Positions 1-64,000 of a stretch of 64,000 nucleotides of DNA are shown piece by piece. Made by a program: the position numbers and the translations under genes. The notes under the pieces were generated by a model, which worked only from the letters and a program-made list of their open reading frames with translations, searched no databases and was not told the origin of the DNA. Source of the DNA: Hydrogenophaga sp. (GTDB lineage: Bacteria; Pseudomonadota; Gammaproteobacteria; Burkholderiales; Burkholderiaceae_C); assembly GCF_018780075.1 (NCBI RefSeq), contig NZ_JADMKB010000003.1, forward strand, positions 124,001-188,000. The letters run 5' to 3'. Numbering within the stretch: the first letter of the stretch is position 1; each line of letters starts with the position of its first letter.

Positions 1-1555
1 CAATGGCGATCGGGTCGTCATTGCGCACCAGCGCCAGCGGCCCGCCCAGCGCCGCCTCGGGCGCCACCTCGGCCACCACCAATCCCTTGCAGACCAGACC
101 CGAAAGGTGGCCATCGGTCACCAGCGCCACCAGATCGCCCAGCCCCGCGCCATCGATGGCGAAGACCACGCGCGAGGCGCCGCCGCCCATGGCCGGGCCG
201 CCGCGCGTGCCGGCACCGCGCATGACGACCACGTGGCCGGGCTGGATGCGGCCCTCGTTGAGGGCCGCGAGGGCCGCGTCGCTGGTGTCGAAGCAGATGG
301 CCGGCCCCTCAAAACGACGCTTCTTGCGTTCCAGGATGCCTGTCTTGACGATGCCCGTGTCGGGGCACAGGGAACCGCGCAGCACCACGATGGCCGGGCG
401 CGCGGCCACGGGGCGGTCCAGCGGGCGGATGATCTCCGGGTCGCGCACCGACACGTCGTCCAGATCGGCGGCCAAGGTGCGGCCCGTCACGGTGAGCACC
501 CGCGTGTCCAGTTGCGGCGTCAATTGCTTGAGCACGGCCTGGCAGCCGCCGGCTGCCTCGAACTGCTCGATGCTGTGCACCCCCACGGGACGCACGCCGG
601 CCAGCACCGGCACCTCGGCACCCAGCTCCTCGAAGAGGCGGTACACATCCAAGTCCAGCCCCGCCTCGGTGGCCACGGCCTGCAGGTGCTTGACGCAGTT
701 CACCGAGCCGCCCACGGCCAGCACGGCGCGCACGGCGTTGGCGAAGGCGCCCGGCGTCAGGATCGCGCGCGGCCGCAGGTCTTCCCAGACCATCTGCACG
801 ATGCGCGCGCCGGCACGCTGCACGTCGGCCATCATGCGCTCGCTCATCGCGGCCACGGGCGCGCTGCCCGGCAGCGCCATGCCCAGCGCCTCGCAGACGA
901 TGTGCATGGAGTTGGCCGTGCCCATGCCCGAGCAAACGCCCGGCGAACGGATGGCCTCGCGGCTCATGCCCACCAGCGTGTCGCGATCCAGCGCGCCGGA
1001 CACCACGTGCATGGCGCCGATGAATACCTCCTCGATGTCGCAATGGTGCCCCTGGTAGCTGCCGCTGGCCTGGTACCCGCAGGGCACCAGCAGCGCTGGA
1101 ATGTCCAGCCGGGCCGCAGCCATCAGCTGGCCGGGCACGGTCTTGTCGCAGGAGGTCAGGCAGACCATGCCATCGAGCTGCGCGCCTTCCACCGCCACCT
1201 CGATGTCGTTGGTGATGAGGTCCCGCGCCGCCAGCATGTAGGCGCCACGCGCGCCGGCGCCGGTGATGAAGTCGCTGGGCGCGGCCGTGCGGATCTCGAA
1301 GGGCACGGCCCCGGCCGCGCGCAGGGCTTTCTTGAGCTCGGCCGCCACCTGATCAAGATGGCTGAAACAACTGGCCAGCTCGCTGCTGGAGTTGACGATG
1401 GCGATCTTGGGCTTCTCGCAATCCGCCTCGGGAATGCCGAGTGCGCGCCACTGCGCGTTGCGCACCGACCAGAGATAGGAGCCGCGGGGAAAGTTGCTGC
1501 GCAGTGCGCGCGTGGGCTGGGGCCGGGTACCGGCAGGTGAAGCGGGGGCGTTCAT
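1..1555 (-). CDS. IlvD/Edd-family dehydratase, 3' end beyond window
   Basis: The first 518 codons are present, starting at ATG 1555; the C-terminus lies outside the window. The frame reads MNAPASPAGT...RSNFPRGSYLWSVRNAQWRALG and carries the family signatures: a C-L-T-S-C-D-K motif followed by TVPGQLMAAARL, then SPGVCSGMGTANSM, both supplying Fe-S cluster cysteines, and a GGPAMGGGASRV-like C-terminal block. Members are dihydroxy-acid dehydratase (branched-chain amino acids) or sugar-acid dehydratases. It lies 67 bp downstream of an FAD oxidoreductase on the same strand, opposite a Bug transporter protein, so I infer a catabolic sugar-acid or related dehydratase rather than biosynthetic ilvD. 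Substrate is not readable from sequence. Confidence 0.85.
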   Translation of the reverse strand, partial: MNAPASPAGTRPQPTRALRSNFPRGSYLWSVRNAQWRALGIPEADCEKPKIAIVNSSSELASCFSHLDQVAAELKKALRAAGAVPFEIRTAAPSDFITGAGARGAYMLAARDLITNDIEVAVEGAQLDGMVCLTSCDKTVPGQLMAAARLDIPALLVPCGYQASGSYQGHHCDIEEVFIGAMHVVSGALDRDTLVGMSREAIRSPGVCSGMGTANSMHIVCEALGMALPGSAPVAAMSERMMADVQRAGARIVQMVWEDLRPRAILTPGAFANAVRAVLAVGGSVNCVKHLQAVATEAGLDLDVYRLFEELGAEVPVLAGVRPVGVHSIEQFEAAGGCQAVLKQLTPQLDTRVLTVTGRTLAADLDDVSVRDPEIIRPLDRPVAARPAIVVLRGSLCPDTGIVKTGILERKKRRFEGPAICFDTSDAALAALNEGRIQPGHVVVMRGAGTRGGPAMGGGASRVVFAIDGAGLGDLVALVTDGHLSGLVCKGLVVAEVAPEAALGGPLALVRNDDPIAI

Positions 1556-1622
1556 CAATGTCTCCTTGCGTGGCCTAGGGCGGTACGGGGCGGATGCGGC
1601 GCAGGGCGAACCGGGGGGCGAT

Positions 1623-3071
1623 TCAGGCGGCGAGCGCGGACTGCGTGAGCGCGACGGTCGCGCCCGGCCGCAGATACACACCCTGCGCCAGCAATCCCTG
1701 CTGCAACCGGGCGATGTCCACCGCGCGAGGCTGCACGCCTCCGGCCACGGCCAGCGCAGCCGCCACGCCCGCGGCCTGGCCGGTCAGCCAGCACTGCGGA
1801 ATTTCGCGCATGAAGCCATGCGAGTTGCGGTCGCAGGAAATGTGTCGACCGCAGGCCAGCAACCCATCGAGCGCCTGGGGCACCAACGCACCGTAGGGAA
1901 TGGAGATGTTGGGGAATTTGGGTGACACCGCTGGCGACACGGCCACCTCGTCCGGCAGGGCCTGGCCATCGGGCCAGCGGTGACGCCAGACCCCGTCCGT
2001 GCCCACCAGCCGACGGGCGTGGCGCACGCCGATTTGCGGTGCACTCTGTAACAGATAGGCATCTTCAAAGCCAGGCGCATGGGCCTTGAAATAGTCCAGA
2101 TGGGCGGCCATCGCCCGGTGCGAGCGCACCTCCACCGCCGTCAGGTCGTCCACGTCCAGCGCCGAATAGCCGGACTGACGCGGTCCCATGAAGAGCGCGA
2201 TGTCGTTGCGCCAGGACACGAAGGGCCGCTCGAACAGTTTGAGCGCCTCGCGGCCACGGGCCATGAAGGCGGCGTGGTCGTCGGGTCGCTGGGTCTTGAA
2301 GTCGATCCAACGGTTCATGTCGACGCCGCCGAACAACCACGAGGTGTTCATGCAGTGGTGCACGTCGGCCTGCTCGATGTCGTTGACGAAGGCAGCGCCG
2401 GCGCGCGCGAACAGGTCGCCGTCGCCGGTGGCGTCCACCACCACGTCGGCCATGATCGCCATGCGCCCTTCCTTGCTTTCAAACACCACGCCCTTGACCG
2501 TCCCGCCCTCAACGATGGGGGTGGCCGCCCAGGAGTGGTAGATCAGCTTGACGCCGCGCTCGATCACGATTTCCTGCGAAAGCAGCTTCAGGCGTTCCGG
2601 ATCGATGGTGGGCGACCAGGTCACGACGCCGTGAAACCCGGCGGTGCGGTGCGACCAGTACCCGGCCTTGTCCGTGTTCTGTGAACCCCAGTCCTCGCGA
2701 GCAGGGCCGGCAACCGCCTCGGCCGGCAGGCGTTCAAACAGCTCCTGGGCAAAACCTCGCACCACCAGATGCCCTTCCCAGTCGGTCATGCGATCGATCC
2801 AGATCACCAGTCCACCGGTGGACAGTCCGCCCAGGTGGTTGTAGCGCTCAAGCAGCGCCACGTCCGCACCGGCCGCCGCCGCCGCCGCTGCTGCCGCCGT
2901 GCCCGAAGGCCCACCACCCACCACGAGCACGCCACAACGGTGATAGATCGGAATGCGCTTGCCCGGCTCATCCCAGTCGCCGTGGACGGGGCGTGGCACG
3001 CGCTGGTCGCGGTCAAACACGTCGGACGTCAGAAAGCGCTCGTCGGTGCGTGTCAGGGTCTGTGTTGTCAC
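1623..3071 (-). CDS. FAD-dependent oxidoreductase
   Basis: A 482-residue protein with an N-terminal dinucleotide-binding fold: V-L-V-V-G-G-G-P-S-G followed by an Ala-rich helix and L-L-E-R-Y, then N-H-L-G-G-L-S-T-G-G, typical of the FAD_oxidored (PF12831-type) family. A second FAD-contact region reads V-V-V-D-A-T-G-D-G-D. I chose the GTG at 3071 because AGGAG sits six bases before it; the frame is open to an ATG at 3116 that has no ribosome site. It is the first gene of a minus-strand pair with the IlvD/Edd dehydratase and probably oxidises a small organic substrate in the same pathway. Substrate unknown. Confidence 0.8.
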   Translation of the reverse strand: MTTQTLTRTDERFLTSDVFDRDQRVPRPVHGDWDEPGKRIPIYHRCGVLVVGGGPSGTAAAAAAAAAGADVALLERYNHLGGLSTGGLVIWIDRMTDWEGHLVVRGFAQELFERLPAEAVAGPAREDWGSQNTDKAGYWSHRTAGFHGVVTWSPTIDPERLKLLSQEIVIERGVKLIYHSWAATPIVEGGTVKGVVFESKEGRMAIMADVVVDATGDGDLFARAGAAFVNDIEQADVHHCMNTSWLFGGVDMNRWIDFKTQRPDDHAAFMARGREALKLFERPFVSWRNDIALFMGPRQSGYSALDVDDLTAVEVRSHRAMAAHLDYFKAHAPGFEDAYLLQSAPQIGVRHARRLVGTDGVWRHRWPDGQALPDEVAVSPAVSPKFPNISIPYGALVPQALDGLLACGRHISCDRNSHGFMREIPQCWLTGQAAGVAAALAVAGGVQPRAVDIARLQQGLLAQGVYLRPGATVALTQSALAA

Positions 3072-3226
3072 TCGTCTCTCCTGTGGGTTTTGTTGAATTA
3101 TGGACTTTCTTTCCATTTTTACAATGTACTTTTGAATTTACTGGGGTAAACACCGATAAAAATCGATTGATTCATTTTTTAGTGGACATACAGTTCAATA
3201 TTCAAGCAACCCAACCAGGAGACTCC
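3072..3226. promoter_or_regulatory. Divergent intergenic control region
   Basis: About 155 bp between the FAD oxidoreductase (minus) and the Bug protein (plus). It is much more AT-rich than its surroundings and contains short palindromes, for example AATCGATT at 3161-3168. It presumably holds back-to-back promoters and a regulator site for the catabolic locus. I could not assign -10/-35 elements with confidence, and no regulator gene is adjacent inside the window. Confidence 0.4.
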
Positions 3227-4261
3227 ATGTCCAACCCCACGCGCCCCGCTGCCACTGTCACCCCCACCCGCACGGGCTCACGCACCCGCCGCCAAGCCCT
3301 AGCGCTGGTGGGTGTGGCCGCCCTGCTGGGCGCTTCTTTGCCAACCTGGGCACAGGACTTCCCGCAAAAGGGCCGTTCGATCCGCATCGTGGTCGGCTTC
3401 ACCGCCGGTGGGGGCACCGATGCACAGGCGCGCGCTGTGGCCCAGAAGCTGGGCGAGGTGCTGGATGCCAATGTGATCGTGGACAACCGCCCCGGCGCCA
3501 GCACCATGCTGTCGGCCAGTGAGGTGGCGCGTGCCGCGCCAGACGGCTACACACTGATGTACGCACCCTCTTCGACCCTGACGCAGAACCCCCACACCTT
3601 CGCCAAAGTGCCCTACGACCCGTTCAAGGACTTCACCCCAATCACCGTGGGTGGACGGGGACCGCTGGTGCTGTCCATGAGCACCACCGTGCCCGCCAAC
3701 AACGTGCGCGAACTGGTCGCACACATCAAGACCCGTCCAGGCCAGACCAGCTATGCCTCGTTTGGGCTGGGCACGTCATCCCACATCTATGGAGAGGCCT
3801 TCACCCGGCAGACGCAGATCGACTCTGTGCACGTGCCCTACAAGGGCGGTTCCGACGCGGCGAAAGACCTGATTGGTGGTCGGATCCAGTACATGTTCGA
3901 CTCGGCCCCCTCGGCCATCATCGCGTCGCAGAGCGGCAAGGTGAAGATTCTGGCCATCGCAGCGTCGCAGCGCATCAGTGCCCTGCCCGACGTACCGACC
4001 TTCGCCGAACAGGGATACAGCGGTCTCGACCTGCCCAGCTGGCTTGGCTTCTATGGTCCGGCCAACATGCCACCAGCCGTGTTGAAGAAGCTGAACGAGG
4101 CGCTCGTCAAGGTGTTGGCCATGCCCGACATCGTCAAGTTCTACCGTGATGGCGGTTATGAGGCGGGTGGCAACTCACCCCAGGAGTTCGCGACGCTGAC
4201 CCAGGCCACCTACGACCAGTGGGGCTCGATGATCCGCAATCTGGGTCTGCCCAAACAGTGA
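3227..4261 (+). CDS. Bug-family tripartite tricarboxylate transporter binding protein
   Basis: 344 residues. ATG 3227 is preceded by AGGAG. The N-terminus has paired arginines (TRRQALALVG), a hydrophobic stretch and an A-Q-D cleavage-like site, so it is exported, possibly by Tat. The mature part shows the Bug hallmarks: P-I-R-I-V-V-G-F-type opening (here SIRIVVGFTAGGGTD), D-N-R-P-G-A-S, A-P-D-G-Y-T-L, and V-P-Y-K-G-G. This family binds carboxylates or amino-acid-like ligands in the periplasm and is hugely expanded in Burkholderiales, often as orphans without TctA/TctB, as here. Its divergent arrangement with the oxidoreductase/dehydratase pair suggests it captures or senses their substrate. 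Confidence 0.9.
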   Translation: MSNPTRPAATVTPTRTGSRTRRQALALVGVAALLGASLPTWAQDFPQKGRSIRIVVGFTAGGGTDAQARAVAQKLGEVLDANVIVDNRPGASTMLSASEVARAAPDGYTLMYAPSSTLTQNPHTFAKVPYDPFKDFTPITVGGRGPLVLSMSTTVPANNVRELVAHIKTRPGQTSYASFGLGTSSHIYGEAFTRQTQIDSVHVPYKGGSDAAKDLIGGRIQYMFDSAPSAIIASQSGKVKILAIAASQRISALPDVPTFAEQGYSGLDLPSWLGFYGPANMPPAVLKKLNEALVKVLAMPDIVKFYRDGGYEAGGNSPQEFATLTQATYDQWGSMIRNLGLPKQ

Positions 4262-4308
4262 CGCGCGTGGAAGCGGCGCCAGAGGGGCATGGCCGATAAT
4301 CTCGGCCC

Positions 4309-5532
4309 ATGAATCCCCTGCTTTCCCGCCTCCAGCCCTACCCTTTCGAGCGGCTGCGCCAGCTGTTCGCGGGTGTCACGCCCTCCCCAACGCACCGACC
4401 GATCAGCCTGGGCATCGGCGAACCCAAACACGCCACGCCGCAGATGCTGAAAGACGCGCTGGCCGCCGCGCTCGACACCGGCCTGACCGGCTACCCGGCC
4501 ACCGCCGGCGAGCCGTCGTTGCGTCAGGCCTGCGCCGACTGGATGCGGCGGCGCTACAACGTCACGGTGAACCCGGCCACCCAGGTGCTGCCGGTGAACG
4601 GCTCGCGCGAAGCGCTGTTTGCCTTTGCCCAGACGGTGCTGGACGCCTCCCAACCGAGCGCCACGCTGGCCTTTCCCAACCCGTTCTATCAAATCTACGA
4701 AGGCGCGGCCCTGCTCGGTGGCGCCCAGCCGTACTACGTGCCGAGCGTGCCGTCGCGCAACTTTGCGGTGGACTGGGACAGCGTGCCCGACGAGGTCTGG
4801 GCGCGCACGCAGCTGATCTTCGTCTGCTCGCCGGGCAACCCCACCGGCGCGGTGATGCCGCTGGACGAGTGGAAGAAGCTGTTCGAGTTGAGCGACCGCT
4901 TCGGGTTCGTGATCGCGTCCGACGAGTGCTACAGCGAGATCTATTTCCGCGACGAGCCGCCCTTGGGTGGGCTGGAAGCGGCCGTGAAGCTGGGTCGCGC
5001 TGACTTCAAGAACCTGATGATGTTCACCAGCCTGTCCAAACGCAGCAACGTGCCCGGGCTGCGCAGCGGCTTCGTGGCCGGCGATGCCGCGCTGATCAAG
5101 GCCTTCCTGCTCTACCGGACCTACCACGGCGGCGCCATGAGCCCTGCCGTGCAGGCCGCGAGCGTGGCCGCCTGGAGCGACGAAGACCACGTGATCGACA
5201 ACCGCCGCCAGTACCGCGAGAAGTTCGCGGCGGTCACGCCCCGGCTCGCCACGGTGCTGGACGTGGCCTTGCCCGACGCGGCTTTCTACCTCTGGGCGGG
5301 CGTTCCCCCCGCCTTTGAAAGCCGTGTGCCCGGCCTGAGCGCCGACGAGGCCTTCGCTCGCGAGCTGCTGGCTCAATACAATGTCACGGTTCTGCCCGGC
5401 AGCTACCTGGCCCGCGAAGCCCAGGGCGTGAACCCCGGCCGGGGCCGGGTGCGCATGGCCCTGGTGGCCGAGCCCGCCGAATGCCTGGAAGCCGCGGACC
5501 GCATTGTCCAGTTCTGTCAGACAAACCGCTGA
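4309..5532 (+). CDS. dapC: Succinyldiaminopimelate transaminase
   Basis: 407-residue class I aminotransferase. Visible features: L-G-I-G-E-P-K near residue 35, N-G-S-R-E near 97-101, C-S-P-G-N-P-T-G at 173-180, S-D-E-C-Y-S-E, and the PLP lysine K244 in S-L-S-K-R-S-N, with G-L-R-S-G-F after it. It converts N-succinyl-L-2-amino-6-oxopimelate to N-succinyl-LL-diaminopimelate in the succinylase branch of lysine and peptidoglycan synthesis. dapD follows 56 bp downstream and dapE two genes further, which fixes the function better than sequence alone. A GATAAT box lies only 8 bp before the ATG (see findings). Confidence 0.88.
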
Positions 5533-5588
5533 GCCGCCCGTCCGGTCGGCCTCCGCCCAACACACACCCTGCAACTTCACTTCACAAC

Positions 5589-6422
5589 ATGACCCAACAA
5601 CTGCAAGCCCTGATCGAAACCGCCTGGGACAACCGCGCTGAACTCTCCCCCGCTTCCGCGCCCAAGGAGGTGCTGGACGCCGTTGAACACGTCATCAGCC
5701 AACTCAACAGCGGCCAGCTGCGCGTGGCCACGCGCGAGGCCGTGGGCCAGTGGACGGTGCACCAGTGGATCAAGAAGGCGGTGCTGTTGTCCTTCCGCCT
5801 GAAGGACAACGTGGTCATGAAGGCCGGCGACTTGGCGTTCTTCGACAAGGTGCAGACCAAATTCGCCCACCTGAGCGAAGCCGAAATGAAGGCCACCGGC
5901 GTGCGCGTGGTGCCGCCGGCCGTGGCGCGCCGTGGCAGCTTCATCGCCAAGGGCGCGATTCTGATGCCGAGCTACGTGAACATCGGCGCCTATGTCGATG
6001 AAGGCACGATGGTGGACACCTGGGCCACCGTGGGCTCGTGTGCCCAGATCGGCAAGAACGTGCACCTCTCCGGCGGCGTCGGTATCGGCGGCGTGCTGGA
6101 GCCGCTGCAGGCCGGCCCCACCATCATCGAAGACAACTGCTTCATTGGCGCGCGCTCGGAAGTCGTCGAAGGCGTGGTCGTCGAAGAGAACTCCGTGCTG
6201 GGCATGGGCGTCTACCTCGGCCAGAGCACGCCCATCTTCAACCGCGACACCGGCGAGGTCTCGTTTGGCCGCGTGCCGAGCGGCAGCGTGGTCATCAGCG
6301 GCAGCCTGCCCAAGAAAACGGCATCGGGCAAGGACTACAGCACTTACGCAGCGGTCATCGTCAAGACGGTGGATGCTCAAACGCGCTCCAAGACCAGCCT
6401 GAACGACTTGCTCCGAGATTGA
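5589..6422 (+). CDS. dapD: Tetrahydrodipicolinate N-succinyltransferase
   Basis: 277 residues, close to the usual length. The first 100 residues form the helical N-terminal domain; the rest is a left-handed beta-helix of hexapeptide repeats ([28 protein letters not shown], then G-V-L-E-P, then [11 protein letters not shown]). The product transfers succinyl from succinyl-CoA to tetrahydrodipicolinate, the step before dapC. Start ATG 5589 follows the dapC stop closely. A dispersed repeat element abuts the stop codon. Confidence 0.95.
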
Positions 6423-6423
6423 C

Positions 6424-6499
6424 CCCCCTGCGCCGCTTCGCGTCTTCCCCCCAGGTGGAGAACACCTGCAGCCCGGCAAAGCCGGTTCTGCGGTGTTCT
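6424..6499. repeat. Dispersed intergenic GC-rich repeat, reverse orientation
   Basis: Starts right after the dapD stop. It reads as the reverse complement of the elements at 34141, 34461, 35505, 41815 and 42687: CCCCTGCGCCGCTTCGCGTC, then a CCCCC run, a CACCTG/CAGG-type arm, then CCCGGCAAAGCCGG. The three short self-complementary parts could fold in RNA. It lies between dapD and pilU. Confidence 0.75.
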
Positions 6500-6559
6500 G
6501 GACTCAAAGCACGGTCGCCGACGAGTTTTTTTGTTTTTTGAGTTCTTGAAAGGTCTGGC

Positions 6560-7720
6560 ATGAGCAGCGGAACGATGGAGCGCATCCTGCGTCTGATGGC
6601 CGAGAAGAAGGCGTCGGACGTGTACCTGACGGCGCATGCGCCGGCGATGATCAAGATCAACGGCCAGACCATCCCGATCAACAGCCAGGTGCTGCCGCCG
6701 GACGCGCCGCGCAACCTGCTGTCCGAGATCGTGCCGCCGGCGCGCATCGAAGAGCTGGTGGACACCGGCGAGCTCAACATGGCCGTGCCACTGGAAGGCA
6801 TCGGCAACTTCCGCGTCAGTGCCATGCGCCAGCGTGGCAACTACGCGCTGGTGGTGCGCTACATCCCCGCCGACGTGCCAACGCTGGACTCGCTCAACGT
6901 GCCACCGATCCTGAACGACATCGTGATGGAGAAACGCGGTCTGGTGCTGATGGTCGGGGCCACGGGTGCCGGCAAATCGACCACGATGGCGGCCATGATC
7001 GACCACCGCAACGAGAACGCCACGGGGCACATCCTCACGATTGAGGACCCCATCGAGTTTGTGTACCGCAACAAACGCTCGGTGGTGAACCAGCGCGAGA
7101 TCGGCAACGACACGGCCTCGCTGCAGATCGGCTTGAAAAATGCGCTGCGCCAGGCACCGGACGTGATCCTGATCGGCGAAATCCGCGACCGTGAAACCAT
7201 GTCGGCGGCCATCGCCTACGCCCAGTCGGGCCACCTGTGCATGGCCACACTGCACGCCAGCAACAGCTACCAGGCGCTCAACCGGATCCTCAACTTCTAC
7301 CCGGTGGAAGTGCGCTCGACCATGCTGGGCGACCTGGCCGCCGCACTGCGAGCCATCGTGTCGCAACGCCTGCTGCGCACCCACACCGGTGGCCGCGTGC
7401 CCGCCATGGAGGTGCTGCTCAACACCTCCCTGATCGCCGACCTGATCCAGAAAGCCGACTTCTCTGCGGTGCGCGAAGCCATGGAGAAGTCGCTCGCGGT
7501 GGGCTCGCAGAGCTTCGAACAAGACCTGGCCCGGCTGGTGAGCGATGGCCTGGTGTCTCGCAACGAAGGCCTGGCGCATTCCGACTCGCCCAACAACCTG
7601 CTCTGGCGTTTGCAAAACGACTTCAACGCGTCCAAGTCGAACCAGAACGCCACGCCGAGCGAAGACGACCAGAGCGACGCCGCCACCTTCACCGAGTTCA
7701 CGCTCGACGTCAAATTCTGA
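6560..7720 (+). CDS. pilU: Type IV pilus retraction ATPase PilU
   Basis: 386 residues of the PilT/PilU family. Walker [10 protein letters not shown] at 133-141, Asp box L-T-I-E-D-P-I-E, Walker B region [10 protein letters not shown], and His box A-T-L-H-A-S-N. The opening ([18 protein letters not shown]) and the acidic extended C-terminus match PilU rather than PilT. PilU is an accessory hexameric motor that works with PilT to retract type IV pili. No pilT is adjacent; the gene sits between dapD and dapE and its stop overlaps the dapE start (ATGA). GAAAGG precedes the ATG. Confidence 0.9.
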
Positions 7721-8889
7721 TGACCGCCACGCTGCGCCTGACCGAAGAACTGATCGCCCGCCCCTCGGTCACTCCCGCCGACGAGGGCTGCCTGGACGTG
7801 ATCGCCGGTCGACTCGCGGCCATCGGGTTTCACTGTGAGCGCATCGACAGCGGCCCCGCCGAGTTCCGGGTGAGCAACCTCTGGGCGCGTCGCGGCACCG
7901 GTCAGCGGCCCACGCTGGTGTGGGCGGGGCACACCGATGTGGTGCCCACCGGCCCACTGGACGCCTGGGCGAGCGACCCCTTCGTCCCCTCGCACCGCGA
8001 CGGCAAGCTGTTTGGCCGGGGCGCCAGCGACATGAAAGCCTCGCTGGCGGCCATGGTGGTGGCCTGCGAAGAATTCATCGCGTCGAACCCGAACCCCGCC
8101 ATCGACATCGCCTTCCTGCTGACCAGCGACGAAGAAGGCCCCGCCAACGACGGCACGGTGATCGTCTGCCAGGAGCTTCAGCGACGTGGCGAGCGGCTGG
8201 ACTGGTGCATCGTCGGTGAACCCACGTCGGTCGAGCGCACCGGCGACATGATCAAGAACGGCCGCCGCGGCACCATGAGCGGCAAGCTCACGGTCAAGGG
8301 CATCCAGGGCCACATCGCCTACCCGCACTTGGCGAAGAACCCGATCCACCTGGCCGCGCCCGCGCTGGCCGAACTGGCTTCTACCGTCTGGGACTTGGGC
8401 AACGCCTTCTTTCCCCCCACCAGCTGGCAGGTGAGCAACATCCACGGCGGCACGGGCGCGAGCAACGTGATCCCCGGCAGTGTGGTGATCGACTTCAATT
8501 TCCGTTTCAGCACCGAGTCCACGCCCGAGGGCCTGCAGCAACGCGTGCTGGACATCCTGCAACGCCACGGCCTGCAGGCGGGTGCCGACCATGAGCTGCT
8601 CTGGACCATTGGCGGGCGACCTTTTCTCACCGCGCCGGGCACGCTGGTGGACGCGGTGCAAGCCGCCATCCACACCGAGACCGGCATCGAAACCCAGCTC
8701 TCCACCACCGGCGGCACCAGCGACGGGCGTTTCATTGCCCAGGTCTGCCCGCAGGTGATCGAGCTCGGTCCGCCCAACGCCACCATCCACAAGATCGACG
8801 AACACGTGGCCGTGGCCGACATCGAGCCACTGAAGAACATCTACCGCCGCGTGCTGGACAACCTGTCGCAACAGGTCGCCAGCCGCTGA
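7720..8889 (+). CDS. dapE: Succinyl-diaminopimelate desuccinylase
   Basis: 389 residues, M20 metallopeptidase fold. Metal and catalytic motifs visible: [30 protein letters not shown] and [10 protein letters not shown] near the C-terminus. It hydrolyses N-succinyl-LL-diaminopimelate, completing the steps begun by DapD and DapC. The ATG overlaps the pilU stop by one base pair of ATGA, so the two genes are translationally coupled. Confidence 0.95.
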
Positions 8890-8894
8890 ACCCC

Positions 8895-9788
8895 ATGACC
8901 CTGCAAGACCTTCTGGCCGAGGCCACGGCGCGTCTCGAAGCCGCCCAACTGGCCTATGGCCACGGCACCCACAGCGCCCGCGACGAAGCGGCCTGGCTCG
9001 TGCTCTGGCAACTTCACCTGCCGCTCGACGGCGACCTGGACGAGATGGCCGAGGCCCCCGTCAGCGACGAAGAGGCCCTGGCCGTGGCCGACCTGATCAC
9101 GCGCCGCATCCAGACCCGCCAGCCCGCCGCCTACCTCACGCGCGAAGCCTGGTTGCAGGGTGTGTCGTTCTACGTCGACGAGCGCGCCATCGTGCCGCGC
9201 AGCTTCATCGCGGAGCTGATCGCCGATGGCGGCTTTGACGCCTGGTTGTCCGAGAACACACGCAACGTGCTCGACCTGTGCACCGGCAACGGCAGCCTGG
9301 CCGTGCTCGCGGCGATGGCGTACCCCGATGTGCAGGTCACCGGCGCCGACATTTCTGCCGACGCACTGGCCGTGGCCCGCATCAACGTGGACCGGCACGA
9401 CCTGCAGAACCGCATCACCCTCATCGAATCCGACGGGCTCAAGGCCTGTCCCGGCCCCTACGACCTGGTGCTGTGCAACCCGCCCTACGTCAACGCACAA
9501 AGCATGAGCGCCCTGCCCGCCGAGTACCTTGCCGAGCCCGAGCTCGCGCTGGCCGGCGGAGCCGATGGCATGGACTTCGTCCGCCATCTGCTGCGCGATC
9601 TCCCCTCCCGCCTGGGCCCGAACGGCGTGCTGGTGCTTGAAATCGGCAACGAACGCGAACACTTCGAAGCGGCGTTCCCGCAGCTCGAAGCCATGTGGCT
9701 GTCCACCAGCGCCGGCGACGACCAGGTTCTTCTTCTCACCTCCGATTCCCTTTCGGCACTGGCTTCCCAGCCAACGCCCCTCCCATGA
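8895..9788 (+). CDS. prmB: Release factor/ribosomal protein L3 glutamine N5-methyltransferase
   Basis: 297 residues. SAM-binding motif D-L-C-T-G-N-G-S-L at about 131-139 and the glutamine-methyltransferase signature C-N-P-P-Y at about 194-198. The N-terminus (L-L-A-E-A-T-A-R-L...YGHGTHSARDEAAWL) is that of PrmB, which methylates ribosomal protein L3, rather than PrmC. It starts 5 bp after dapE and its stop overlaps the next gene (ATGA). Confidence 0.88.
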   Translation: MTLQDLLAEATARLEAAQLAYGHGTHSARDEAAWLVLWQLHLPLDGDLDEMAEAPVSDEEALAVADLITRRIQTRQPAAYLTREAWLQGVSFYVDERAIVPRSFIAELIADGGFDAWLSENTRNVLDLCTGNGSLAVLAAMAYPDVQVTGADISADALAVARINVDRHDLQNRITLIESDGLKACPGPYDLVLCNPPYVNAQSMSALPAEYLAEPELALAGGADGMDFVRHLLRDLPSRLGPNGVLVLEIGNEREHFEAAFPQLEAMWLSTSAGDDQVLLLTSDSLSALASQPTPLP

Positions 9789-11800
9789 TCACATTGAAAA
9801 ACCTGGTCCTTCGTCGCGGCACGAAGGTCCTGCTCGATGGCGCTTCCGCCACCATCAACCCCGGTGAAAAAGTCGGCCTGGTCGGGCGCAACGGCGCCGG
9901 CAAGTCCAGCCTGTTCGGTCTGCTCAACAAAACATTGCACGAAGACAAGGGCGACTTCTATGTGCCCGCCCAGTGGCGCATGGCCCAGGTGGCGCAGGAC
10001 ATGCCCGAAACCGACATGCCCGCCACGCAGTTCGTGATCGAAGGCGACGTGACCCTGCTTGCCGCCCAGCAGGAGGTGACCGCATCGGAAGACAGCAACG
10101 ATGGCGAGCGCATGGCCCACGCCTACATGGCGCTGCACGACGCCGGTGCGCACGACGCCCCGGCCCGCGCGCAAGCCCTGATCCTCGGTCTGGGTTTCCG
10201 CATGGACGAGCTGGACCGCCCTGTCAACAGCTTCTCGGGCGGCTGGCGCATGCGCCTGCAACTCGCGCGCGCGCTGATGTGTCCCAGCGATCTGCTGCTG
10301 CTCGACGAGCCCACCAACCACTTGGACCTTGACGCGCTGGTCTGGCTGGAGGCCTGGCTGCAACGTTACAGCGGCACCATGCTGGTGATCAGCCACGACC
10401 GCGAGTTCCTGGACGCCGTGACCAACGTCACCATCCACATCGAACGCGCCCAACTCACGCGCTATGGTGGCAACTACAGCAAGTTCGAGGACATGCGCGC
10501 CGAGCAGATGGCGTTGCAGGCCACGGCGTACTCCAAACAGCAAGAGAAGGTCGCGCACCTGCAGAAGTTCATCGACCGCTTCAAGGCCAAGGCCAGCAAG
10601 GCCAAGCAGGCGCAGAGCCGCGTCAAGGCACTGGAGCGCATGGAGAAAATCGGCCCGGTGCTCGCCGATGCCGACTTCACCTTCGAGTTCAGCGAACCCC
10701 AAAACCTGCCCAACCCGATGCTGGCGATGCAGGACGTCAGCTTTGGCTACCCCGCGCCGGAAGACGGCGGCGAGCCCACCGTGATCGTGCGCAACGTCAG
10801 CCGCTCGGTGCTGGCCGGTCAGCGCATCGGCATCCTGGGCGCCAACGGCCAGGGCAAGTCCACCGTGGTCAAGACCATTGCGCGCGACCTTTCGGCGATC
10901 AGCGGCCAGGTCACCGAAGGCAAGGGGCTGAACATCGGCTATTTCGCCCAACAGGAACTCGATGTGCTGCGACCCGCCGACACCCCGCTGGAGCACATGA
11001 TCCGCCTGGTGCGCGAATGCACCGCGCAGAGCCGCCTGAGTGGTCAGGCCACGCGCGAGCAGGACCTGCGCAGCTTCCTCGGCAGCTTCAACTTCACCGG
11101 CGACCAGGTGAAGCAGGCGGTGGGCAGCATGAGCGGCGGTGAAAAGGCCCGCCTGGTGCTGTGCATGATCGTCTGGCAGCGCCCCAACCTGCTGCTGCTC
11201 GACGAACCCACCAACCACCTCGATCTCGCGACGCGTGAGGCCTTGTCGATGGCGCTCAACGAATTCGAAGGCACCGTCATGCTGGTCAGCCACGATCGCG
11301 CGCTGTTGCGTGCGGTCTGCGACGAGTTCTGGCTGGTCTCACGCGGCGGCATCGGCCCCTTCGATGGCGATCTCGACGACTACCAGCGCTATCTGCTGGA
11401 CGTGGCCAAACAGGCCCGCGAAGCCCAGCGTCAGGAACAGAAAGACCAGCGCAACGCGCCAGCGGCCACCCCGGTTGTGGCCGTGGCAGCGCCTGCCGCT
11501 GCGCCTGCTCAGGTGGTCAATCGCAGCCCGGAGCAACGAAAGCAGGACGCCCAACGCCGGCAGCAACTGACCGAGCAGCTGCGCCCTTTGAAGAAGGAGT
11601 TGGAGCAAAACGAAAAGCGCATGGCGGCGCTGTCCCATGAAAAAGCGGCTTTGGAGGCTGTGCTGAGCCAGCAGACCACGCCGTCGGCCATGGCCGATGC
11701 GGGGCGCAAGCTCAAAGCCGTCAACGACGACATCGAGGCGCTGGAAGCGCGCTGGTTGGAACTGACCGACGCCATCGAATCGGCCAACAGCGTTGTGTGA
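9785..11800 (+). CDS. ABC-F family ATPase (YheS/Uup type)
   Basis: 671 residues without membrane segments, two ABC domains. First Walker A GRNGAGKSS at 34-42 with LSGG-like F-S-G-G-W and L-L-L-L-D-E-P-T-N-H-L-D; second Walker A GANGQGKST near residue 353 with M-S-G-G-E-K and a second L-L-L-L-D-E-P-T-N-H-L-D. The linker between domains is basic and a coiled-coil C-terminal arm follows an Ala/Pro-rich hinge. ABC-F proteins act on the ribosome. The length and C-terminal arm resemble YheS; I cannot assign the exact subfamily. ATG overlaps the prmB stop. Confidence 0.88.
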   Translation: MITLKNLVLRRGTKVLLDGASATINPGEKVGLVGRNGAGKSSLFGLLNKTLHEDKGDFYVPAQWRMAQVAQDMPETDMPATQFVIEGDVTLLAAQQEVTASEDSNDGERMAHAYMALHDAGAHDAPARAQALILGLGFRMDELDRPVNSFSGGWRMRLQLARALMCPSDLLLLDEPTNHLDLDALVWLEAWLQRYSGTMLVISHDREFLDAVTNVTIHIERAQLTRYGGNYSKFEDMRAEQMALQATAYSKQQEKVAHLQKFIDRFKAKASKAKQAQSRVKALERMEKIGPVLADADFTFEFSEPQNLPNPMLAMQDVSFGYPAPEDGGEPTVIVRNVSRSVLAGQRIGILGANGQGKSTVVKTIARDLSAISGQVTEGKGLNIGYFAQQELDVLRPADTPLEHMIRLVRECTAQSRLSGQATREQDLRSFLGSFNFTGDQVKQAVGSMSGGEKARLVLCMIVWQRPNLLLLDEPTNHLDLATREALSMALNEFEGTVMLVSHDRALLRAVCDEFWLVSRGGIGPFDGDLDDYQRYLLDVAKQAREAQRQEQKDQRNAPAATPVVAVAAPAAAPAQVVNRSPEQRKQDAQRRQQLTEQLRPLKKELEQNEKRMAALSHEKAALEAVLSQQTTPSAMADAGRKLKAVNDDIEALEARWLELTDAIESANSVV

Positions 11801-11927
11801 GCCTTGATCGCCGGTGAGGGTTTCAATCCGCTTTCTTCGGCTGCAACAGGCGAGCAACAAGACATTGAACTTCGCGCTACATTCCCCACGTGTTTTTCAA
11901 CCGCCCACTTGAAAGGTAAACCCTCAC

Positions 11928-12176
11928 ATGATGTCCATTCTCGGAACACTGTTCATTGGCCTGATCGCGGGCTTTGTCGCCCGTGCCATCAAACCCGGCG
12001 ACGACGGCATGGGCTGGATCATGACCGCTGTGCTGGGCGTGGCCGGCTCGTTTCTCGCCAGCTATGGCGGTGCCGCGCTGGGTCTCTATGGCCCTGGCCA
12101 GATCGCCGGTTTTGTCGCGTCGGTGATTGGTGCAGTGATCCTGTTGGTGATCTACGGTTTCGTGAAGAAAAAGTAG
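11928..12176 (+). CDS. GlsB/YeaQ/YmgE family stress-response membrane protein
   Basis: 82 residues with three hydrophobic segments rich in Gly and Ala (IGLIAGFVARAI, MGWIMTAVLGVAGSFL, IAGFVASVIGAVILLVIYGF) and a basic KKK end. This is the transglycosylase-associated/GlsB family of small inner-membrane proteins linked to stress. Function is poorly defined. AAAGG at 11912-11916 supports the first of two adjacent ATG codons. A strong terminator lies 60 bp downstream. Confidence 0.85.
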   Translation: MMSILGTLFIGLIAGFVARAIKPGDDGMGWIMTAVLGVAGSFLASYGGAALGLYGPGQIAGFVASVIGAVILLVIYGFVKKK

Positions 12177-12238
12177 GCTTTGAATGGGTTATCCGGGGTG
12201 AGCTTTCCAAGCGCATCCCCAGGACCAAACAAGCATGA

Positions 12239-12270
12239 AAAAAGCCCCGATCTTGCGATCGGGGCTTTTT
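12239..12270. terminator. Bidirectional intrinsic terminator
   Basis: Perfect stem AAAAAGCCCCGATC (12239-12252) with GATCGGGGCTTTTT (12257-12270) around a TTGC loop. It ends in a T run on the plus strand and, by symmetry, on the minus strand. It would serve both the small membrane protein gene (plus) and the tRNA-Lys operon (minus). Confidence 0.92.
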
Positions 12271-12273
12271 ATT

Positions 12274-12349
12274 TGGTGGGACGTGCGGGGGTCGAACCCA
12301 CGACAAACGGATTAAAAGTCCGCTGCTCTACCAACTGAGCTAACGTCCC
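12274..12349 (-). tRNA. tRNA-Lys (anticodon TTT)
   Basis: 76 nt including encoded CCA. Reading minus: acceptor GGGACGT pairs with ACGTCCC, D arm AGCTCAGTTGGTAGAGC, anticodon loop CTTTTAA with anticodon TTT, T arm with GGTTCGA, discriminator A and CCA. Second in a two-tRNA transcript, followed directly by the terminator. Confidence 0.97.
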
Positions 12350-12424
12350 ATCAACTGGGCGCTCCAGAAGACTCACATCTACCAGAACAGATTCACAACT
12401 GCGAGACCCGAACCATGAATCTCA

Positions 12425-12500
12425 TGGTGGGGCGTGAGTGACTCGAACACTCGACCTACGGATTAAGAGTCCGCTGCTCTACCAACTGAGCTAACGCCCC
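12425..12500 (-). tRNA. tRNA-Lys (anticodon CTT)
   Basis: 76 nt with encoded CCA. Acceptor GGGGCGT/ACGCCCC, D arm AGCTCAGTTGGTAGAGC, anticodon loop CTCTTAA with anticodon CTT, TGTTCGA in the T loop. It lies 75 bp upstream of the TTT isoacceptor on the same strand and shares its D arm and most of the anticodon arm, so one probably arose by duplication of the other. Confidence 0.97.
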
Positions 12501-12543
12501 TCTTGGTCTCGCAGTGTCAGGCTTGCATCCTGCGAAGCCTCGA

Positions 12544-12572
12544 ATTATAGCGTCCTTTTTGCGTGATTTGAA
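12544..12572 (-). promoter_or_regulatory. Predicted sigma-70 promoter for the tRNA-Lys pair
   Basis: On the minus strand TATAAT (12549-12544) is preceded after 17 bp by TTCAAA (12572-12567). The expected start near 12537 is about 37 nt before the mature tRNA-Lys(CTT). The elements overlap the last codons of tcdA, so the tRNAs appear to be transcribed independently of it. Confidence 0.6.
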
Positions 12573-13351
12573 GTGGAGGCAAAAGCTTTTCCAGAATTTG
12601 CCAGAGCGTTCATCAGCCACCCTGCTGCACACAGTCCAAAGGTGGCAGTGACACTCACGATGGAGCCGTATCCATGGCAATTCAGTGATCCGTCACCCGC
12701 TTCAATTTCGCAGGATGCATCGGGTGGCGCCACCGGTTCGCGGCTGAACACGCATGCGGTGTGCATGGGCCCGGTTCTGGCGGCGCCGTGGTCCTTGCGC
12801 AAACGGTAGCGGAGCTGGGCCAACAGAGGGTCGTGAGTGACCTCGGCCAGATCTGCCACCTGCACGGCCTGCGCAAGGCGTTTACCACCCGCTGCACCAA
12901 CCGTCACAAACGGGACCTTCTCACGCAGTGCCCAGGCGGCCAGTGCAGTCTTTGCTCGCACCTGGTCGCAGGCGTCGATCAGACCCGAGGGCATGCCATC
13001 GTTGAGGGGCAACAACGCTGGCCAGTTGTCTGCGGTGACAAAATCGTCGACCACATTCACTTGGCAATCCGGGTGAAACAGCGCGATGCGCTCGCGCATG
13101 GCCTCGGCCTTGGATTGACCCAGCGTGGGCTCCAGTGCGTGTATCTGGCGGTTGATGTTGGATTCGGACACATGGTCCATGTCGATCAGCGTGAGTTGCC
13201 GCACGCCGCTGCGCGCCAGCGCTTCGACGGCCCAGGACCCGACACCACCGATTCCGACCACCACCACATGGGCATCAAAGATCGCCTGTGCACCGGACAC
13301 ACCGTAGAGGCGCCGCAACCCACCAAAGCGGCGCTCGAATTCAACGCTCAT
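12545..13351 (-). CDS. tcdA: tRNA threonylcarbamoyladenosine dehydratase
   Basis: 268 residues, E1/ThiF fold. Nucleotide-binding motif V-V-V-G-I-G-G-V-G-S-W-A-V-E-A-L-A-R-S-G, then L-I-D-M-D-H-V-S-E-S-N-I-N-R-Q, typical of the TcdA (CsdL/YgdL) group. It cyclises t6A37 of tRNA to ct6A using ATP. Its start overlaps the stop of the upstream YeeE/YedE gene by 4 bp. Its 3' end carries the tRNA-Lys promoter, a neat coincidence since tRNA-Lys is one of the t6A-bearing substrates. Confidence 0.9.
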   Translation of the reverse strand: MSVEFERRFGGLRRLYGVSGAQAIFDAHVVVVGIGGVGSWAVEALARSGVRQLTLIDMDHVSESNINRQIHALEPTLGQSKAEAMRERIALFHPDCQVNVVDDFVTADNWPALLPLNDGMPSGLIDACDQVRAKTALAAWALREKVPFVTVGAAGGKRLAQAVQVADLAEVTHDPLLAQLRYRLRKDHGAARTGPMHTACVFSREPVAPPDASCEIEAGDGSLNCHGYGSIVSVTATFGLCAAGWLMNALANSGKAFASTSNHAKRTL

Positions 13352-14460
13352 TCGCGCTCCAGCAACCAGATCTGGAAACGGAATCCCAGCCAGGCGCCAG
13401 TCATGATGCCCGCCACGGCAATCGCACTGGTGAGGCTGAGTGTTGAAAGACCCGACAAGCCTTGTCCGATCGTGCAACCGAGGGCCGTGACACCGCCCGC
13501 GCCCATGCACGCGGCGCCCACGAGATGCAGCGCCGTGTCCTGCGTGTTGCGAAAGCCCTCCCATCGAAAACTGCGGGACATGAGTGCTTCGATGAACGCG
13601 CCCACCACCACACCGGCGACCGACGCCACGCCCAGCGTGAGCACCTTGGAGGTGTCACTGAAATGAATGAGCCAGTCGAGCGTGTAGGCCATGGGCGCCG
13701 TAAAAGTCAGAGACTCCATGCGCCCGCTGTTGGTGGCGAGGTACACCGAGTCAAGCGTCTCGGGGTGCTCGGCCACAAAACCCAGGTGCCCGCTGATCCA
13801 CCACATCAACGCAATCACCGACCCCAGCCCGAGACCGGCCAACAGGTTGTTGGCACTCCTGAAATCGGCGCTGGCCAGCGCCCAGATCACCAACGCACCG
13901 CCGATCAACAGCGCCGCCAACAGACCTGTTGTGGCCGGCGCCATGCCCGTGGCCTGCGTGAGCCACATGGGCAGCGTCCCACCCGAAGCGATGTCGAAAG
14001 CCACCAGGTCAACCGTATTGACCCGCAGCACAGCGAGAACACCGCGCAACGTGGCAAAGGCCACGAAACCCATGACGAAAAACACGACCAGCGATTTCAG
14101 GCTGCCCGTGCCGATGCGCACCAGTGTCTTGCTGCCGCAACCGGAGGCCAGCACCATGCCGAATCCAAACAGCAACCCGCCCACAGTGGCCGAGAGCCAG
14201 ACGATGCGGCCAGAGGCGTAAATGGTCTTCCCGGTGTCGATCCACCCCAGCCAGCCCATCCCGTAGAACCCGATCGACGCGACGCCGACCGCCATGCCCC
14301 ACATGCGCATGCGGGTCCAAGAACCCATGTTGACGATGTCGCTGACCGCGCCCATCGTGCAGAACTGGGTGCGTTGCGCGATGAAGCCAAAAAGCAGTGA
14401 GGCCGCGAAAGCGGCCCACAGCACAAGCGTTTGCAATTGTTGAAAGTCAGCGATGTCCAT
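13348..14460 (-). CDS. YeeE/YedE family sulfur-compound transporter
   Basis: 370 residues, about nine or ten hydrophobic segments. Conserved cysteine-bearing turns typical of YeeE/YedE (TsuA-like) proteins are present: R-T-Q-F-C-T-M-G near residue 34, A-S-G-C-G-S-K-T-L near 108 and A-L-G-C-T-I-G-Q-G-L-S-G near 335. The family moves thiosulfate or other reduced sulfur across the inner membrane. ATGA overlap with tcdA downstream indicates one operon. Confidence 0.85.
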   Translation of the reverse strand: MDIADFQQLQTLVLWAAFAASLLFGFIAQRTQFCTMGAVSDIVNMGSWTRMRMWGMAVGVASIGFYGMGWLGWIDTGKTIYASGRIVWLSATVGGLLFGFGMVLASGCGSKTLVRIGTGSLKSLVVFFVMGFVAFATLRGVLAVLRVNTVDLVAFDIASGGTLPMWLTQATGMAPATTGLLAALLIGGALVIWALASADFRSANNLLAGLGLGSVIALMWWISGHLGFVAEHPETLDSVYLATNSGRMESLTFTAPMAYTLDWLIHFSDTSKVLTLGVASVAGVVVGAFIEALMSRSFRWEGFRNTQDTALHLVGAACMGAGGVTALGCTIGQGLSGLSTLSLTSAIAVAGIMTGAWLGFRFQIWLLERE

Positions 14461-14529
14461 GCCGGCATTGTAGAAGCCGCCTCTCTCCGCTGAACCAGGC
14501 TGGCTTGAGGGTCCAGCTCTCAGCGGCTT

Positions 14530-15327
14530 TCAGCGCAGACGCGCGAGCCGCTCTCGGCCAGCAGCGGCGGCCTCCGACTGCGGGTAACCCTTCACCAACG
14601 CTTCAAGGGTTCGCTGAGCGGCCTTGCCGTCCTTCAGCTCCACCTGGCTGTTGGCCATGGCCAGCATGGCCTCGGGAGCACGCAAATGCGTCGGAAACTG
14701 GGTCACCAGGCGGCGGTGACTGTCGATCGACTCCTTGTAGGCTCGGGTGGCGTACTGGGCGTTGCCCAACCAGTACAGCGCGGATGCCGTGTAACCGCTG
14801 CTGGGATACCGACGAAGCAAGCCCGCGTAAGCCGCAGACGCAGCGCCGAACTCGGACTTGCGCAGCAACTCCATGGCCGCATCGTAGTCGCGCTTCTCTT
14901 CGGGTGCGGCAACAAACTCTGCACCGTCGAGCGATACCCGTACGGGTTCGACCTGCTTCAGCCGTGCATCCACGCCAGCCTGCACGTCTTTTTGCAGGCG
15001 CTGCAACTCCGATACATCACGGGCCAGTTGCTCATTCTGACCACGCAGCCGGGCGATTTCAGCACGCAACTGCTCGTTCTGATTGGACAACTCCAGCAGG
15101 CTGCGCTGACTCGTGGCGCTGTTTTCACGCAATTCGTTGATGAGGCGACTCAAGGCGGCGTCGTTCGATTGCCGGTAGGCATCGAATTTTTGGCGCACGT
15201 CCAGAATGGCCTTGCGCGCCTCGTCGTCGTCAAACAGGGCATGGGCCTGCAGGGGCCACAAGCAGGCGCCCACCAGCGCCAAGGTGCCCCACAACGGTGT
15301 CAAGGAAGCGGGTGAGCGCAAGGTCAT
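14530..15327 (-). CDS. cpoB: Cell division coordinator CpoB (YbgF)
   Basis: 265 residues. Signal peptide ending A-H-A near residue 30, then a coiled-coil region (about 50-110, LSNQNEQLRAEIARLR-type heptads), then three TPR-like repeats at the C-terminus (Y-D-A-A-M-E-L-L-R-K-S-E-F-G-A-A...). CpoB trimerises, binds TolA and couples outer-membrane constriction to peptidoglycan synthesis. Start ATG 15327 follows the pal stop by one base. Last gene of the tolB-pal-cpoB unit. Confidence 0.9.
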   Translation of the reverse strand: MTLRSPASLTPLWGTLALVGACLWPLQAHALFDDDEARKAILDVRQKFDAYRQSNDAALSRLINELRENSATSQRSLLELSNQNEQLRAEIARLRGQNEQLARDVSELQRLQKDVQAGVDARLKQVEPVRVSLDGAEFVAAPEEKRDYDAAMELLRKSEFGAASAAYAGLLRRYPSSGYTASALYWLGNAQYATRAYKESIDSHRRLVTQFPTHLRAPEAMLAMANSQVELKDGKAAQRTLEALVKGYPQSEAAAAGRERLARLR

Positions 15328-15328
15328 G

Positions 15329-15904
15329 TCAGCGGTAGGTGACTTCAACGCGACGGTTCTTGCCATAGGACGTTTCGTCCATGCCAATGGCGGCCGGCCG
15401 TTCCTCGCCGAAGCTCACCGGCTCCATCTGGGATTCGGACACGCCCAGCAAAGCCAGAGCGCGGCGCACCGCCTCGGCACGCTTCTGTCCCAGTGCGATG
15501 TTGTATTCGCGGCTGCCGCGCTCGTCGGTGTGACCCTCAAGCCCGACCCTGCGGTTCGGATTGGCCTTGAGGAAACGGGCATTGGCTTCCAACACAGCGG
15601 TGGAATCCGCGCGAACAGCAAAACTGTCGTAGTCGAAATACACCACACGCGACAACGCGGCGGGCTGTGGAACGTCAATGCCGGGCACTTGGACCTCGGC
15701 CACATTGCGTGGATCAACACCCGTGGTGCCGTCGCCCGCCTGCCCTGTGCTGGTGTTTCGGTCTTCCACAGGTGCGTCTTCGAGCTTCACGCTGGAGCCG
15801 CAGGCAGCGAGGGCGGACACAAGCAACAGGCTGGCGAAACGGGTTGCCCAGGTGCGGCTGATGAGCGCTTGCTCTTGTGGCATTGAAGTCGTATTTTTGA
15901 ACAT
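15329..15904 (-). CDS. pal: Peptidoglycan-associated lipoprotein
   Basis: 191 residues. Lipobox L-A-A-C with lipidated C35 (MFKNTTSMPQ... start, AAAGGGA upstream). OmpA-type C-terminal domain: V-Y-F-D-Y-D-S, then E-G-H-T-D-E-R-G-S-R-E-Y-N-I-A-L-G with the diaminopimelate-binding Asp and Arg, and R-R-V-E-V-T-Y at the end. It anchors the outer membrane to peptidoglycan and binds TolB. A second in-frame ATG seven codons later is also possible. Confidence 0.95.
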   Translation of the reverse strand: MFKNTTSMPQEQALISRTWATRFASLLLVSALAACGSSVKLEDAPVEDRNTSTGQAGDGTTGVDPRNVAEVQVPGIDVPQPAALSRVVYFDYDSFAVRADSTAVLEANARFLKANPNRRVGLEGHTDERGSREYNIALGQKRAEAVRRALALLGVSESQMEPVSFGEERPAAIGMDETSYGKNRRVEVTYR

Positions 15905-15972
15905 GTAACGGTCCCTTTCTGGATCGGTGTGAAAGCAAAAGTTGAAAGTGCGAGGTTTTGAAAAAACGGGCA

Positions 15973-17283
15973 TCAGCGCACAAAAGGCCCCCAGTCGGGC
16001 TCGCGGATGTCGCCTTGAGGGGTGGCCAGGCGCGTCTTGACACGTCCGTCCACGGTGGACGTCATCAGGGCCTCCCGACCACCGGCGCGCGTGGCGTAAA
16101 GAATCAGGCGGCTGTTGGGTGCAAAACTCGGGTTTTCGTCGGAGCCGGTGTCACTGACCACCGTCACCTTGCCACTGGCGAGCTCCATCACGTGCACGCG
16201 ATCACCGCCAGCGACCCTGGAAACGAAAGCCAGCCAACGGCCGTCAGGGCTGGGGGCCGGGGAGGTGCTCTCGCTGCCCACAAAGGTCAGTCGCTGGGGG
16301 TTATCACCCTGCGCACCCATGCGGTAGATCTGCGGGGAGCCGCCACGATCGCTCACGAAGTAGATGGAACGACCGTCTGGGCTGTACACCGGTTCGGTGT
16401 CGATGCTGGCGGACTGGGTGAGGCGCCTTGGCGCACCGCCGTTGGTGTCCAGGACATGAATCTGGGTATTGCCCGTGACCGCCAGGGCGGCGACCAGCTG
16501 GCGGCCATCGGGCGACCATGATGGCGCGCTGTTGGAGCCTCGAAAGTTGGCCAACAACCGCCTCCTGCCGGAGGCCACATCGTGCGAATAGATGACCGCC
16601 TTGCGCGCTTCAAACGACACATAGGCCAACTGGGCGCCGTTGGGCGACCAGTTGGGCGATGACAGCGGCATCGAGGAGGAGAATGCCGATTGCGCCCCCT
16701 CGCCATCGGAATCGGCGACATTCAAGGTGTGGCGCTGGCCAACCTTGGTGACGTAGGCGATGCGCGTGGCAAACACGCCTTTTTCGCCCGTGAGCTTTTC
16801 ATACACGTAGTCAGCGACCTTGTGTGCCGCAAAACGCAGCTCGCGGGCCGAAGCGGGAAAACTCAGTCCGCCCATGTCCTGGGACCGCACCGCGTCCCAC
16901 AGCCGGAAACGCACATCAAAGCGCCCATCGGCCAGGCGCGTCACGCTGCCCGTCAACAAGGCATCGGTGCCTTTCTCGCGCCACGGTGCCAGATCGGGTC
17001 GGGTGTTTTCGTCGATCTGGACGGGCAAGGGTTCCACGAACCGGAACTGTCCACTGCGCTCCAGGTCGGCACGGACGATGGTCGCGATGTCCTGATCCAC
17101 CTGGCTGTTGCCCCGGAAGGCGGCCGTCGAAATCGGAATCTGGGTCATGCCGGCGCCGGATACTTCAACCCTGAACTGGGCCAGCGCGTCTTTCAGGGGC
17201 AGCGCCATCAGCGGGAGTGCGGCGGCATGGGTCAACAGATGCCGCCGGGACGGCAGCCATTCGGGTCGATTCAAATCCTGCAT
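15973..17283 (-). CDS. tolB: Tol-Pal system protein TolB
   Basis: 436 residues. N-terminal domain followed by a beta-propeller with WSPDG/YSPDGR-type repeats (P-N-W-S-P-N-G, P-S-W-S-P-D-G-R, P-V-Y-S-P-D-G-R, P-A-P-S-P-D-G-R). The leader has S-R-R-H-L-L before the hydrophobic stretch and A-L-A-Q as the likely cleavage site, an unusual Tat-like signal for TolB. ATG 17283 was preferred over a TTG/ATG further upstream that adds a non-signal extension. tolQ, tolR and tolA are not adjacent: an ABC exporter diverges just upstream. Confidence 0.92.
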   Translation of the reverse strand: MQDLNRPEWLPSRRHLLTHAAALPLMALPLKDALAQFRVEVSGAGMTQIPISTAAFRGNSQVDQDIATIVRADLERSGQFRFVEPLPVQIDENTRPDLAPWREKGTDALLTGSVTRLADGRFDVRFRLWDAVRSQDMGGLSFPASARELRFAAHKVADYVYEKLTGEKGVFATRIAYVTKVGQRHTLNVADSDGEGAQSAFSSSMPLSSPNWSPNGAQLAYVSFEARKAVIYSHDVASGRRRLLANFRGSNSAPSWSPDGRQLVAALAVTGNTQIHVLDTNGGAPRRLTQSASIDTEPVYSPDGRSIYFVSDRGGSPQIYRMGAQGDNPQRLTFVGSESTSPAPSPDGRWLAFVSRVAGGDRVHVMELASGKVTVVSDTGSDENPSFAPNSRLILYATRAGGREALMTSTVDGRVKTRLATPQGDIREPDWGPFVR

Positions 17284-17386
17284 GCGTTGTTTGTGAGTGG
17301 TGATGCCTGTGCCAGCGCTGAGCCAGCGCCGCTTCAAGAGGGCCAACGGATAATACCGGATGAGCATGCCCCAGCCGTGACAAGAT

Positions 17387-19276
17387 GTGCCATATCCTTG
17401 TCGCCCGGCGCCGTGCTCTTCGGACCGCTTCCTTCAGACGACCCCAGGCCCCGCTGCTTTGACCTCCACCCAAGCCCCAACACCTGATCCAGAGTCCAGC
17501 ATCCGGCAGCGCTTGTTGCGTTTCTGGCCGTATTTCCGTTCGGCCAAAACGGGCATCGTGATGGCGGCCATGTGCACCCTGGTGGGGGCGTTGACCGAAC
17601 CCATGATCCCGGCGCTGCTCAAGACGCTGCTGGACCGCGGATTCGCCCAGGGCAATGTCGCGCTCTGGATGGTCCCTGCGGCCCTGCTGGGCCTGTTCGG
17701 CGTGCGTGGTCTGGCGGGGTTTCTGGCGCAGTACGCCCTCTCGTACACCGCGAACCTGGGTTTGCTCAACCTGCGGCGCGCCATGTTCGCCAAGCTCAAC
17801 GACGCACAGATGACGCTGTTTGCCCGGCAAAGCGCGAGCAAGCTGTCCAACACGTTGGTGTACGAGGTGCAAACCGGATCGACCATGCTGGTCAACGCCT
17901 TGCTCACGCTGACCAAAGACAGCCTGACGTTGCTGGCCCTGCTCGGGTACCTGATGTTCCTGAACTGGAAGCTCACCTTGATCGTGCTGCTGCTGTTCCC
18001 CGGCCTGATCGTGGTGATGCGGGTGCTTTCGCGCAGGCTCTACCGGCTCACCCGCTCCAGCCAGCAGGCCACCGACGAACTGGCCTACGTGGTGGAGGAA
18101 AACGCGCTGGCCCACCGCATGGTGCGCCTGCATGGGGCCCAGCAGCGCCAGTCGGAACGGTTTGAGGTGCTCAGCGTGGGCCTGCGGCGCCTGGCACTCA
18201 AGTCCACCATCGCACAGGCGGCCATGACGCCGCTGACGCAGATGCTGGCCGCCGTGGCGCTGTCTGCCGTCATCGCCGTCGCTTTGTGGCAAAGCAGCAG
18301 CAGTGGTGTCACGGTGGGCAACTTCGTTGCGTTCGTGACCGCAATGCTGATGCTGGTCGCACCGATCCGCCATCTCGCCGAAATCGCCGGCCCGATCACG
18401 CGAGGTCTGGCGGCACTGGAACGTGGTCTTGAATTGATCGAAGAGACACCCGAACAATCCAGCGGCGCACACCAGGTCGATAGGGTGCGAGGCGCCATCG
18501 AACTGAACGACGTGTGGGTCCGCTACCCCTCACGCGACGACGCCCCCGAATCCGGGGATGACGACCTCAACCGGACCGCACTGCGGGGCATCTCCTTGAG
18601 CGTGCGTCCAGGTGAAGTGCTCGCACTGGTGGGGCCGTCGGGGTCGGGCAAGACGACGCTGGCGAACCTCCTGCCCCGTTTTGTCGAGGTGTTGCGCGGC
18701 GAGGTGTTGCTGGATGGGGTCGCCCTGCCCTCGTGGGATCTGAAGTGCCTTCGACGGCAGTTCGCCATGGTCAGCCAGGACGTGATCATGCTCAACGACA
18801 GCCTGGCGGCCAACGTGGCCCTGGGTGCGGCCGACGGTGCGCTGGACGAACACCGCGTGCACGCAGCACTGTCGTCAGCCAACCTGGGAGACCTCATCGC
18901 GCGCCTGCCCAGGGGCATCCACAGCAACGTGGGGCACAACGCGGCCGAACTCTCAGGCGGCCAACGCCAGCGCTTGGCCATCGCCAGGGCCATCTACAAG
19001 GACGCGCCCATCTTGATCCTGGACGAAGCGACCTCGGCACTGGACAACGAGTCCGAACGGCTTGTCCAGGAGGCCCTGGCCCGGCTCATGAAGGGGCGGA
19101 CCACGCTGGTGATCGCCCACCGGCTCTCCACGATCGAACATGCGGACCGTGTCGTGGTGCTGGCCAATGGACAGATCTCGGAACAGGGATCACACAGCGA
19201 GCTGCTCAAGGCCAACGGCCTGTATGCGCGCCTGCATGCGCAAGGTTTCAAGAGCGACGTGGCCACGCCCACCTGA
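17387..19276 (+). CDS. msbA: MsbA-like lipid/multidrug ABC exporter (fused TMD-NBD)
   Basis: About 629 residues if GTG 17387 is used; the start is uncertain because no good ribosome site is seen and the true start may be slightly downstream. Six transmembrane segments in the first 330 residues, then one ABC domain: Walker A GPSGSGKTT, Q-loop V-S-Q-D-V, signature L-S-G-G-Q-R-Q-R, Walker B I-L-I-L-D-E-A-T-S-A-L-D and switch His in I-A-H-R-L-S. Family members flip lipid A core (MsbA) or export drugs. The symbol is by family resemblance. Divergent from tolB, convergent with the outer-membrane protein gene. Confidence 0.75.
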   Translation: MPYPCRPAPCSSDRFLQTTPGPAALTSTQAPTPDPESSIRQRLLRFWPYFRSAKTGIVMAAMCTLVGALTEPMIPALLKTLLDRGFAQGNVALWMVPAALLGLFGVRGLAGFLAQYALSYTANLGLLNLRRAMFAKLNDAQMTLFARQSASKLSNTLVYEVQTGSTMLVNALLTLTKDSLTLLALLGYLMFLNWKLTLIVLLLFPGLIVVMRVLSRRLYRLTRSSQQATDELAYVVEENALAHRMVRLHGAQQRQSERFEVLSVGLRRLALKSTIAQAAMTPLTQMLAAVALSAVIAVALWQSSSSGVTVGNFVAFVTAMLMLVAPIRHLAEIAGPITRGLAALERGLELIEETPEQSSGAHQVDRVRGAIELNDVWVRYPSRDDAPESGDDDLNRTALRGISLSVRPGEVLALVGPSGSGKTTLANLLPRFVEVLRGEVLLDGVALPSWDLKCLRRQFAMVSQDVIMLNDSLAANVALGAADGALDEHRVHAALSSANLGDLIARLPRGIHSNVGHNAAELSGGQRQRLAIARAIYKDAPILILDEATSALDNESERLVQEALARLMKGRTTLVIAHRLSTIEHADRVVVLANGQISEQGSHSELLKANGLYARLHAQGFKSDVATPT

Positions 19277-19320
19277 ACAGCCCATCCGGCTCAACACCAC
19301 AGACGCCGCGAGCGTTCGGT

Positions 19321-19959
19321 TCAGTAGCTGTACTGCAGGCCCAGCCCGAAAAAGTCGAGGTTGCCCCACCCGGTGTCTTGGTCGTTGCGCCGCTGGAAGA
19401 CGTGATCGGCGTCGGCCCGCAGGGCCAGGCGGTCCGTCAGCCGGTAGGTCAGGCCAAAACCGAGCAATGAGCGGGACTGGCGGTTGCTGTAGGCCTGGCC
19501 TTCGGCCGCGGCGCCCCACTGGGCGCGGCCACTGTGAATCACGCGCGCCAGGCCGGCCTTGCCAAACAGGCGCAGCCGGTCCGTGACATCGCCGCCCAGC
19601 GTCAGGCGAGCGCCAAAGGTTCGCACAGCCTGCGCCTGAAGCTGCCCATTGGCCGCCACATACCCATGTCGCTTGCCGCCCTGAACAAACCCTTCCGCGC
19701 CCAGCAACTCGTTGAACTGCATGCCAGCCCCCAGCTGCAGCGCCGTCTGGCTGTCGCTCGCTCCCACGCTCTGCCCCAGTTCACCGGCGATGTGGATCAC
19801 GCTGTCATGCGCGCTGCCGAGCGACCCGAAAAGATACGGCGTCATGCGGGCAGCCGTTGAGGCCACGGGCGATGCACTCAAAGGCTGCGAGTGGGCCGGC
19901 AGCGCCAGCATGGCGCAGCCGATCAGCGGCAGCAGGAAACCGGTGTTGACCATGGACAT
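19321..19959 (-). CDS. Outer-membrane beta-barrel protein, OmpA-like/porin fold
   Basis: About 212 residues. Hydrophobic signal peptide ending A-H-S-Q, then alternating strands with Gly-rich turns (M-T-P-Y-L-F-G-S-L-G, T-A-L-Q-L-G-A-G-M-Q-F, L-L-G-F-G-L-T-Y-R-L-T-D-R-L-A-L-R-A-D) and a terminal L-Q-Y-S-Y, a typical aromatic last residue of an outer-membrane barrel. It looks like an eight-stranded barrel without an OmpA peptidoglycan domain. Of three close ATG codons, 19959 has GGGG at a good distance. Ligand unknown. Confidence 0.7.
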   Translation of the reverse strand: MSMVNTGFLLPLIGCAMLALPAHSQPLSASPVASTAARMTPYLFGSLGSAHDSVIHIAGELGQSVGASDSQTALQLGAGMQFNELLGAEGFVQGGKRHGYVAANGQLQAQAVRTFGARLTLGGDVTDRLRLFGKAGLARVIHSGRAQWGAAAEGQAYSNRQSRSLLGFGLTYRLTDRLALRADADHVFQRRNDQDTGWGNLDFFGLGLQYSY

Positions 19960-20008
19960 TCGCATCCCCAAAAACCAAACTGGTGCAGCAAAGGCTGCCT
20001 ACCCCAGT

Positions 20009-21559
20009 TCACAGCAGCACGATGTCGTACTGCTCCTGGGTCATTGAACCCTCGGACTGGAGCGAAATCGGCTTGCCAATGAAGTCGGACAGACCGGCGA
20101 GGTGCTGGCTCTCTTCGTCCAGGAACAACTCCACCACCTGTGCAGAGGCCACGACACGAAACTCCCGCGGATTGAAAGCGCGCGCCTCGCGCAGGATCTC
20201 GCGCAGGATGTCGTAGCAGACACTGCGCGCCGTCTTCACCACTCCCTTGCCGCTGCAGGCCGGACAGACCTCGCTGAGCATGTGGGCCAGCGATTCGCGG
20301 GTGCGCTTGCGCGTCATCTCCAGCAGGCCGAGCTGAGAGAAACCACCGGTCATGGTTTTCACCCGGTCACGGGCCAGCTGTTTGCGGAACTCGGTGAGCA
20401 CAGCGTCACGGTGGTCTTCCCGGACCATGTCGATGAAATCCACGATGACGATGCCGCCCAGGTTGCGCAAGCGCAGCTGACGCGCAATCGCCTGGGCCGC
20501 TTCAAGGTTGGTGCGGAACACCGTGTCGTCGAAATTGCGGGCGCCGACAAAACCGCCGGTGTTCACATCGACCGTGGTCAGTGCTTCGGTCTGGTCGATC
20601 ACCAGGTACCCGCCCGACTTCAAATCCACCCGACGGCTGAGCGCGCGGACGATGTCCTCGTCGATGTTGAACAGGTCGAAGATGGGCCGCTCGCCGGTGT
20701 AGTGCTGCAGCTTCTTGCCGGTGTCCGGCATGAACTCGGCGGCGAAGGTTTGCAGCAGGCCAAACTGCTCTTTCGAGTCGATGCGGATGGACTGCGTCTG
20801 GGCGCTCACCAGGTCGCGCAACACACGTTGCATCAGGTTCAGGTCTTCGTGCAGCAACGAGCCGGGTGGTTGGCGCGAGCCCGCCTCCTTGATGCGCTGC
20901 CAGGTCTTGCGCAGGTACGCGATGTCTTCCGACAGCTCTTCGTCGCTCGCGTCCTCGGCGTTGGTGCGCAGGATGAATCCCCCGGTGGCACTGCCGTCCT
21001 TGGGCGCGGCCAGCCCCATCACCCGCTGTCGCAAGGCCTCGCGCTGGGCGGGAGGGATCTTCTGTGACACGCCGATGTGGTTGTCTTGCGGCAGGAACAC
21101 GAGCAAGCGGCCAGCAATGCTGATCTGCGCCGTCAGGCGCGCGCCCTTGGTGCCGATCGGGTCCTTGAGCACCTGCACCATCAGCGCCTGCCCTTCGAAG
21201 ATCTGCCGTTCGATGGGCTGGACCGGGTCGGGTGCCAGCACACGGTTGTTGTGCCCATTGGCAACCTCCCCCGCCCTGTCGGCGGGCGGCGCGGGGGCCT
21301 TGTCGCGCGGGGTCGCGTGTTTGGCCGCGATGTTGGGCATGAGGTCGGCCACGTGCAGAAAAGCCGCCCGATCCAGCCCGATGTCAATGAACGCCGATTG
21401 CATGCCGGGCAGCACGCGGGACACCTTGCCCAGGTAGATGTTGCCCACCAGACCACGCTCGAGCGTGCGTTCGAGGTGCACTTCCTGGACAGCGCCCTGC
21501 TCCACCACCGCCACTCGGGTTTCCTGGGGCGCCCAATTGATCAAGATGTCCTGGCTCAT
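20009..21559 (-). CDS. rng: Ribonuclease G
   Basis: 516 residues. N-terminal S1 domain (V-G-N-I-Y-L-G-K-V-S-R-V-L-P-G-M-Q-S-A-F-I-D-I-G), RNase E/G catalytic block with metal-binding aspartates in T-V-D-V-N-T-G-G-F and I-V-I-V-D-F-I-D-M, and the zinc-link C-P-A-C-S-G-K-G-V. The length fits RNase G rather than RNase E with its long disordered tail. It processes 16S rRNA 5' ends and degrades mRNA. First-strand neighbour maf lies upstream, the common maf-rng pair. Confidence 0.93.
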   Translation of the reverse strand: MSQDILINWAPQETRVAVVEQGAVQEVHLERTLERGLVGNIYLGKVSRVLPGMQSAFIDIGLDRAAFLHVADLMPNIAAKHATPRDKAPAPPADRAGEVANGHNNRVLAPDPVQPIERQIFEGQALMVQVLKDPIGTKGARLTAQISIAGRLLVFLPQDNHIGVSQKIPPAQREALRQRVMGLAAPKDGSATGGFILRTNAEDASDEELSEDIAYLRKTWQRIKEAGSRQPPGSLLHEDLNLMQRVLRDLVSAQTQSIRIDSKEQFGLLQTFAAEFMPDTGKKLQHYTGERPIFDLFNIDEDIVRALSRRVDLKSGGYLVIDQTEALTTVDVNTGGFVGARNFDDTVFRTNLEAAQAIARQLRLRNLGGIVIVDFIDMVREDHRDAVLTEFRKQLARDRVKTMTGGFSQLGLLEMTRKRTRESLAHMLSEVCPACSGKGVVKTARSVCYDILREILREARAFNPREFRVVASAQVVELFLDEESQHLAGLSDFIGKPISLQSEGSMTQEQYDIVLL

Positions 21560-21598
21560 GGCGTCTTGGCGTTCCTGTTCATGGTTGTTTCCACGGCG

Positions 21599-22216
21599 TC
21601 ACAGCAGCCTCACGCCGGCAGCGCCCAGCACCTGCGCCGTCTCGTGCGCGGGCAGGCCCATGATGCCCGAATAGCTGCCGCTGATGTGCTCGGTCCACAG
21701 CGCGGCCTGCCCCTGGATGGCATAGGCCCCGGCTTTGCCCATGGGCTCGCCGCTGTGCACATAACGACGGATCTGCGCGGGGGTGAGCGGCGCGAACGCC
21801 ACCCAGGAGGTGGACAGTGCGGCCCACTGCCGGTCTTTGCGAGCGCCTGGCAGGCCCACGGCCACGGCGGTCAACACGCGGTGGCGGCGCCCCGCCAGAT
21901 CGGCCAGCATGGCGCAGGCATCGGCCGCATCGGCCGGCTTGCCCAGGATGCGCCGCCCCAGCGCCACCGTGGTGTCCGCACACAGCACGGGGGCCGCTGG
22001 CAGGCCCCGGCGCTTGAGCCGCGCCAGCGAAGCCTGCAGTTTGAGACCGGTCACGCGTTGCACGTAGGCCGCCGGCGCCTCGCCGGGCAGCACCGCTTCC
22101 AGCGACTCGGCATCTTCGTCGGCGTCGGGCAGCAGCAACTCGCAGCGCACGCCCCACTGTTCCAGCAACTGCTTGCGGCGTGGACTCTGGGAGGCGAGGT
22201 AGATGAAATCGGTCAT
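21599..22216 (-). CDS. maf: Maf-family nucleotide pyrophosphatase
   Basis: 205 residues. Start motif [12 protein letters not shown] at 7-18, then A-D-T-T-V and G-K-P-A-D-A, and the C-terminal [11 protein letters not shown]. Maf proteins hydrolyse dTTP/UTP or modified nucleotides and influence septum formation. ATG 22216 is chosen because family members begin a few residues before the ASxSPRR motif. It is 39 bp upstream of rng. Confidence 0.92.
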
Positions 22217-22316
22217 GTCATGAATGAAGGTGCGTTGTGCCGCCGGACCAATCCACGCAAAAACAGCCCGCCCCCTTGGGGCAACGACCTGCACAGCGGA
22301 GGCGAGAGAGGGCCAT

Positions 22317-22784
22317 TCACTCGCGGTGGTAAGGGTGGTTCGCGTTGATCGACCAGGCGCGGTAGAGCTGCTCGATCAGCAGCACCCGCACCATCGCGTG
22401 GGGCAGCGTCAGGTCGGAAAGCCGGATGCGCTGGTGAGCCGCTGCGCGGAACGCCGGCTCCAGACCGTCTGGCCCGCCGATCACCAGCGCCACGTCGTCT
22501 CCACCCAGTTGCCACTGCTGCAGTTGCTGGGCCAGGGCCTTGGTCGTGAGCGTGGTGCCGCGCTCGTCGAGCACCACCGTGCGACAGCCTTTGGGCAAGG
22601 CCGCCACGATGCGCTCGCGCTCGGCGGCCATGACCGTTTCCACGGTCTTGGAGCCGCGCGGCTCGGTCTTGACGGTCTTGATCTCTACCCGCAACTCGGG
22701 CGGAAAGCGCTTGGCGTAATCGTCGTAGGCGGTCTGGGCCCAGTCGGGCATGCGCTGCCCGACCGCGACGATCACCAGCTTCAT
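22317..22784 (-). CDS. rlmH: 23S rRNA pseudouridine-1915 N3-methyltransferase
   Basis: 155 residues, the standard length. SPOUT-family features: V-V-L-D-E-R-G, then V-I-G-G-P-D-G, and the C-terminal [21 protein letters not shown]. It methylates pseudouridine 1915 of helix 69. The ATG overlaps the rsfS stop by 4 bp, the classical rsfS-rlmH arrangement. Confidence 0.96.
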
Positions 22785-23569
22785 GCCCTTTTCTTGGGAG
22801 CCGACTTGGCCGCAACCTTGGCTGCGGGTGCGGCGCGCTTGGCCGCGGGTTTGGCCGCTGATTTTGCGGCCGGGCGGGTGGCCGACTTGGGCTTGACCAC
22901 CACCGTTTTCAAGGGCGTCTTCGTGGGCGCGGCCTTGGCCGCGGGCTTGCGCGTTGCGGTGGGCGCGGCGGTTTTTGCACTGGCTTTTGCAGTGCTCTTG
23001 GCCACGGCCTTCACACCGGTTTTGGTGCCCGGCTTGGCCGCGGTTTTTGCCGGTGCGGCGGACGCAGCGGCAGAGACCGCCTTGGCGGCCTTGCGGGCCA
23101 CCGACTTCGCATCCACCGGCTTCACGTCCTTGACCACGCCCTTCTTGGTCGTCTTGGTCGCGGCCTTCTTCGCCACAGGCTTGACCTCCGCGACCTTTTC
23201 GTCGCCATGCTTCAGGCGCACGGGCTTGGCGCCCCAGATCTCTTCGAGACGGTAGTACTGGCGGATCACGGGCTGCATCACGTGCGCCACGGCAGCGCCG
23301 CAGTCCACGATGATCCATTCGCCGTTGTCTTCGCCTTCGATGCGGGGCTTGTCAAAACCGGCCTCGCGCACGGCGTCGCGCACGCTGGCGGCGAGCGCCT
23401 TGGTCTGGCGGTTGGAGGTGCCGCTGGCGATGATCACGCGCTCAAACAGGGGCGACATCGACTCGGTGTTGAAGACCACGATGTCTTGTCCCTTGACGTC
23501 TTCCAGTCCATCCACGATGGCCCGCTGGAGTTTCTGAATGTCTTTTTTGGCGGTGGTTTCGCTGGTCAT
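22781..23569 (-). CDS. rsfS: Ribosomal silencing factor RsfS with long Lys/Ala-rich tail
   Basis: 262 residues. Residues 10-120 are a normal RsfS domain ([32 protein letters not shown]), which binds ribosomal protein uL14 and blocks subunit joining in starvation. Residues from about 125 to the end are a low-complexity tail rich in Ala, Lys, Thr and Pro resembling histone-H1-type repeats, more than doubling the usual length. Both ends overlap neighbours by 4 bp (nadD upstream, rlmH downstream). Confidence 0.92.
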
Positions 23570-24240
23570 GGAGGCTTTTGATAGAGGGAATGTTGTGAAA
23601 TATAGCTTGCGACGGCTTCGGGCACCAGAACCGCCAGCTCGCTGCTGCCGCTGACGGGCTGGCCCACATGGGCGCGCACGGCAGTGGCGCTGATGTTTTT
23701 GAGTGGCATGGCCAGCCGCCGGAACGGCAAGTCAACGCCCGACAGGTCCATCTCTTCGCCGTCGTCGTGCACGGCGTCGGCGCCGATCTGGGTGGCGCGG
23801 TTGGCCACGGCGAGTGTGGCCTGGGCCAGCACTTCGGGCCAGCGCACCCAGCTCTTGAAGGCAAGCAGCTGGTCGGCCCCCAAGACCAGAAACAGCTCGG
23901 CGCCCGGGTACTCGGCCCCCAGCTCCTGCAGGGTGTCGGCGGTGTAGCTCGGGCCCTGGCGGCGCACTTCCCTGCTGTCGATCCGGGTGTTCGGCAGGTC
24001 GCCAAAGGCCAGCTGGCACATGGACAACCGGTGTTCGGCCGTCGTGAGCACACGCGATTTGTGCCAGGCCTGCCCGGTGGGCAGGATGTGCAGCACGTCC
24101 AGCCCCAACTGGGTGAGCGCGGCTTCGGCCAGCGTGCGGTGCGCCCGGTGGGGCGGGTCGAAAGCGCCACCGAACATGCCCACCCGCAGCGGTCTGCTGG
24201 CCTTGTCAACACCCTGCGGCGCCTCGGGGTGCGGTGTCAA
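23566..24240 (-). CDS. nadD: Nicotinate-nucleotide adenylyltransferase
   Basis: 224 residues. Nucleotidyltransferase opening [14 protein letters not shown] at 21-34 and the I-S-A-T-A-V-R motif near the C-terminus. It makes deamido-NAD from nicotinate mononucleotide. The frame starts at TTG 24240 within a TTGA overlap with the hemF stop; a rare start, but no ATG occurs before the catalytic motif. Downstream overlap with rsfS. Confidence 0.92.
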
Positions 24241-25151
24241 ATCCAGTCCTTGCGCACCAGGAAGTCGCTGATCAGGCGCGCTTCCGGCGAGCCATTGGCG
24301 CTCTGGCGCTGGTAGGACCAGCTCACCAGCGGTGGCATGGACAGCAAGATGGATTCACTGCGTCCGCCCGACTGCAGGCCGAAGTGTGTGCCCCGGTCCC
24401 AGACGAGGTTGAACTCCACATAGCGGCCGCGGCGGTAGAGCTGAAAGTCGCGCTCTCGCTCCCCGTGGGCAGTGGGCTGGCGCCGGTCCACGATGGGCAG
24501 GTACGCGTCCAGGAACGCATCACCGACCGAGCGCAACATGGCAAAACTGCCGCCGAAACCGAACTCGGCAAAGTCGTCGAAGAACACACCGCCGACGCCG
24601 CGCTGCTCGTCGCGGTGCTTCAAATAGAAATACTCGTCGCACCACCGCTTGAAGCGCGGGTATTTGTCCATGCCGAACGGATCGAGCGCCGTCTTGCAGG
24701 TGCTGTGGAAATGCACCGCGTCTTCTTCAAAACCGTAGTAGGGCGTGAGGTCCATGCCACCGCCGAACCAGCACACCGGCTCGCCACCCTTGGGCGTGGC
24801 GGCGATCATGCGCACGTTCATGTGCACCGTGGGCACATAGGGGTTGCGCGGGTGAAACACCAGCGAAACGCCCATGGCCTCGAACGGCGCGCCCGAGAGT
24901 TCGGGGCGGTGCTGCGTGGCTGAGGGCGGCAGGCGCGGGCCGGACACGTGCGAGAACCCACAGCCGGCGCGCTCGAACACCGCACCACCCTCCAGGATCT
25001 GCGTGATGCCCTGGCCCTGCAGGCTTTCGCCGGCGGGCTTCTGCCAGTGGTCCACCACAAACTGGCCGCCATCGACCAAGGCCACGGTGGAGGTGATGCG
25101 GTCTTGCAGGCCGGTCAGGTAGTCGCGCACGCGCTGGGTCTGTTGACTCAT
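24237..25151 (-). CDS. hemF: Oxygen-dependent coproporphyrinogen III oxidase
   Basis: 304 residues. Conserved segments [43 protein letters not shown] and [22 protein letters not shown] are all present. It decarboxylates coproporphyrinogen III to protoporphyrinogen IX using O2, so the host is at least facultatively aerobic. Lies 14 bp after purD. Confidence 0.97.
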
Positions 25152-25165
25152 GGTGTCGAGGCTGC

Positions 25166-26440
25166 TCAGAGGGCCCGGAAGCCGATGTCGCGGCGGCACT
25201 GCATGCCGTCGAACCGGATGCCGTTCACCACACCGTAAGCGCGTTGCTGCGCCGCGGCCACGGTGTCGGCCAACGCGGTGACGCACAGCACCCGGCCGCC
25301 CGAGACCACCACCTGGCCGTTGGCATCGGCCGTGCCGGCGTGGAACACCATGGCATCGGCCGCGTCGGCCGGCAGACCCGTGATGGCATCGCCCTTGCGG
25401 GGGTTCAGCGGGTAGCGGGCGGCGGCCAGCACGACGCCGAGCGCCACGCGGGGGTCCCAGTCCAGCGTCACCTGGTCCAGTTCGGCGCGGGTGGCCGACA
25501 GCAGCACCTGCGCCAGGTTGCTCTTGAGTCGCATCATGATCGGCTGCGTTTCCGGGTCGCCCATGCGGCAGTTGAACTCCAGCGTTTTCACGCGGCCATC
25601 GGGCGTGATCATCAGGCCGGCGTAGAGGAAGCCGGTGTAGGGAATGCCATCGGCCGCCATGCCGCGCAGCGTGGGCAGGATCACCTCGTTCATGGCGCGC
25701 TGGTGCACCGCGGGCGTGACCACCGGCGCGGGCGAGTAGGCGCCCATGCCACCGGTGTTGGGGCCCTGGTCGGCGTCGAGCAGCCGCTTGTGGTCCTGGC
25801 TGGTGGCCAGCGCGAGCGCGTTCACGCCGTCGCACAACACGATGAAACTGGCTTCTTCGCCTTCAAGAAACTCCTCGATCACCACGCGCGCGCCGCCTTC
25901 GTTGTGCGCCACGCCCAGGGTGTTGTCCAGCAGCATGAAGTCGATCGCTTCGTGCGCCTCGGCCGGCGACATCGCCACGACCACGCCCTTGCCCGCCGCC
26001 AAACCGTCCGCCTTGATCACGATGGGGGCACCTTTGGCGTCCACATAGGCGTGCGCCTGCACCGGGTCGGTGAAGGTCTGGTACTCGGCCGTGGGGATGC
26101 CGTGGCGCTGCATGAAGGCCTTGCTGAACGCCTTCGAGCTTTCCAGCTGAGCGGCCTTCTGCGTGGGGCCGAAGATGGGCAGACCGTGGGCCCGGAATTC
26201 GTCCACCACGCCGGCCGCCAGCGGGGCTTCCGGGCCGACCACCGTGAGCGCCACGCCCTGGGCCTGCGCCCATTCACGCAGCGCCACCTTGTCGGTGATG
26301 GGCAGGTTGATCAGTTGCACATCACGCGCGGTCCCGGCGTTGCCGGGCGCCACGAAGACCTGGCTCACGCCTTCGGACTGCTTCAGTTTCCACGCCAGTG
26401 CGTGCTCGCGGCCACCGCCGCCAATGACCAGGACTTTCAT
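25166..26440 (-). CDS. purD: Phosphoribosylamine-glycine ligase
   Basis: 424 residues, ATP-grasp fold. [14 protein letters not shown] at the start, [37 protein letters not shown] and [12 protein letters not shown]. Second step of purine synthesis. ATG overlaps the yebC stop by 4 bp. Confidence 0.97.
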
Positions 26441-27162
26441 TCGGAGATTTCTGCGTTGTGGAACACGTCTTGCACGTCATCCAGATCTTCCAGCACGTCC
26501 AGCAGCTTCTGCATGCGGGCGGCGTCTTCGCCACCGAGCTCGATGGTGTTCTCCGGTCGCATGGTGACTTCGGCCACTTCCGGCTTCAGGCCCGCCGCCT
26601 CCAGCGCGTTTTTCACCGCCTCGAAGTCCGTGTAAGCGGTCAGCACCTCGATGGCACCATCGTCGTCGGTGATCACGTCCTCGGCGCCGGCTTCCAGTGC
26701 CACTTCCATCACCTGGTCTTCCGAGGTGCCGGGGGCAAAGATGATCTGGCCGCAATGCTTGAACTGGAAGGCCACCGAACCGTCGGTGCCCAGGTTGCCG
26801 CCGTACTTGCTGAAGGCGTGACGCACCTCGGCCACGGTGCGCACCTTGTTGTCGGTCATGGTGTCCACGATGATCGCGGCGCCACCGATGCCATAACCTT
26901 CGTAGCGGATCTCTTCCAGCGCCTGCCCTTCGAGTGCGCCTGAAGCCTTGTCCACGTTGTATTTGATGCGGTCGGCCGGCATGTTGGCGGCCTTGGCCTT
27001 GTCGATCGCCAGACGCAGGCGCGGGTTCATCGCCGGATCACCGCCGCCGGTGCGCGCGGCCACCGTGATCTCACGGATGACGCGTGTCCAGATCTTGCCC
27101 CGCTTTTCGTCTTGACGGCCCTTGCGGTGTTGAATGTTGGCCCATTTGCTGTGTCCAGCCAC
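26437..27162 (-). CDS. yebC: YebC/PmpR family protein (TACO1-like)
   Basis: 241 residues. Starts [14 protein letters not shown] and has the family blocks [17 protein letters not shown] and [14 protein letters not shown]. The family was annotated as transcriptional regulators; recent work assigns many members to translation of polyproline stretches. First gene of the minus-strand run down to nadD and beyond. Confidence 0.94.
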
Positions 27163-27251
27163 GAGTGAGTCCTTTTTTTTGACCAGAATTTGGTCTAATG
27201 ACCGGCGATTTTACGATTCCCCACCCACCGCACCCGACGAGGATGACCACC

Positions 27252-28793
27252 ATGGCCGAACCGATGCTGATTGCCCAGAACCAGAACATTCAGTGCCACC
27301 TGCTGCCCGGCCTCGCGAACCGCCACGGCCTGATCACCGGCGCGACCGGCACCGGCAAGACGGTGACGCTGCAAACCCTGGCCGAGCAGTTCTCCAACAT
27401 CGGCGTGCCGGTGTTCATGGCCGACGTCAAGGGCGATCTCTCGGGCATCAGCCAGAAGGGCAGCTTCGGCGAGAAGATCAGCAAGGTCTTGCAGGAGCGC
27501 GGTATCACCCTTCCTGCCTCGCAGGCCTGCCCTGCCATGCTGTGGGACGTGTTCGGCGAACTCGGCCACCCGGTGCGCGCCACCGTCAGCGACATGGGCC
27601 CGCTGCTGCTGGCGCGCATGCTCAACCTCAACGACACGCAGTCGGGCGTGCTCAACCTGGTGTTCAAAATCGCCGACGACAACGGCCTGCTGCTGCTCGA
27701 CATGAAGGACCTGCGGGCCATGCTGCAGCACATCGGCGACAACGCCAAGCAGTTCACCACCGAGTACGGCAACATCAGCGCGGCCAGCATCGGCGCCATC
27801 CAGCGCGGGATGATGCAAATCGAACAGCAAGGCGGCGACAAATTCTTTGGCGAGCCCATGCTCGACATCAACGACTTCATGCAGACCGAGCGCGGCAAGG
27901 GTGTGATCAACATCCTCGCGGCCGACAAGCTGTTGAATGCCCCTCGCCTGTACGCGACCTTCCTGCTGTGGATGCTGTCGGAGCTGTTTGAAAGCCTGCC
28001 TGAAATCGGCGACCCCGACAAACCCAAACTCGTGTTTTTCTTCGACGAGGCCCACCTGCTGTTCGACGAAGCGCCCAAGGTGCTGGTCGAGCGCATCGAG
28101 CTGGTCGTGCGCTTGGTTCGTTCCAAGGGCGTGGGCGTGTATTTCGTGACCCAGAACCCGCTGGACATTCCCGACAGTGTGCTCGGCCAGCTGGGCAACC
28201 GGGTGCAGCACGCCCTGCGCGCGTTCACCCCGCGCGACCAGAAGGCCGTGAGGTCCACCGCGCAAACCATGCGCCCCAAGGCCGGGCTGGACATCGAAGC
28301 TGCCATCACCGAACTGGCCGTTGGCGAAGCCTTGGTAAGCCTGTTGGACACCAAGGGCCGCCCAAGCGAAACCGAGCGTGTGTTTGTGCTGCCGCCGGGC
28401 AGCCAGCTGGGCCCGATCACCCCCGAGCAGCGCCAGGCCCTGCTCCAGAACTCGCTGGTGGCCGGTGTGTACGAAAAGGTGGTGGACCGGGAAAGTGCCT
28501 ACGAAATGTTTCGCAAGCACGCAGGCGCCACTGAAGAAGCGCCGGCCGAAGCCGACGATGCCCCCAGGGCGCCGCGCATTCCAGGTGCCGCGAAAAAGGA
28601 GGCAGAGGCACCAGGCGGCGGTATCGGTGGCATGCTCAACGAAGCCTTGTTCGGCCGCACGGGTCCCCGCGGTGGCCAGTACGACGGCCTGGTGCAGACC
28701 ATGGCCAAAACCGCCGCGCGCAGCGTGGCCAGCGGCATCGGTCGCCAGATCGTGCGCGGCGTGCTGGGCAGCTTGCTGGGTGGCAAGCGTTGA
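27252..28793 (+). CDS. HerA/YjgR-type helicase-like ATPase (DUF853)
   Basis: 513 residues from ATG 27252, which has GAGG nine bases upstream; the frame is open to ATG 27198. Walker A G-A-T-G-T-G-K-T at about 35 and a Walker [10 protein letters not shown]. The order and the A-D-V-K-G-D-L-S-G motif match the YjgR family of HerA-FtsK-like ATPases. Biological role is not established. The C-terminal 70 residues are Ala/Glu-rich then Gly-rich. Its stop overlaps the next gene. Confidence 0.85.
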
Positions 28794-29293
28794 AGGTCGT
28801 CAAAGTGCTGGTCTACGCGCTGCTGGCCTTGGTCGTGGCCTTGCTGGCAGCGGCCCAGATGGGGATGCTGACGGGTCGGCAACCCGCCGACCTGGGCGTG
28901 AAGCAAGGGCGCCTGAAAGCACCATCGAACACCCCCAACAGCGTGTCGAGTCAGGCCGATCTGTACCCGGATCACCCGCAACGGGCCGAAGCGATGATCG
29001 AGGCGCTGCCGCTCAAACACGGCGATGCATCGGCCTCTGTCCAGGCACTGGTCACCGCGCTGTCTTCGCTGCAAGGTGTGTCGATCATTGAACAGCGGCA
29101 CGACTATGTGCATGCCGAGGCCCAGACGCCCTGGCTGAAGTTTGTCGATGACATGGAGTTCTGGGTGAACCCGGAGCGCCAGGTCATTGAAGTCCGCAGC
29201 GCCAGCCGGATGGGGCGCAAGGACTTTGGGGTCAACCGCCTGCGCATCGAGGCCCTGCGAAGAACCTACCTGGCGGACTCAGCCGCCTCCTGA
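28790..29293 (+). CDS. DUF1499 domain protein, membrane-anchored
   Basis: 167 residues. TTG start inside a TTGA overlap with the preceding gene. One N-terminal transmembrane helix ([17 protein letters not shown]), then a DUF1499 domain: [28 protein letters not shown] and [20 protein letters not shown]. Function unknown. Confidence 0.8.
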
Positions 29294-29320
29294 ACCGATT
29301 TGCCACCGCAAGGACTTCAC

Positions 29321-30094
29321 ATGCCCGCGCTCCGCCCTCTCCTTCCCCGCGGCCTTCTGGCCCTGTCCGCCTTGTTGTCGGCCTGCGGTGGCGGCAGCAG
29401 CAGCGACGACGCCGGCAGCGGGACGACCGCCCAGAAGGTGGCCAGTTGCGGCACCGACGGCGGCACCCTGCGCATCATGCCGCTGGGCGACTCGATCACC
29501 GAAGCCGAAGCCGGCCACAACAGCTACCGCCGCGTGCTCTGGCAGCGCCTGAACGGCGCAGGCTGTGTGGTCGATCTCGTGGGCAGCAAATCGGGCGTCT
29601 CCCGTGGGTCCCGGGACAGCGGCCCCACGGCGCCCCCGAACGCCGACTTCGACCAGGACCACGAGGGGTACTGGGACTACTCAGTGAATCAACTCCTGCC
29701 CCGGATTTCCGGTCTTGTGGGCCAGTCCAACCCCGATGTGGTCCTGATCCATCTGGGCACCAACGATGTGCTGGCCGGTCAAGGCGCCAGTGGCATTGCC
29801 CAGGAGCTGGGCGGTGTGATCGACGCGATCCGCGCCAGCAAGGCCGACACGCACATCCTGCTCGCGAAGATCATCCCCGCCAGCCCCGACCCGTCCGGCA
29901 CGGCGGCGCTGAACCGGCTGGTGGATGGTGTGGCAACGACGCGCTCCAGTGCCACCTCGCCCATCGCGGTGGTCAACCAGGCCGCTGGGTACTCGCTCGG
30001 CGACAACTACGACGGTGTGCATCCCAACCCGACGGGTGAATCGAAGCTCGGCAACAAGTGGGCGGACGCGGTGCTGGCCTGGCGCACGCGCTGA
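29321..30094 (+). CDS. SGNH/GDSL hydrolase lipoprotein
   Basis: 257 residues from ATG 29321 (AAGGA upstream). Lipoprotein signal with lipobox L-S-A-C, lipidated C22, then a Gly/Ser linker. Catalytic blocks are visible: G56-D-S58-I-T with Ser58 as nucleophile, L-G-T-N148-D, and D231-G-V-H234. Likely an envelope esterase or acyl hydrolase acting on carbohydrate or lipid; substrate unknown. A strong terminator follows. Confidence 0.85.
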   Translation: MPALRPLLPRGLLALSALLSACGGGSSSDDAGSGTTAQKVASCGTDGGTLRIMPLGDSITEAEAGHNSYRRVLWQRLNGAGCVVDLVGSKSGVSRGSRDSGPTAPPNADFDQDHEGYWDYSVNQLLPRISGLVGQSNPDVVLIHLGTNDVLAGQGASGIAQELGGVIDAIRASKADTHILLAKIIPASPDPSGTAALNRLVDGVATTRSSATSPIAVVNQAAGYSLGDNYDGVHPNPTGESKLGNKWADAVLAWRTR

Positions 30095-30116
30095 CCCGGT
30101 CAGCGAGCAAGCCATG

Positions 30117-30144
30117 AAAAAAGCCCGGCATGCCGGGCTTTTTT
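30117..30144. terminator. Bidirectional intrinsic terminator
   Basis: A 28-bp perfect palindrome: A6 then GCCCGGCATGCCGGGC then T6. It lies between the plus-strand SGNH gene and the 3' end of minus-strand clpA and can end both transcripts. Confidence 0.92.
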
Positions 30145-30174
30145 GTTGGTGGGACACGGGAGGGAACTGACCGC

Positions 30175-32511
30175 TCAGCCCGTGGTGGCCTCTTCCGGCT
30201 TGGCCTTGCCTTCTTTCTTGGGCACGGGGAGGATGTCGAGCTTCACTTCCTGCGTCTCTTTGCCGTCTTCACCGGTCTTGGTTTCCAGGTCCACCGTCAG
30301 GCGCCCGCCATCGACCAGGCGACCGAACAGCAGCTCGTCGGCCAGCGCACGACGGATCGTGTCCTGGATCAGGCGCTGCATCGGACGCGCCCCCATGAGC
30401 GGATCGAAACCCTTCTTGGCCAGGTGCTTGCGCAGCGCGTCGGTGAACGTGACTTCCACCTTTTTCTCGGCCAGCTGGCCTTCGAGCTGCAGCAGGAACT
30501 TGTCCACCACCCGCATGATGACGTTCTCGTCGAGCGCCTTGAAGCTGACCATGGCGTCCAGCCGGTTGCGGAACTCGGGGGTGAACAGGCGTTTGATGTC
30601 GCCCATCTCATCACCCGATTCGCGCGGGTTGGTGAACCCGATGGTGGCCTTGTTCATGGTCTCGGCACCCGCGTTCGTCGTCATGATGATGATGACGTTG
30701 CGGAAGTCGGCCTTGCGCCCGTTGTTGTCGGTCAGCGTGCCGTGGTCCATGACCTGCAGCAACACGTTGAAGATGTCCGGGTGCGCCTTCTCGATTTCAT
30801 CGAGCAGCAGCACGCAATGCGGCTTCTTCGTGATGGCCTCGGTCAGCAAGCCACCCTGGTCAAAGCCCACGTAGCCCGGAGGGGCGCCGATCAGGCGGCT
30901 CACCGCGTGACGCTCCATGTACTCGGACATGTCGAAGCGCAGCAGGTCGATGCCCATGATGTAGGCCAGCTGCTTGGCGGCCTCGGTCTTGCCGACACCC
31001 GTGGGGCCGCTGAACAGGAAGGCGCCGATCGGCTTGTCGCTCTTGCCCAGGCCGGAGCGGGCCATCTTCACACTGGCCGCCAGGACTTCCAGCGCCTTGT
31101 CCTGACCGAACACCACGCTCTTCAGGTCGCGCTCCAGGGTCTGCAGCTTGCCGCGGTCGTCGTTGGAGACGTTGGCCGGCGGGATGCGCGCAATCTTGGC
31201 CACGATCTCTTCGACCTCGGTCTTGCTGATGGTTTTCTTGCGCTTGGACATCGGCAGGATGCGCTGGGCGGCACCGGCTTCGTCGATCACGTCGATCGCC
31301 TTGTCGGGCAGGTGGCGGTCGTTGATGTACTTGGCGCTGAGCTCGGCCGCGGCCTGCAGGGCGGCCAGGGCGTACTTGACGCCGTGGTGCTCTTCAAAGC
31401 GGGACTTGAGCCCCTTGAGGATGTCCACCGTCTCCTGCACGGTCGGCTCGACCACGTCCACCTTCTGGAACCGGCGGCTCAGCGCGGCGTCTTTCTCGAA
31501 GATGCCACGGTACTCGGTGAAGGTGGTCGCGCCAATGCACTTGAGCTGGCCACTGGACAGCGCGGGCTTGAGCAGGTTGGACGCGTCCAGGGTGCCGCCC
31601 GAAGCCGCACCCGCACCGATCAAGGTGTGGATTTCGTCGATGAAGAGGATCGCGTTGGGCTTGTCCTTCAGCGACTTGAGCACGCCCTTGAGGCGCTGCT
31701 CGAAGTCCCCGCGGTACTTGGTGCCGGCCAGCAGCGCGCCCATGTCCAGGGAATACACGCTGGACTCGGCCAGGATCTCGGGCACGTCACCCTGCGTGAT
31801 GCGCCAGGCCAGGCCCTCGGCAATGGCGGTCTTGCCCACGCCAGCCTCGCCCACCAGCAAGGGGTTGTTCTTGCGGCGGCGGCACAGGATCTGGATGACG
31901 CGCTCGACCTCGTACTCGCGGCCGATCAGCGGATCGATCTTGCCGTCTTTGGCCAGCTGGTTGAGGTTCTGGGTGAACTGCTCCAGGGGCGAGGCCTTTT
32001 CGTTCTGCTTCGCTTCGCCAGCCTCTTCGTTTTCGGCCGCGCTCTCGCCGGGCTTGTTCGCCTCGGGTGGATCGCTTTTTCGGATGCCGTGAGCGATGAA
32101 GTTCACCACGTCCAGGCGCGTGACGCCCTGCTGGTGGAGGTAATAGACGGCGTGGGAATCTTTCTCACCGAAGATCGCCACCAGCACGTTGGCACCAGTG
32201 ACTTCCTTCTTGCCGTTGCCGGTGGACTGCACATGCATGATGGCGCGCTGGATCACGCGCTGGAAACCCAGCGTGGGCTGGGTGTCCACCTCGTCGGTGC
32301 CGGCGACCTGGGGCGTGTTGTCCTTGATGAAATTGGTCAGGGACTTGCGCAGGTCGTCGATGTTGGCCGAACAGGCCCGCAACACCTCGGCGGCGCTGGG
32401 GTTGTCGAGCAAGGCGAGCAGCAGGTGCTCGACCGTGATGAATTCGTGTCGCTGTTGCCGGGCCTCGACGAAGGCCATATGCAAGCTGACTTCAAGTTCC
32501 TGGGCAATCAT
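30175..32511 (-). CDS. clpA: ATP-dependent Clp protease ATP-binding subunit ClpA
   Basis: 778 residues. N-domain, then AAA-1 with Walker A G-E-A-G-V-G-K-T and Walker [10 protein letters not shown], then AAA-2 with G-P-T-G-V-G-K-T-E and [10 protein letters not shown] ClpP-docking loop T-I-G-F follows the second Walker B. An acidic low-complexity insert (residues about 150-175) separates N-domain and AAA-1. It unfolds N-degron and other substrates for ClpP; clpS, the N-degron adaptor, lies 92 bp upstream. Confidence 0.96.
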
Positions 32512-32603
32512 GGACGCTTCCTTTGGGCTGGGGGTGGTCTGAAACGCGAACGTCTGCGGGGTGAATTAGAGGGAAGAGACCATCAAATGGGGCGGATACG
32601 TCT

Positions 32604-32960
32604 TTATTCAACAGGTTCGCTCAGGCATTGCAGCGGATGACCTGCGCCACGGGCCGCTGCCAGCACCTGATCGACCTTGGTGCCAGCCACATCGCGGGAA
32701 TACACCCCGCAGATGCCTTTGCCTTCAAGGTGGATCTTCAACATGATCTGGGTCGCGGTCTCGCGGTCCTTGCTGAAAAATTCCTGAATCACATGCACCA
32801 CGAACTCCATGGGCGTGAAATCGTCGTTGAGGAGCACCACCTGAAACATCTGCGGCGGTTTGACTCGCTGCGTGCGACGCTCAAGCACCACCGAGTCGTC
32901 ACTGCCCACGCCGGGTGGCAAGACGGGATTGGGAGGTTTTTTCGGATTCTGGGTCGCCAT
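32604..32960 (-). CDS. clpS: ATP-dependent Clp protease adaptor ClpS
   Basis: 118 residues. Core motif [18 protein letters not shown] at about 41-58 gives the N-degron pocket residues (N-D-D, M), followed by [11 protein letters not shown]. Delivers N-end-rule substrates to ClpA. ATG 32960 gives the usual MATQ-type start; an ATG three codons upstream and a long open frame beyond it are not supported by family length. Confidence 0.94.
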
Positions 32961-33321
32961 GAAAACCATTCTAGCGGTCCCGCCCGAGCATCCCCGCGGT
33001 GGGGACAAATGGTGGAGCGAATCGCCACGGATGGGCTGGAAAGGGCCCGGGATGGCGCATGGCAAGGGCGGGTCGGCATGGTCTGATTGTGGGCCGCCCG
33101 GCAAGTTCAAAACCACCGAGTAAGCGCACTTCCAGGGGGTATATGTGATTTTTAAGGCATTGACGGCGGTGGACCGAGGTGGGGATCGCCCCCTCAGCGA
33201 TCGGCCGACCGCCAGCCACCCCAGCGGTTCGGCCATGTCCGACCGATGGCGGCTCCCCAGCCGTGCCCCTGCCCGGCTCGCCAGCCGAGAGGGTTCCCCG
33301 GGGTTCGCCATCGCCACGGGA
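32961..33321. other. 361-bp gap between clpS and nifQ
   Basis: No gene is supported here. It marks the left edge of the nif region: clpS upstream sequence on one side, nifQ 3' end on the other, both minus strand. It contains GC-rich inverted segments that could fold but no clear T-tailed terminator, and an AT-rich patch near 33137-33160 (GTATATGTGATTTTTAAG) that may carry the clpS promoter. I cannot define its elements. Confidence 0.5.
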
Positions 33322-33780
33322 TCAGCCGCCCGATGACGCGTTCACCAGGGTCGCTCGCGGTTCAAGGCGATCTGGCGCACCCAGCTCCGGGCCGAAACAC
33401 ACCCCATGATCGGAACAGTCGCCGCAGCTGGGCGACTTGCAGATCAGGATCTCTTCCCGTTCGCACAGCTGGCGGTAGAGAAACTTCTTCCACCTCATGT
33501 TCTGCGTGTTGCGCGCGGCCAGCGCGGGAAAGATGTGGGCGATCAGCGCCGACAGCGCCTCGCGCGACGGCATGCCCAGGTCCTGCCACAGGTGCCGGTC
33601 CCCCAGGGTGGCGCAGGCCAGCGTCCACGACAGCTCCAGGCGCTCGGCCGACGTGGTCGCCGAGAGGTCGGCATGCGCCAGCAACAGGCTCTGCACCTCG
33701 TCCACCTCGTCGCGTCGCACGCGGATCAGCGGCTCCAGGGCGGCCCAGTCGGGAGCAGGTTTCACCAGCAGCGTGGCCAT
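33322..33780 (-). CDS. nifQ: NifQ, molybdenum donor for FeMo-cofactor synthesis
   Basis: 152 residues, a little shorter than most NifQ. The diagnostic C-terminal cluster C114-x4-C119-x2-C122-x5-C128 ([15 protein letters not shown]) binds an Fe-S/Mo cluster. NifQ supplies Mo to the NifE-N/NifH assembly complex. Last gene of the nifE-to-nifQ operon, 6 bp after fdxB. Confidence 0.9.
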
Positions 33781-33786
33781 GGCCGC

Positions 33787-34101
33787 TCACGCCGCCGGGG
33801 CCGCGGCGTGCGTGTAGCACTTTTTCGGGCAGATCTTCGAGCAGGCGGTGCAGCCGATGCACAGCTCCTGGTGCGCGATGGTCATGACCTTCTTCTCGTA
33901 TTCCTCGTCGTCATCATCGTCGTCGAGGCTGACCGAGATGCGCTCGCCCTCGTCGGTCAGGCCCACGAGTTCGAGCACGCCGCGCGGGCAGACCTTGAAG
34001 CAGCGGCCGCAGCCGATGCATTTTTCCTCGTCGAGCGAGGCCACAAAAGTCGGCGTCCAGGTGGCGCCGCTGGGCAGGGTGACGCTGAAATGTTCGCTCA
34101 T
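33787..34101 (-). CDS. fdxB: Nif-specific ferredoxin III (2 x [4Fe-4S])
   Basis: 104 residues. Two clusters: C28-x2-C31-x2-C34-x3-C38-P and C81-x2-C84-x2-C87-x3-C91-P, plus C95. The segment between them contains a run of six Asp followed by Glu (residues 60-67). This family occurs only in nif clusters next to nifX/nifQ and is thought to give electrons to nitrogenase or to cofactor assembly. ATG 34101 begins [10 protein letters not shown]. Confidence 0.93.
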
Positions 34102-34140
34102 GAGACAAACTCCTTGGCGGTGTGAGCGGCTTCGTGCAAG

Positions 34141-34214
34141 GCACCCGTGGAACCGGCTGTGCCGGGCCACCAGGTGCGTCCCCGTGGGGGAAGACGCGAA
34201 GCGGCGCAGGGGGA
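34141..34214. repeat. Dispersed GC-rich intergenic repeat
   Basis: CACCCGTGGAACCGGCTGTG...CCGGG, then CCCCGTGGGGG, then GACGCGAAGCGGCGCAGGGG. Ends two bases before the DUF683 stop, filling the gap to fdxB. One of six copies; see findings. Confidence 0.8.
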
Positions 34215-34412
34215 TCAGGTGATGGCGGCGACGGCCTTGCGCAGGTCCATCAACGTGGCGTGGGTGTCGTGGCAGCGCTGGGCCACCGAGAGGATGTTTT
34301 CCCACCCTGTCGGCAGGTCCTCGGACAGGTCGTGCAGGTCCATCTTGGCCTGCGTGGCCTGGGCGTTGGCCTTCTTCAGGCGCGCCTTGAGTTCGTCGGT
34401 GGTTTCACTCAT
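34215..34412 (-). CDS. Small nif-associated DUF683/CCE_0567-type protein
   Basis: 65 residues from ATG 34412: two predicted helices ([30 protein letters not shown] and [12 protein letters not shown]). This Rop-like helical hairpin (PF05082) is found next to nifX/DUF269 in many diazotrophs; a cyanobacterial member binds metal. Exact role unknown. A His and Cys pair (C-H-D-T-H) could be a metal site. Confidence 0.88.
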
Positions 34413-34460
34413 GGTGATACTCCAAAGGGTACAGATCGAGCGAAGTGACTTCGCCGGGAA

Positions 34461-34512
34461 CACCGCGGAACCGGCTTTGCCGGGCCGCAGGTGTTGCCCC
34501 CTTGAGGGGGGA
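34461..34512. repeat. Dispersed GC-rich intergenic repeat, truncated
   Basis: CACCGCGGAACCGGCTTTGC...CGGGCCGCAGGTG followed by CCCCCTTGAGGGGGG, but lacking the GACGCGAAGCGGCGC arm. Lies between DUF683 and DUF269 genes. Confidence 0.75.
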
Positions 34513-34555
34513 TTCGGCTACACGCAGTGAGCAAGAAACGGGGGTGGGCTCCATT

Positions 34556-35044
34556 TCAGGCTCCGTATTGAGCAACTGCGGGGAACTCGCGGATCATGGC
34601 AACGGCCTCGGTCAGGAACTTGCTGCCCGCGTCGGACAGCTTGGCCAGCGAGGGGAAACCGAAGCGGTGCACGTCGCGCAGCTGCTTGTTGACCACCACC
34701 AGGCGGCCGGCGATCAGCACCATGCGGCCAAAGCCTTCGTGGCTCATCTTCATCATGGGTGAAACCATCTGGCCGGTCTCGCGCTCGATCGCCACCGCGA
34801 TGGCGTTGTAGAAGATCTCCAGGTGCCACAGCGTCTCAGGGTCCGGGTCGCCCATGATGGGCAGCGCGCGACGTTCCTCCTCGGTGTGGATGAAGGGCTT
34901 GAGCAGCTGCAGGTCGGTCTTGCCTTCCCAGCTGCCGTGCGTGTCCTGCGCGCGCATCTGCTTGATCAGCTGCTGCACGAAGGGCGTGGTGAGAAAAGCC
35001 TCATCGCTCTCAGGCGCGAGTTCGGGGGTGGCGGTGGCGTTCAT
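34556..35044 (-). CDS. NifX-associated nitrogen fixation protein (DUF269)
   Basis: 162 residues. [19 protein letters not shown] near residue 22 and the later [17 protein letters not shown] are typical of DUF269 (PF03270), which is always linked with nifX. Probably helps FeMo-cofactor maturation or trafficking; no catalytic motif is seen. ATG overlaps the nifX stop by 4 bp. Confidence 0.92.
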
Positions 35045-35451
35045 GGGGTGACCTCGTCGTCTTCAAAATCGAATGCGCGTTCTTCGTCCTTGGCCAGGGC
35101 CTTGCGCAGCCAGGGCGGCGGCGTGCCTTGCAGCACGGCCTGCAGCTTGTCCAGGATCTCGTTGATGTTCTCGGGCTGCGGCACCTTGATCGGGTGGATC
35201 TTCATGGCCACGACACGCGCCGCGCCCGAGCCTCCGATGGCCGCCACATAGAGGATCGCGCAGTCCTTGATGGCCTCGAGCTTGGGTGCGAGCTTGTCCT
35301 CGTCGCCGTCTTCTTCGAGCTTGTCGCCGAACTCGAAGCTCTCGACAAACTGGTGGCCGGCGGCCGAGATCTCGTAGACAACGATGCTCTTGGCCCAGCC
35401 GAAGTGCGCGTCCACGCGCTCCTTGTCCTGGGTGGCGAAGGCGATCTTCAT
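35041..35451 (-). CDS. nifX: NifX, FeMo-cofactor/NifB-co carrier
   Basis: 136 residues: [20 protein letters not shown], with the conserved His16 and the [14 protein letters not shown] fold of the dinitrogenase iron-molybdenum cofactor-binding family. It shuttles cofactor precursors between NifB, NifEN and NifDK. An acidic loop E-E-D-G-D-E-D is visible. 140 bp separate it from nifN; a repeat and a possible sigma-54 site lie there. Confidence 0.94.
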
Positions 35452-35485
35452 GGCGTTTCTCCTGGGTGGGTCAAAAGTTCCTGAA

Positions 35486-35501
35486 TGCAGACGCCGGTCC
35501 A
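35486..35501 (-). promoter_or_regulatory. Weak sigma-54-like site before nifX
   Basis: Minus strand TGGACCGGCGTCTGCA keeps the essential GG and GC at the right 10-bp spacing but differs from TGGCAC-N5-TTGCA elsewhere. It is about 35 bp before the nifX ATG. It may be chance. Confidence 0.3.
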
Positions 35502-35504
35502 GAG

Positions 35505-35580
35505 CACCCGTGGAACCGGCTTCGCCGGGCCACAGGGTGCGTCCCCCTGCAAGGGGGAAGACGCGAAGCGGCGCAGGGGG
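35505..35580. repeat. Dispersed GC-rich intergenic repeat, full copy
   Basis: Best full copy: CACCCGTGGAACCGGC TTCG GCCGGG-type hairpin closed by CACCC/GGGTG, then CCCCCTGCAAGGGGG, then GACGCGAAGCGGCGCAGGGG. Sits between nifN (downstream end) and nifX. Confidence 0.85.
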
Positions 35581-35591
35581 TGTCTCATATT

Positions 35592-36995
35592 TCAGGCGCT
35601 GGCGGCTGCCAGCTGGGTGGATGGGAGGCGATCGCTGCCGCTGCCGTCGAGCCGGCGTGTGGCGAGCTGCGCTTCGGGCGTGAGCGGCCAGTCGCCTGCG
35701 TGGTGGTGGGCGATGCGCTGAATCATCAGGTTGGCGATTTCAAAGATCAGGTTCATGGTGCCGCGGTAGCCCACGCTCACCTTGTGCGCGTTGCCGATGC
35801 GGTCGAACACCGGAAAGCCCACGCGCAACAGCGGTTTGTCCAGGCGCTCGGCGGCCTGCCGGCCATGTGAATGCGTGACCAGCAGGTCGCAGTCGGCACC
35901 AGCGGTCTCCAGGTCTTCGAGATCGCCGAGCAGCACCTGCTCGGCCGGCAGCAGGGCATGGGCGGGCGACTGCGTGGTGCTGATGCAGCACTTCAGCTCG
36001 GCGCCCATGTCGTGCAGCAGACCGCCCAGGGCCAGCAGAAGGTCGGGCTCGGCGGCGATGGCCACCTTCACGCCACCGGTGTAGAAATGGCCGTCGAGCA
36101 TGGCGTCGAGCAGCTGGCTGCGCTGACGCCGGTACTTGGCCGGCACGGGCTTGCCCGACAGCTGCGAGAGGCGCAGCAGGAAGCGGTCGTTGCAGGCCAG
36201 GCCGGTCAGGCGCTCGAAGATCTCCAGCGGCGTGCCGGCGATGGCTTCCAGCGCCTCGGCGCCTTCGCGCGTCTGCTCGCCGATGCCCAGCGTGAAGGCC
36301 GAGGCGCCCGCGGCGCGGATCTGCTCGAGCGTCGTACCGCCCAAGGTGGTGCCGCGCCAGTCGGGCGCGATGTGGCCGTCGAGCGAGCCCGAGATGTCGG
36401 GCAACACGATGGGGTTCAGGCCAAAGGCCTGGACGATCTCGCGCAGCTCGTCGATGTCGCTCGGCGTGAGGTGGCTGCCGGGCAGCAGTGTGACCTGGTC
36501 AGCCACCACCGGCAGCGGTTTGACCAGCGCCTTGGCGATGGCGGTGATGGCGTGTTTGAAGCCGTCTTCGAACGCGCCCACGTAGTCGGGCGTCGACACG
36601 TACACGATTTCCGTGTCGGCCAGCTCGGGGTGGCGCTGGCGCGCGGTAACGAGGTAGCCGTCGACGTCGTCACCCTTGGTTTCGGTGAGACCGGTGGAGC
36701 AGATGGCAATCACCTGGGGCGCATTGCGTTTGCGGATGTTGAGCAGCGCCGCTTCGAGGTTCTCGTAGCCACCCATGATGGTGGTGACCTCGTTCATGGC
36801 CGTGGTCTGCAGCGGGATCGCTTCCTTGAAATGGCGCACCAGCAGCACCAGGCCAAACGAGGTGCAACCCTGCGAGCCGTGCATCACCGGCATGCAGGCG
36901 TCCAGCCCCAGAAAGGCGAAGCTCGCGCCCAGCGGCTGGCTCATCTTGAGCGGGTTGACGGTGCAGGCTTTTTTGGATTCGACGACGCGTGCCAT
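35592..36995 (-). CDS. nifN: NifN, FeMo-cofactor scaffold beta subunit
   Basis: 467 residues, NifK paralogue. N-terminal cysteines in K-K-A-C-T-V-N-P-L-K-M-S-Q-P-L-G, H-G-S-Q-G-C-T-S-F and A-I-C-S-T-G-L-T-E-T correspond to the P-cluster ligand positions that in NifEN hold a [4Fe-4S] cluster with NifE. With NifE it forms the heterotetramer on which NifB-co is matured into FeMo-co. 24 bp after nifE. Confidence 0.97.
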   Translation of the reverse strand: MARVVESKKACTVNPLKMSQPLGASFAFLGLDACMPVMHGSQGCTSFGLVLLVRHFKEAIPLQTTAMNEVTTIMGGYENLEAALLNIRKRNAPQVIAICSTGLTETKGDDVDGYLVTARQRHPELADTEIVYVSTPDYVGAFEDGFKHAITAIAKALVKPLPVVADQVTLLPGSHLTPSDIDELREIVQAFGLNPIVLPDISGSLDGHIAPDWRGTTLGGTTLEQIRAAGASAFTLGIGEQTREGAEALEAIAGTPLEIFERLTGLACNDRFLLRLSQLSGKPVPAKYRRQRSQLLDAMLDGHFYTGGVKVAIAAEPDLLLALGGLLHDMGAELKCCISTTQSPAHALLPAEQVLLGDLEDLETAGADCDLLVTHSHGRQAAERLDKPLLRVGFPVFDRIGNAHKVSVGYRGTMNLIFEIANLMIQRIAHHHAGDWPLTPEAQLATRRLDGSGSDRLPSTQLAAASA

Positions 36996-37019
36996 GACTG
37001 TGCTTTCGGTGCGGGTGAA

Positions 37020-38522
37020 TCAGACGGGGATTTCTTCGGGCTCCAGGCCCATGGCCTTGGCGGCGACTTGGCTCAGGTGATCGGTGGACGTTGCTGTCAC
37101 GGTGGGCGTGACAGCGCCCAGGGTTTCGCCGTCGTCGCCCCAGGGCGCGGGGATGCGCACCTGCTGCCACACCGGGTTGAAAATGGCGCGGTCAATCTCG
37201 TGCACCAGCTCGACCATGCCCTCGTAGCCGCCGTAGGGGTGGTGGCGTTCCTGGTTGATGTCCAGCCAGGGCATGCGCGCCTTGAGCGCCACGAACTGCG
37301 AACGGCCGCCGCTGAGCATGATGTCGGCGCGCGCTTCTTTCAGCATGGCGTACATCTCGCGCGGCGTCATGTCGTCGATCATGTGGGCGTCGGCGCCCTC
37401 GCCCATGATCTCCTTGATTTTTTCCTTGTCTTCCTTGGTGCTCTTCTTGACGCTGGTGCCGACGATTTCCATGCCGCCCTCCTGCAGCGCGGCCACCACC
37501 GACCAGGACTTCACGCCACCCGTGATCAGCAGCACGCGCTTGCCCTGCAGGCGCTTCTTGTATTCGGCGATGCGCTTGTAGGCGCGCGCTTCTTCCACCT
37601 CGATCAGGCGCTCGGTGCGCTCGATGAGTTCGGCGTCGGCGCCCTGCTTCACCAGCAGACGCGCGATCTCGCGCAGGGTCTCGCTCATGTCGCTGATGCC
37701 GTAGAACGAACCTTCGAAATACGGGATGCCGTAGCGCTGCTCCATCTTGGTCGCGATGTTGATCATCGACTTGGAGCACACCATCATGTTGACCTTGGCG
37801 CGGTGCGCGCTGGCGATCTCGTTGTAGCGGCCGTCGCCCGAGATGCACGAGAGGATGCGGATGCCCAGCGCATCGAGCAGCGGCTTGACCTGCCAGAGTT
37901 CACCGACCAGGTTGTATTCGCCAATGATGTTGATGTCGTAGGCGGTGGTGTACTCGGGCTCGACGGTGCCGATCACGTAGTCCAGGATGGCTTCGGCGCC
38001 GAGCTTGTTGCCCAGGTTCTTGGGGCCAGCGAAGCCGGGCGCGTTGACCGGGATCACCGGCTTGCCGAACTTCTCGGCGGCGCGCTTGCACACGGCTTCG
38101 ATGTCGTCACCGGTCAGCGCGGTGACGCAGGTCTGGTAGACGAAGACCGCGGGCGGGTCGTACTTTTCAATGATCTCGCGGATGGACTTGAACAGGCGCT
38201 TCTCACCGCCGTAGATCACGTCGAGCTCGTTGATGTCGGTGGTGAAGCCGCTGCGGTAGATGGTGGAGCCGCTGGACGCGCTGTGGCGGTTGTCCCAGGA
38301 GTTGCCTTCGCAGGCGATGGGGCCGTGCACCAGGTGGGCCACGTCGACCACGGGTTGCAGCGCGATCTTGGCGCCGTCGAAAGCGCAACCGCCCGCCGCC
38401 GCGCCGGGTGAGAGCTGCTTGGTGCAGCCCTTCTTGCGTTCCTTCTCGCTCTTGCCCTGGTTGATGTCACAGCCGGGCTCTTCGAACACTTCGGCGATCT
38501 TGGCCTTGAGCGATACAGACAT
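37020..38522 (-). CDS. nifE: NifE, FeMo-cofactor scaffold alpha subunit
   Basis: 500 residues. Start region E-P-G-C-D-I-N-Q-G-K then G-C-T-K-Q-L-S-P-G-A-A-A-G-G-C-A-F-D-G-A (C33, C46), H-G-P-I-A-C-E-G-N-S-W-D, and C-I-S-G-D-G-R-Y-N-E-I, the NifE counterpart of the FeMo-co region. First gene of the nifE-N-X-DUF269-DUF683-fdxB-nifQ operon with its own sigma-54 promoter 34-49 bp upstream. Confidence 0.97.
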   Translation of the reverse strand: MSVSLKAKIAEVFEEPGCDINQGKSEKERKKGCTKQLSPGAAAGGCAFDGAKIALQPVVDVAHLVHGPIACEGNSWDNRHSASSGSTIYRSGFTTDINELDVIYGGEKRLFKSIREIIEKYDPPAVFVYQTCVTALTGDDIEAVCKRAAEKFGKPVIPVNAPGFAGPKNLGNKLGAEAILDYVIGTVEPEYTTAYDINIIGEYNLVGELWQVKPLLDALGIRILSCISGDGRYNEIASAHRAKVNMMVCSKSMINIATKMEQRYGIPYFEGSFYGISDMSETLREIARLLVKQGADAELIERTERLIEVEEARAYKRIAEYKKRLQGKRVLLITGGVKSWSVVAALQEGGMEIVGTSVKKSTKEDKEKIKEIMGEGADAHMIDDMTPREMYAMLKEARADIMLSGGRSQFVALKARMPWLDINQERHHPYGGYEGMVELVHEIDRAIFNPVWQQVRIPAPWGDDGETLGAVTPTVTATSTDHLSQVAAKAMGLEPEEIPV

Positions 38523-38555
38523 GTCGGACTCCAGACGGTGGGTTGAGAGTCACTC

Positions 38556-38571
38556 TGCAAGTTGGGTGCCA
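38556..38571 (-). promoter_or_regulatory. Sigma-54 (-24/-12) promoter of the nifE operon
   Basis: Minus strand TGGCACCCAACTTGCA matches the consensus TGGCAC-N5-TTGCA at every fixed base. Expected start near 38545, giving a leader of about 23 nt before the nifE ATG at 38522. No TGT-N10-ACA site was found in the 240 bp upstream. Confidence 0.88.
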
Positions 38572-38656
38572 GGCTTTTTTCAGGCTTTTGGGCCGGTTTT
38601 TTGGCGATCTGTGGCGGGTTTGAAGGGAATGTCGCGGGCGCTTTGCGACAGGGGGC

Positions 38657-39136
38657 TCATCGACCCAGCGGTAGCTTCTGGCCGCTGCGGTGCAAGGCGA
38701 TCCAGCGCTCCAGCTCGGCCACGTGCTGCGCCTCTTCTTCCACAAACTCTTTCGCCAGCACCTTGATCTCGTGGTCGGTCGTGGTCTGCAGCACGTTGTC
38801 GTAAAACGCCAGACCGGCGCTCTCGGCGTCGAGCGCCACCTGCAGCGCCTGCTCGATGCCGATGAAAGGATCGGCGGCCCAGATCGCGGCGGCTTCGGGG
38901 CTTTCGATGTCGGGCCACTGGTAGTCAGCTTCGCTCAACGTGGGCAGGTTGCGGTAGCCGGCGCGTTCGCGAGCGTCGCCCAGGTGCAGCAGCGAGTAGT
39001 CGGCCAACTGGCGGAACAGCTGGGCCACCTCGGTGTTGCCGGCCGTTCGCATGGCGTCGGCGAGCTGGCCGAAGCGCAGCGCGGCTTCGTTCTCCAGCTG
39101 GATGGTGTGGGCCAGAAATTCTTCTACGGATTCCAT
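38657..39136 (-). CDS. Ferritin/rubrerythrin-like diiron protein in nif cluster
   Basis: 159 residues from ATG 39136 (GAGGAACAC just before it). Four-helix bundle pattern with diiron ligand motifs: helix A L-E-N-E-A-A-L-R-F, then L-L-H-L-G-D, helix C A-L-D-A-E-S-A-G-L-A-F-Y and C-terminal E-F-V-E-E-E-A-Q-H-V-A-E-L-E. ExxH in E-E-A-Q-H supports metal binding. Such proteins may store iron for cofactor assembly or reduce peroxide. 134 bp before nifE, 14 bp after the preceding gene. Confidence 0.75.
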   Translation of the reverse strand: MESVEEFLAHTIQLENEAALRFGQLADAMRTAGNTEVAQLFRQLADYSLLHLGDARERAGYRNLPTLSEADYQWPDIESPEAAAIWAADPFIGIEQALQVALDAESAGLAFYDNVLQTTTDHEIKVLAKEFVEEEAQHVAELERWIALHRSGQKLPLGR

Positions 39137-39150
39137 GATGTGTTCCTCGG

Positions 39151-39507
39151 TCAAAAACCCAATTCGAACCAGGCAGGCTCTTTGTGGCGCAGCTGGGCGA
39201 TCAAATCCAGCGTGGCCGGCACCAGGGCGTGGATGCCGTACCAAACCTCTTCGCGACGCGGCTGGCCGTCGCCCTCCAGCAACTGCTGCAGGTGCGCCCA
39301 GCCGTGCCAGTCGATCTGCACCAGGCGCAGGCGCAGCGGCTCTGGCCAGTGCGCCAGGGTCTGCGCCATGCGCAACAAATGCATCTCCACGCAGGCCAGG
39401 GTGTTGGCGCTGGCGAACAGCTCGTCTTCGCCCTGCAGCTCGGCGAGCAGGCTTGTCATGACCTCGCCGCTGTTCTGCAGGATCAGGTACTGCATGCGGG
39501 CGATCAT
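39151..39507 (-). CDS. Uncharacterised nif-cluster protein, 118 aa
   Basis: No recognised family. Mostly helical, with many Leu and several Trp/His (L-A-H-W-P-E-P-L-R-L-R-L-V-Q-I-D-W-H-G-W-A-H-L-Q-Q-L-L-E). No signal peptide, Cys motif or membrane helix; one Cys only (T-L-A-C-V-E-M-H). Its start overlaps the AAA-ATPase stop by 4 bp, so it is translationally coupled and probably works with that ATPase. A second in-frame ATG four codons later is also possible. Confidence 0.75.
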   Translation of the reverse strand: MIARMQYLILQNSGEVMTSLLAELQGEDELFASANTLACVEMHLLRMAQTLAHWPEPLRLRLVQIDWHGWAHLQQLLEGDGQPRREEVWYGIHALVPATLDLIAQLRHKEPAWFELGF

Positions 39508-41210
39508 GGTGTGCTCACCGGGTCCAGCCCGCGGAACATGGCGCAGCGCAAAAACACCTCGCGGCTCGCGTCCACCTGCTTGTGGCGGCAGTACTTGGCG
39601 ACCAGCTTGGCCAGGCCCTTGATGTCGCGCCCGGTCGCGGCCGGGAACAGATCGGCCAGCATGCCCGGCATGGCGGGCGCCAGATCCAGACCGAACTGTT
39701 CGCCCATCACACCCCAGATGCGCGCGCGGGCGGCCGCGTCGGGCGGGTGGTAGCGGATCAGTGCGATGCAGCGCGAGACGATGGCTTCGTCGATGTCGTC
39801 GACGCGGTTGGTGGTGAGGAACAGCAGGCCGTTGAAATACTCCAGCACGCGCAGGAAGACGCCCACCACAGCGTTCATGGTCAGGTTGTCGTCGCGCTTC
39901 TTGATGTAGACGTCGGCCTCGTCAATCAGCAGCACCGCGCCCCAGCGCTGGGCGCGCTGCAGCACCTCTTTCAGCGCCGTCTCCATGGTGGCCACGTTCA
40001 GGCCGAGCTGGCCCGAGTGCACCCGGTACAGCGGGCGCTGGATGTTCTCGGCGTAGACCTCGGCGGTGAGCGTCTTGCCCACGCCGGGCGGGCCGGCGCA
40101 CAGCACCGTGGTGCCGCCCGACTTGCCCGCGATGATGTCGTCCATCAGCACGTCCATCTCGGCGGTCAGGATGTCGATCAGGTCGGTCTGCTCGGGCGGC
40201 AGCACCAGCAACTGCTTGAGCTGGGGTTTGTAGGCGTAAGGCTCGAGGTCGTCCACGTGCACCCAGACATGGTGGTGCAGCTCCAGGTGGAACATCAGGA
40301 TCAGCGGGTGCACCGGCAGCTGGCGGAACAGGCGGGGTCGGTCCTGCAACGCGGCCTTCAGCGCCAGCACCTCCTGCTCGGCGTCGTATTGGCTGCTCTT
40401 GGCGGCCTTGTTCAGGTAGTTGGTGAGCAGCTCACCCGGGGTTTCCAGGCTGGTGTCGCGCTGCTGCAGCACGGCTTCGTCGTTCACCAGGCGCGCCGCT
40501 TCACCCTGCGCCGAGAGGATCACGATGTCCTTGCGCAGCCAGTCGCTGTCGCGGTGGGTGGCGCTCGGGTCGGACGCGTGATAGGCCAGGCCGCGGCCGA
40601 GGAACTGGGCACCGCTTTGCGCACGCCAGTCGAAGTACGTGGCCACCGAGCTTTCATACGCGCGCAGCAGCTCAGGTATTTCGCGCACCAGGCCACGCGC
40701 GAGCAGCAGCTCGGCCACGCTGCGGCCGATCACGTCGTTGCCCGAGAGGCGCAGGGTCTGGTTCACCAGCCCACCCTTGGCGTTGGCCTTGAGGTCGATG
40801 GTGACCTTGCCGGTTTCGTCGTTCGAGGGCGGTGTGTAGTCGATGCGTGTCGGGCACCAGGCCAGCGGCACGCCGTCGGTGTCGGCGCTGAACAGCCAGC
40901 CGTGGGTGCTGCCCTCGGCCAGGTAGGCCACCAGGGCGGGCACCACATCTTCCAGCGTGTCGGCCGTGAAGCGCTGGGCACCGGGTACGCCGAGCAGACC
41001 CCGCAGCGAACGCAGCTGCACGGCGCGGCGCTGCTGGGCCGGGCCGCCTGCGTCCCAGAGCTGGTCAAGCCGGTCCAGCACCGGCGCACTGAGCAAGCGC
41101 AGCCGGGTCTCGGCGTGTTGGCCGAAACGCAGCTGGTCCGTCAGACCGGCCAGCTCGGGGAATTCCCCGGCCAGGGTCTGGGCATGGGGGCGTTCGATGC
41201 GCAGCTTCAT
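39504..41210 (-). CDS. AAA+ ATPase with large unique N-terminal region, nif-linked
   Basis: 568 residues. Residues 1-340 match no domain I know. The C-terminal third is a classic AAA module: Walker A G373-P-P-G-V-G-K-T380, Walker B V-L-L-I-D430-E431, sensor-1 F-L-T-T-N468-R, arginine finger in I-V-S-R480 and a helical lid. It resembles single-ring remodelling ATPases of the clp/CbbX/MoxR-like world but I cannot place it. Start ATG 41210 gives M-K-L-R-I-E-R-P. Coupled with the 118-residue protein downstream and 19 bp after a 161-residue protein. Likely remodels a nif protein or cofactor complex (inference). Confidence 0.8.
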   Translation of the reverse strand: MKLRIERPHAQTLAGEFPELAGLTDQLRFGQHAETRLRLLSAPVLDRLDQLWDAGGPAQQRRAVQLRSLRGLLGVPGAQRFTADTLEDVVPALVAYLAEGSTHGWLFSADTDGVPLAWCPTRIDYTPPSNDETGKVTIDLKANAKGGLVNQTLRLSGNDVIGRSVAELLLARGLVREIPELLRAYESSVATYFDWRAQSGAQFLGRGLAYHASDPSATHRDSDWLRKDIVILSAQGEAARLVNDEAVLQQRDTSLETPGELLTNYLNKAAKSSQYDAEQEVLALKAALQDRPRLFRQLPVHPLILMFHLELHHHVWVHVDDLEPYAYKPQLKQLLVLPPEQTDLIDILTAEMDVLMDDIIAGKSGGTTVLCAGPPGVGKTLTAEVYAENIQRPLYRVHSGQLGLNVATMETALKEVLQRAQRWGAVLLIDEADVYIKKRDDNLTMNAVVGVFLRVLEYFNGLLFLTTNRVDDIDEAIVSRCIALIRYHPPDAAARARIWGVMGEQFGLDLAPAMPGMLADLFPAATGRDIKGLAKLVAKYCRHKQVDASREVFLRCAMFRGLDPVSTP

Positions 41211-41229
41211 GGCCGTGGATCGGTGAGGA

Positions 41230-41715
41230 TCAGTTGTCGTCGGCCAGCACTTCCAGCGCGACCAGCTGTTCGTAGAGCGCGCGCCGCGCGTGCCAGAGCG
41301 CTTTGCCGGCGATGCGCGGGTCGGCACCTTCAAATGCGCCGATGGCGTCGCGGTCGCCGCGGTAGACGCAGGTGAGCCCGCCGCGCGCGGCCAGCGCCGC
41401 TTCGAGTGCCGCGGCCTCGCTCACCGGCTCGGCGCTCAACACGCCGCTGCCGAGCAGGTGGTCTGCCCGGTACAGCGGCGCGTCCCAGCCGTGGCTGTCG
41501 CCGAGCGTGCAGATGGCCGGGTAGCGTTCGCGCGCCAGCGCATCGACCTCGGCGTGGCCGATGTCTTCCAGCAGTTCGCGCGGGCTCAGGCTGTCGAAGA
41601 TTTCCCACGGCTGCAACGCATCGCCAGCCTCGACCTTGCGGGCGAAGTCGGCCTCGTCGTAGGCGAACCAGGCGCGCGGTGCGGCTTGTTCGGGCACTTC
41701 CACCACATAGATCAT
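41230..41715 (-). CDS. Uncharacterised nif-cluster protein, 161 aa
   Basis: Begins M-I-Y-V-V-E-V-P-E-Q-A-A-P-R-A-W-F-A-Y-D-E-A-D-F. Mixed alpha/beta composition, acidic, soluble, no Cys cluster, no export signal. A segment H-A-R-R-A-L-Y-E-Q-L-V-A-L-E near the C-terminus looks helical. It lies immediately upstream of the AAA ATPase (19 bp) and after a repeat-filled gap, so it may be the first gene of the AAA module. I do not recognise a family. Confidence 0.72.
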   Translation of the reverse strand: MIYVVEVPEQAAPRAWFAYDEADFARKVEAGDALQPWEIFDSLSPRELLEDIGHAEVDALARERYPAICTLGDSHGWDAPLYRADHLLGSGVLSAEPVSEAAALEAALAARGGLTCVYRGDRDAIGAFEGADPRIAGKALWHARRALYEQLVALEVLADDN

Positions 41716-41814
41716 GGTTTTCTCCGTGGCCGCGAACGGCGCTGGTTCAATGCCAATTCAGATTTCAATACCGCCAGACCACAGGCCCTGCGCCTGAAGG
41801 GGAGCGCCCTAGGG

Positions 41815-41886
41815 CACCGCCGGGCCGGCTTTGCCGGACGGCCAGTGCCGCCCCCTTGAGGGGGGCGCGCGAAGCGCGGCGGGGGT
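41815..41886. repeat. Dispersed GC-rich intergenic repeat
   Basis: CACCGCCGGGCCGGCTTTGC...CCGG, then CCCCCTTGAGGGGGG, then GCGCGAAGCGCGGCGGGGG. Fills the space between two uncharacterised nif genes. Confidence 0.8.
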
Positions 41887-41892
41887 GGGCCA

Positions 41893-42267
41893 TCACTCCA
41901 CGCCTTCGGCGGCGGTCTTGGCCCAGACCGCTTTTCTGAGGCGCTGCGTGATGCCGGCGGGGCTGGCATCGAACTGCCGCTGCGCAATCGACAGGGCGCC
42001 CTGGGCCACCGCCGCTTCAGGCAGGGTCAGGGGCAGGCGACCCGCCACATGGGTCGCGCCCAGCACCGCCTTGGCGATCGCCTGGCGGTTCGGGTGCTCG
42101 TCCATGGCGATCAGGTTGTCGGCCTCGCGCACACCACCCAGACACACCCAGCCGTCGATCACCTCGACCTTGCGGCCGTCCTGCGTGGTCTTGATGTAAA
42201 CCGCCTCAAGGGCCATGCTTCCCGACCCATCGGGCGCCGGTGCTGTGGGGGTAGCGGGCGTGTTCAT
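41893..42267 (-). CDS. Uncharacterised nif-cluster protein, 124 aa
   Basis: Ala/Pro-rich first 18 residues, then A-V-Y-I-K-T-T-Q-D-G-R-K-V-E-V-I-D-G-W-V-C-L-G-G-V-R-E-A-D-N-L-I-A-M-D-E-H-P-N-R-Q-A-I. Soluble; one Cys. The N-terminal extension suggests the real start could be the ATG at residue 18 (M-A-L-E-A-V-Y). Two bases separate it from the Shethna-type ferredoxin, so the two are one unit. No family recognised. Confidence 0.72.
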   Translation of the reverse strand: MNTPATPTAPAPDGSGSMALEAVYIKTTQDGRKVEVIDGWVCLGGVREADNLIAMDEHPNRQAIAKAVLGATHVAGRLPLTLPEAAVAQGALSIAQRQFDASPAGITQRLRKAVWAKTAAEGVE

Positions 42268-42269
42268 GA

Positions 42270-42617
42270 TCAGAACTTCACGACGATGTCTTCATTGCGC
42301 ACGATGAACTGGCAGGCCAGGCGCCACGGGGGCGGCAGGTCCTTGGTTTCGGCGTCGGTGATCTGCTGCGCCGTGATCTTGCCGGCCAGCTTCAACACGG
42401 TCTTCTCTTTTTCCGTCAGCGCCACGCCGTGCGGCGTGTTGCCCGACAGCACGGTCACCTGCAGCTGGCAGGAACCGCACTCGCCGTTCTCGCACTCGAA
42501 ATCCAGCGGAATGTCGTTGGCCTTGGCCACCGCCAGCAAGGTCTTGGTATCCCCCGCGATGGCATAGACCGTGAGGTCCTTCTTCATCCGCGGAGAACTG
42601 AATGTCACGTTGGCCAT
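42270..42617 (-). CDS. 2Fe-2S ferredoxin of the Shethna protein II (FeSII) type
   Basis: 115 residues. Plant-type cluster ligands C42-x4-C47-x2-C50 and C102. The frame opens M-A-N-V-T-F-S-S-P and has L-T-E-K-E-K-T-V-L-K, D-L-P-P-P-W-R-L-A-C-Q and a D-I-V-V-K-F end, which from memory closely parallels the Azotobacter Shethna protein II. FeSII forms an O2-stable inactive complex with NifH and NifDK (conformational protection). First non-structural gene after nifK; the intervening gap holds a repeat copy. Could also be a simple electron donor. Confidence 0.82.
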   Translation of the reverse strand: MANVTFSSPRMKKDLTVYAIAGDTKTLLAVAKANDIPLDFECENGECGSCQLQVTVLSGNTPHGVALTEKEKTVLKLAGKITAQQITDAETKDLPPPWRLACQFIVRNEDIVVKF

Positions 42618-42686
42618 AGGGCACCTCTAGAAAGATAAAAACTCCGACCGAGGCAGCACCAGACAAGCGAAGGGGAGCTCACCCAG

Positions 42687-42760
42687 TGCCGCCGCGGAAC
42701 GGGCTTTGCCCGGCCGCCAGCGGCGCCCCCTGGGGGGTGACGCGAAGCGGCGCGGGGGGA
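42687..42760. repeat. Dispersed GC-rich intergenic repeat
   Basis: GCCGCCGCGGAACGGGC TTTGC CCGGCC-type hairpin, then CCCCCTGGGGGG, then GACGCGAAGCGGCGCGGGGG. Lies just past the nifK stop. Confidence 0.8.
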
Positions 42761-42764
42761 GCAC

Positions 42765-44324
42765 TCAACGAATGATGTCGTAGCTGTAGTCCGTCTTGCC
42801 GGGGATGATCGTGTTCGCATCCAGCGTCTCGAAGAACTCGTCAAGCAACGTGACCAGCACGCGCATGCCGCCTTCGTAGCCCCAGGTGGGGAAACGGTGG
42901 TAGTGGTGGCGATCGAAGATCGGGAACACCATGCGCACCAGCGGCGTCTTGGTGTCGCGCTCCAGGTACTTGCCGTAGGTGTTGCCGATCAGGAAGTCCA
43001 CCGGCTCGGTGAACAGCAGCGAACGCAGGTGCCACAGGTCGCGCTTGGGGTAGACCTTGCAGCCGGCGCCGTAGGGCGACGAGTCGAACAGCTCCTGCAC
43101 CTTCTTGGCCCAGGTTTCGGTGCCGTTGGTGGCCAGCACGTGCGAGGGTTCGGCGCCGAGTTCCAGCAGGAACTGGGCGTAGCCGAGCATCTGGTCCGGA
43201 TCGCCGTAGAGGGCGTAGCGCTTGCCGTGCAGGTGGGCCTGGCTGTCGGCCATGGCGTCGACCAGCTCACCGCGTTCTTTTTCCAGCTCGGCCGGGATCG
43301 GCTTGCCGGTCAGGCGCGAGATTTCCATCAGGAACTGGTCGGTGCCGGCGACGCCGATGGGGGCGTTCAGCGTGACGACTTCCTGGCCGTGTTCGGCGAT
43401 GAACTTGCTGGTCTTCTCGCAGCAGAACTCCTGGAACACGATGGTCGCCTTGGCGTGCAGGGCAGCCACGACTTCCTCTTTCGAGGTGCCACCGGCGTAC
43501 ATGCGGAACTCACCGTCGGTGGGCGTGTTCCAGTTGCCGCTCGGGTCGCAGATCACGTTGACCTTGACACCGAACAGATCAAAGATGCGGCGGATTTCCT
43601 TCATGTTGCCGACGACGTAACCGTCGAAGCCACCGATGAAGTTGATGCTCTCGTCGGGCACGCGCACCAGCGGTTCGGTGGTCTTGGCCTTGCCGTCCCA
43701 GAAGTGGCGCAGGATGCCCAGCAGCGCGTTGTCGTAGCCGGTGATGTGGCTGCCGACGAAAGCCGGGGTGTGAGCAAAGGGCACGTCGAACTCGTCGGGC
43801 ACGCTGCCTTTTTGCTTGCTGGTCTTGATGAAGGCGTCGACGTCGTCACCGATCACTTCGGCCATGCAGGTGGTCGAGACGGCAATCATGTCCGGCTTGT
43901 ACAGGCTGTAGGCGTTGGCCAGGCCGTCGACCATGTTGTTCAGGCCACCGAACACCGCCGCGTCTTCCGTCATCGAAGAGCTCACGCAGGACGTGGGTTC
44001 CTTGAAGTGGCGGCTGAAGTGTGAGCGGTAGTAGGCCACGCAGCCCTGGCTGCCGTGCACGAAGCTCAGCGTCTTCTGGAAACCGTTGGCCACGTACACG
44101 GCGCCCAGCGGCTGACAGGCCTTGGCCGGGTTCACCGACAGCGAATCGCGGGCGAAGTTCTTCTGTTTGTAGTCTTCGGTCTTGGTCCACTCGACGATCT
44201 GCTTGATGGATTCGTCGCTGTGGTTGAACTCGAATTCCGCTTTCTTGTTGCGGAAGATGTCCTGGTACTCGGGCTCACGGAACAGCAGTTCGTGGTCGAG
44301 GATCTTGTCGGCTGATTGGGGCAT
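42765..44324 (-). CDS. nifK: Nitrogenase MoFe protein beta subunit
   Basis: 519 residues. P-cluster cysteines C70 ([10 protein letters not shown]), C95 ([10 protein letters not shown]) and C153 (S-T-T-C-M-A-E-V) occur at the same positions as in Azotobacter. The following Ser/Thr-rich [13 protein letters not shown] is also conserved. Forms the alpha2-beta2 tetramer with NifD. 71 bp after nifD. Confidence 0.98.
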
Positions 44325-44395
44325 GGTGCTCTCCAGAGGATGTTGAAATTCAAGGAGCGGACGACCGGCTCTTGCCAGGCCGCCCGCAGTCTTCT

Positions 44396-45859
44396 TCAGG
44401 CGGCCTTTTTCCAGGGCGCTTTGGTCAGGCCCCAGATGGGAGAGCTGATCGCCATGTCCATGTCACGGGCGAAGATGGCGAAGCCGTCGTAGCCGTGGTA
44501 GGGGCCGGAGTAGTCCCAGCTGTGCATCTGGCGGAAGGGCACGCCCATCTTCTGGAACACGTACTTTTCCTTGATGCCGGAGCCGACCAGGTCGGGCTGA
44601 ACCTGCTCGACGAACTTCTCGAATTCGTAGCCGGTCACGTCGTCATAGATCAGCGTGCCGTCCTTGACGTAGTGCGTGGTGCGCTGGTAGTCGTCGCCGT
44701 GGCCGAATTCGTAGCCGGTGCCGACCACGTCCATGCCCAGGTCTTCGTAGGCGCCGATCACGTGGCGCGGACGCAGACCGCCCACGAACAGCATGACCTT
44801 CTTGCCCTGCAGGCGCGGCTTGAACTTGTCGATCACGGCCTGCATCAGCGGCTTGTACTTGGCGATGACCTCTTCGGCCTTGGCCTTGATGCTGTCGTCG
44901 AAGTGGCTGGCGATTTCGCGCAGGCTCTTCTCGATCATGGTCGGGCCGAAGAAGTTGTATTCGACCCATGGCATGCCGTACTTCTCTTCCATGTGGCGGC
45001 TGATGTAGTTCATCGAGCGGTAGCAGTGCAGCACGTTGAGCTTGGCCTTGGGCGTGTTCTCGATCTCGGCGATGGTGCCGTCGCCGGACCACTGGGAGAT
45101 CACGCGAAGGCCCATTTCTTCGAGCAGGATGCGGCTGGACCAGGCGTCGCCACCGATGTTGTAGTCGCCGATGATGGCCACGTCGTAGGGCGTGGAGACG
45201 AACTCGGGGCGCTTGTTCGGGTCGGTGCGGTCGAACACCCAGTCGCGGATCGCGTCGTTGGCCAGGTGGTGGCCGAGCGACTGGCTCACGCCGCGGAAAC
45301 CTTCGCAGCGCACGGGCACGATGGTTTTGCCTTCGTACTCTTTGCTCTTCTTCTTGGAGACGGCTTCGATGTCGTCGCCGATCAGGCCGATCGGGCACTC
45401 GGACTGGATCGAGATGCCCTTGTTCAGGGGGAACAGTTCCTGGATCTCGTCGATGATCTTGTCGAGCTTCTTGTCGCCACCGAAGACGATGTCCTTTTCC
45501 TGGAAATCGCTGGTGAACTGCATCGTCACGAAGGTGTCGATGCCGGTGGTGCCGATGTAGTAGTTGCGGCGCGCGGCCCAGGAGTACTGGCCACAACCCA
45601 CGGGACCGTGGCTGATGTGGATCATGTCCTTGATGGGGCCCCACACCACGCCCTTGGAACCGGCGTAGGCACAACCACGGATGGTCATGACGCCCGGCAG
45701 GGACTTGATGTTGGACTTGACGCCGCAGTCCGGCTTGCCTTCTTCGAACGAGCCCAGGTGCTTCGCCCTGCGCTTGGCCATCTTTTCGGGATAGGCCTTC
45801 AGCACTTCATCGATCAAGGCTTTGTTCGTGGCCTTGCGGTCTTCAACTGTGGCAGTCAT
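44396..45859 (-). CDS. nifD: Nitrogenase MoFe protein alpha subunit
   Basis: 487 residues from ATG 45859. P-cluster ligands C63 (I-R-G-C-A-Y-A-G), C89 (G-P-V-G-C-G-Q-Y) and C155 (S-E-C-P-I-G-L); FeMo-cofactor ligands C279 ([10 protein letters not shown]) and H446 ([11 protein letters not shown]). F-V-G-G-L-R-P-R-H and G-Y-E-F-G-H complete the molybdenum-type pattern, excluding vanadium or iron-only nitrogenase. ATG four codons upstream in-frame is less likely. Confidence 0.98.
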
Positions 45860-45901
45860 GGGTAACTCCAATGGATATTTGGTTTTGCGTGAGATTCAAG
45901 G

Positions 45902-45932
45902 CCGACCCGCCGGCACACGCCAGACGGGTCGG
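45902..45932 (-). other. nifH-nifD intergenic stem-loop
   Basis: CCGACCCG (45902-45909) pairs with CGGGTCGG (45925-45932) around a 15-nt loop. No T run follows. Such hairpins after nifH can protect or process the transcript so that NifH is made in excess over NifDK. Confidence 0.55.
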
Positions 45933-45945
45933 ACTCGTGGGCCGC

Positions 45946-46920
<975 letters not shown>

Positions 46921-46972
46921 TTATTGCTCTAGGTTCACGTCGGCCGGACTGGTGTCCGCGCACCCTCCTCTC

Positions 46973-46988
46973 TGCAGCTTCCGTGCCA
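46973..46988 (-). promoter_or_regulatory. Sigma-54 (-24/-12) promoter of nifHDK
   Basis: Minus strand TGGCACGGAAGCTGCA: TGGCAC-N5-CTGCA with GG and GC correctly spaced. Expected transcript start near 46962, about 120 nt before the nifH ATG. Confidence 0.88.
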
Positions 46989-47007
46989 TGCTGTTTCGCC
47001 CCTGTTT

Positions 47008-47023
47008 TGTCGCCCTTGAAACA
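47008..47023. promoter_or_regulatory. NifA-type upstream activator site
   Basis: TGT CGCCCTTGAA ACA, the TGT-N10-ACA consensus. It is too close (20 bp) to the nifH -24 box to loop well there but 145 bp upstream of the opposed globin -24 box. Confidence 0.6.
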
Positions 47024-47083
47024 GGAGCGCTACAGAGGGAAAACTGCCGTTTTTGAAACGCCATCCGGCGCGCGCTGGCGCTT

Positions 47084-47099
47084 TGTTCTGTTCCCGACA
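47084..47099. promoter_or_regulatory. NifA-type upstream activator site
   Basis: TGT TCTGTTCCCG ACA, exact TGT-N10-ACA. It lies about 96 bp upstream of the nifH -24 box, the usual distance for NifA, and about 70 bp from the globin promoter. Confidence 0.75.
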
Positions 47100-47167
47100 A
47101 AACGGCGAAATCCGTCGCAAACAAATCGTGTCAGCGGGTCGCCGCGGCGGCTTTGTGTCGCATTTGG

Positions 47168-47183
47168 TGGCCCCTGATCGGCA
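47168..47183 (+). promoter_or_regulatory. Sigma-54-like promoter of the globin/draTG operon
   Basis: TGGCCCCTGATCGGCA keeps GG and GC ten bases apart with T before GG and A after GC, but C replaces A at the fifth base and C-G replaces T-T. Expected start near 47194, about 25 nt before the globin ATG at 47220. Confidence 0.6.
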
Positions 47184-47219
47184 AATCCGCCTGGTACGGT
47201 CATTGCTGTTTAGAGAGGC

Positions 47220-47678
47220 ATGAACCTGCCCCACGCGCTCCCCACCGCACCGCTCGCGCCGCCCTCGCACTTTGAAGCGATCGGCGGCCAGACGGCCGTG
47301 GACCGCCTGGTGGACGCCTTCTATGCGCAGATGGACAGCCGCCCCGATGCCACGGGCATCCGCGCCATGCACGAGCCCGATCTGGGCCACACGAAAGCCG
47401 TGCTGCGGCTCTACCTGGCCGAGTGGCTGGGCGGCCCCAAGGGCTACACGGCGCAGCGCGGCCACCCGCGCCTGCGCATGCGCCATGCGGCCTTCCCCAT
47501 CGGCGTGTTGGAGCGCGACGCCTGGCTCGCCTGCATGGGCGCGGCCATGCAGCAGACCGGCGTTCCCCCCGACCTGCACCGTGTGTTGATGGTGGCCTTC
47601 TTCAAGACCGCCGACTTCATGCGCAACACCCCACACCCCCCGGCAACCCCTGCCAACAACCCGAAGGAAGCTTCATGA
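47220..47678 (+). CDS. Group II truncated haemoglobin
   Basis: 152 residues. Globin signature: F-E-A-I-G-G-Q-T-A-V-D-R-L-V-D-A-F-Y, then L-G-G-P-K-G-Y, H-P-R-L-R-M-R-H89 with H89 the probable haem-iron ligand, and the group-II Trp W102 in R-D-A-W-L-A-C-M. First gene of the plus-strand accessory operon under a NifA/RpoN-type promoter; likely role is O2 or NO handling near nitrogenase. GAGAGG lies very close to the ATG, so translation may be weak or start slightly later. Stop overlaps the next ATG. Confidence 0.9.
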   Translation: MNLPHALPTAPLAPPSHFEAIGGQTAVDRLVDAFYAQMDSRPDATGIRAMHEPDLGHTKAVLRLYLAEWLGGPKGYTAQRGHPRLRMRHAAFPIGVLERDAWLACMGAAMQQTGVPPDLHRVLMVAFFKTADFMRNTPHPPATPANNPKEAS

Positions 47679-48280
47679 CCACCCTGGCCACCAAAGAGAT
47701 CGACGACACCGGGCTTGCCCGCCTGGAGAGCGAAGGCCGCCTGCTCAACCCGCTGCTCAAGGCGCCCACCAGCAAGTTCGGCCGGGTGGGCTTTCGCGGT
47801 GAACTCGCGCTGCGCTTTGCGCCCAAGCTGGCCGACGAAGCGCGCCCGCCCGAACTGATGTGCCCACAGGTCATGGCGATCGGCACCGTCGGCGAAAAGA
47901 CCCTGCCCTTCTTCGCCGGCTACCTGCTGAGCTTCGAGAACCTGAAAGACGTGGCCGAGGTGCTGGGCGACTCGCTGAGCGCGGGCGGCAAGTACTTCCT
48001 GTTCTGCAACAACATCGACCTCTCGAAGAAGTACCAGGTGCCGTACAAGGGCGCGATGTTCTATGTGCTGCCGATCGACGAGTCCACGGTCTACAACGAG
48101 ATGCTCGACCTGCTGTACCTCGAAAAGAACGACCTGAAGAAAAAAGACACCGCCGGCAAGCTCGACGCCGTGGCCGACGCCGCGCTGAAGTTCGACGTCA
48201 CCTTCGACACCATCACCTACGCAGAGGGTTTGACGCTGATGGGACCGGTGCGCAACCCGAACGAAAACCGCCCGGTCTGA
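47675..48280 (+). CDS. Uncharacterised protein between globin and draT
   Basis: 201 residues. ATGA overlap with the globin gene; AAGGAAG upstream. Soluble, mixed alpha/beta, with L-M-C-P-Q-V-M-A-I-G-T-V-G-E-K-T-L-P-F-F-A-G-Y-L-L-S-F-E-N and K-Y-F-L-F-C-N-N-I-D-L-S-K-K-Y. Two Cys, no cluster motif, no export signal. Its place suggests a role in nitrogenase regulation or protection; I recognise no family. Confidence 0.78.
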   Translation: MTTLATKEIDDTGLARLESEGRLLNPLLKAPTSKFGRVGFRGELALRFAPKLADEARPPELMCPQVMAIGTVGEKTLPFFAGYLLSFENLKDVAEVLGDSLSAGGKYFLFCNNIDLSKKYQVPYKGAMFYVLPIDESTVYNEMLDLLYLEKNDLKKKDTAGKLDAVADAALKFDVTFDTITYAEGLTLMGPVRNPNENRPV

Positions 48281-48301
48281 ATCCGTCCACCTGAGCCGGC
48301 C

Positions 48302-49150
48302 GTGGCAAGCGATGAAGGCCTTGATCAGCCCCCACGCTGGACCAGCACCAACCTGGTGGGGGTGGCCTCGGCCTGGCTGGCCAGCGCGGGCTTCAATGAG
48401 CGCGCCCCCGGGCTGCACATCGCCGGCACGCGAGAGACCCAGCCGGGTCTCTTCGCGCTGCTGGACCGCTGCGACGACCTGACCGAAGCGCGCGAGGTCT
48501 TTGTGCACCACCTGTCCATCGCCTTCGGCCTGCGCCCGCCCGGGAAGCACGAACTCGGCACCCTCGGCGTGGCCGAGCAGCGGCGCTGGCGTGGCAGCTG
48601 GCGCCGCCTGCTGCAGGGCTGGGGCATGGACGCCAACGGCGCGGCCGGCGCGGTGCTCAAAGGCTGGGTCGAAAGCCGTTTCGGCCTGGTGCCCACGTTC
48701 CACAAGGCACCGCTGGCGCGCTTCCCGTCGCCGGCCTGGGTCGCCTACCTGGAAGAAAAGGCCAGCAGCCGCCATCACAGCAACAACATCCACCAGCAGC
48801 TCGACCTGCTGTACGAGTTCTGCCAGTGGGCGCTGGTCCGCTTTCCCCTGCCAGCCGACCAGATGCCCGGTCGCCACGTGCGGCTCTGGCGCGGCAGCAA
48901 CCGGGTGGAAGAGCAGCTGCTGCAGGGCACCCTGCGCGAACGCCAGTGCCGCGTGCGGCTCAACAACATCGTGTCTTTCAGCCTCAGCCCCGAAGAAGCC
49001 TCGTGTTTTGGCGACTGGGTGTTCGAGCTCCTGGTGCCGCGCAGCAAGCTGCTGGTGTTCCCCGGCCTGCTGCCGGCCCAGGTGCTGCAGGGCGAGCAGG
49101 AGGTGATTGTACTCGGCGTCGACTACGACGTGGTGGCGCGTTATGACTGA
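48302..49150 (+). CDS. draT: NAD(+)-dinitrogenase-reductase ADP-ribosyltransferase
   Basis: 282 residues; GTG start 48302. Recognised by the DraT pattern: S-T-N-L-V-G-V, F-N-E-R-A-P-G-L-H-I-A-G-T-R-E, R-L-W-R-G-S-N-R-V and L-N-N-I-V-S-F-S-L-S-P-E-E-A-S-C-F-G-D-W. It inactivates NifH by ADP-ribosylating one arginine per dimer (Arg102 here) after ammonium or energy shock. draG follows with an 8-bp overlap, so the pair is co-translated. Confidence 0.95.
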   Translation: MASDEGLDQPPRWTSTNLVGVASAWLASAGFNERAPGLHIAGTRETQPGLFALLDRCDDLTEAREVFVHHLSIAFGLRPPGKHELGTLGVAEQRRWRGSWRRLLQGWGMDANGAAGAVLKGWVESRFGLVPTFHKAPLARFPSPAWVAYLEEKASSRHHSNNIHQQLDLLYEFCQWALVRFPLPADQMPGRHVRLWRGSNRVEEQLLQGTLRERQCRVRLNNIVSFSLSPEEASCFGDWVFELLVPRSKLLVFPGLLPAQVLQGEQEVIVLGVDYDVVARYD

Positions 49151-50072
49151 GCGGTTCGACCGGGTGCTCGGCGCCTATTTGGGTCTGGCCATCGGCGACG
49201 CGCTGGGCGCGACGGTGGAATTCATGCGCCCGCGCGAGATCGCGCTGCAACACGGCGTGCACCGCGACATCGTGGGCGGCGGCTGGCTCAAGCTGGCGCG
49301 CGGCCAGGTCACCGACGACACCACCATGAGCCTGGCGCTGGGTGCGGCCCTGATGCAGGGCGGCCCCCCGGCGCTGCAAGCCCATGCCGAAGGCGACGAC
49401 GCGCTGGTGCACGCCATCGGCCGGGCCTTCGTGCAGTGGTTCCAGGCCAAGCCGGTGGACATCGGCAACACCTGCCGGCGCGGCATCCTGCGTTACCTCC
49501 ACGAGCACAGCCTGTCCGGCCCCTACAACCCGGGCGACGGCGGCAACGGCGCGCTGATGCGCAACCTGCCCGTGGCGCTGGCCACGCTCAGGGACGACGC
49601 GGCCTTTGAGCGCCTGTCCATCGCCCAGGCGCGGCTGACGCACCACCATCCGCTGTCCGACGCCGCCACGCTGGGCTTCGGCCACCTCGTGCGCCGGCTC
49701 ATCGCTGGCGCGAGCCAGGTGGACAGCCTGCTCTGGATCGACCGCTGGATCGAACAGAACCCGGCCTTCCACTTTTCGCCCTACCGCGGCCACGCCACGG
49801 CCTATGTGGTCGACACGGTGCAGACCGTCTTGCACTTCTACACCCGGCACAGCGACTTCGAAGAGGCCATGATCGCCACCGTGAACCAGGGCGACGACGC
49901 CGACACCACGGGCGCCCTCATCGGCATGCTGGCCGGCGCGCGCTGCGGCGCGGCCGCCCTGCCCCGGCGTTGGCTGCAGCGCCTGCAGCCGCAGACCGTG
50001 ATGGCCATCACCGACCAGTGCAGCGGCTTGCTGGCCCTGTCGCGCGCTGACCAGGAGGCGGCCCATGGCTGA
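49143..50072 (+). CDS. draG: ADP-ribosyl-dinitrogenase reductase hydrolase
   Basis: 309 residues. ADP-ribosylglycohydrolase fold with the manganese-binding motifs G-L-A-I-G-D-A-L-G-A-T-V-E, T-D-D-T-T-M-S-L-A-L and N-Q-G-D-D-A-D-T-T-G-A. It removes ADP-ribose from NifH and so restores activity. ATG 49143 lies inside the draT 3' end; its own 3' end overlaps the next gene by 8 bp. Confidence 0.95.
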   Translation: MTERFDRVLGAYLGLAIGDALGATVEFMRPREIALQHGVHRDIVGGGWLKLARGQVTDDTTMSLALGAALMQGGPPALQAHAEGDDALVHAIGRAFVQWFQAKPVDIGNTCRRGILRYLHEHSLSGPYNPGDGGNGALMRNLPVALATLRDDAAFERLSIAQARLTHHHPLSDAATLGFGHLVRRLIAGASQVDSLLWIDRWIEQNPAFHFSPYRGHATAYVVDTVQTVLHFYTRHSDFEEAMIATVNQGDDADTTGALIGMLAGARCGAAALPRRWLQRLQPQTVMAITDQCSGLLALSRADQEAAHG

Positions 50073-51666
50073 GCGGAGCGCCCCGGCCGTGGTCCGGGCC
50101 TACCACGAGCGCAGCAAACACCGGCTGGGCGCCTACGCGGCCGGCCCCGAGACGCTGGACTGGGACGCCCAGCCCGACCCGTTCCGCCGCTTCGCCGGCG
50201 CGCCGCTCACAGCCCTGCCTTTGAACGCAGCGGCCGAGACCCTGGGCTGGAACGCGCTCTTTGACCCTGCGCGCTCAGCGCGCCCCGCGACCCTCACCCA
50301 GATCGGCCTGCTGTTCGAGCACTCGTTCGCGCTCTCGGCCTGGAAGGAACTCGGCCCCGACCGCTGGGCGCTGCGCGTCAACCCGTCCAGCGGCAACCTG
50401 CACCCGACCGAGGTGTACCTCGTGTCGCAAGGCCTGCCCGACCTGGCCGATGGGCTCTACCACTACGCGCCCAGGGAACACGCGCTGGAGCAGCGCGCCG
50501 CCTTCGCTTCGCCGGTCCACGCGCCGCGCCTGCTCGTGGGCTTCAGTTCGATCCACTGGCGCGAGGCCTGGAAATACGGCGAGCGCGCCTTCCGCTATTG
50601 CCAGCTCGACATGGGCCACGCCATCGGCGCCCTGCGCTACGCCGCCGCCCTGCTCGGCTGGCGGGTGCGCGAGCTGGGCCTGGGCCACGGCGAACAGGCC
50701 GCGCTCATGGGTCTGGACCGTGCAGGCGACTTCGTGAACGCCGAGGGCGAAGAGGCCGAAGCCGTGTTCGAGCTGGTGTGTGACGGGACGAACGCGGAAC
50801 TGGTGGACCTGCCCGCCATGCTGGCCGGTGCGCGCTGGCTCGGACAGGCCAACCGCCTCGACGCCCACCCCATGTACCGCTGGCCGGTGATCGACGCGGT
50901 GGCCCAGGCCTCGAGCCGCGCCGAGGCCCGGCCACACCAGCCACTGCCGGTGATGGCCCGCCGATCGCGGCTGCCGGCCGATGAAGTCAACGCCTCCCAG
51001 TTGATCCGCCAGCGCCGCAGCGCCCAGCGCTTCGACCGCAACGCCCGCACACACACCGCCACCCTCTGGCCCCTGCTCGCCGCGCTGATGCCCGCGGGCC
51101 AGCTGCCGTGGGACATGGGCCAGGACGGCGCACAGGTGCACGCCGTCCTGTTCGCCCACCGCGTGGACGGCCTCGCGCCCGGCGCCTACCTGCTGCCCCG
51201 CAACACCACGGCCCGCGCCCGGCTGCAAAGCGCCTTGCCCCAGCTGGCCTGGCAACCGGTGAAAGGCTGCCCCGCCGAGCTGCCACTGGTGGAACTCGCC
51301 CTGAACCCCGCGCTGGCCGGCACGCTGCGCACCCTCTCCTGCCACCAGGCCATCGGCGCCGACGCGGTGTTCGTGATCGCCCTGCTGGCCGAACTGCCCT
51401 CGGGCGACAGCGAGCAGCCCTGGCGCTACCGCGAGCGCCTGCGCGAGGCCGGCCTGATCGGCCAGGTGCTCTACCTCGAAGCCGAAGCCGCCGGCCTGCG
51501 CGGCACCGGCATCGGCTGCTTCTTCGACGACCCGGTGCGCGAGCTGCTCGGCCTGGGCGCCCCGGGCACCGAGGCCTGGCAGGTGCTCTACCACTTCAGC
51601 GTCGGCCTGCCGGTGCCGGACGCGCGCATCACCAGCACACCCCCCTACCCGGAGCCCCGCCCATGA
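50065..51666 (+). CDS. Tandem nitroreductase (SagB-type dehydrogenase family)
   Basis: 533 residues. Two nitroreductase-like halves: the first with N-P-S-S-G-N-L-H-P-T-E-V-Y-L and G-L-Y-H-Y-A-P, the second with R-Q-R-R-S-A-Q-R-F, G-A-Y-L-L-P-R and G-T-G-I-G-C-F-F-D-D-P. These are the FMN-binding positions of SagB/McbC dehydrogenases, which oxidise azolines in peptide maturation, but no cyclodehydratase or precursor peptide is nearby. Here it sits inside the draTG operon and may be an FMN reductase for redox control. Substrate unknown. Confidence 0.8.
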   Translation: MAERSAPAVVRAYHERSKHRLGAYAAGPETLDWDAQPDPFRRFAGAPLTALPLNAAAETLGWNALFDPARSARPATLTQIGLLFEHSFALSAWKELGPDRWALRVNPSSGNLHPTEVYLVSQGLPDLADGLYHYAPREHALEQRAAFASPVHAPRLLVGFSSIHWREAWKYGERAFRYCQLDMGHAIGALRYAAALLGWRVRELGLGHGEQAALMGLDRAGDFVNAEGEEAEAVFELVCDGTNAELVDLPAMLAGARWLGQANRLDAHPMYRWPVIDAVAQASSRAEARPHQPLPVMARRSRLPADEVNASQLIRQRRSAQRFDRNARTHTATLWPLLAALMPAGQLPWDMGQDGAQVHAVLFAHRVDGLAPGAYLLPRNTTARARLQSALPQLAWQPVKGCPAELPLVELALNPALAGTLRTLSCHQAIGADAVFVIALLAELPSGDSEQPWRYRERLREAGLIGQVLYLEAEAAGLRGTGIGCFFDDPVRELLGLGAPGTEAWQVLYHFSVGLPVPDARITSTPPYPEPRP

Positions 51667-52490
51667 AAGGCCAACGCGTCTTCCGCCGTCTCACCGTGGC
51701 CGAGGTCGGCCCCTGGTGCGCGGCCCACCCCAACGCCCTGCTGCTCGACGCGCGCGACGCCGCCAGCCATGCGCGCGACGGCTGGCCCGGTGCAGTGCGG
51801 CTCTGCAGCGACAACCAGGACAGCCTCCTGCTGGGCACCACCCGCTCGCGCCCGGTGCTGATCTACTGCTACCACGGCAACGCCAGCCAGACCCTGGCCC
51901 AGATGTTTGCCGACTTCGGCTTCACCGAGGTCACCGACCTGATCGGTGGCCAGGCCGCCTGGGCCGCGGCGCAGAACGCGCCGGTCCCCGCCTCGCCCCC
52001 ACCGGCACCGCCCGCGCCACCACGCAGACCACCCACCCCGGCGCTCGCGGACTGGCTGCGCGCCGAAGGTTTCGACGGCCCCGACGCGCGCGGCGCGCAC
52101 GGCAACACGCCCCTGATGCTCGCCGCCTGGCGCGGCGACGCCGCCACCGTGAGCGCCCTGCTTCAACACGGTGTCACCCTGAACGCGGTCAACCGCGACG
52201 GCAACAACGCGCTCTGGCTGGCCTGCGTTCACGGGGATCTGTCGGGCATTGAGCGCCTGGTGCGCGCCGGCGTGCCCATCGACCAGACCAACACCACCGG
52301 CGCCACCGCGCTGATGTACGCCTCCAGCAGCGGCAAGGCCGCCGTGCTGCGCCAGCTGCTCGCGCTCGGCGCCGACGCCAGCCTGCGCACGCAAGACGAC
52401 TTCAGCGCACTCGACATGGCCGCCAGCCTGGAATGCCTGCGCATGCTGCGCCCCGCCCGCCAAACCACCCCCAGCGAAAGCCCGACATGA
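51663..52490 (+). CDS. Rhodanese-ankyrin repeat fusion protein
   Basis: 275 residues. Residues 1-105 form a GlpE-like rhodanese with active-site loop I-Y-C69-Y-H-G-N-A-S, so the catalytic Cys is present. A Pro-rich hinge (about 107-127) leads to three to four ankyrin repeats (G-N-T-P-L-M-L-A-A-W-R-G-D, G-N-N-A-L-W-L-A-C-V-H-G-D, G-A-T-A-L-M-Y-A-S-S-S-G-K). Probably moves sulfane sulfur to or from a partner chosen by the ankyrin part. ATGA overlaps on both sides. Confidence 0.88.
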   Translation: MKGQRVFRRLTVAEVGPWCAAHPNALLLDARDAASHARDGWPGAVRLCSDNQDSLLLGTTRSRPVLIYCYHGNASQTLAQMFADFGFTEVTDLIGGQAAWAAAQNAPVPASPPPAPPAPPRRPPTPALADWLRAEGFDGPDARGAHGNTPLMLAAWRGDAATVSALLQHGVTLNAVNRDGNNALWLACVHGDLSGIERLVRAGVPIDQTNTTGATALMYASSSGKAAVLRQLLALGADASLRTQDDFSALDMAASLECLRMLRPARQTTPSESPT

Positions 52491-52936
52491 GCCACCTCGT
52501 CTTTTTTGAGAAGCCCGGCTGCGGTGGCAACGCCCGCCAGCGCACCGCGCTCGAAGCCGCCGGCCACACGCTGGAGCGGCGCAACCTGCTGACCGCGCAC
52601 TGGACACCCGAGGCCCTGCTCGCATTCCTCGCACCGCTGCCCGTGCCCGATTGGTTCAACCGCGCCGCCCCGCGCATCAAGAGCGGCGAGCTGGTGCCCG
52701 AGGCACTGAGCGCCGAGGCCGCCCTGGCCCTGCTGATCGCCGAGCCGCTGCTGATCCGCCGCCCGCTGATGTTGAACACCGCCGACAGCAGCCGCATGGT
52801 CGGCTTCGACACCGCGGCGGTCACGGCCTGGGTCGGCCTCGAGCCCTCGGCACAGCGCCCCACCTCGCTTGAAGGCTGCAGCTCGCCCACCAAGTCCTGT
52901 TCCACCCCCACCGGAGGCCAACATGCCCATGTTTGA
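52487..52936 (+). CDS. Nitrogenase-associated ArsC/Spx-like protein (NifO type)
   Basis: 149 residues. Thioredoxin-fold ArsC-family protein: V-F-F-E-K-P-G-C12-G-G-N-A-R-Q near the N-terminus, W-F-N-R-A-A-P and R-R-P-L-M. The first cysteine is followed by G-G-N, not a CxxC, as in the nitrogenase-associated (NifO-like) branch. The last 20 residues carry extra Cys. Possible role in molybdenum/nitrate balance by analogy with NifO. Overlaps the next gene by 14 bp. Confidence 0.8.
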   Translation: MSHLVFFEKPGCGGNARQRTALEAAGHTLERRNLLTAHWTPEALLAFLAPLPVPDWFNRAAPRIKSGELVPEALSAEAALALLIAEPLLIRRPLMLNTADSSRMVGFDTAAVTAWVGLEPSAQRPTSLEGCSSPTKSCSTPTGGQHAHV

Positions 52937-53171
52937 CTACCACTGCAAGGCCTGCCAGGCCGAGTTCGAGCTGCTGGTGCGCGCCAGCACCGTGCCCGCC
53001 TGTCCGCACTGCGCGAGCACCGAGCTGGAGAAGTGCGTCTCACGCATCGCCCCGGCCGGCAAGATCGAAGCGATCCGCATGGCGCACCGGCGCGTGGCCC
53101 ACGCGCAGGGGCACTTCAACAACTACAGCCAGTCGGACCAAGCCCGGCTGCTGAAAGGCAAAAGGGTTTGA
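52923..53171 (+). CDS. FmdB-family zinc ribbon protein
   Basis: 82 residues. M-P-M-F-D-Y-H-C8-K-A-C11 and C27-P-H-C30 form one zinc ribbon, as in FmdB-type small regulators. A basic C-terminus follows. GGAGG eight bases before ATG 52923, inside the preceding gene. Function unknown; often found near formamidase or metal-handling genes. Confidence 0.85.
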   Translation: MPMFDYHCKACQAEFELLVRASTVPACPHCASTELEKCVSRIAPAGKIEAIRMAHRRVAHAQGHFNNYSQSDQARLLKGKRV

Positions 53172-53172
53172 T

Positions 53173-53610
53173 ATGGACCTGGTCTACAAAACAACGATGC
53201 TGACCCAGGGCGGTCGCGGCGGTCAGGTGCAGAGCGAAGACGGCAGCTTCAAGCTCAAGCTCGCGGTGCCCAAAGAGATGGGCGGCAGCGGCGAGGGGCC
53301 GAACCCCGAGATGCTCTTCGCGGCCGCCTTCGCCGCCTGCTTCGAACACTCGATCCGCCACATCGCCAAGGCCGACAAACTGCCGCTGCGCGGCTGCTAC
53401 GTCGAGGCCACGCTGTCGATGTATGTCAACTTCGAAGGCGCCTACCGCATGGCGCTCAGCCTCACCGCCACGCTGGCCGGCCCGCTGGACCAGGTCACGG
53501 CCGACAGCCTGATGGAACGCGCCAAGGGCATCTGCCCCTACGCCGACGCGACCAAGACGAACATGAGTCTCAACCTGAAGGCGGTGCTCGACACACCCGT
53601 GGCCGCATGA
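53173..53610 (+). CDS. Ohr/OsmC-family organic hydroperoxide reductase
   Basis: 145 residues. The two redox cysteines are present, C56 in A-A-C-F-E-H-S and C121 in G-I-C-P-Y-A, with G-P-N-P-E-M-L-F-A-A-A-F before the first. Ohr reduces organic peroxides using lipoylated partners. Starts one base after the FmdB gene. In this operon it would protect nitrogenase and its partners from peroxide. Confidence 0.9.
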   Translation: MDLVYKTTMLTQGGRGGQVQSEDGSFKLKLAVPKEMGGSGEGPNPEMLFAAAFAACFEHSIRHIAKADKLPLRGCYVEATLSMYVNFEGAYRMALSLTATLAGPLDQVTADSLMERAKGICPYADATKTNMSLNLKAVLDTPVAA

Positions 53611-53849
53611 CCACAGACGCAGGTTTCTTCATGGACTGGGACGGCAACGTGCGCCGCACCGACGACCCGGGCGGCGGCTACCGCTGCGATGTCGACCGCG
53701 GCGCGCGCTACGTCGGCGTGCTCTCCAAGTCCGGCGCGCTGGTGCACGAAGCCACCTTCTACAAAGACCAGGCCGCGCTCGACAAAGCCGGCATCAAGGG
53801 CACGCTGGTGCCGGGCAGCCACCCCTGGGGCAAAGAAGGCGCCGCTTAA
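53607..53849 (+). CDS. Small uncharacterised protein
   Basis: 80 residues: M-T-T-D-A-G-F-F-M-D-W-D-G-N-V-R-R-T-D-D-P-G-G-G-Y-R. Overlaps the Ohr stop by 4 bp (ATGA). Many Gly/Asp; one Cys. No family recognised. Codon pattern matches the operon, so I accept it as a real gene. Confidence 0.65.
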   Translation: MTTDAGFFMDWDGNVRRTDDPGGGYRCDVDRGARYVGVLSKSGALVHEATFYKDQAALDKAGIKGTLVPGSHPWGKEGAA

Positions 53850-53872
53850 AACAACACCCGGAGACAGAGACG

Positions 53873-54598
53873 ATGAACGACGCTGCCGACCACGGCGCCG
53901 AAGCCTTCTTCCGCGAACAACGCGGCGCCTTTGAACACACGCTCGCCACCGCCGGCCCCGACGCCGCGCTGCTGCAGGCCTGGGACAGCTTCGACGGCAA
54001 CGTGGCGATCCAGTGCGAGGGCCAGCCCCCGGTGGCCTGCGGCAAGGGCTGCGCCAGTTGCTGCACGCTGCGCGTGACCGCGCTCGCGCCCGAGGTGTTC
54101 GTGCTGGCCAACTACCTGCGCGCCACCGCGCCCACGCTGGCGAACCACGGCATTCACCTCATCACCGCCGTGCGCGAGATCGATGCCGCCACCCGGGGGC
54201 AGGACGAAGTGGCCCGCGTGGCGATGCACCAGCGTTGCGCCTTCGTGGTGAAGAGCGTGTGTTTGATCCACCGCGCACGGCCACTGGCCTGCCGGGGCAC
54301 CGCCTCGCACGACCGGCGCGCCTGCGTGGACGCCGCGGCCGGCCGCGCGACCGAGGTGCCGTTTTCCGGGCCGCACCAGATGGTGCGCATGCTGCTGCAA
54401 TCGGCCTTGCAAGCCGCCCTGCGCCAGCAGGGCCTGGCCTGGGGCGCCTACGAACTGAACCACGCCCTGGTGCTGGCGCTGGACGCGCCGGATGCGCAAG
54501 CCGCCTGGCTGCAGGGTGCCGACCCGCTGGCCGAGGCGGCGGTGGACTTGGATCAGCGGGAGGCCATGGCGGCGGGGTTTGACGAGGTACGGCGGTGA
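53873..54598 (+). CDS. YkgJ-family cysteine cluster protein
   Basis: 241 residues. C-G-K-G-C-A-S-C-C at about 57-65 and later C-A-F-V...C-L-I-H...C-R-G-T plus R-R-A-C are the zinc/iron-chelating YkgJ pattern (PF03692). Function unknown; possible Fe-S or metal chaperone. ACCCGGAGACAGAG gives a ribosome site. Last gene of the draTG accessory operon and the right edge of the nif region. Confidence 0.82.
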   Translation: MNDAADHGAEAFFREQRGAFEHTLATAGPDAALLQAWDSFDGNVAIQCEGQPPVACGKGCASCCTLRVTALAPEVFVLANYLRATAPTLANHGIHLITAVREIDAATRGQDEVARVAMHQRCAFVVKSVCLIHRARPLACRGTASHDRRACVDAAAGRATEVPFSGPHQMVRMLLQSALQAALRQQGLAWGAYELNHALVLALDAPDAQAAWLQGADPLAEAAVDLDQREAMAAGFDEVRR

Positions 54599-54703
54599 GT
54601 TGGCTGCGCGTGTGATGAACGGGCTGATCTGACTGGCTGCGACAGTCTTATGTAGACCGGAAGCCGTCGAGTAGCCCACCCACTAGATTGATGGCTTGAA
54701 ACC

Positions 54704-54726
54704 GTTCGCTCAACCTTCGAGCGAAC
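54704..54726. terminator. Possible hairpin between convergent genes
   Basis: GTTCGCTC (54704-54711) and GAGCGAAC (54719-54726) form a perfect 8-bp stem with 7-nt loop. It lies between the YkgJ-like gene (plus) and the AT-rich gene (minus). No T run, so Rho-independent stopping is uncertain. The rest of 54599-54750 shows nothing else. Confidence 0.4.
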
Positions 54727-54750
54727 TGGATTGCAACGACAAGAAGCCGA

Positions 54751-56178
54751 TCACGGCCACGCTATGTAGCCTGCCGAGAGAGCCTTGAATCTGGTGTCAA
54801 ACAGTGCTCTGCCCGTACTCGGCAAGTTCGTAATTAAGAAATCTATGCACTCTTGGAGTCGTTGATTCACGACGCCAGCTTTCAATATGCCAAGCGCCAA
54901 ACACGCCTGCTGGCGGCAAATTTCACGTTCGAGTTGAGCTTGAATTTCGTACGAAGTGAGTGCGGATAGTGCTGCGGGTGCAAACTGGTCACCCAAGAGA
55001 CCAATGAGTCGGTCATAGTAAACGCGCCCCCGGGGGGAAACGCCACTGCAATACGTGAGGCCTCGCCCTATCCGACACATCAAAACCACTTTAATGAGCT
55101 TGGGTGCGAAGTTCTGGAGAATATCCTGCTGCCCGCCAATGTATGAAGAAATATTGTCTGCAACAGGCGCTTCGTGAGCAAAATTATCCCAACCGTTGTG
55201 CCTCTCAAGCAGCTGATCTATCAACCCATCAACGATGAGCGCGCGCTCTGAATTAGACCTGAATGCATTTCCTGAAACCGACTGAAAGAATTGCCCTCCA
55301 AGTTCGTACTTATCGCGATACAAATTGGTGTTGTAGCCTTCCAGAGTCAGGCCCAATCTGTACTTCATGTCATCCCCACTAGCCTTCCAAACAGCGACGG
55401 CTAGAAGCGCGATGTTCTTTCTTACCTGCGGGTCGGTATCCGCAGTCACGTAAATTCCGAACATCGTGCGTAGCACGTTGCCGCAGTGATGTGACGCAAG
55501 GGCGCCGATTTTCGCCGAAATGGATGAGAGATTGGCTGGGTCAAGAGGATGAACGTACGTCTTGAGGTTCAAAATGAAGGCTTGCACTTGCAGTGCGGCT
55601 TCGGTTGGTCTGTCGTTCAAAACATCTTGGATACAAGTCTGAAGCCAGCCAAGCAATTCAAATGCGTTAATTGTGTAGTTCGTCGGGTGCGAGATTCCGA
55701 TATCGTTCCGCATGTCTAGGATGTGCTTAAGCTTCTTGTGCGTTGTGTCGCTAATAAGCTCGAGCTTTCGGCATGTGTCAAGTAAAACGGAGTCCTTTAC
55801 AGATCGAAGATCTTCCTCGGTTTGATAGAACTCCCGTGCCTTCCCCCCAATCGCTGCGTCGTAGAAGATATCCAGTCCGTAAGCGATTGCTTTCTTGTGG
55901 AGGTCCAGAACAACCTCATTCCAAATCGCATTCAATGAATAGTCGAATAGACCGACACCGGCTCCTACGACAAACTTTGAAAGATAGCGCGCTCCTTGTT
56001 TAACATGTATGGGCAAGGACTCAATGTATGCAGGCAGGTTCTGTCCGATAATTGCTCGCTGATCTTGTGCAGCGATGATGTTATCGTGAGGTAATCCGAT
56101 GTTTTTGAGAAAATCGACAATGATCTGTGCTTGTGGATCAACCAATTGCATTGGAGGTTTCGGAACGATGCTACTCAT
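54751..56178 (-). CDS. AT-rich foreign gene; possible HEPN-domain protein
   Basis: 475 residues of no family I recognise. Codon and base use are clearly AT-richer than all neighbours. Largely helical. Around residues 150-185 it has L-K-H-I-L-D-M-R157-N158-D-I-G-I-S-H164-P, an R-N-x5-H arrangement that fits the Rx4-6H active site of HEPN ribonucleases, followed by a long amphipathic helix. C-terminal half holds scattered Cys. No signal peptide. Stands alone between the nif region and housekeeping genes, typical of a defence or toxin cargo gene, but that role is inference. Confidence 0.7.
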   Translation of the reverse strand: MSSIVPKPPMQLVDPQAQIIVDFLKNIGLPHDNIIAAQDQRAIIGQNLPAYIESLPIHVKQGARYLSKFVVGAGVGLFDYSLNAIWNEVVLDLHKKAIAYGLDIFYDAAIGGKAREFYQTEEDLRSVKDSVLLDTCRKLELISDTTHKKLKHILDMRNDIGISHPTNYTINAFELLGWLQTCIQDVLNDRPTEAALQVQAFILNLKTYVHPLDPANLSSISAKIGALASHHCGNVLRTMFGIYVTADTDPQVRKNIALLAVAVWKASGDDMKYRLGLTLEGYNTNLYRDKYELGGQFFQSVSGNAFRSNSERALIVDGLIDQLLERHNGWDNFAHEAPVADNISSYIGGQQDILQNFAPKLIKVVLMCRIGRGLTYCSGVSPRGRVYYDRLIGLLGDQFAPAALSALTSYEIQAQLEREICRQQACLALGILKAGVVNQRLQECIDFLITNLPSTGRALFDTRFKALSAGYIAWP

Positions 56179-56451
56179 GTGGTTTCCCTGGTGCTTGTTT
56201 GAGAAGAAGGGCGCTGATCACCCTCGCCGATGTTTCAGGACATGGTGGCGTGTGTAGGGATGCGCAGTCCGTTGAAGATTATCCACGCGATGGCATTCTT
56301 ATTATTTTTATAACTGTGATGCCACACAGCGGCTTTTGACAATGGCCACTTCTGGCTGACAGTCGAAATCGCCGTCAACAGGCAACGTCACTACCTCTGG
56401 GCGCTGCGCGTTCCACCCCATGCCCGATACAGATCAAAGCGGGGTGAATGA
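56179..56451. other. Gap upstream of the AT-rich gene
   Basis: 273 bp with no supported gene. It has an AT-rich patch (TTATTATTTTTATAAC near 56298-56313) that could be the promoter of the minus-strand gene, then returns to high GC by 56340. No insertion-sequence ends or target duplications could be recognised. Confidence 0.4.
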
Positions 56452-56760
56452 TCAGCCGCAGCACTTCTTGAACTTCTTCCCGCTGCCGCAAGAGCAAACA
56501 TCGTTGCGCTCCGGCGCAGCCGCAGCGTGTTTCACCGTCTCGACGCGCGGGCCAAGGCTCTTCCAGGTTTCGCGCAGGTTGTAGACGGCCCAGATCGCGT
56601 CGCCCACGGCCTTCATGCGCGCAGCGCTCACACTGGGCGGGCCTAGCTGGTCTTGGTAGGCGTGTTGGGTGGGCGCGCCGGTGTCGGGCAGCGTGAGCGC
56701 GCGCAGCAGCTTCAGCGCGGCCTCGCGCCACTGCTGCGCCTGGACCTCACGGGGCGCCCG
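56452..56760 (-). pseudogene. 3' fragment of a SEC-C motif protein gene
   Basis: The frame ends N-D-V-C-S-C-G-S-G-K-K-F-K-K-C-C-G-stop, a textbook SEC-C zinc motif. Upstream it reads W-R-E-A-A-L-K-L-L-R-A-L-T-L-P-D-T-G-A-P-T-Q and then meets a stop at 56761-56763, with no start codon before that except an internal ATG at 56616. About 100 codons remain of what should be a longer gene. I infer loss of the 5' part by rearrangement at this junction. A short start from ATG 56616 (55 residues) is possible but unlikely. Confidence 0.7.
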
Positions 56761-56801
56761 TCACATCCACACCGTCGAGATCAAGAACCGGTGCCCTCGC
56801 T

Positions 56802-57725
56802 TCAGCCGCTGTGGACGCCACGGGTCGCCAGCGGCCGAACCGCATCGGTTCGGCCAGCCCACCACAGCGCCGCGCCCATCAGCAGCACGCCCGCCCACTG
56901 CATGCCATCCAGCGACCGGCCATAGATCGCCACGTCGAGCGTGATCGCGGCAATCGGGTAGACGAACTGCAGCAGCGCAATCCGCCCCACCTCCAGCCGC
57001 TGCATGCCGGCATAGATCAGCGCGTAGGCCAAGCCGGTGTGCAGCGCCCCCAGGCCCACCAGCCAGCCCCAGGTGGCCGCAGGCCAACCGCCCCACTGGG
57101 CGGGCAAGCCGTGCCAGGCGGGCCACCAGGCGAGCAGCAGCGTGCCGGTGGCGCACTGCCAAAACGTCAAACCCAGGGAGCTGAGCGCGCGCTGCCGCTT
57201 GGCCAGCAGCGACACCGCCGCATAGCACACCGACCCCAGCACCGCCAAAGCCAGGCCCCAGGCGAACAGCGGCTGCCCACCCGGCAGGCCGGAGTGAAGC
57301 AGCCCGGTGGCCATCGTCAACCCCGCAAAAGCACCGAACACGCCCAGCGCCCGCGCGCCACCCAGCCGCTCGCCGCACCACCACGCCCCGGCCAGCAGCA
57401 ACCACAAGGGCTGCAAATGAAAAGTCACGGTCGCCAACGCGATCGAGGTCCACTGGATGGCGGCAAAGAAGCTGGCCCACATCACCACCATCAGGCTGCC
57501 CGTGAGCGCCGCCACGGCCATGCCTTGGCGTGTCGGACGCAGTTCCTTGAGCCTCCCGGTCGCCCACGCAAAGGCCAGCAATGCCGCGCCACCAAAGAGG
57601 CAGCGGAAGAACACCGCCGTCAGTGGGTGCTGACCGGCCTGCTCAAGAAACAGCCCGAGTGTTCCCATCAGCAGGCCACCGGCCACCATGAACCCGGCAC
57701 CGGAAGAGCGTTGTGTGTCTGTCAT
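56802..57725 (-). CDS. EamA/DMT-superfamily transporter
   Basis: 307 residues, about ten transmembrane helices in two EamA repeats (G-G-L-L-M-G-T-L-G-L-F-L-E-Q-A-G at the start; H-T-G-L-A-Y-A-L-I-Y-A-G in the second half with R-I-A-L-L-Q-F-V-Y-P). Likely exports an amino acid or other metabolite. Divergent from a LysR regulator gene 97 bp away, the usual regulator-exporter pairing. Confidence 0.88.
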   Translation of the reverse strand: MTDTQRSSGAGFMVAGGLLMGTLGLFLEQAGQHPLTAVFFRCLFGGAALLAFAWATGRLKELRPTRQGMAVAALTGSLMVVMWASFFAAIQWTSIALATVTFHLQPLWLLLAGAWWCGERLGGARALGVFGAFAGLTMATGLLHSGLPGGQPLFAWGLALAVLGSVCYAAVSLLAKRQRALSSLGLTFWQCATGTLLLAWWPAWHGLPAQWGGWPAATWGWLVGLGALHTGLAYALIYAGMQRLEVGRIALLQFVYPIAAITLDVAIYGRSLDGMQWAGVLLMGAALWWAGRTDAVRPLATRGVHSG

Positions 57726-57783
57726 GGCAGCACTGTCGGCGCATTCCTGAAATTCGCAAAGCGCGATATTCTTGTGTGATTGA

Positions 57784-57796
57784 TTCGATAAACGAA
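57784..57796. promoter_or_regulatory. LysR-type operator candidate
   Basis: TTCGATAAACGAA: a T-N11-A site with TTCG/CGAA arms, centred in the gap between the divergent transporter and lysR genes, 27 bp before the lysR ATG. Confidence 0.5.
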
Positions 57797-57822
57797 ACCA
57801 TCATTGTTGCAACCCACCCGAT

Positions 57823-58689
57823 ATGACGAACCGTTCCCGTGACCTGCAGCTGGACTGGCTGCGTGCTTTTGTCGCCGCGGTCGACGGTGGTTCGCTGTCG
57901 GCGGCCTGCCGTGTGGTGCACCGCTCGCCAGCGGCACTGAGCATGCAGATCAAGAAGCTGGAGCAGGCTGCGGCGGTGCCTCTGTTGCTGCGCGATGCGC
58001 GGCGCTTTGCGCTTACACCCGCTGGCGAGCGGCTGCTACCGAAAGCACGCGAGGTGCTGTTGGCGCACGCGGCGGCGCAGTCGGCACTGGAGACCGTGCC
58101 CGTGACGGGCCATGTGCGTTTCGGGTTTCCCGAGGACTACGCCGCAGCCCACCTGGGGCCGGCGCTGCGGCGCTTTGCGCAGACGCACCCCGAGGTCGAG
58201 GTGGAGATGGTCTGCGCCCAGTCCACGGTGCTGATCCCGGCGCTGACAGCCGGCGATCTGGACGTGGCCCTGGTCACGCAGGACCGCCCTTCGCGCGGCA
58301 CCCGCCTGTTCGATGAGGCGTATGTCTGGGTGGGCCTGGCCAGCAGCCCGGTGTGGCAAAGGGACCCGCTGCCGCTGGCGGTGTTCGAACCGGGTTCGAT
58401 GGCACGCAAGATGCCCGAGCAAGCGTTGCGCCGTGCCGGACGCCGCTACCGCATCGCCTACCAAAGCCCCAGCACCGTGGGCCTTCTCGCCGTGGTTCAA
58501 AGCGGCTTGGCGGTGGCCGCCGTCAAGCGCAGCTCATGCCCACCCGAGCTGGTGCAGCTGGACACCCGACACGGCTTGCCGCCGCTGGCCCGGCTGCAGG
58601 TCGCGGCCGTGATCGCCTCTTCTGCCCGCAAGGATGCCGCCGCGCAGGCGCTCCACGACCACGTTGTTGAAGAACTGCGGCGAAGCTGA
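57823..58689 (+). CDS. LysR-family transcriptional regulator
   Basis: 288 residues. N-terminal winged helix-turn-helix (L-D-W-L-R-A-F-V-A-A-V-D-G-G-S-L-S-A-A-C-R-V-V-H-R-S-P-A-A-L-S-M-Q-I-K-K-L-E) then a substrate-binding domain. Probably controls the divergent DMT exporter and itself. Its last 43 codons plus the next 10 bp are repeated near 63595 (see findings). Confidence 0.92.
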   Translation: MTNRSRDLQLDWLRAFVAAVDGGSLSAACRVVHRSPAALSMQIKKLEQAAAVPLLLRDARRFALTPAGERLLPKAREVLLAHAAAQSALETVPVTGHVRFGFPEDYAAAHLGPALRRFAQTHPEVEVEMVCAQSTVLIPALTAGDLDVALVTQDRPSRGTRLFDEAYVWVGLASSPVWQRDPLPLAVFEPGSMARKMPEQALRRAGRRYRIAYQSPSTVGLLAVVQSGLAVAAVKRSSCPPELVQLDTRHGLPPLARLQVAAVIASSARKDAAAQALHDHVVEELRRS

Positions 58690-58698
58690 GGTCGCCCC
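58562..58698 (+). repeat. Direct repeat copy A (3' end of lysR)
   Basis: 137 bp covering the end of the lysR gene and 9-10 bp past its stop. Copy B at 63595-63730 matches with about six differences including a 1-bp deletion. Intact copy. Confidence 0.9.
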
Positions 58699-58709
58699 GT
58701 TCCTGTCGA

Positions 58710-58916
58710 TCACACAGGTGTTTCGCTGTCTTCTTCGGCGACTTGCGGAGCAGAGCCGCTGGGGATGAAGCCTTCGCCATGGGCGGCGAGGTAGTCGCGG
58801 ATCAGACGCCGCACCACCTGTGACGGCGTCACGTCTTGGCGCGCACACAGGCCTTCAAAGGCCTTTTTTTTGGCGGGGTCGATGAGGACCGTCAGTCGGG
58901 CAGTTTTGAGCTCCAT
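58710..58916 (-). CDS. Ribbon-helix-helix (CopG/Arc-type) small DNA-binding protein
   Basis: 68 residues. K-T-A-R-L-T-V-L-I-D-P-A-K-K-K-A-F-E-G-L-C-A-R-Q-D-V-T-P-S-Q-V-V-R-R-L-I-R-D-Y-L: a beta strand then two helices, the RHH pattern. Could be the antitoxin-like half of a pair, but no toxin is adjacent. Target unknown. Confidence 0.75.
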   Translation of the reverse strand: MELKTARLTVLIDPAKKKAFEGLCARQDVTPSQVVRRLIRDYLAAHGEGFIPSGSAPQVAEEDSETPV

Positions 58917-58963
58917 GCGCGCATTCTATGTAAATTGGATGTGCATGCGTCCTGGGCTTGTTT

Positions 58964-59314
58964 TCAGTAACGCCCCATCCAGCGATGCTCGAACGCTGAC
59001 CCGGTGTTGGCGTCTTTCGGCGCGGGCGAAGCGACCGGCGGTGGCGCCGCGACGCGCTTTTGAACTTGCGCCGGAGCGGGCTCTTTGCCGGGTTGTTCAA
59101 TCTCGAACGCATGCCCATCGAGGTCGGGATCAAGCACCAGCAGCACCTCGCCGAAGTGAGGAAAAAGCAGACCGGCGAGCGCCGTTGCACTGTGTGAAAC
59201 CTCACGCAGCTCAATGAGGTTGGCGGCCTTCAGCGCATACCAGAGACGCAGGTTGACGCGGACACAGCGGGGGTGCGAGGCGCGCACGCTTCTTTCCAGG
59301 GCGGACAGTGACAT
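58964..59314 (-). CDS. Uncharacterised protein, 116 aa
   Basis: M-S-L-S-A-L-E-R-S-V-R-A-S-H-P-R-C-V-R-V-N-L-R-L-W-Y-A-L-K-A-A-N-L-I-E-L-R-E-V, then F-P-H-F-G-E-V-L-L-V-L-D-P-D-L-D-G-H-A-F-E-I, then a Pro/Ala-rich tail. No family recognised and no overlapping frame looks better. Faces away from the spermidine-synthase-like gene. Confidence 0.5.
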   Translation of the reverse strand: MSLSALERSVRASHPRCVRVNLRLWYALKAANLIELREVSHSATALAGLLFPHFGEVLLVLDPDLDGHAFEIEQPGKEPAPAQVQKRVAAPPPVASPAPKDANTGSAFEHRWMGRY

Positions 59315-59518
59315 GCGATCAACCTCTTTTCACACACGGTGCGGACCTGCTTGCGTGCGCCACGAGGCGCGTTGCAAGGGATACGTTAGAAAACATGATC
59401 ATTACATGATAATGATATTTAAATTCAAAGCTTACTATAGTCACATACAAAGTGTGTCAAGAGCACATTGATCGTTCATCACCATGCGTGAGAACACGAC
59501 CACAACAAGCAAAACGGC
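59315..59518. promoter_or_regulatory. AT-rich divergent gap with Fur-box-like sequence
   Basis: TGATAATGATATTTA at 59407-59421 matches the Fur 7-1-7 pattern (TGATAAT-N-ATTATCA) at 11 of 14 positions, within nested ATGATCAT/ATGATAAT repeats. A TACTATAG patch near 59434 could be a -10 element for the plus-strand gene. Confidence 0.35.
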
Positions 59519-60313
59519 ATGAGCTTCAATTTTGGATCGGCACTGCAAAACGCTCTCATCCATGCGGGCCTGAACGTGCGGGACGTGCGCATTCAACACA
59601 AGCGGTTTGAGCAAGCCCTCAGCTTCGGCTTGACCGATGTGCAAAGCGCGATGGACCCGCGCCAACCCGACCGCCTGGTGCTGAACTACACGCGCGTGAT
59701 GATGGGGTTCCTGGTGTTTTCGCCTCAACCGCGCAACATGCTGATGATCGGGCTGGGAGGAGGATCGCTGCCCAAGTTTTGCCACCGGCACTGTCCTGGC
59801 ACCGATATCACGGTGGTGGAAATCGACCCACGGGTCATCGCGCTGCGAGACCAGTTTGAGGTGCCGCCAGACCAGAATCATTTCCGGGTGCTGCAGGCCG
59901 ATGGCGCGGACTTCGTCGCCGCCATGGACGATGCGAGCTACGACATCATCATGGTCGATGGGTTCGATGCCGAGAGCATGGCTCCGTCGCTGGGCACCCA
60001 GAACTTTTACGGCCTGTGCGCCCGGCTGCTCACCACCGGTGGCGTCATGGTCTGCAACCTGCACGAACTCGATCTGCACTTCGGTGCCTACCTGGAACGC
60101 ATCGCCCTGAGTTTCGACGGCGAGGCCGTGGTCGTGGCGGCTCGGGAGCCTGGCAACAGCGTGGTGTTTGCCCGAAAGGATGTGGCCGTCAACGCACGCA
60201 TGCCCAAACACTTGCAGCGTCCGGCGGGCATGTCAGAAGAGGCCTGGGCTGGCATTGAGAGCGAAGTACACGACGTGTTGCGGGAAGCCAGAAGTTTGCG
60301 GGCGTTCAGTTGA
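59519..60313 (+). CDS. Spermidine synthase-like methyltransferase-fold protein
   Basis: 264 residues. N-M-L-M-I-G-L-G-G-G-S-L-P-K at about 73-86, then I-T-V-V-E-I-D-P-R-V-I, then V-L-Q-A-D-G-A-D-F and Y-D-I-I-M-V-D-G-F-D-A: the Rossmann core of polyamine aminopropyltransferases. It lacks the N-terminal half with the usual H-E motif, so it belongs to the short spermidine-synthase-like group whose substrate is unknown. Confidence 0.8.
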   Translation: MSFNFGSALQNALIHAGLNVRDVRIQHKRFEQALSFGLTDVQSAMDPRQPDRLVLNYTRVMMGFLVFSPQPRNMLMIGLGGGSLPKFCHRHCPGTDITVVEIDPRVIALRDQFEVPPDQNHFRVLQADGADFVAAMDDASYDIIMVDGFDAESMAPSLGTQNFYGLCARLLTTGGVMVCNLHELDLHFGAYLERIALSFDGEAVVVAAREPGNSVVFARKDVAVNARMPKHLQRPAGMSEEAWAGIESEVHDVLREARSLRAFS

Positions 60314-60490
60314 TCACCATGCTCGAAGGGTGGGCACCAAAGCTCGCAACATCCGCCGCGTTGAAGGCGACCACGACATAGACTGCAAGGTCCATGGCAT
60401 GGAGGCCATGCCACTCAAGTCCGGGCTCGTGCGCAAGGCCTGAGCCACCTGCCTCTTTCTTCCAGCAACACTCTTTCGAGGACCGCCACC
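60314..60490. other. Gap before isocitrate dehydrogenase gene
   Basis: 177 bp. One frame, GTG 60329 to stop 60443, reads V-G-T-K-A-R-N-I-R-R-V-E-G-D-H-D-I-D-C-K-V-H-G-M-E-A-M and may be the remains of a small gene, but I cannot support it. GGACCGCCACC precedes the next ATG without a clear ribosome site. Confidence 0.35.
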
Positions 60491-61522
60491 ATGACAACAA
60501 TGATTCCTGCCACCCTGATCCCCGGCGACGGCATTGGCCCTGAGATCGTCGACGCCACGCTGGCGGCACTTGATGCGCTCAAGGCCCCTTTCGACTGGGA
60601 TCGACAGATCGCCGGTCTCGAGGGTGTCAAGCAGGCCGGAGACCCCCTGCCACAGGCCACCCTGGACAGCATCCGACGCACGCGCCTGGCGCTCAAGGGC
60701 CCGCTGGAAACGCCCTCGGGCGGGGGCTATCGCTCGTCAAACGTTCGACTGCGCGAAGAATTCAAGCTGTATGCCAACCTGCGCCCCGCCCTGACCATCA
60801 TTCCCGGTGGTCGCTTCGACAAGATCGATCTCGTCGTGGTGCGCGAAAACCTGGAAGGCCTGTACATCGGGCACGAGCATTTCGTGCAGATCGATGACGA
60901 TCCGCATGCCGTGGCCATGGCCACCGGCATCAACACCCGCGCAGGCAGCCGCCGGCTGCTGGAGTTCGCCTTTGAACATGCCGTCGCCACCGGCCGCAAG
61001 AAGGTCACGATCGTGCACAAGGCCAACATCATGAAAGCGCTCACAGGCATCTTTCTGGAGACCGGCCTGGAACTGTACGAACGCAAGTACAAGGGCCAGT
61101 TCGAACTGGACACCGTCATCATCGATGCCTGCGCGATGAAGCTGGTGCTCAACCCTTGGCAGTTCGACATGCTGGTCACCACCAACCTCTTCGGCGACAT
61201 CCTGTCTGATCTGGTGGCCGGCCTGGTGGGCGGGCTCGGCATGGCGCCGGGCGCCAACATCGGGGCCGACGCTGCCATCTTCGAAGCGGTCCACGGTTCA
61301 GCGCCCGACATCGCTGGCAAAGGAATCGCCAACCCCACAGCCCTACTCCTTGCGGCTGCGATGATGCTGGACCACGTCAAGCTCACGGAAAAGGCCACCC
61401 ACCTGCGCCAGGCGCTCGATGCGACGCTGAACATCGACAAGGTGCGGACCGGTGATCTGGGCGGCAAGGCGAGCACAGCGGCATTCACCAAGGCGTTGGT
61501 CAGCCGCATCTCGAACGGCTGA
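60491..61522 (+). CDS. NAD-dependent isocitrate dehydrogenase
   Basis: 343 residues of the IDH/IPMDH family: L-I-P-G-D-G-I-G-P-E-I at 9-19, N-V-R-L-R-E-E-F-K-L-Y-A-N-L-R-P, V-V-V-R-E-N-L-E-G-L-Y-I-G, V-H-K-A-N-I-M-K, N-L-F-G-D-I-L-S-D and H-G-S-A-P-D-I-A-G-K-G. S in the S-S-N-V-R-x-R segment and the short length fit the NAD-type isocitrate dehydrogenase; homoisocitrate or isopropylmalate dehydrogenase are less likely. Oxidises isocitrate to 2-oxoglutarate. Confidence 0.85.
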   Translation: MTTMIPATLIPGDGIGPEIVDATLAALDALKAPFDWDRQIAGLEGVKQAGDPLPQATLDSIRRTRLALKGPLETPSGGGYRSSNVRLREEFKLYANLRPALTIIPGGRFDKIDLVVVRENLEGLYIGHEHFVQIDDDPHAVAMATGINTRAGSRRLLEFAFEHAVATGRKKVTIVHKANIMKALTGIFLETGLELYERKYKGQFELDTVIIDACAMKLVLNPWQFDMLVTTNLFGDILSDLVAGLVGGLGMAPGANIGADAAIFEAVHGSAPDIAGKGIANPTALLLAAAMMLDHVKLTEKATHLRQALDATLNIDKVRTGDLGGKASTAAFTKALVSRISNG

Positions 61523-61611
61523 ACATGAGAGGGGGGTAAAAGCTCGACCACATGCCGAGCCGCCGCTTGGTGGTATGTCTTCTCTCGGCCCCCAAGACGG
61601 GCAGCGGGTTG

Positions 61612-62562
61612 CTACGAAAGAAGCGCGTTGTGTCCAGCCACACCGCGTCGCCCAAGCGGACCAAAGGTTGCACTCCCCGACAACGAAGCCACGCAGCGAC
61701 GCAGGCACTGACTGGCCGGCTCGGCATCAACGCGAGGATGCCAAGCCTGAACCACCTGCTCAACGGGAATGGCCACGGGCAGCTTGAAGATCTCCAGCCC
61801 CAGTCCGCTGGCCACCGTGCGCGCCAAGGGCTCGGGCACGCAGGCGATCAATGATGAACGCGCAGCGGCCATCAGCGCACCGTAGGCGCTCGGCACGGTC
61901 AACACGACGCGTCTTGCACAGCCGATATCAGCGAGCAAAGCATCTACCGCTTCCTTGTTCCGCCCTCGCTGAGCGATGCTCACATGCTGCTCGGCAGAAA
62001 ACCGCTTCGGCGTCACCCGGGCTGCCAACAAACGATGCCCTGCCTTCGCGACGCCCACGATGCGCTGCTCGTAAAGCGGCGCGGTCTTCACCTCGGGACC
62101 GGCGTCCCGCACGATGCCGACATCGAGATCAATGCGGCCTTCCCGCAAGGCCATCGAGTCGCTGTCGCTTTCAGGAATGAAACGCAGCGTTGCGAGCGGC
62201 ATTTCTCGTTGGATTTCCGCAAGCAGTGCGGCCCCATAGACGATACCCATCCCTTCGGGTGCTCGGACGATGAATTCACGCTGCATCCGAGTCAGGTCCA
62301 GCCCTCCACCTGGCTGCATCAGCGCGACCGCTTCGCCGATCAAGCGCCGCACCGGCGCGCGCATCTCCTCCGCGCGAGGTGTCGGAATCAACTTTTGGCC
62401 TGCACGCACAAGGATGGGATCGTCCAGCGCATCGCGGATTCTGGCCAGTTTGTGGCTCATCGCCGGAGCGCTCAGGTGCATGCGTTGCGCTGCTGCGGCA
62501 ACGCTGCCCGTCGTCAACAGGGCATCCAGCGCAGCAAGGAGGTTGAGATCCAACGAGTTCAT
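61612..62562 (-). CDS. LysR-family transcriptional regulator
   Basis: 316 residues from ATG 62562. M-N-S-L-D-L-N-L-L-A-A-L-D-A-L-L-T-T-G-S-V-A-A-A-A-Q-R-M-H-L-S-A-P-A-M-S-H-K-L-A-R-I: the winged HTH. NodD/PcpR-like branch by its LDLNLL opening. The last 30 residues are unusual and run past the normal family end, so the stop may have been displaced by a 3' mutation. Divergent from a methyltransferase gene. Confidence 0.85.
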   Translation of the reverse strand: MNSLDLNLLAALDALLTTGSVAAAAQRMHLSAPAMSHKLARIRDALDDPILVRAGQKLIPTPRAEEMRAPVRRLIGEAVALMQPGGGLDLTRMQREFIVRAPEGMGIVYGAALLAEIQREMPLATLRFIPESDSDSMALREGRIDLDVGIVRDAGPEVKTAPLYEQRIVGVAKAGHRLLAARVTPKRFSAEQHVSIAQRGRNKEAVDALLADIGCARRVVLTVPSAYGALMAAARSSLIACVPEPLARTVASGLGLEIFKLPVAIPVEQVVQAWHPRVDAEPASQCLRRCVASLSGSATFGPLGRRGVAGHNALLS

Positions 62563-62564
62563 TT

Positions 62565-62600
62565 TGTACAGGTATTCGTTCAGAACAATGCACTGTACAG
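62565..62600. promoter_or_regulatory. Possible LysR operator with TGTACAG arms
   Basis: TGTACAG at 62565-62571 and again at 62594-62600; GTACAG and CTGTAC also form an inverted pair. It lies in the 87-bp gap between the lysR gene and the divergent methyltransferase gene. Confidence 0.4.
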
Positions 62601-62649
62601 AATGACCCCGTGGTTGGACACTGCGCACCCCTGAATCTCGGAGCCCGCA

Positions 62650-63591
62650 TTGAACCCACTCGACGCCAGCCGCACAGCCCTCGCCACATCACTGATGCGC
62701 GCACTGCATTCGCGCCACGACCCCGCTCCTCTGCTTGACGACCATTGGGGTGATCGACTGGTTCCAGATACCGTTCGCACGGCGCTGTGCCAACGCGTTC
62801 TCGACGGCATGCCGCCGACCGCGCGAGCCGAAGCGGCGGCGGCCCCTGCCGAACTGCTCGCCCAGTCGTTGCGCTCGAATGCCGCCTACGCCGATGTGAT
62901 CACCCGGGCTCGTTATGCGGAGGACGCGCTGAAAGCCGCTGTCGAACGGGGCGCCACGCAGTACGTGATCATCGGCGCTGGCTTCGACAGCTTTGCGTAT
63001 CGGCGACCCATCTGGGCCGCCGAACTGAACGTCTACGAGATCGACCATCCCGCGACGCAAGAGATGAAGCGACAACGCTTGGCGGCATGCGGCGTCGATG
63101 CGTCGGTATCCGTTGAATTCATCGCCGCGGACCTTTCGGCCGAGACATTGGGCTCGGCCCTGGCCCGCTCTTCATTCCAACCCGGTCGATGGACGTTCTT
63201 TTCATGGCTTGGCGTGACCATGTACCTGACCCGGGAGGCGAATCTCTCTGCCCTTGCGGCGATCGCCTCATCCGCACCGGAGGGCAGCGAACTGGTGTTC
63301 AACTACGTTGACCAAGACACCCTCCATCCCGGAGCCCTCGTGGCGGAAGCGTTCAGCCAGCTGAAGTCGGCGGTGTCTTCCGCAGGTGAGGCGTTCTTGT
63401 CGGGCTTCGATCCGGCCGAGGTCAGGGAGCAGTTGCAAGCGGCGGGCTTGTTGCTCCTTGAAGACTTGAACGGCGACCAAGCCGTCGCTCGATACGATGT
63501 TTCTGGTCTGAACGGTCTGCGATCAGCGGCTGCCGCGCACATCGCACACGCCCGCGTTGCGCGCCCTTCTCCGGCGCGGATGTCTGCCTGA
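62650..63591 (+). CDS. Class I SAM-dependent methyltransferase (leucine carboxyl methyltransferase-like)
   Basis: 313 residues. TTG start with GGAG seven bases before it. I-I-G-A-G-F-D-S-F-A-Y-R is the SAM-binding signature of the TIGR00027/LCM-like family; Y-E-I-D-H-P-A-T-Q-E-M-K follows, then F-S-W-L-G-V-T-M-Y-L-T. Probably methylates a small secondary metabolite or protein carboxyl group. Likely controlled by the divergent LysR. Ends 4 bp before the lysR fragment. Confidence 0.85.
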   Translation: MNPLDASRTALATSLMRALHSRHDPAPLLDDHWGDRLVPDTVRTALCQRVLDGMPPTARAEAAAAPAELLAQSLRSNAAYADVITRARYAEDALKAAVERGATQYVIIGAGFDSFAYRRPIWAAELNVYEIDHPATQEMKRQRLAACGVDASVSVEFIAADLSAETLGSALARSSFQPGRWTFFSWLGVTMYLTREANLSALAAIASSAPEGSELVFNYVDQDTLHPGALVAEAFSQLKSAVSSAGEAFLSGFDPAEVREQLQAAGLLLLEDLNGDQAVARYDVSGLNGLRSAAAAHIAHARVARPSPARMSA

Positions 63592-63594
63592 TCC

Positions 63595-63730
63595 ACACCC
63601 GACACGGCTTGCCGCCGCTGGCCCGCTGCAGGTCGCCGCCGTGATCACCGCTTCTGCCCGCCAGGATGCCGCCGCGCAGGCGCTCCACGACCACGTTGTT
63701 GAAGAACTGCGGCGAGGCTGAGGTCGCCCC
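63595..63730 (+). pseudogene. Degraded copy of lysR 3' end (direct repeat copy B)
   Basis: Matches 58562-58698 (about six differences in 136 bp) including the stop codon and the GGTCGCCCC that follows. A missing G in the CTGGCCC-GCTGCAG segment breaks the frame, and there is no upstream remainder of the gene. A fragment left by duplication or recombination. Confidence 0.88.
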
Positions 63731-63794
63731 CGCCGCTGCGCAAGCTGCTTCCCGCGGTTCTGATCTCACGCGTTGAAGCCGACCTGTCAGGCGG

Positions 63795-64000
63795 CTATTC
63801 GACCATCGCTTCCGACCGCCACGTCTTCAGCGCCGCCTGAGTGGCCCAGTACCCCGCTTCGATGGCTTGCATTTGCGAGGGCCTGTCGGACATGCCCGGC
63901 ACATCCACCACCGGGGCGACCAACACGTCCGCCTCCGCCATCTCCGGTGCTGCAATCAGGCAGCTCTGGGACTGCATGACTTTGCCGAGCACGGCCGGCA
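63795..64000 (-). CDS. C-terminal end of a patatin-like protein (5' end beyond window)
   Basis: The visible frame reads L-G-K-V-M-Q-S-Q-S-C-L-I-A-A-P-E-M-A-E-A-D-V-L-V-A-P-V-V-D-V-P-G-M-S and A-I-E-A-G-Y-W-A-T-Q-A-A-L. The A-D-V-x-V-x-P and E-A-G-Y-x-A-T/A pattern resembles the end of patatin/RssA-type lipid hydrolases. The catalytic G-x-S-x-G would be outside the window, so the call is tentative. Confidence 0.5.
   Translation of the reverse strand, partial: PAVLGKVMQSQSCLIAAPEMAEADVLVAPVVDVPGMSDRPSQMQAIEAGYWATQAALKTWRSEAMVE

Follow-up and report, generated by a model that had tools for sequence, protein, structure and literature searches.

To our knowledge, the protection and turnover of nitrogenase in aerobic diazotrophs are poorly understood, and engineering this enzyme into other hosts requires knowledge of its helper proteins. 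The nif cluster of Azotobacter vinelandii encodes ClpX2, an AAA+ ATPase, which in Azotobacter is a quality-control unfoldase feeding damaged nif proteins to a protease. The genes that usually follow nifK belong to the NifT, NifY/NafY and NifX families. Two other ATPases have been mentioned in the literature: a putative AAA-ATPase linked to vnf, with features of altronate dehydratase (PMC4465626), and a predicted AAA-type ATPase of a Chlorobi nif cluster, linked to a retrotransposon (PMC7341956). Within the open-licence literature, no paper was found that brings together an AAA ATPase and nif terms, and the novelty of the nif-linked ATPase described below is provisional.

Gene content and organization of the nifK-nifE interval

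In the Hydrogenophaga sp. window (the whole 64,000-nt stretch of DNA analysed), six minus-strand genes lie between nifK and nifE. Their location relative to the flanking genes and to two promoter matches is as follows:

46973..46988, minus strand: sigma-54 type promoter match (10/11), upstream of nifH and directed towards nifHDK and the gene set
44324-42765, minus strand: nifK, 5' flank of the gene set
42270..42617, minus strand: FeSII (Shethna protein II)-type [2Fe-2S] ferredoxin, 115 aa (PF00111; match to chain 5ffi_A)
41893..42267, minus strand: p124, 124-aa protein (alignment of homologues; no Pfam, NCBIfam or PADLOC family)
41230..41715, minus strand: p161, 161-aa protein (alignment of homologues; no Pfam, NCBIfam or PADLOC family)
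39504..41210, minus strand: 568-aa AAA ATPase (PF00004; start placed at the ATG common to homologues)
39151..39507, minus strand: p118, conserved 118-aa protein (alignment of homologues; no Pfam or NCBIfam family)
38657..39136, minus strand: ferritin-like / rubrerythrin-type protein, 159 aa (PF02915; PDB 2oh3)
38556..38571, minus strand: perfect sigma-54 promoter match (11/11), between the ferritin-like gene and nifE
38522-37020, minus strand: nifE, 3' flank of the gene set

Re-reading of the window bore out the positions of these genes and the strand they share with the nif genes, as given in a sequence-only reading which had counted seven genes instead of six. The tight packing it described holds in part: the p118 start and the AAA stop share 4 bp and three spacers are below 20 bp (FeSII/p124, 2 bp; p118/ferritin-like, 14 bp; p161/AAA, 19 bp), but this overlap is the sole one rather than one of several, and three spacers are longer (nifK-FeSII, 147 bp; p124-p161, 177 bp; ferritin-like-nifE, 134 bp). 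Likewise, two of the proteins that it had left unassigned can be placed in families, while p118, p124 and p161 have no Pfam or NCBIfam family and, as it had stated, are unlike standard nif genes, with no match to a nif-family profile, those of NifT, NifY/NafY and NifX included (Pfam, NCBIfam).

We assign the gene next to nifK to the FeSII-type ferredoxins, its product aligning over residues 1-115 with residues 1-115 of A. vinelandii FeSII (chain 5ffi_A, E 8.5e-30), ligand cysteines included. The last product fits the rubrerythrin/ferritin-like family, as judged from its matches to PF02915 (E 3.9e-8; 34.2 bits for a gathering score of 22.8) and to PDB 2oh3, labelled COG1633 (E 9.2e-22).

All six genes occur in identical order from nifK to nifE in three Hydrogenophaga loci (L067-L069), which excludes a chance arrangement. 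Relatives of these loci keep the arrangement with losses: no match was found at the locus for FeSII in L070 and in Variovorax/Pseudacidovorax L072-L074, for the ferritin-like protein in L072-L074, or for p118 in Rhodoferax L071. Within the genus the ATPase is rare, with a full-length match in 2/24 Hydrogenophaga genomes, source genome included.

Four TGT-N10-ACA sites were detected in the window, two of which (47008 and 47084) are located directly upstream of the nifH sigma-54 match. In this genome, this sigma-54/NifA-type promoter probably drives the ATPase along with nifHDK and FeSII, in which case the ATPase would be present while nitrogenase is made. A transcript of its own for nifEN probably begins at the perfect match upstream of nifE.

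Domains and family of the ATPase

The ATPase is composed of a ca. 340-aa N-terminal domain (predicted model with pLDDT 86.9 and pTM 0.82) and a C-terminal classic AAA domain (PF00004, residues 369-482, E 2.8e-18; 67.1 bits for a gathering score of 21.2) in which a Walker A (GPPGVGKT), a Walker B (LLIDEAD) and an arginine finger in SRC were recognized, and it therefore classifies as a classic AAA ATPase. In the tree, it and its nif-type relatives form one clade on a long branch. Threading AAA unfoldases display an aromatic-hydrophobic-glycine pore loop 1; the aromatic residue is absent from the ATPase, where SGQLGL is invariant at the corresponding place, as aligned by eye, in 60 rows, so that its work cycle may differ.

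Two families were considered and discarded. Neither a ClpX profile nor a zinc N-domain was present among the 11 Pfam (E up to 1) and 25 best NCBIfam families. MoxR, CbbQ and NorQ are AAA proteins of the AAA_5/AAA_3 type having a VWA partner; AAA_5 scored 15.1 bits, below the cut-off of 22, and no VWA domain was found in the 10 window proteins scanned.

The similarity of the AAA core to FtsH, proteasomal Rpt and CDC48 would suit a role in quality control, in which the enzyme unfolds damaged nif proteins for a protease, as would a clpS and a ClpA-type gene located directly after nifQ, on its strand, which place a Clp adaptor and an unfoldase close to the set in the window. The ATPase itself, however, has neither a protease nor a ClpX-type domain (Pfam, NCBIfam) and lacks the aromatic pore loop, and no protease is annotated in the 36 features around its Methylococcus plasmid copy (see below), which makes such a role improbable. 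PADLOC further reported IetA (E 8.8e-13) and TRIP13 (E 2.1e-7), both on the AAA domain alone. As these matches are limited to about residues 355-540, with none past the AAA domain, they correspond to the general AAA core, and this, together with the nif-linked distribution given below, leaves hardly any likelihood that a defence-type ATPase of the IetA or TRIP13 kind has been parked in a nif island.

Distribution of the ATPase and of its neighbours

In a sample of 399 genomes from the order to which the window belongs, nifD was above cut-off in 19/20 strong ATPase carriers versus 56/399 overall. Five weak or partial ATPase matches were not scored as carriers: four come from genomes without a nifD match (G048, G094, G141 and G180) and the fifth (G358) is a 78-aa fragment with a stop in a nifD-positive genome. 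No carrier was found in 288 other genomes that form the class sample of G465, taken as Alphaproteobacteria; order or family names of some samples were inferred from the genome at the sample centre. The best 80 of 336 relatives were kept and place the ATPase in Hydrogenophaga, Derxia, Azorhizobium, photosynthetic Bradyrhizobium and methanotrophs; Bradyrhizobium BTAi1 is one of the carriers. In 50 of these 80 loci, used for a nifD/nifE test, nifD- or nifE-like matches were present in 48/50 further carrier genomes, a nifD match being missing in 2/50. The ATPase occurs in only 19/56 nif-positive genomes and is thus dispensable for fixation in general, and its gene is frequently distant from nifHDK in carriers.

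The small families and FeSII were counted in 80 genomes, 56 nif-positive and 24 nif-negative including the draft G157, a set from which four partly assembled nif-positive genomes (G053, G223, G395 and G396) and 28/52 planned nif-negative controls were excluded. The p118 family was detected in 26/56 nif-positive genomes (six weakly, E > 1e-7), p161 in 13/56 and p124 in 6/56; each was found in 0/23 nif-negative genomes plus one nif-less draft (G157), which carries the ATPase too, so that all three are restricted to nif-positive genomes and this draft. Because the three small families, like the ATPase clade, are nearly confined to nif-positive genomes, a predominance in non-diazotrophs did not arise, and the nif-specificity proposed from the letters of the window is strongly supported. 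Scatter away from the AAA gene did arise in part: the small families are frequently present in diazotrophs without the ATPase, p118 for instance in 13/37 nif-positive genomes lacking it. FeSII was found in 48/56 nif-positive genomes, and its occurrence does not follow that of the ATPase (16/20 ATPase-positive versus 32/37 ATPase-less nif-positive genomes); it is a general nif companion, and a connection of the gene set with O2 protection is therefore only suggestive. The ferritin-like family was seen in eight of the clustered loci, seven of them near the ATPase, and is only a local neighbour. Overall, the nif-specific remodelling machine first envisaged, proposed to repair, protect or load nitrogenase, is supported in part: its link to nif stands, while its small proteins are partly scattered and its FeSII and ferritin-like members are not tied to the ATPase.

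Gene neighbourhoods and proposed function

The ATPase, p118, p124 and p161 genes are clustered in 14/82 loci, in several orders, and none of the three small genes is near the ATPase in 55/82. Of the 22 loci in which the p118 family was clustered, 17 have its gene beside the AAA gene and on the same strand, and p161 adjoins p124 in 6/7 genomes having both. The window's contig has a second p118, beside a flavin oxidoreductase gene rather than the ATPase. This copy, the occurrence of partners without the ATPase and the high variability of ATPase neighbours would fit independent accessory genes of the nif regulon, without common function, brought together as nif islands move and shuffle. The four-gene cluster recurs in separate clades with its genes rearranged, p118 directly adjoining the AAA gene on either side, which argues against this explanation; we regard it as rather unlikely.

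Other neighbours point to metallocluster assembly. On a Methylococcus EFPC2 plasmid, the ATPase gene is found among genes annotated as isc, nifV, nifW, glutaredoxin (grxD) and bolA, with a similar run, read by eye, near the M. capsulatus copy. In Azorhizobium/Rhodoblastus-type loci, the genes after it include an Fe-S_biosyn protein and families whose labels we take to be NifU-C, NifS, NifT and NifB, and in the window it lies before nifEN. The ATPase could thus serve cluster assembly or insertion (isc/nifUS branch, NifEN, NifB) and not mature nitrogenase, remodelling scaffold-client complexes so that clusters move on. There is, however, no constant pairing with one assembly gene, and many loci have genes for flavin oxidoreductases, a Rieske protein or a GST near the ATPase instead; we consider this role possible, if on the unlikely side.

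Near-confinement to nif genomes suggests a so far unstudied helper of the nitrogen-fixing machinery. The reading that we prefer, with a probability of roughly 45%, is a nitrogen-fixation-dedicated AAA remodelling system that acts on nitrogenase or another nif protein, and we infer its client and mechanism as follows. The ATPase probably assembles into an AAA ring whose N-terminal domain, aided by p118, would grip the client, and ATP-driven pulling would render usable a complex that is stalled, inhibited or mis-assembled, with p124 and p161 as putative accessory client or adaptor proteins. The occasion, which is the least certain part, might be recovery from O2 stress, e.g. release from the FeSII-nitrogenase protective complex. 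As a conserved nif-linked gene, the ATPase offers a concrete, deletable candidate helper.

Comparison with known systems

The ATPase has relatives among plasmid AAA proteins annotated as 'ATP-binding protein' (e.g. NC_008826.1 of Methylibium PM1 and NZ_CP147131.1 of an E. coli plasmid), which also combine an N-terminal with an AAA domain and share with it an LY.(V/I)H.G.LG region, an R finger in (S/P)RC and an RDIK sensor-2 region. With the nif-type Methylococcus plasmid copy set aside, the records listed show 32-41% identity. No nif genes are annotated around the two inspected plasmid relatives; these and four chromosomal relatives are separated from the nif clade by a long branch and lack its HRDTDWSRKDVVVLS-type insertion. 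In a Foldseek comparison (E 6.2e-7, probability 1.00), the N-domain further matched the fold of giant-virus 'AAA family ATPase' proteins, that of Klosneuvirus (A0A1V0SHU6) among them, with a TM-score of 0.37 by query length, an rmsd of 12 and 13% identity, and without functional link.

Sequence matches to the classic remodellers CDC48/VCP, Rix7, Vps4, spastin and FtsH are confined to the AAA core, and the nif ATPase differs from them by its single AAA domain and by the lack of an aromatic pore loop 1. Like ClpX2 of A. vinelandii, it is an AAA+ ATPase whose gene accompanies nif genes, but the two belong to different AAA families, no ClpX domain being present in the window protein (Pfam, NCBIfam). 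FeSII, which in A. vinelandii provides conformational protection and is known there on its own, has its counterpart in the ferredoxin that opens the window's set; its distribution does not follow that of this ATPase. If FeSII protection requires active release, the ATPase is a candidate for that step. By analogy with Rubisco activase, which restarts Rubisco, it might be a nitrogenase activase that, with p118 as adaptor, restarts fixation after O2 by dissolving either the protective filaments of FeSII and nitrogenase or Fe protein-MoFe protein complexes that have reached a dead end, a specific form of the remodelling role that we consider unlikely.

Gene order and predicted transcription around the ATPase gene

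The sequence-only reading had proposed a nif-specific remodelling ATPase module as a candidate between nifK and nifE. In the window, which covers G000:C38:124001-188000, nifD, nifX, DUF269, Rop-like and nifQ were assigned by profile, while nifH, nifK, nifE, nifN and fdxB carry names given from the look of their sequences. Among titled sequences, those nearest to the ATPase come from Hydrogenophaga (96-98% identity).

Features of the window
Minus strand, in order: nifH, nifD, nifK, FeSII-like ferredoxin (115 aa), p124, p161, AAA ATPase (568 aa), p118 (p124, p161 and p118 being small proteins of 124, 161 and 118 aa)
Minus strand, continuing: ferritin-like gene (159 aa), nifE, nifN, nifX, DUF269, Rop-like, fdxB-like, nifQ
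30175-32949, minus (nif strand): clpS and a ClpA-type gene, directly after nifQ
Upstream of nifH: sigma-54 match, 10 of 11
Ferritin-like/nifE gap: sigma-54 match, perfect
34134-34217, 34452-34504, 35497-35584, 41806-41858, 42681-42763: copies of a GC-rich intergenic repeat
47220-52451, plus: divergent run of truncated globin, 201-aa protein, draT, draG, nitroreductase-family protein and rhodanese-ankyrin protein genes, with its own sigma-54-like site at 47192

Two of the four TGT-N10-ACA sites of the window lie directly upstream of the nifH sigma-54 match. The stretch between the two sigma-54 matches holds no third one scoring 10 of 11 or better. In 33000-47300 a search for sigma-70-type promoters gave none (0 versus 1.3 expected by chance), and the minus strand of that interval has no terminator-like site. 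On these grounds, the six genes from FeSII to the ferritin-like gene would most simply form the distal portion of a nifHDK transcript.

The GC-rich repeat (ca. 85 bp) is found in five nif gaps; of the three larger gaps between nifK and nifE, two contain a copy. With at least 43 genome matches to the 42681-42763 copy, itself included, it is a dispersed REP-like element.

Distribution of the ATPase

Among 399 genomes of the window's order, taken to be Burkholderiales, the N-terminal part of the ATPase gave 20 strong matches (>300 bits), and nifD exceeded its family cut-off in 19 of these carriers versus 56 of the 399 genomes overall (Fisher p 6e-17, kinship ignored). The single strong carrier lacking nifD, G157, is a draft that also has p118, p161 and p124. 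In the family of Bradyrhizobium BTAi1 (139 genomes), the ATPase occurs in 13 genomes, nifD over the cut-off in 36 and both in 11; one carrier below the cut-off (G463) has a nifD fragment, and another (G805) is equated by us with the MAG of locus L075, on whose contig are families that we take for nif genes. A class sample centred on BTAi1 gave no carrier in 288 other genomes.

In 43 of 50 carrier genomes sampled from the best 80 loci matching the ATPase, nifD is over the cut-off. A strong nifD- or nifE-like match was obtained in 48; the two with none are G435 and G450 (Methylosinus sporium DSM 17706). Loci without a nifD match in their genome are L108, from the same Methylosinus strain, and L084; recent loss, gaps or another role may account for this. 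Titled records among the best matches listed come, among others, from aerobic methanotrophs, Derxia, Azorhizobium, Beijerinckia, Rhodoblastus, Dechloromonas, Thiobacillus and Bradyrhizobium, with identities to the window ATPase of 75-98% in the Hydrogenophaga loci and their relatives (L067-L074) and about 58-65% elsewhere. In a quick tree, the branch between the nif-type clade and six plasmid or nif-less relatives is long, with 3.47 changes per column and an SH-aLRT of 99; the clade also has an insertion absent from these six. Within the flanks available, nifH/D/K/E/N were found in only 21 of 82 ATPase loci. Because its distribution follows nifD even far from nifHDK, the ATPase most likely acts in nitrogen fixation.

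One genome (G227) has a second, incomplete AAA gene copy (L050 14273-14998) ca. 4 kb after the full one.

Small partners and other neighbours

The partners were surveyed in 56 genomes with nifD and 23 without it from the same order, plus G157, in which all three occur. None was found in the 23, and the 56 yielded p118 in 26 (six matches being weak, E 2.7e-7 to 6.9e-4), p161 in 13 and p124 in 6, the last difference alone not being significant (p 0.17) owing to the small sample without nifD. All seven p124 genomes have p161, adjacent by coordinates in six. p118 is present in 14/20 genomes with the ATPase versus 13/37 nifD-carrying genomes without it (p 0.015). All three partners accompany the ATPase in 14 of the 82 loci and none in 55; the 82 include several near-copies or short contigs. 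p118 adjoins the ATPase, always on the same strand, in 17 of 22 loci with the clustered p118 family. In 8 of the 17 it lies downstream, and these loci all fall into the Comamonadaceae clade with L070; in 9, from another clade, it lies upstream.

Past the end of the window, a second p118 paralogue (L157 11709-12056; G000:C38:199708-200055) has a flavin amine-oxidase-type gene as its neighbour, and G080, taken as Derxia gummosa, has four p118 matches, one beside such a gene. A short p161 form without the middle ca. 55 residues was also seen (L097 12564-12875, L127 12563-12874, L139 12564-12875, L134 6382-6681).

In Thiobacillus/Sulfuriferula the order is p118, AAA, 95-aa protein, 55-aa protein, p124, short p161 and flavin amine-oxidase-type protein. 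Members of the 95-aa and 55-aa families, as at L055 11271-11555 and similar loci, are often found after the AAA gene, and one representative of each gave no Pfam match. Further families often seen near the ATPase gene, labelled by scanning one representative of each, comprise a nitroreductase-family protein, which stands directly upstream in 12 cases, as well as a Rieske protein, a GST and a fumarylacetoacetate-hydrolase-type protein. Two families of the divergent run, the nitroreductase-like one and the 201-aa one, the latter without Pfam match, are elsewhere common neighbours of the AAA gene.

The ATPase protein and its possible role

A PF00004 domain spans residues 369-482. Each of the 60 PDB matches listed falls at about residues 359-552; the first ca. 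350 residues have no Pfam or NCBIfam match above curated cut-offs. The protein retains an intact Walker A, Walker B, SRC arginine finger and GRDIK sensor-2 region and lacks the customary aromatic pore loop. The model of the N-terminal 345 residues (pLDDT 86.9, pTM 0.82) matched nothing in the PDB below E 0.29 and resembles giant-virus AAA ATPases (E 6e-7). In the full-length model the AAA core is poorly predicted (pLDDT <50 at 340-477), so that the AAA-fold matches of this model rest mostly on the lid. In sequence style the protein is presumably also similar to a large AAA family of fungi and actinobacteria that is uncharacterised.

The combination of an AAA domain with an N-terminal domain of its own and a small protein repeatedly encoded next to it makes remodelling of a protein client most likely. 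Mature nitrogenase is slightly ahead as that client, given the probable co-transcription with nifHDK and FeSII in the window; the cluster assembly branch, to which the Methylococcus neighbours isc, nifV, grxD and bolA point, comes slightly behind. A role in protein quality control gains a little weight from the clpS and ClpA-type genes, which may be chance neighbours or linked to nif protein turnover. Genomic company and the lifestyle of the carriers suggest, weakly, a link of the ATPase to O2.

The passages covered of PMC2607301, PMC4465626 and PMC7341956 and the abstract PMC12585515 hold no description of this ATPase, and a term search of PMC3045800 gave no hits; as most subscription papers fall outside the literature covered, the ATPase is only provisionally undescribed.

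Comparison with known FeSII systems

The ferritin-like protein matches a rubrerythrin profile and PDB 2oh3, and the FeSII-like protein matches A. vinelandii FeSII over its full length. FeSII occurs in 48/56 genomes with nifD and 0/24 others, and is present in 16/20 genomes with the ATPase and in 32/37 nifD-carrying genomes without it; it is thus a general nif companion and no particular partner of the ATPase. The FeSII-nitrogenase structure is the subject of PMC12585515, and in Acidithiobacillus ferrooxidans, according to PMC2607301, an FeSII homologue for which conformational protection was suggested lies two ORFs downstream of nifK.
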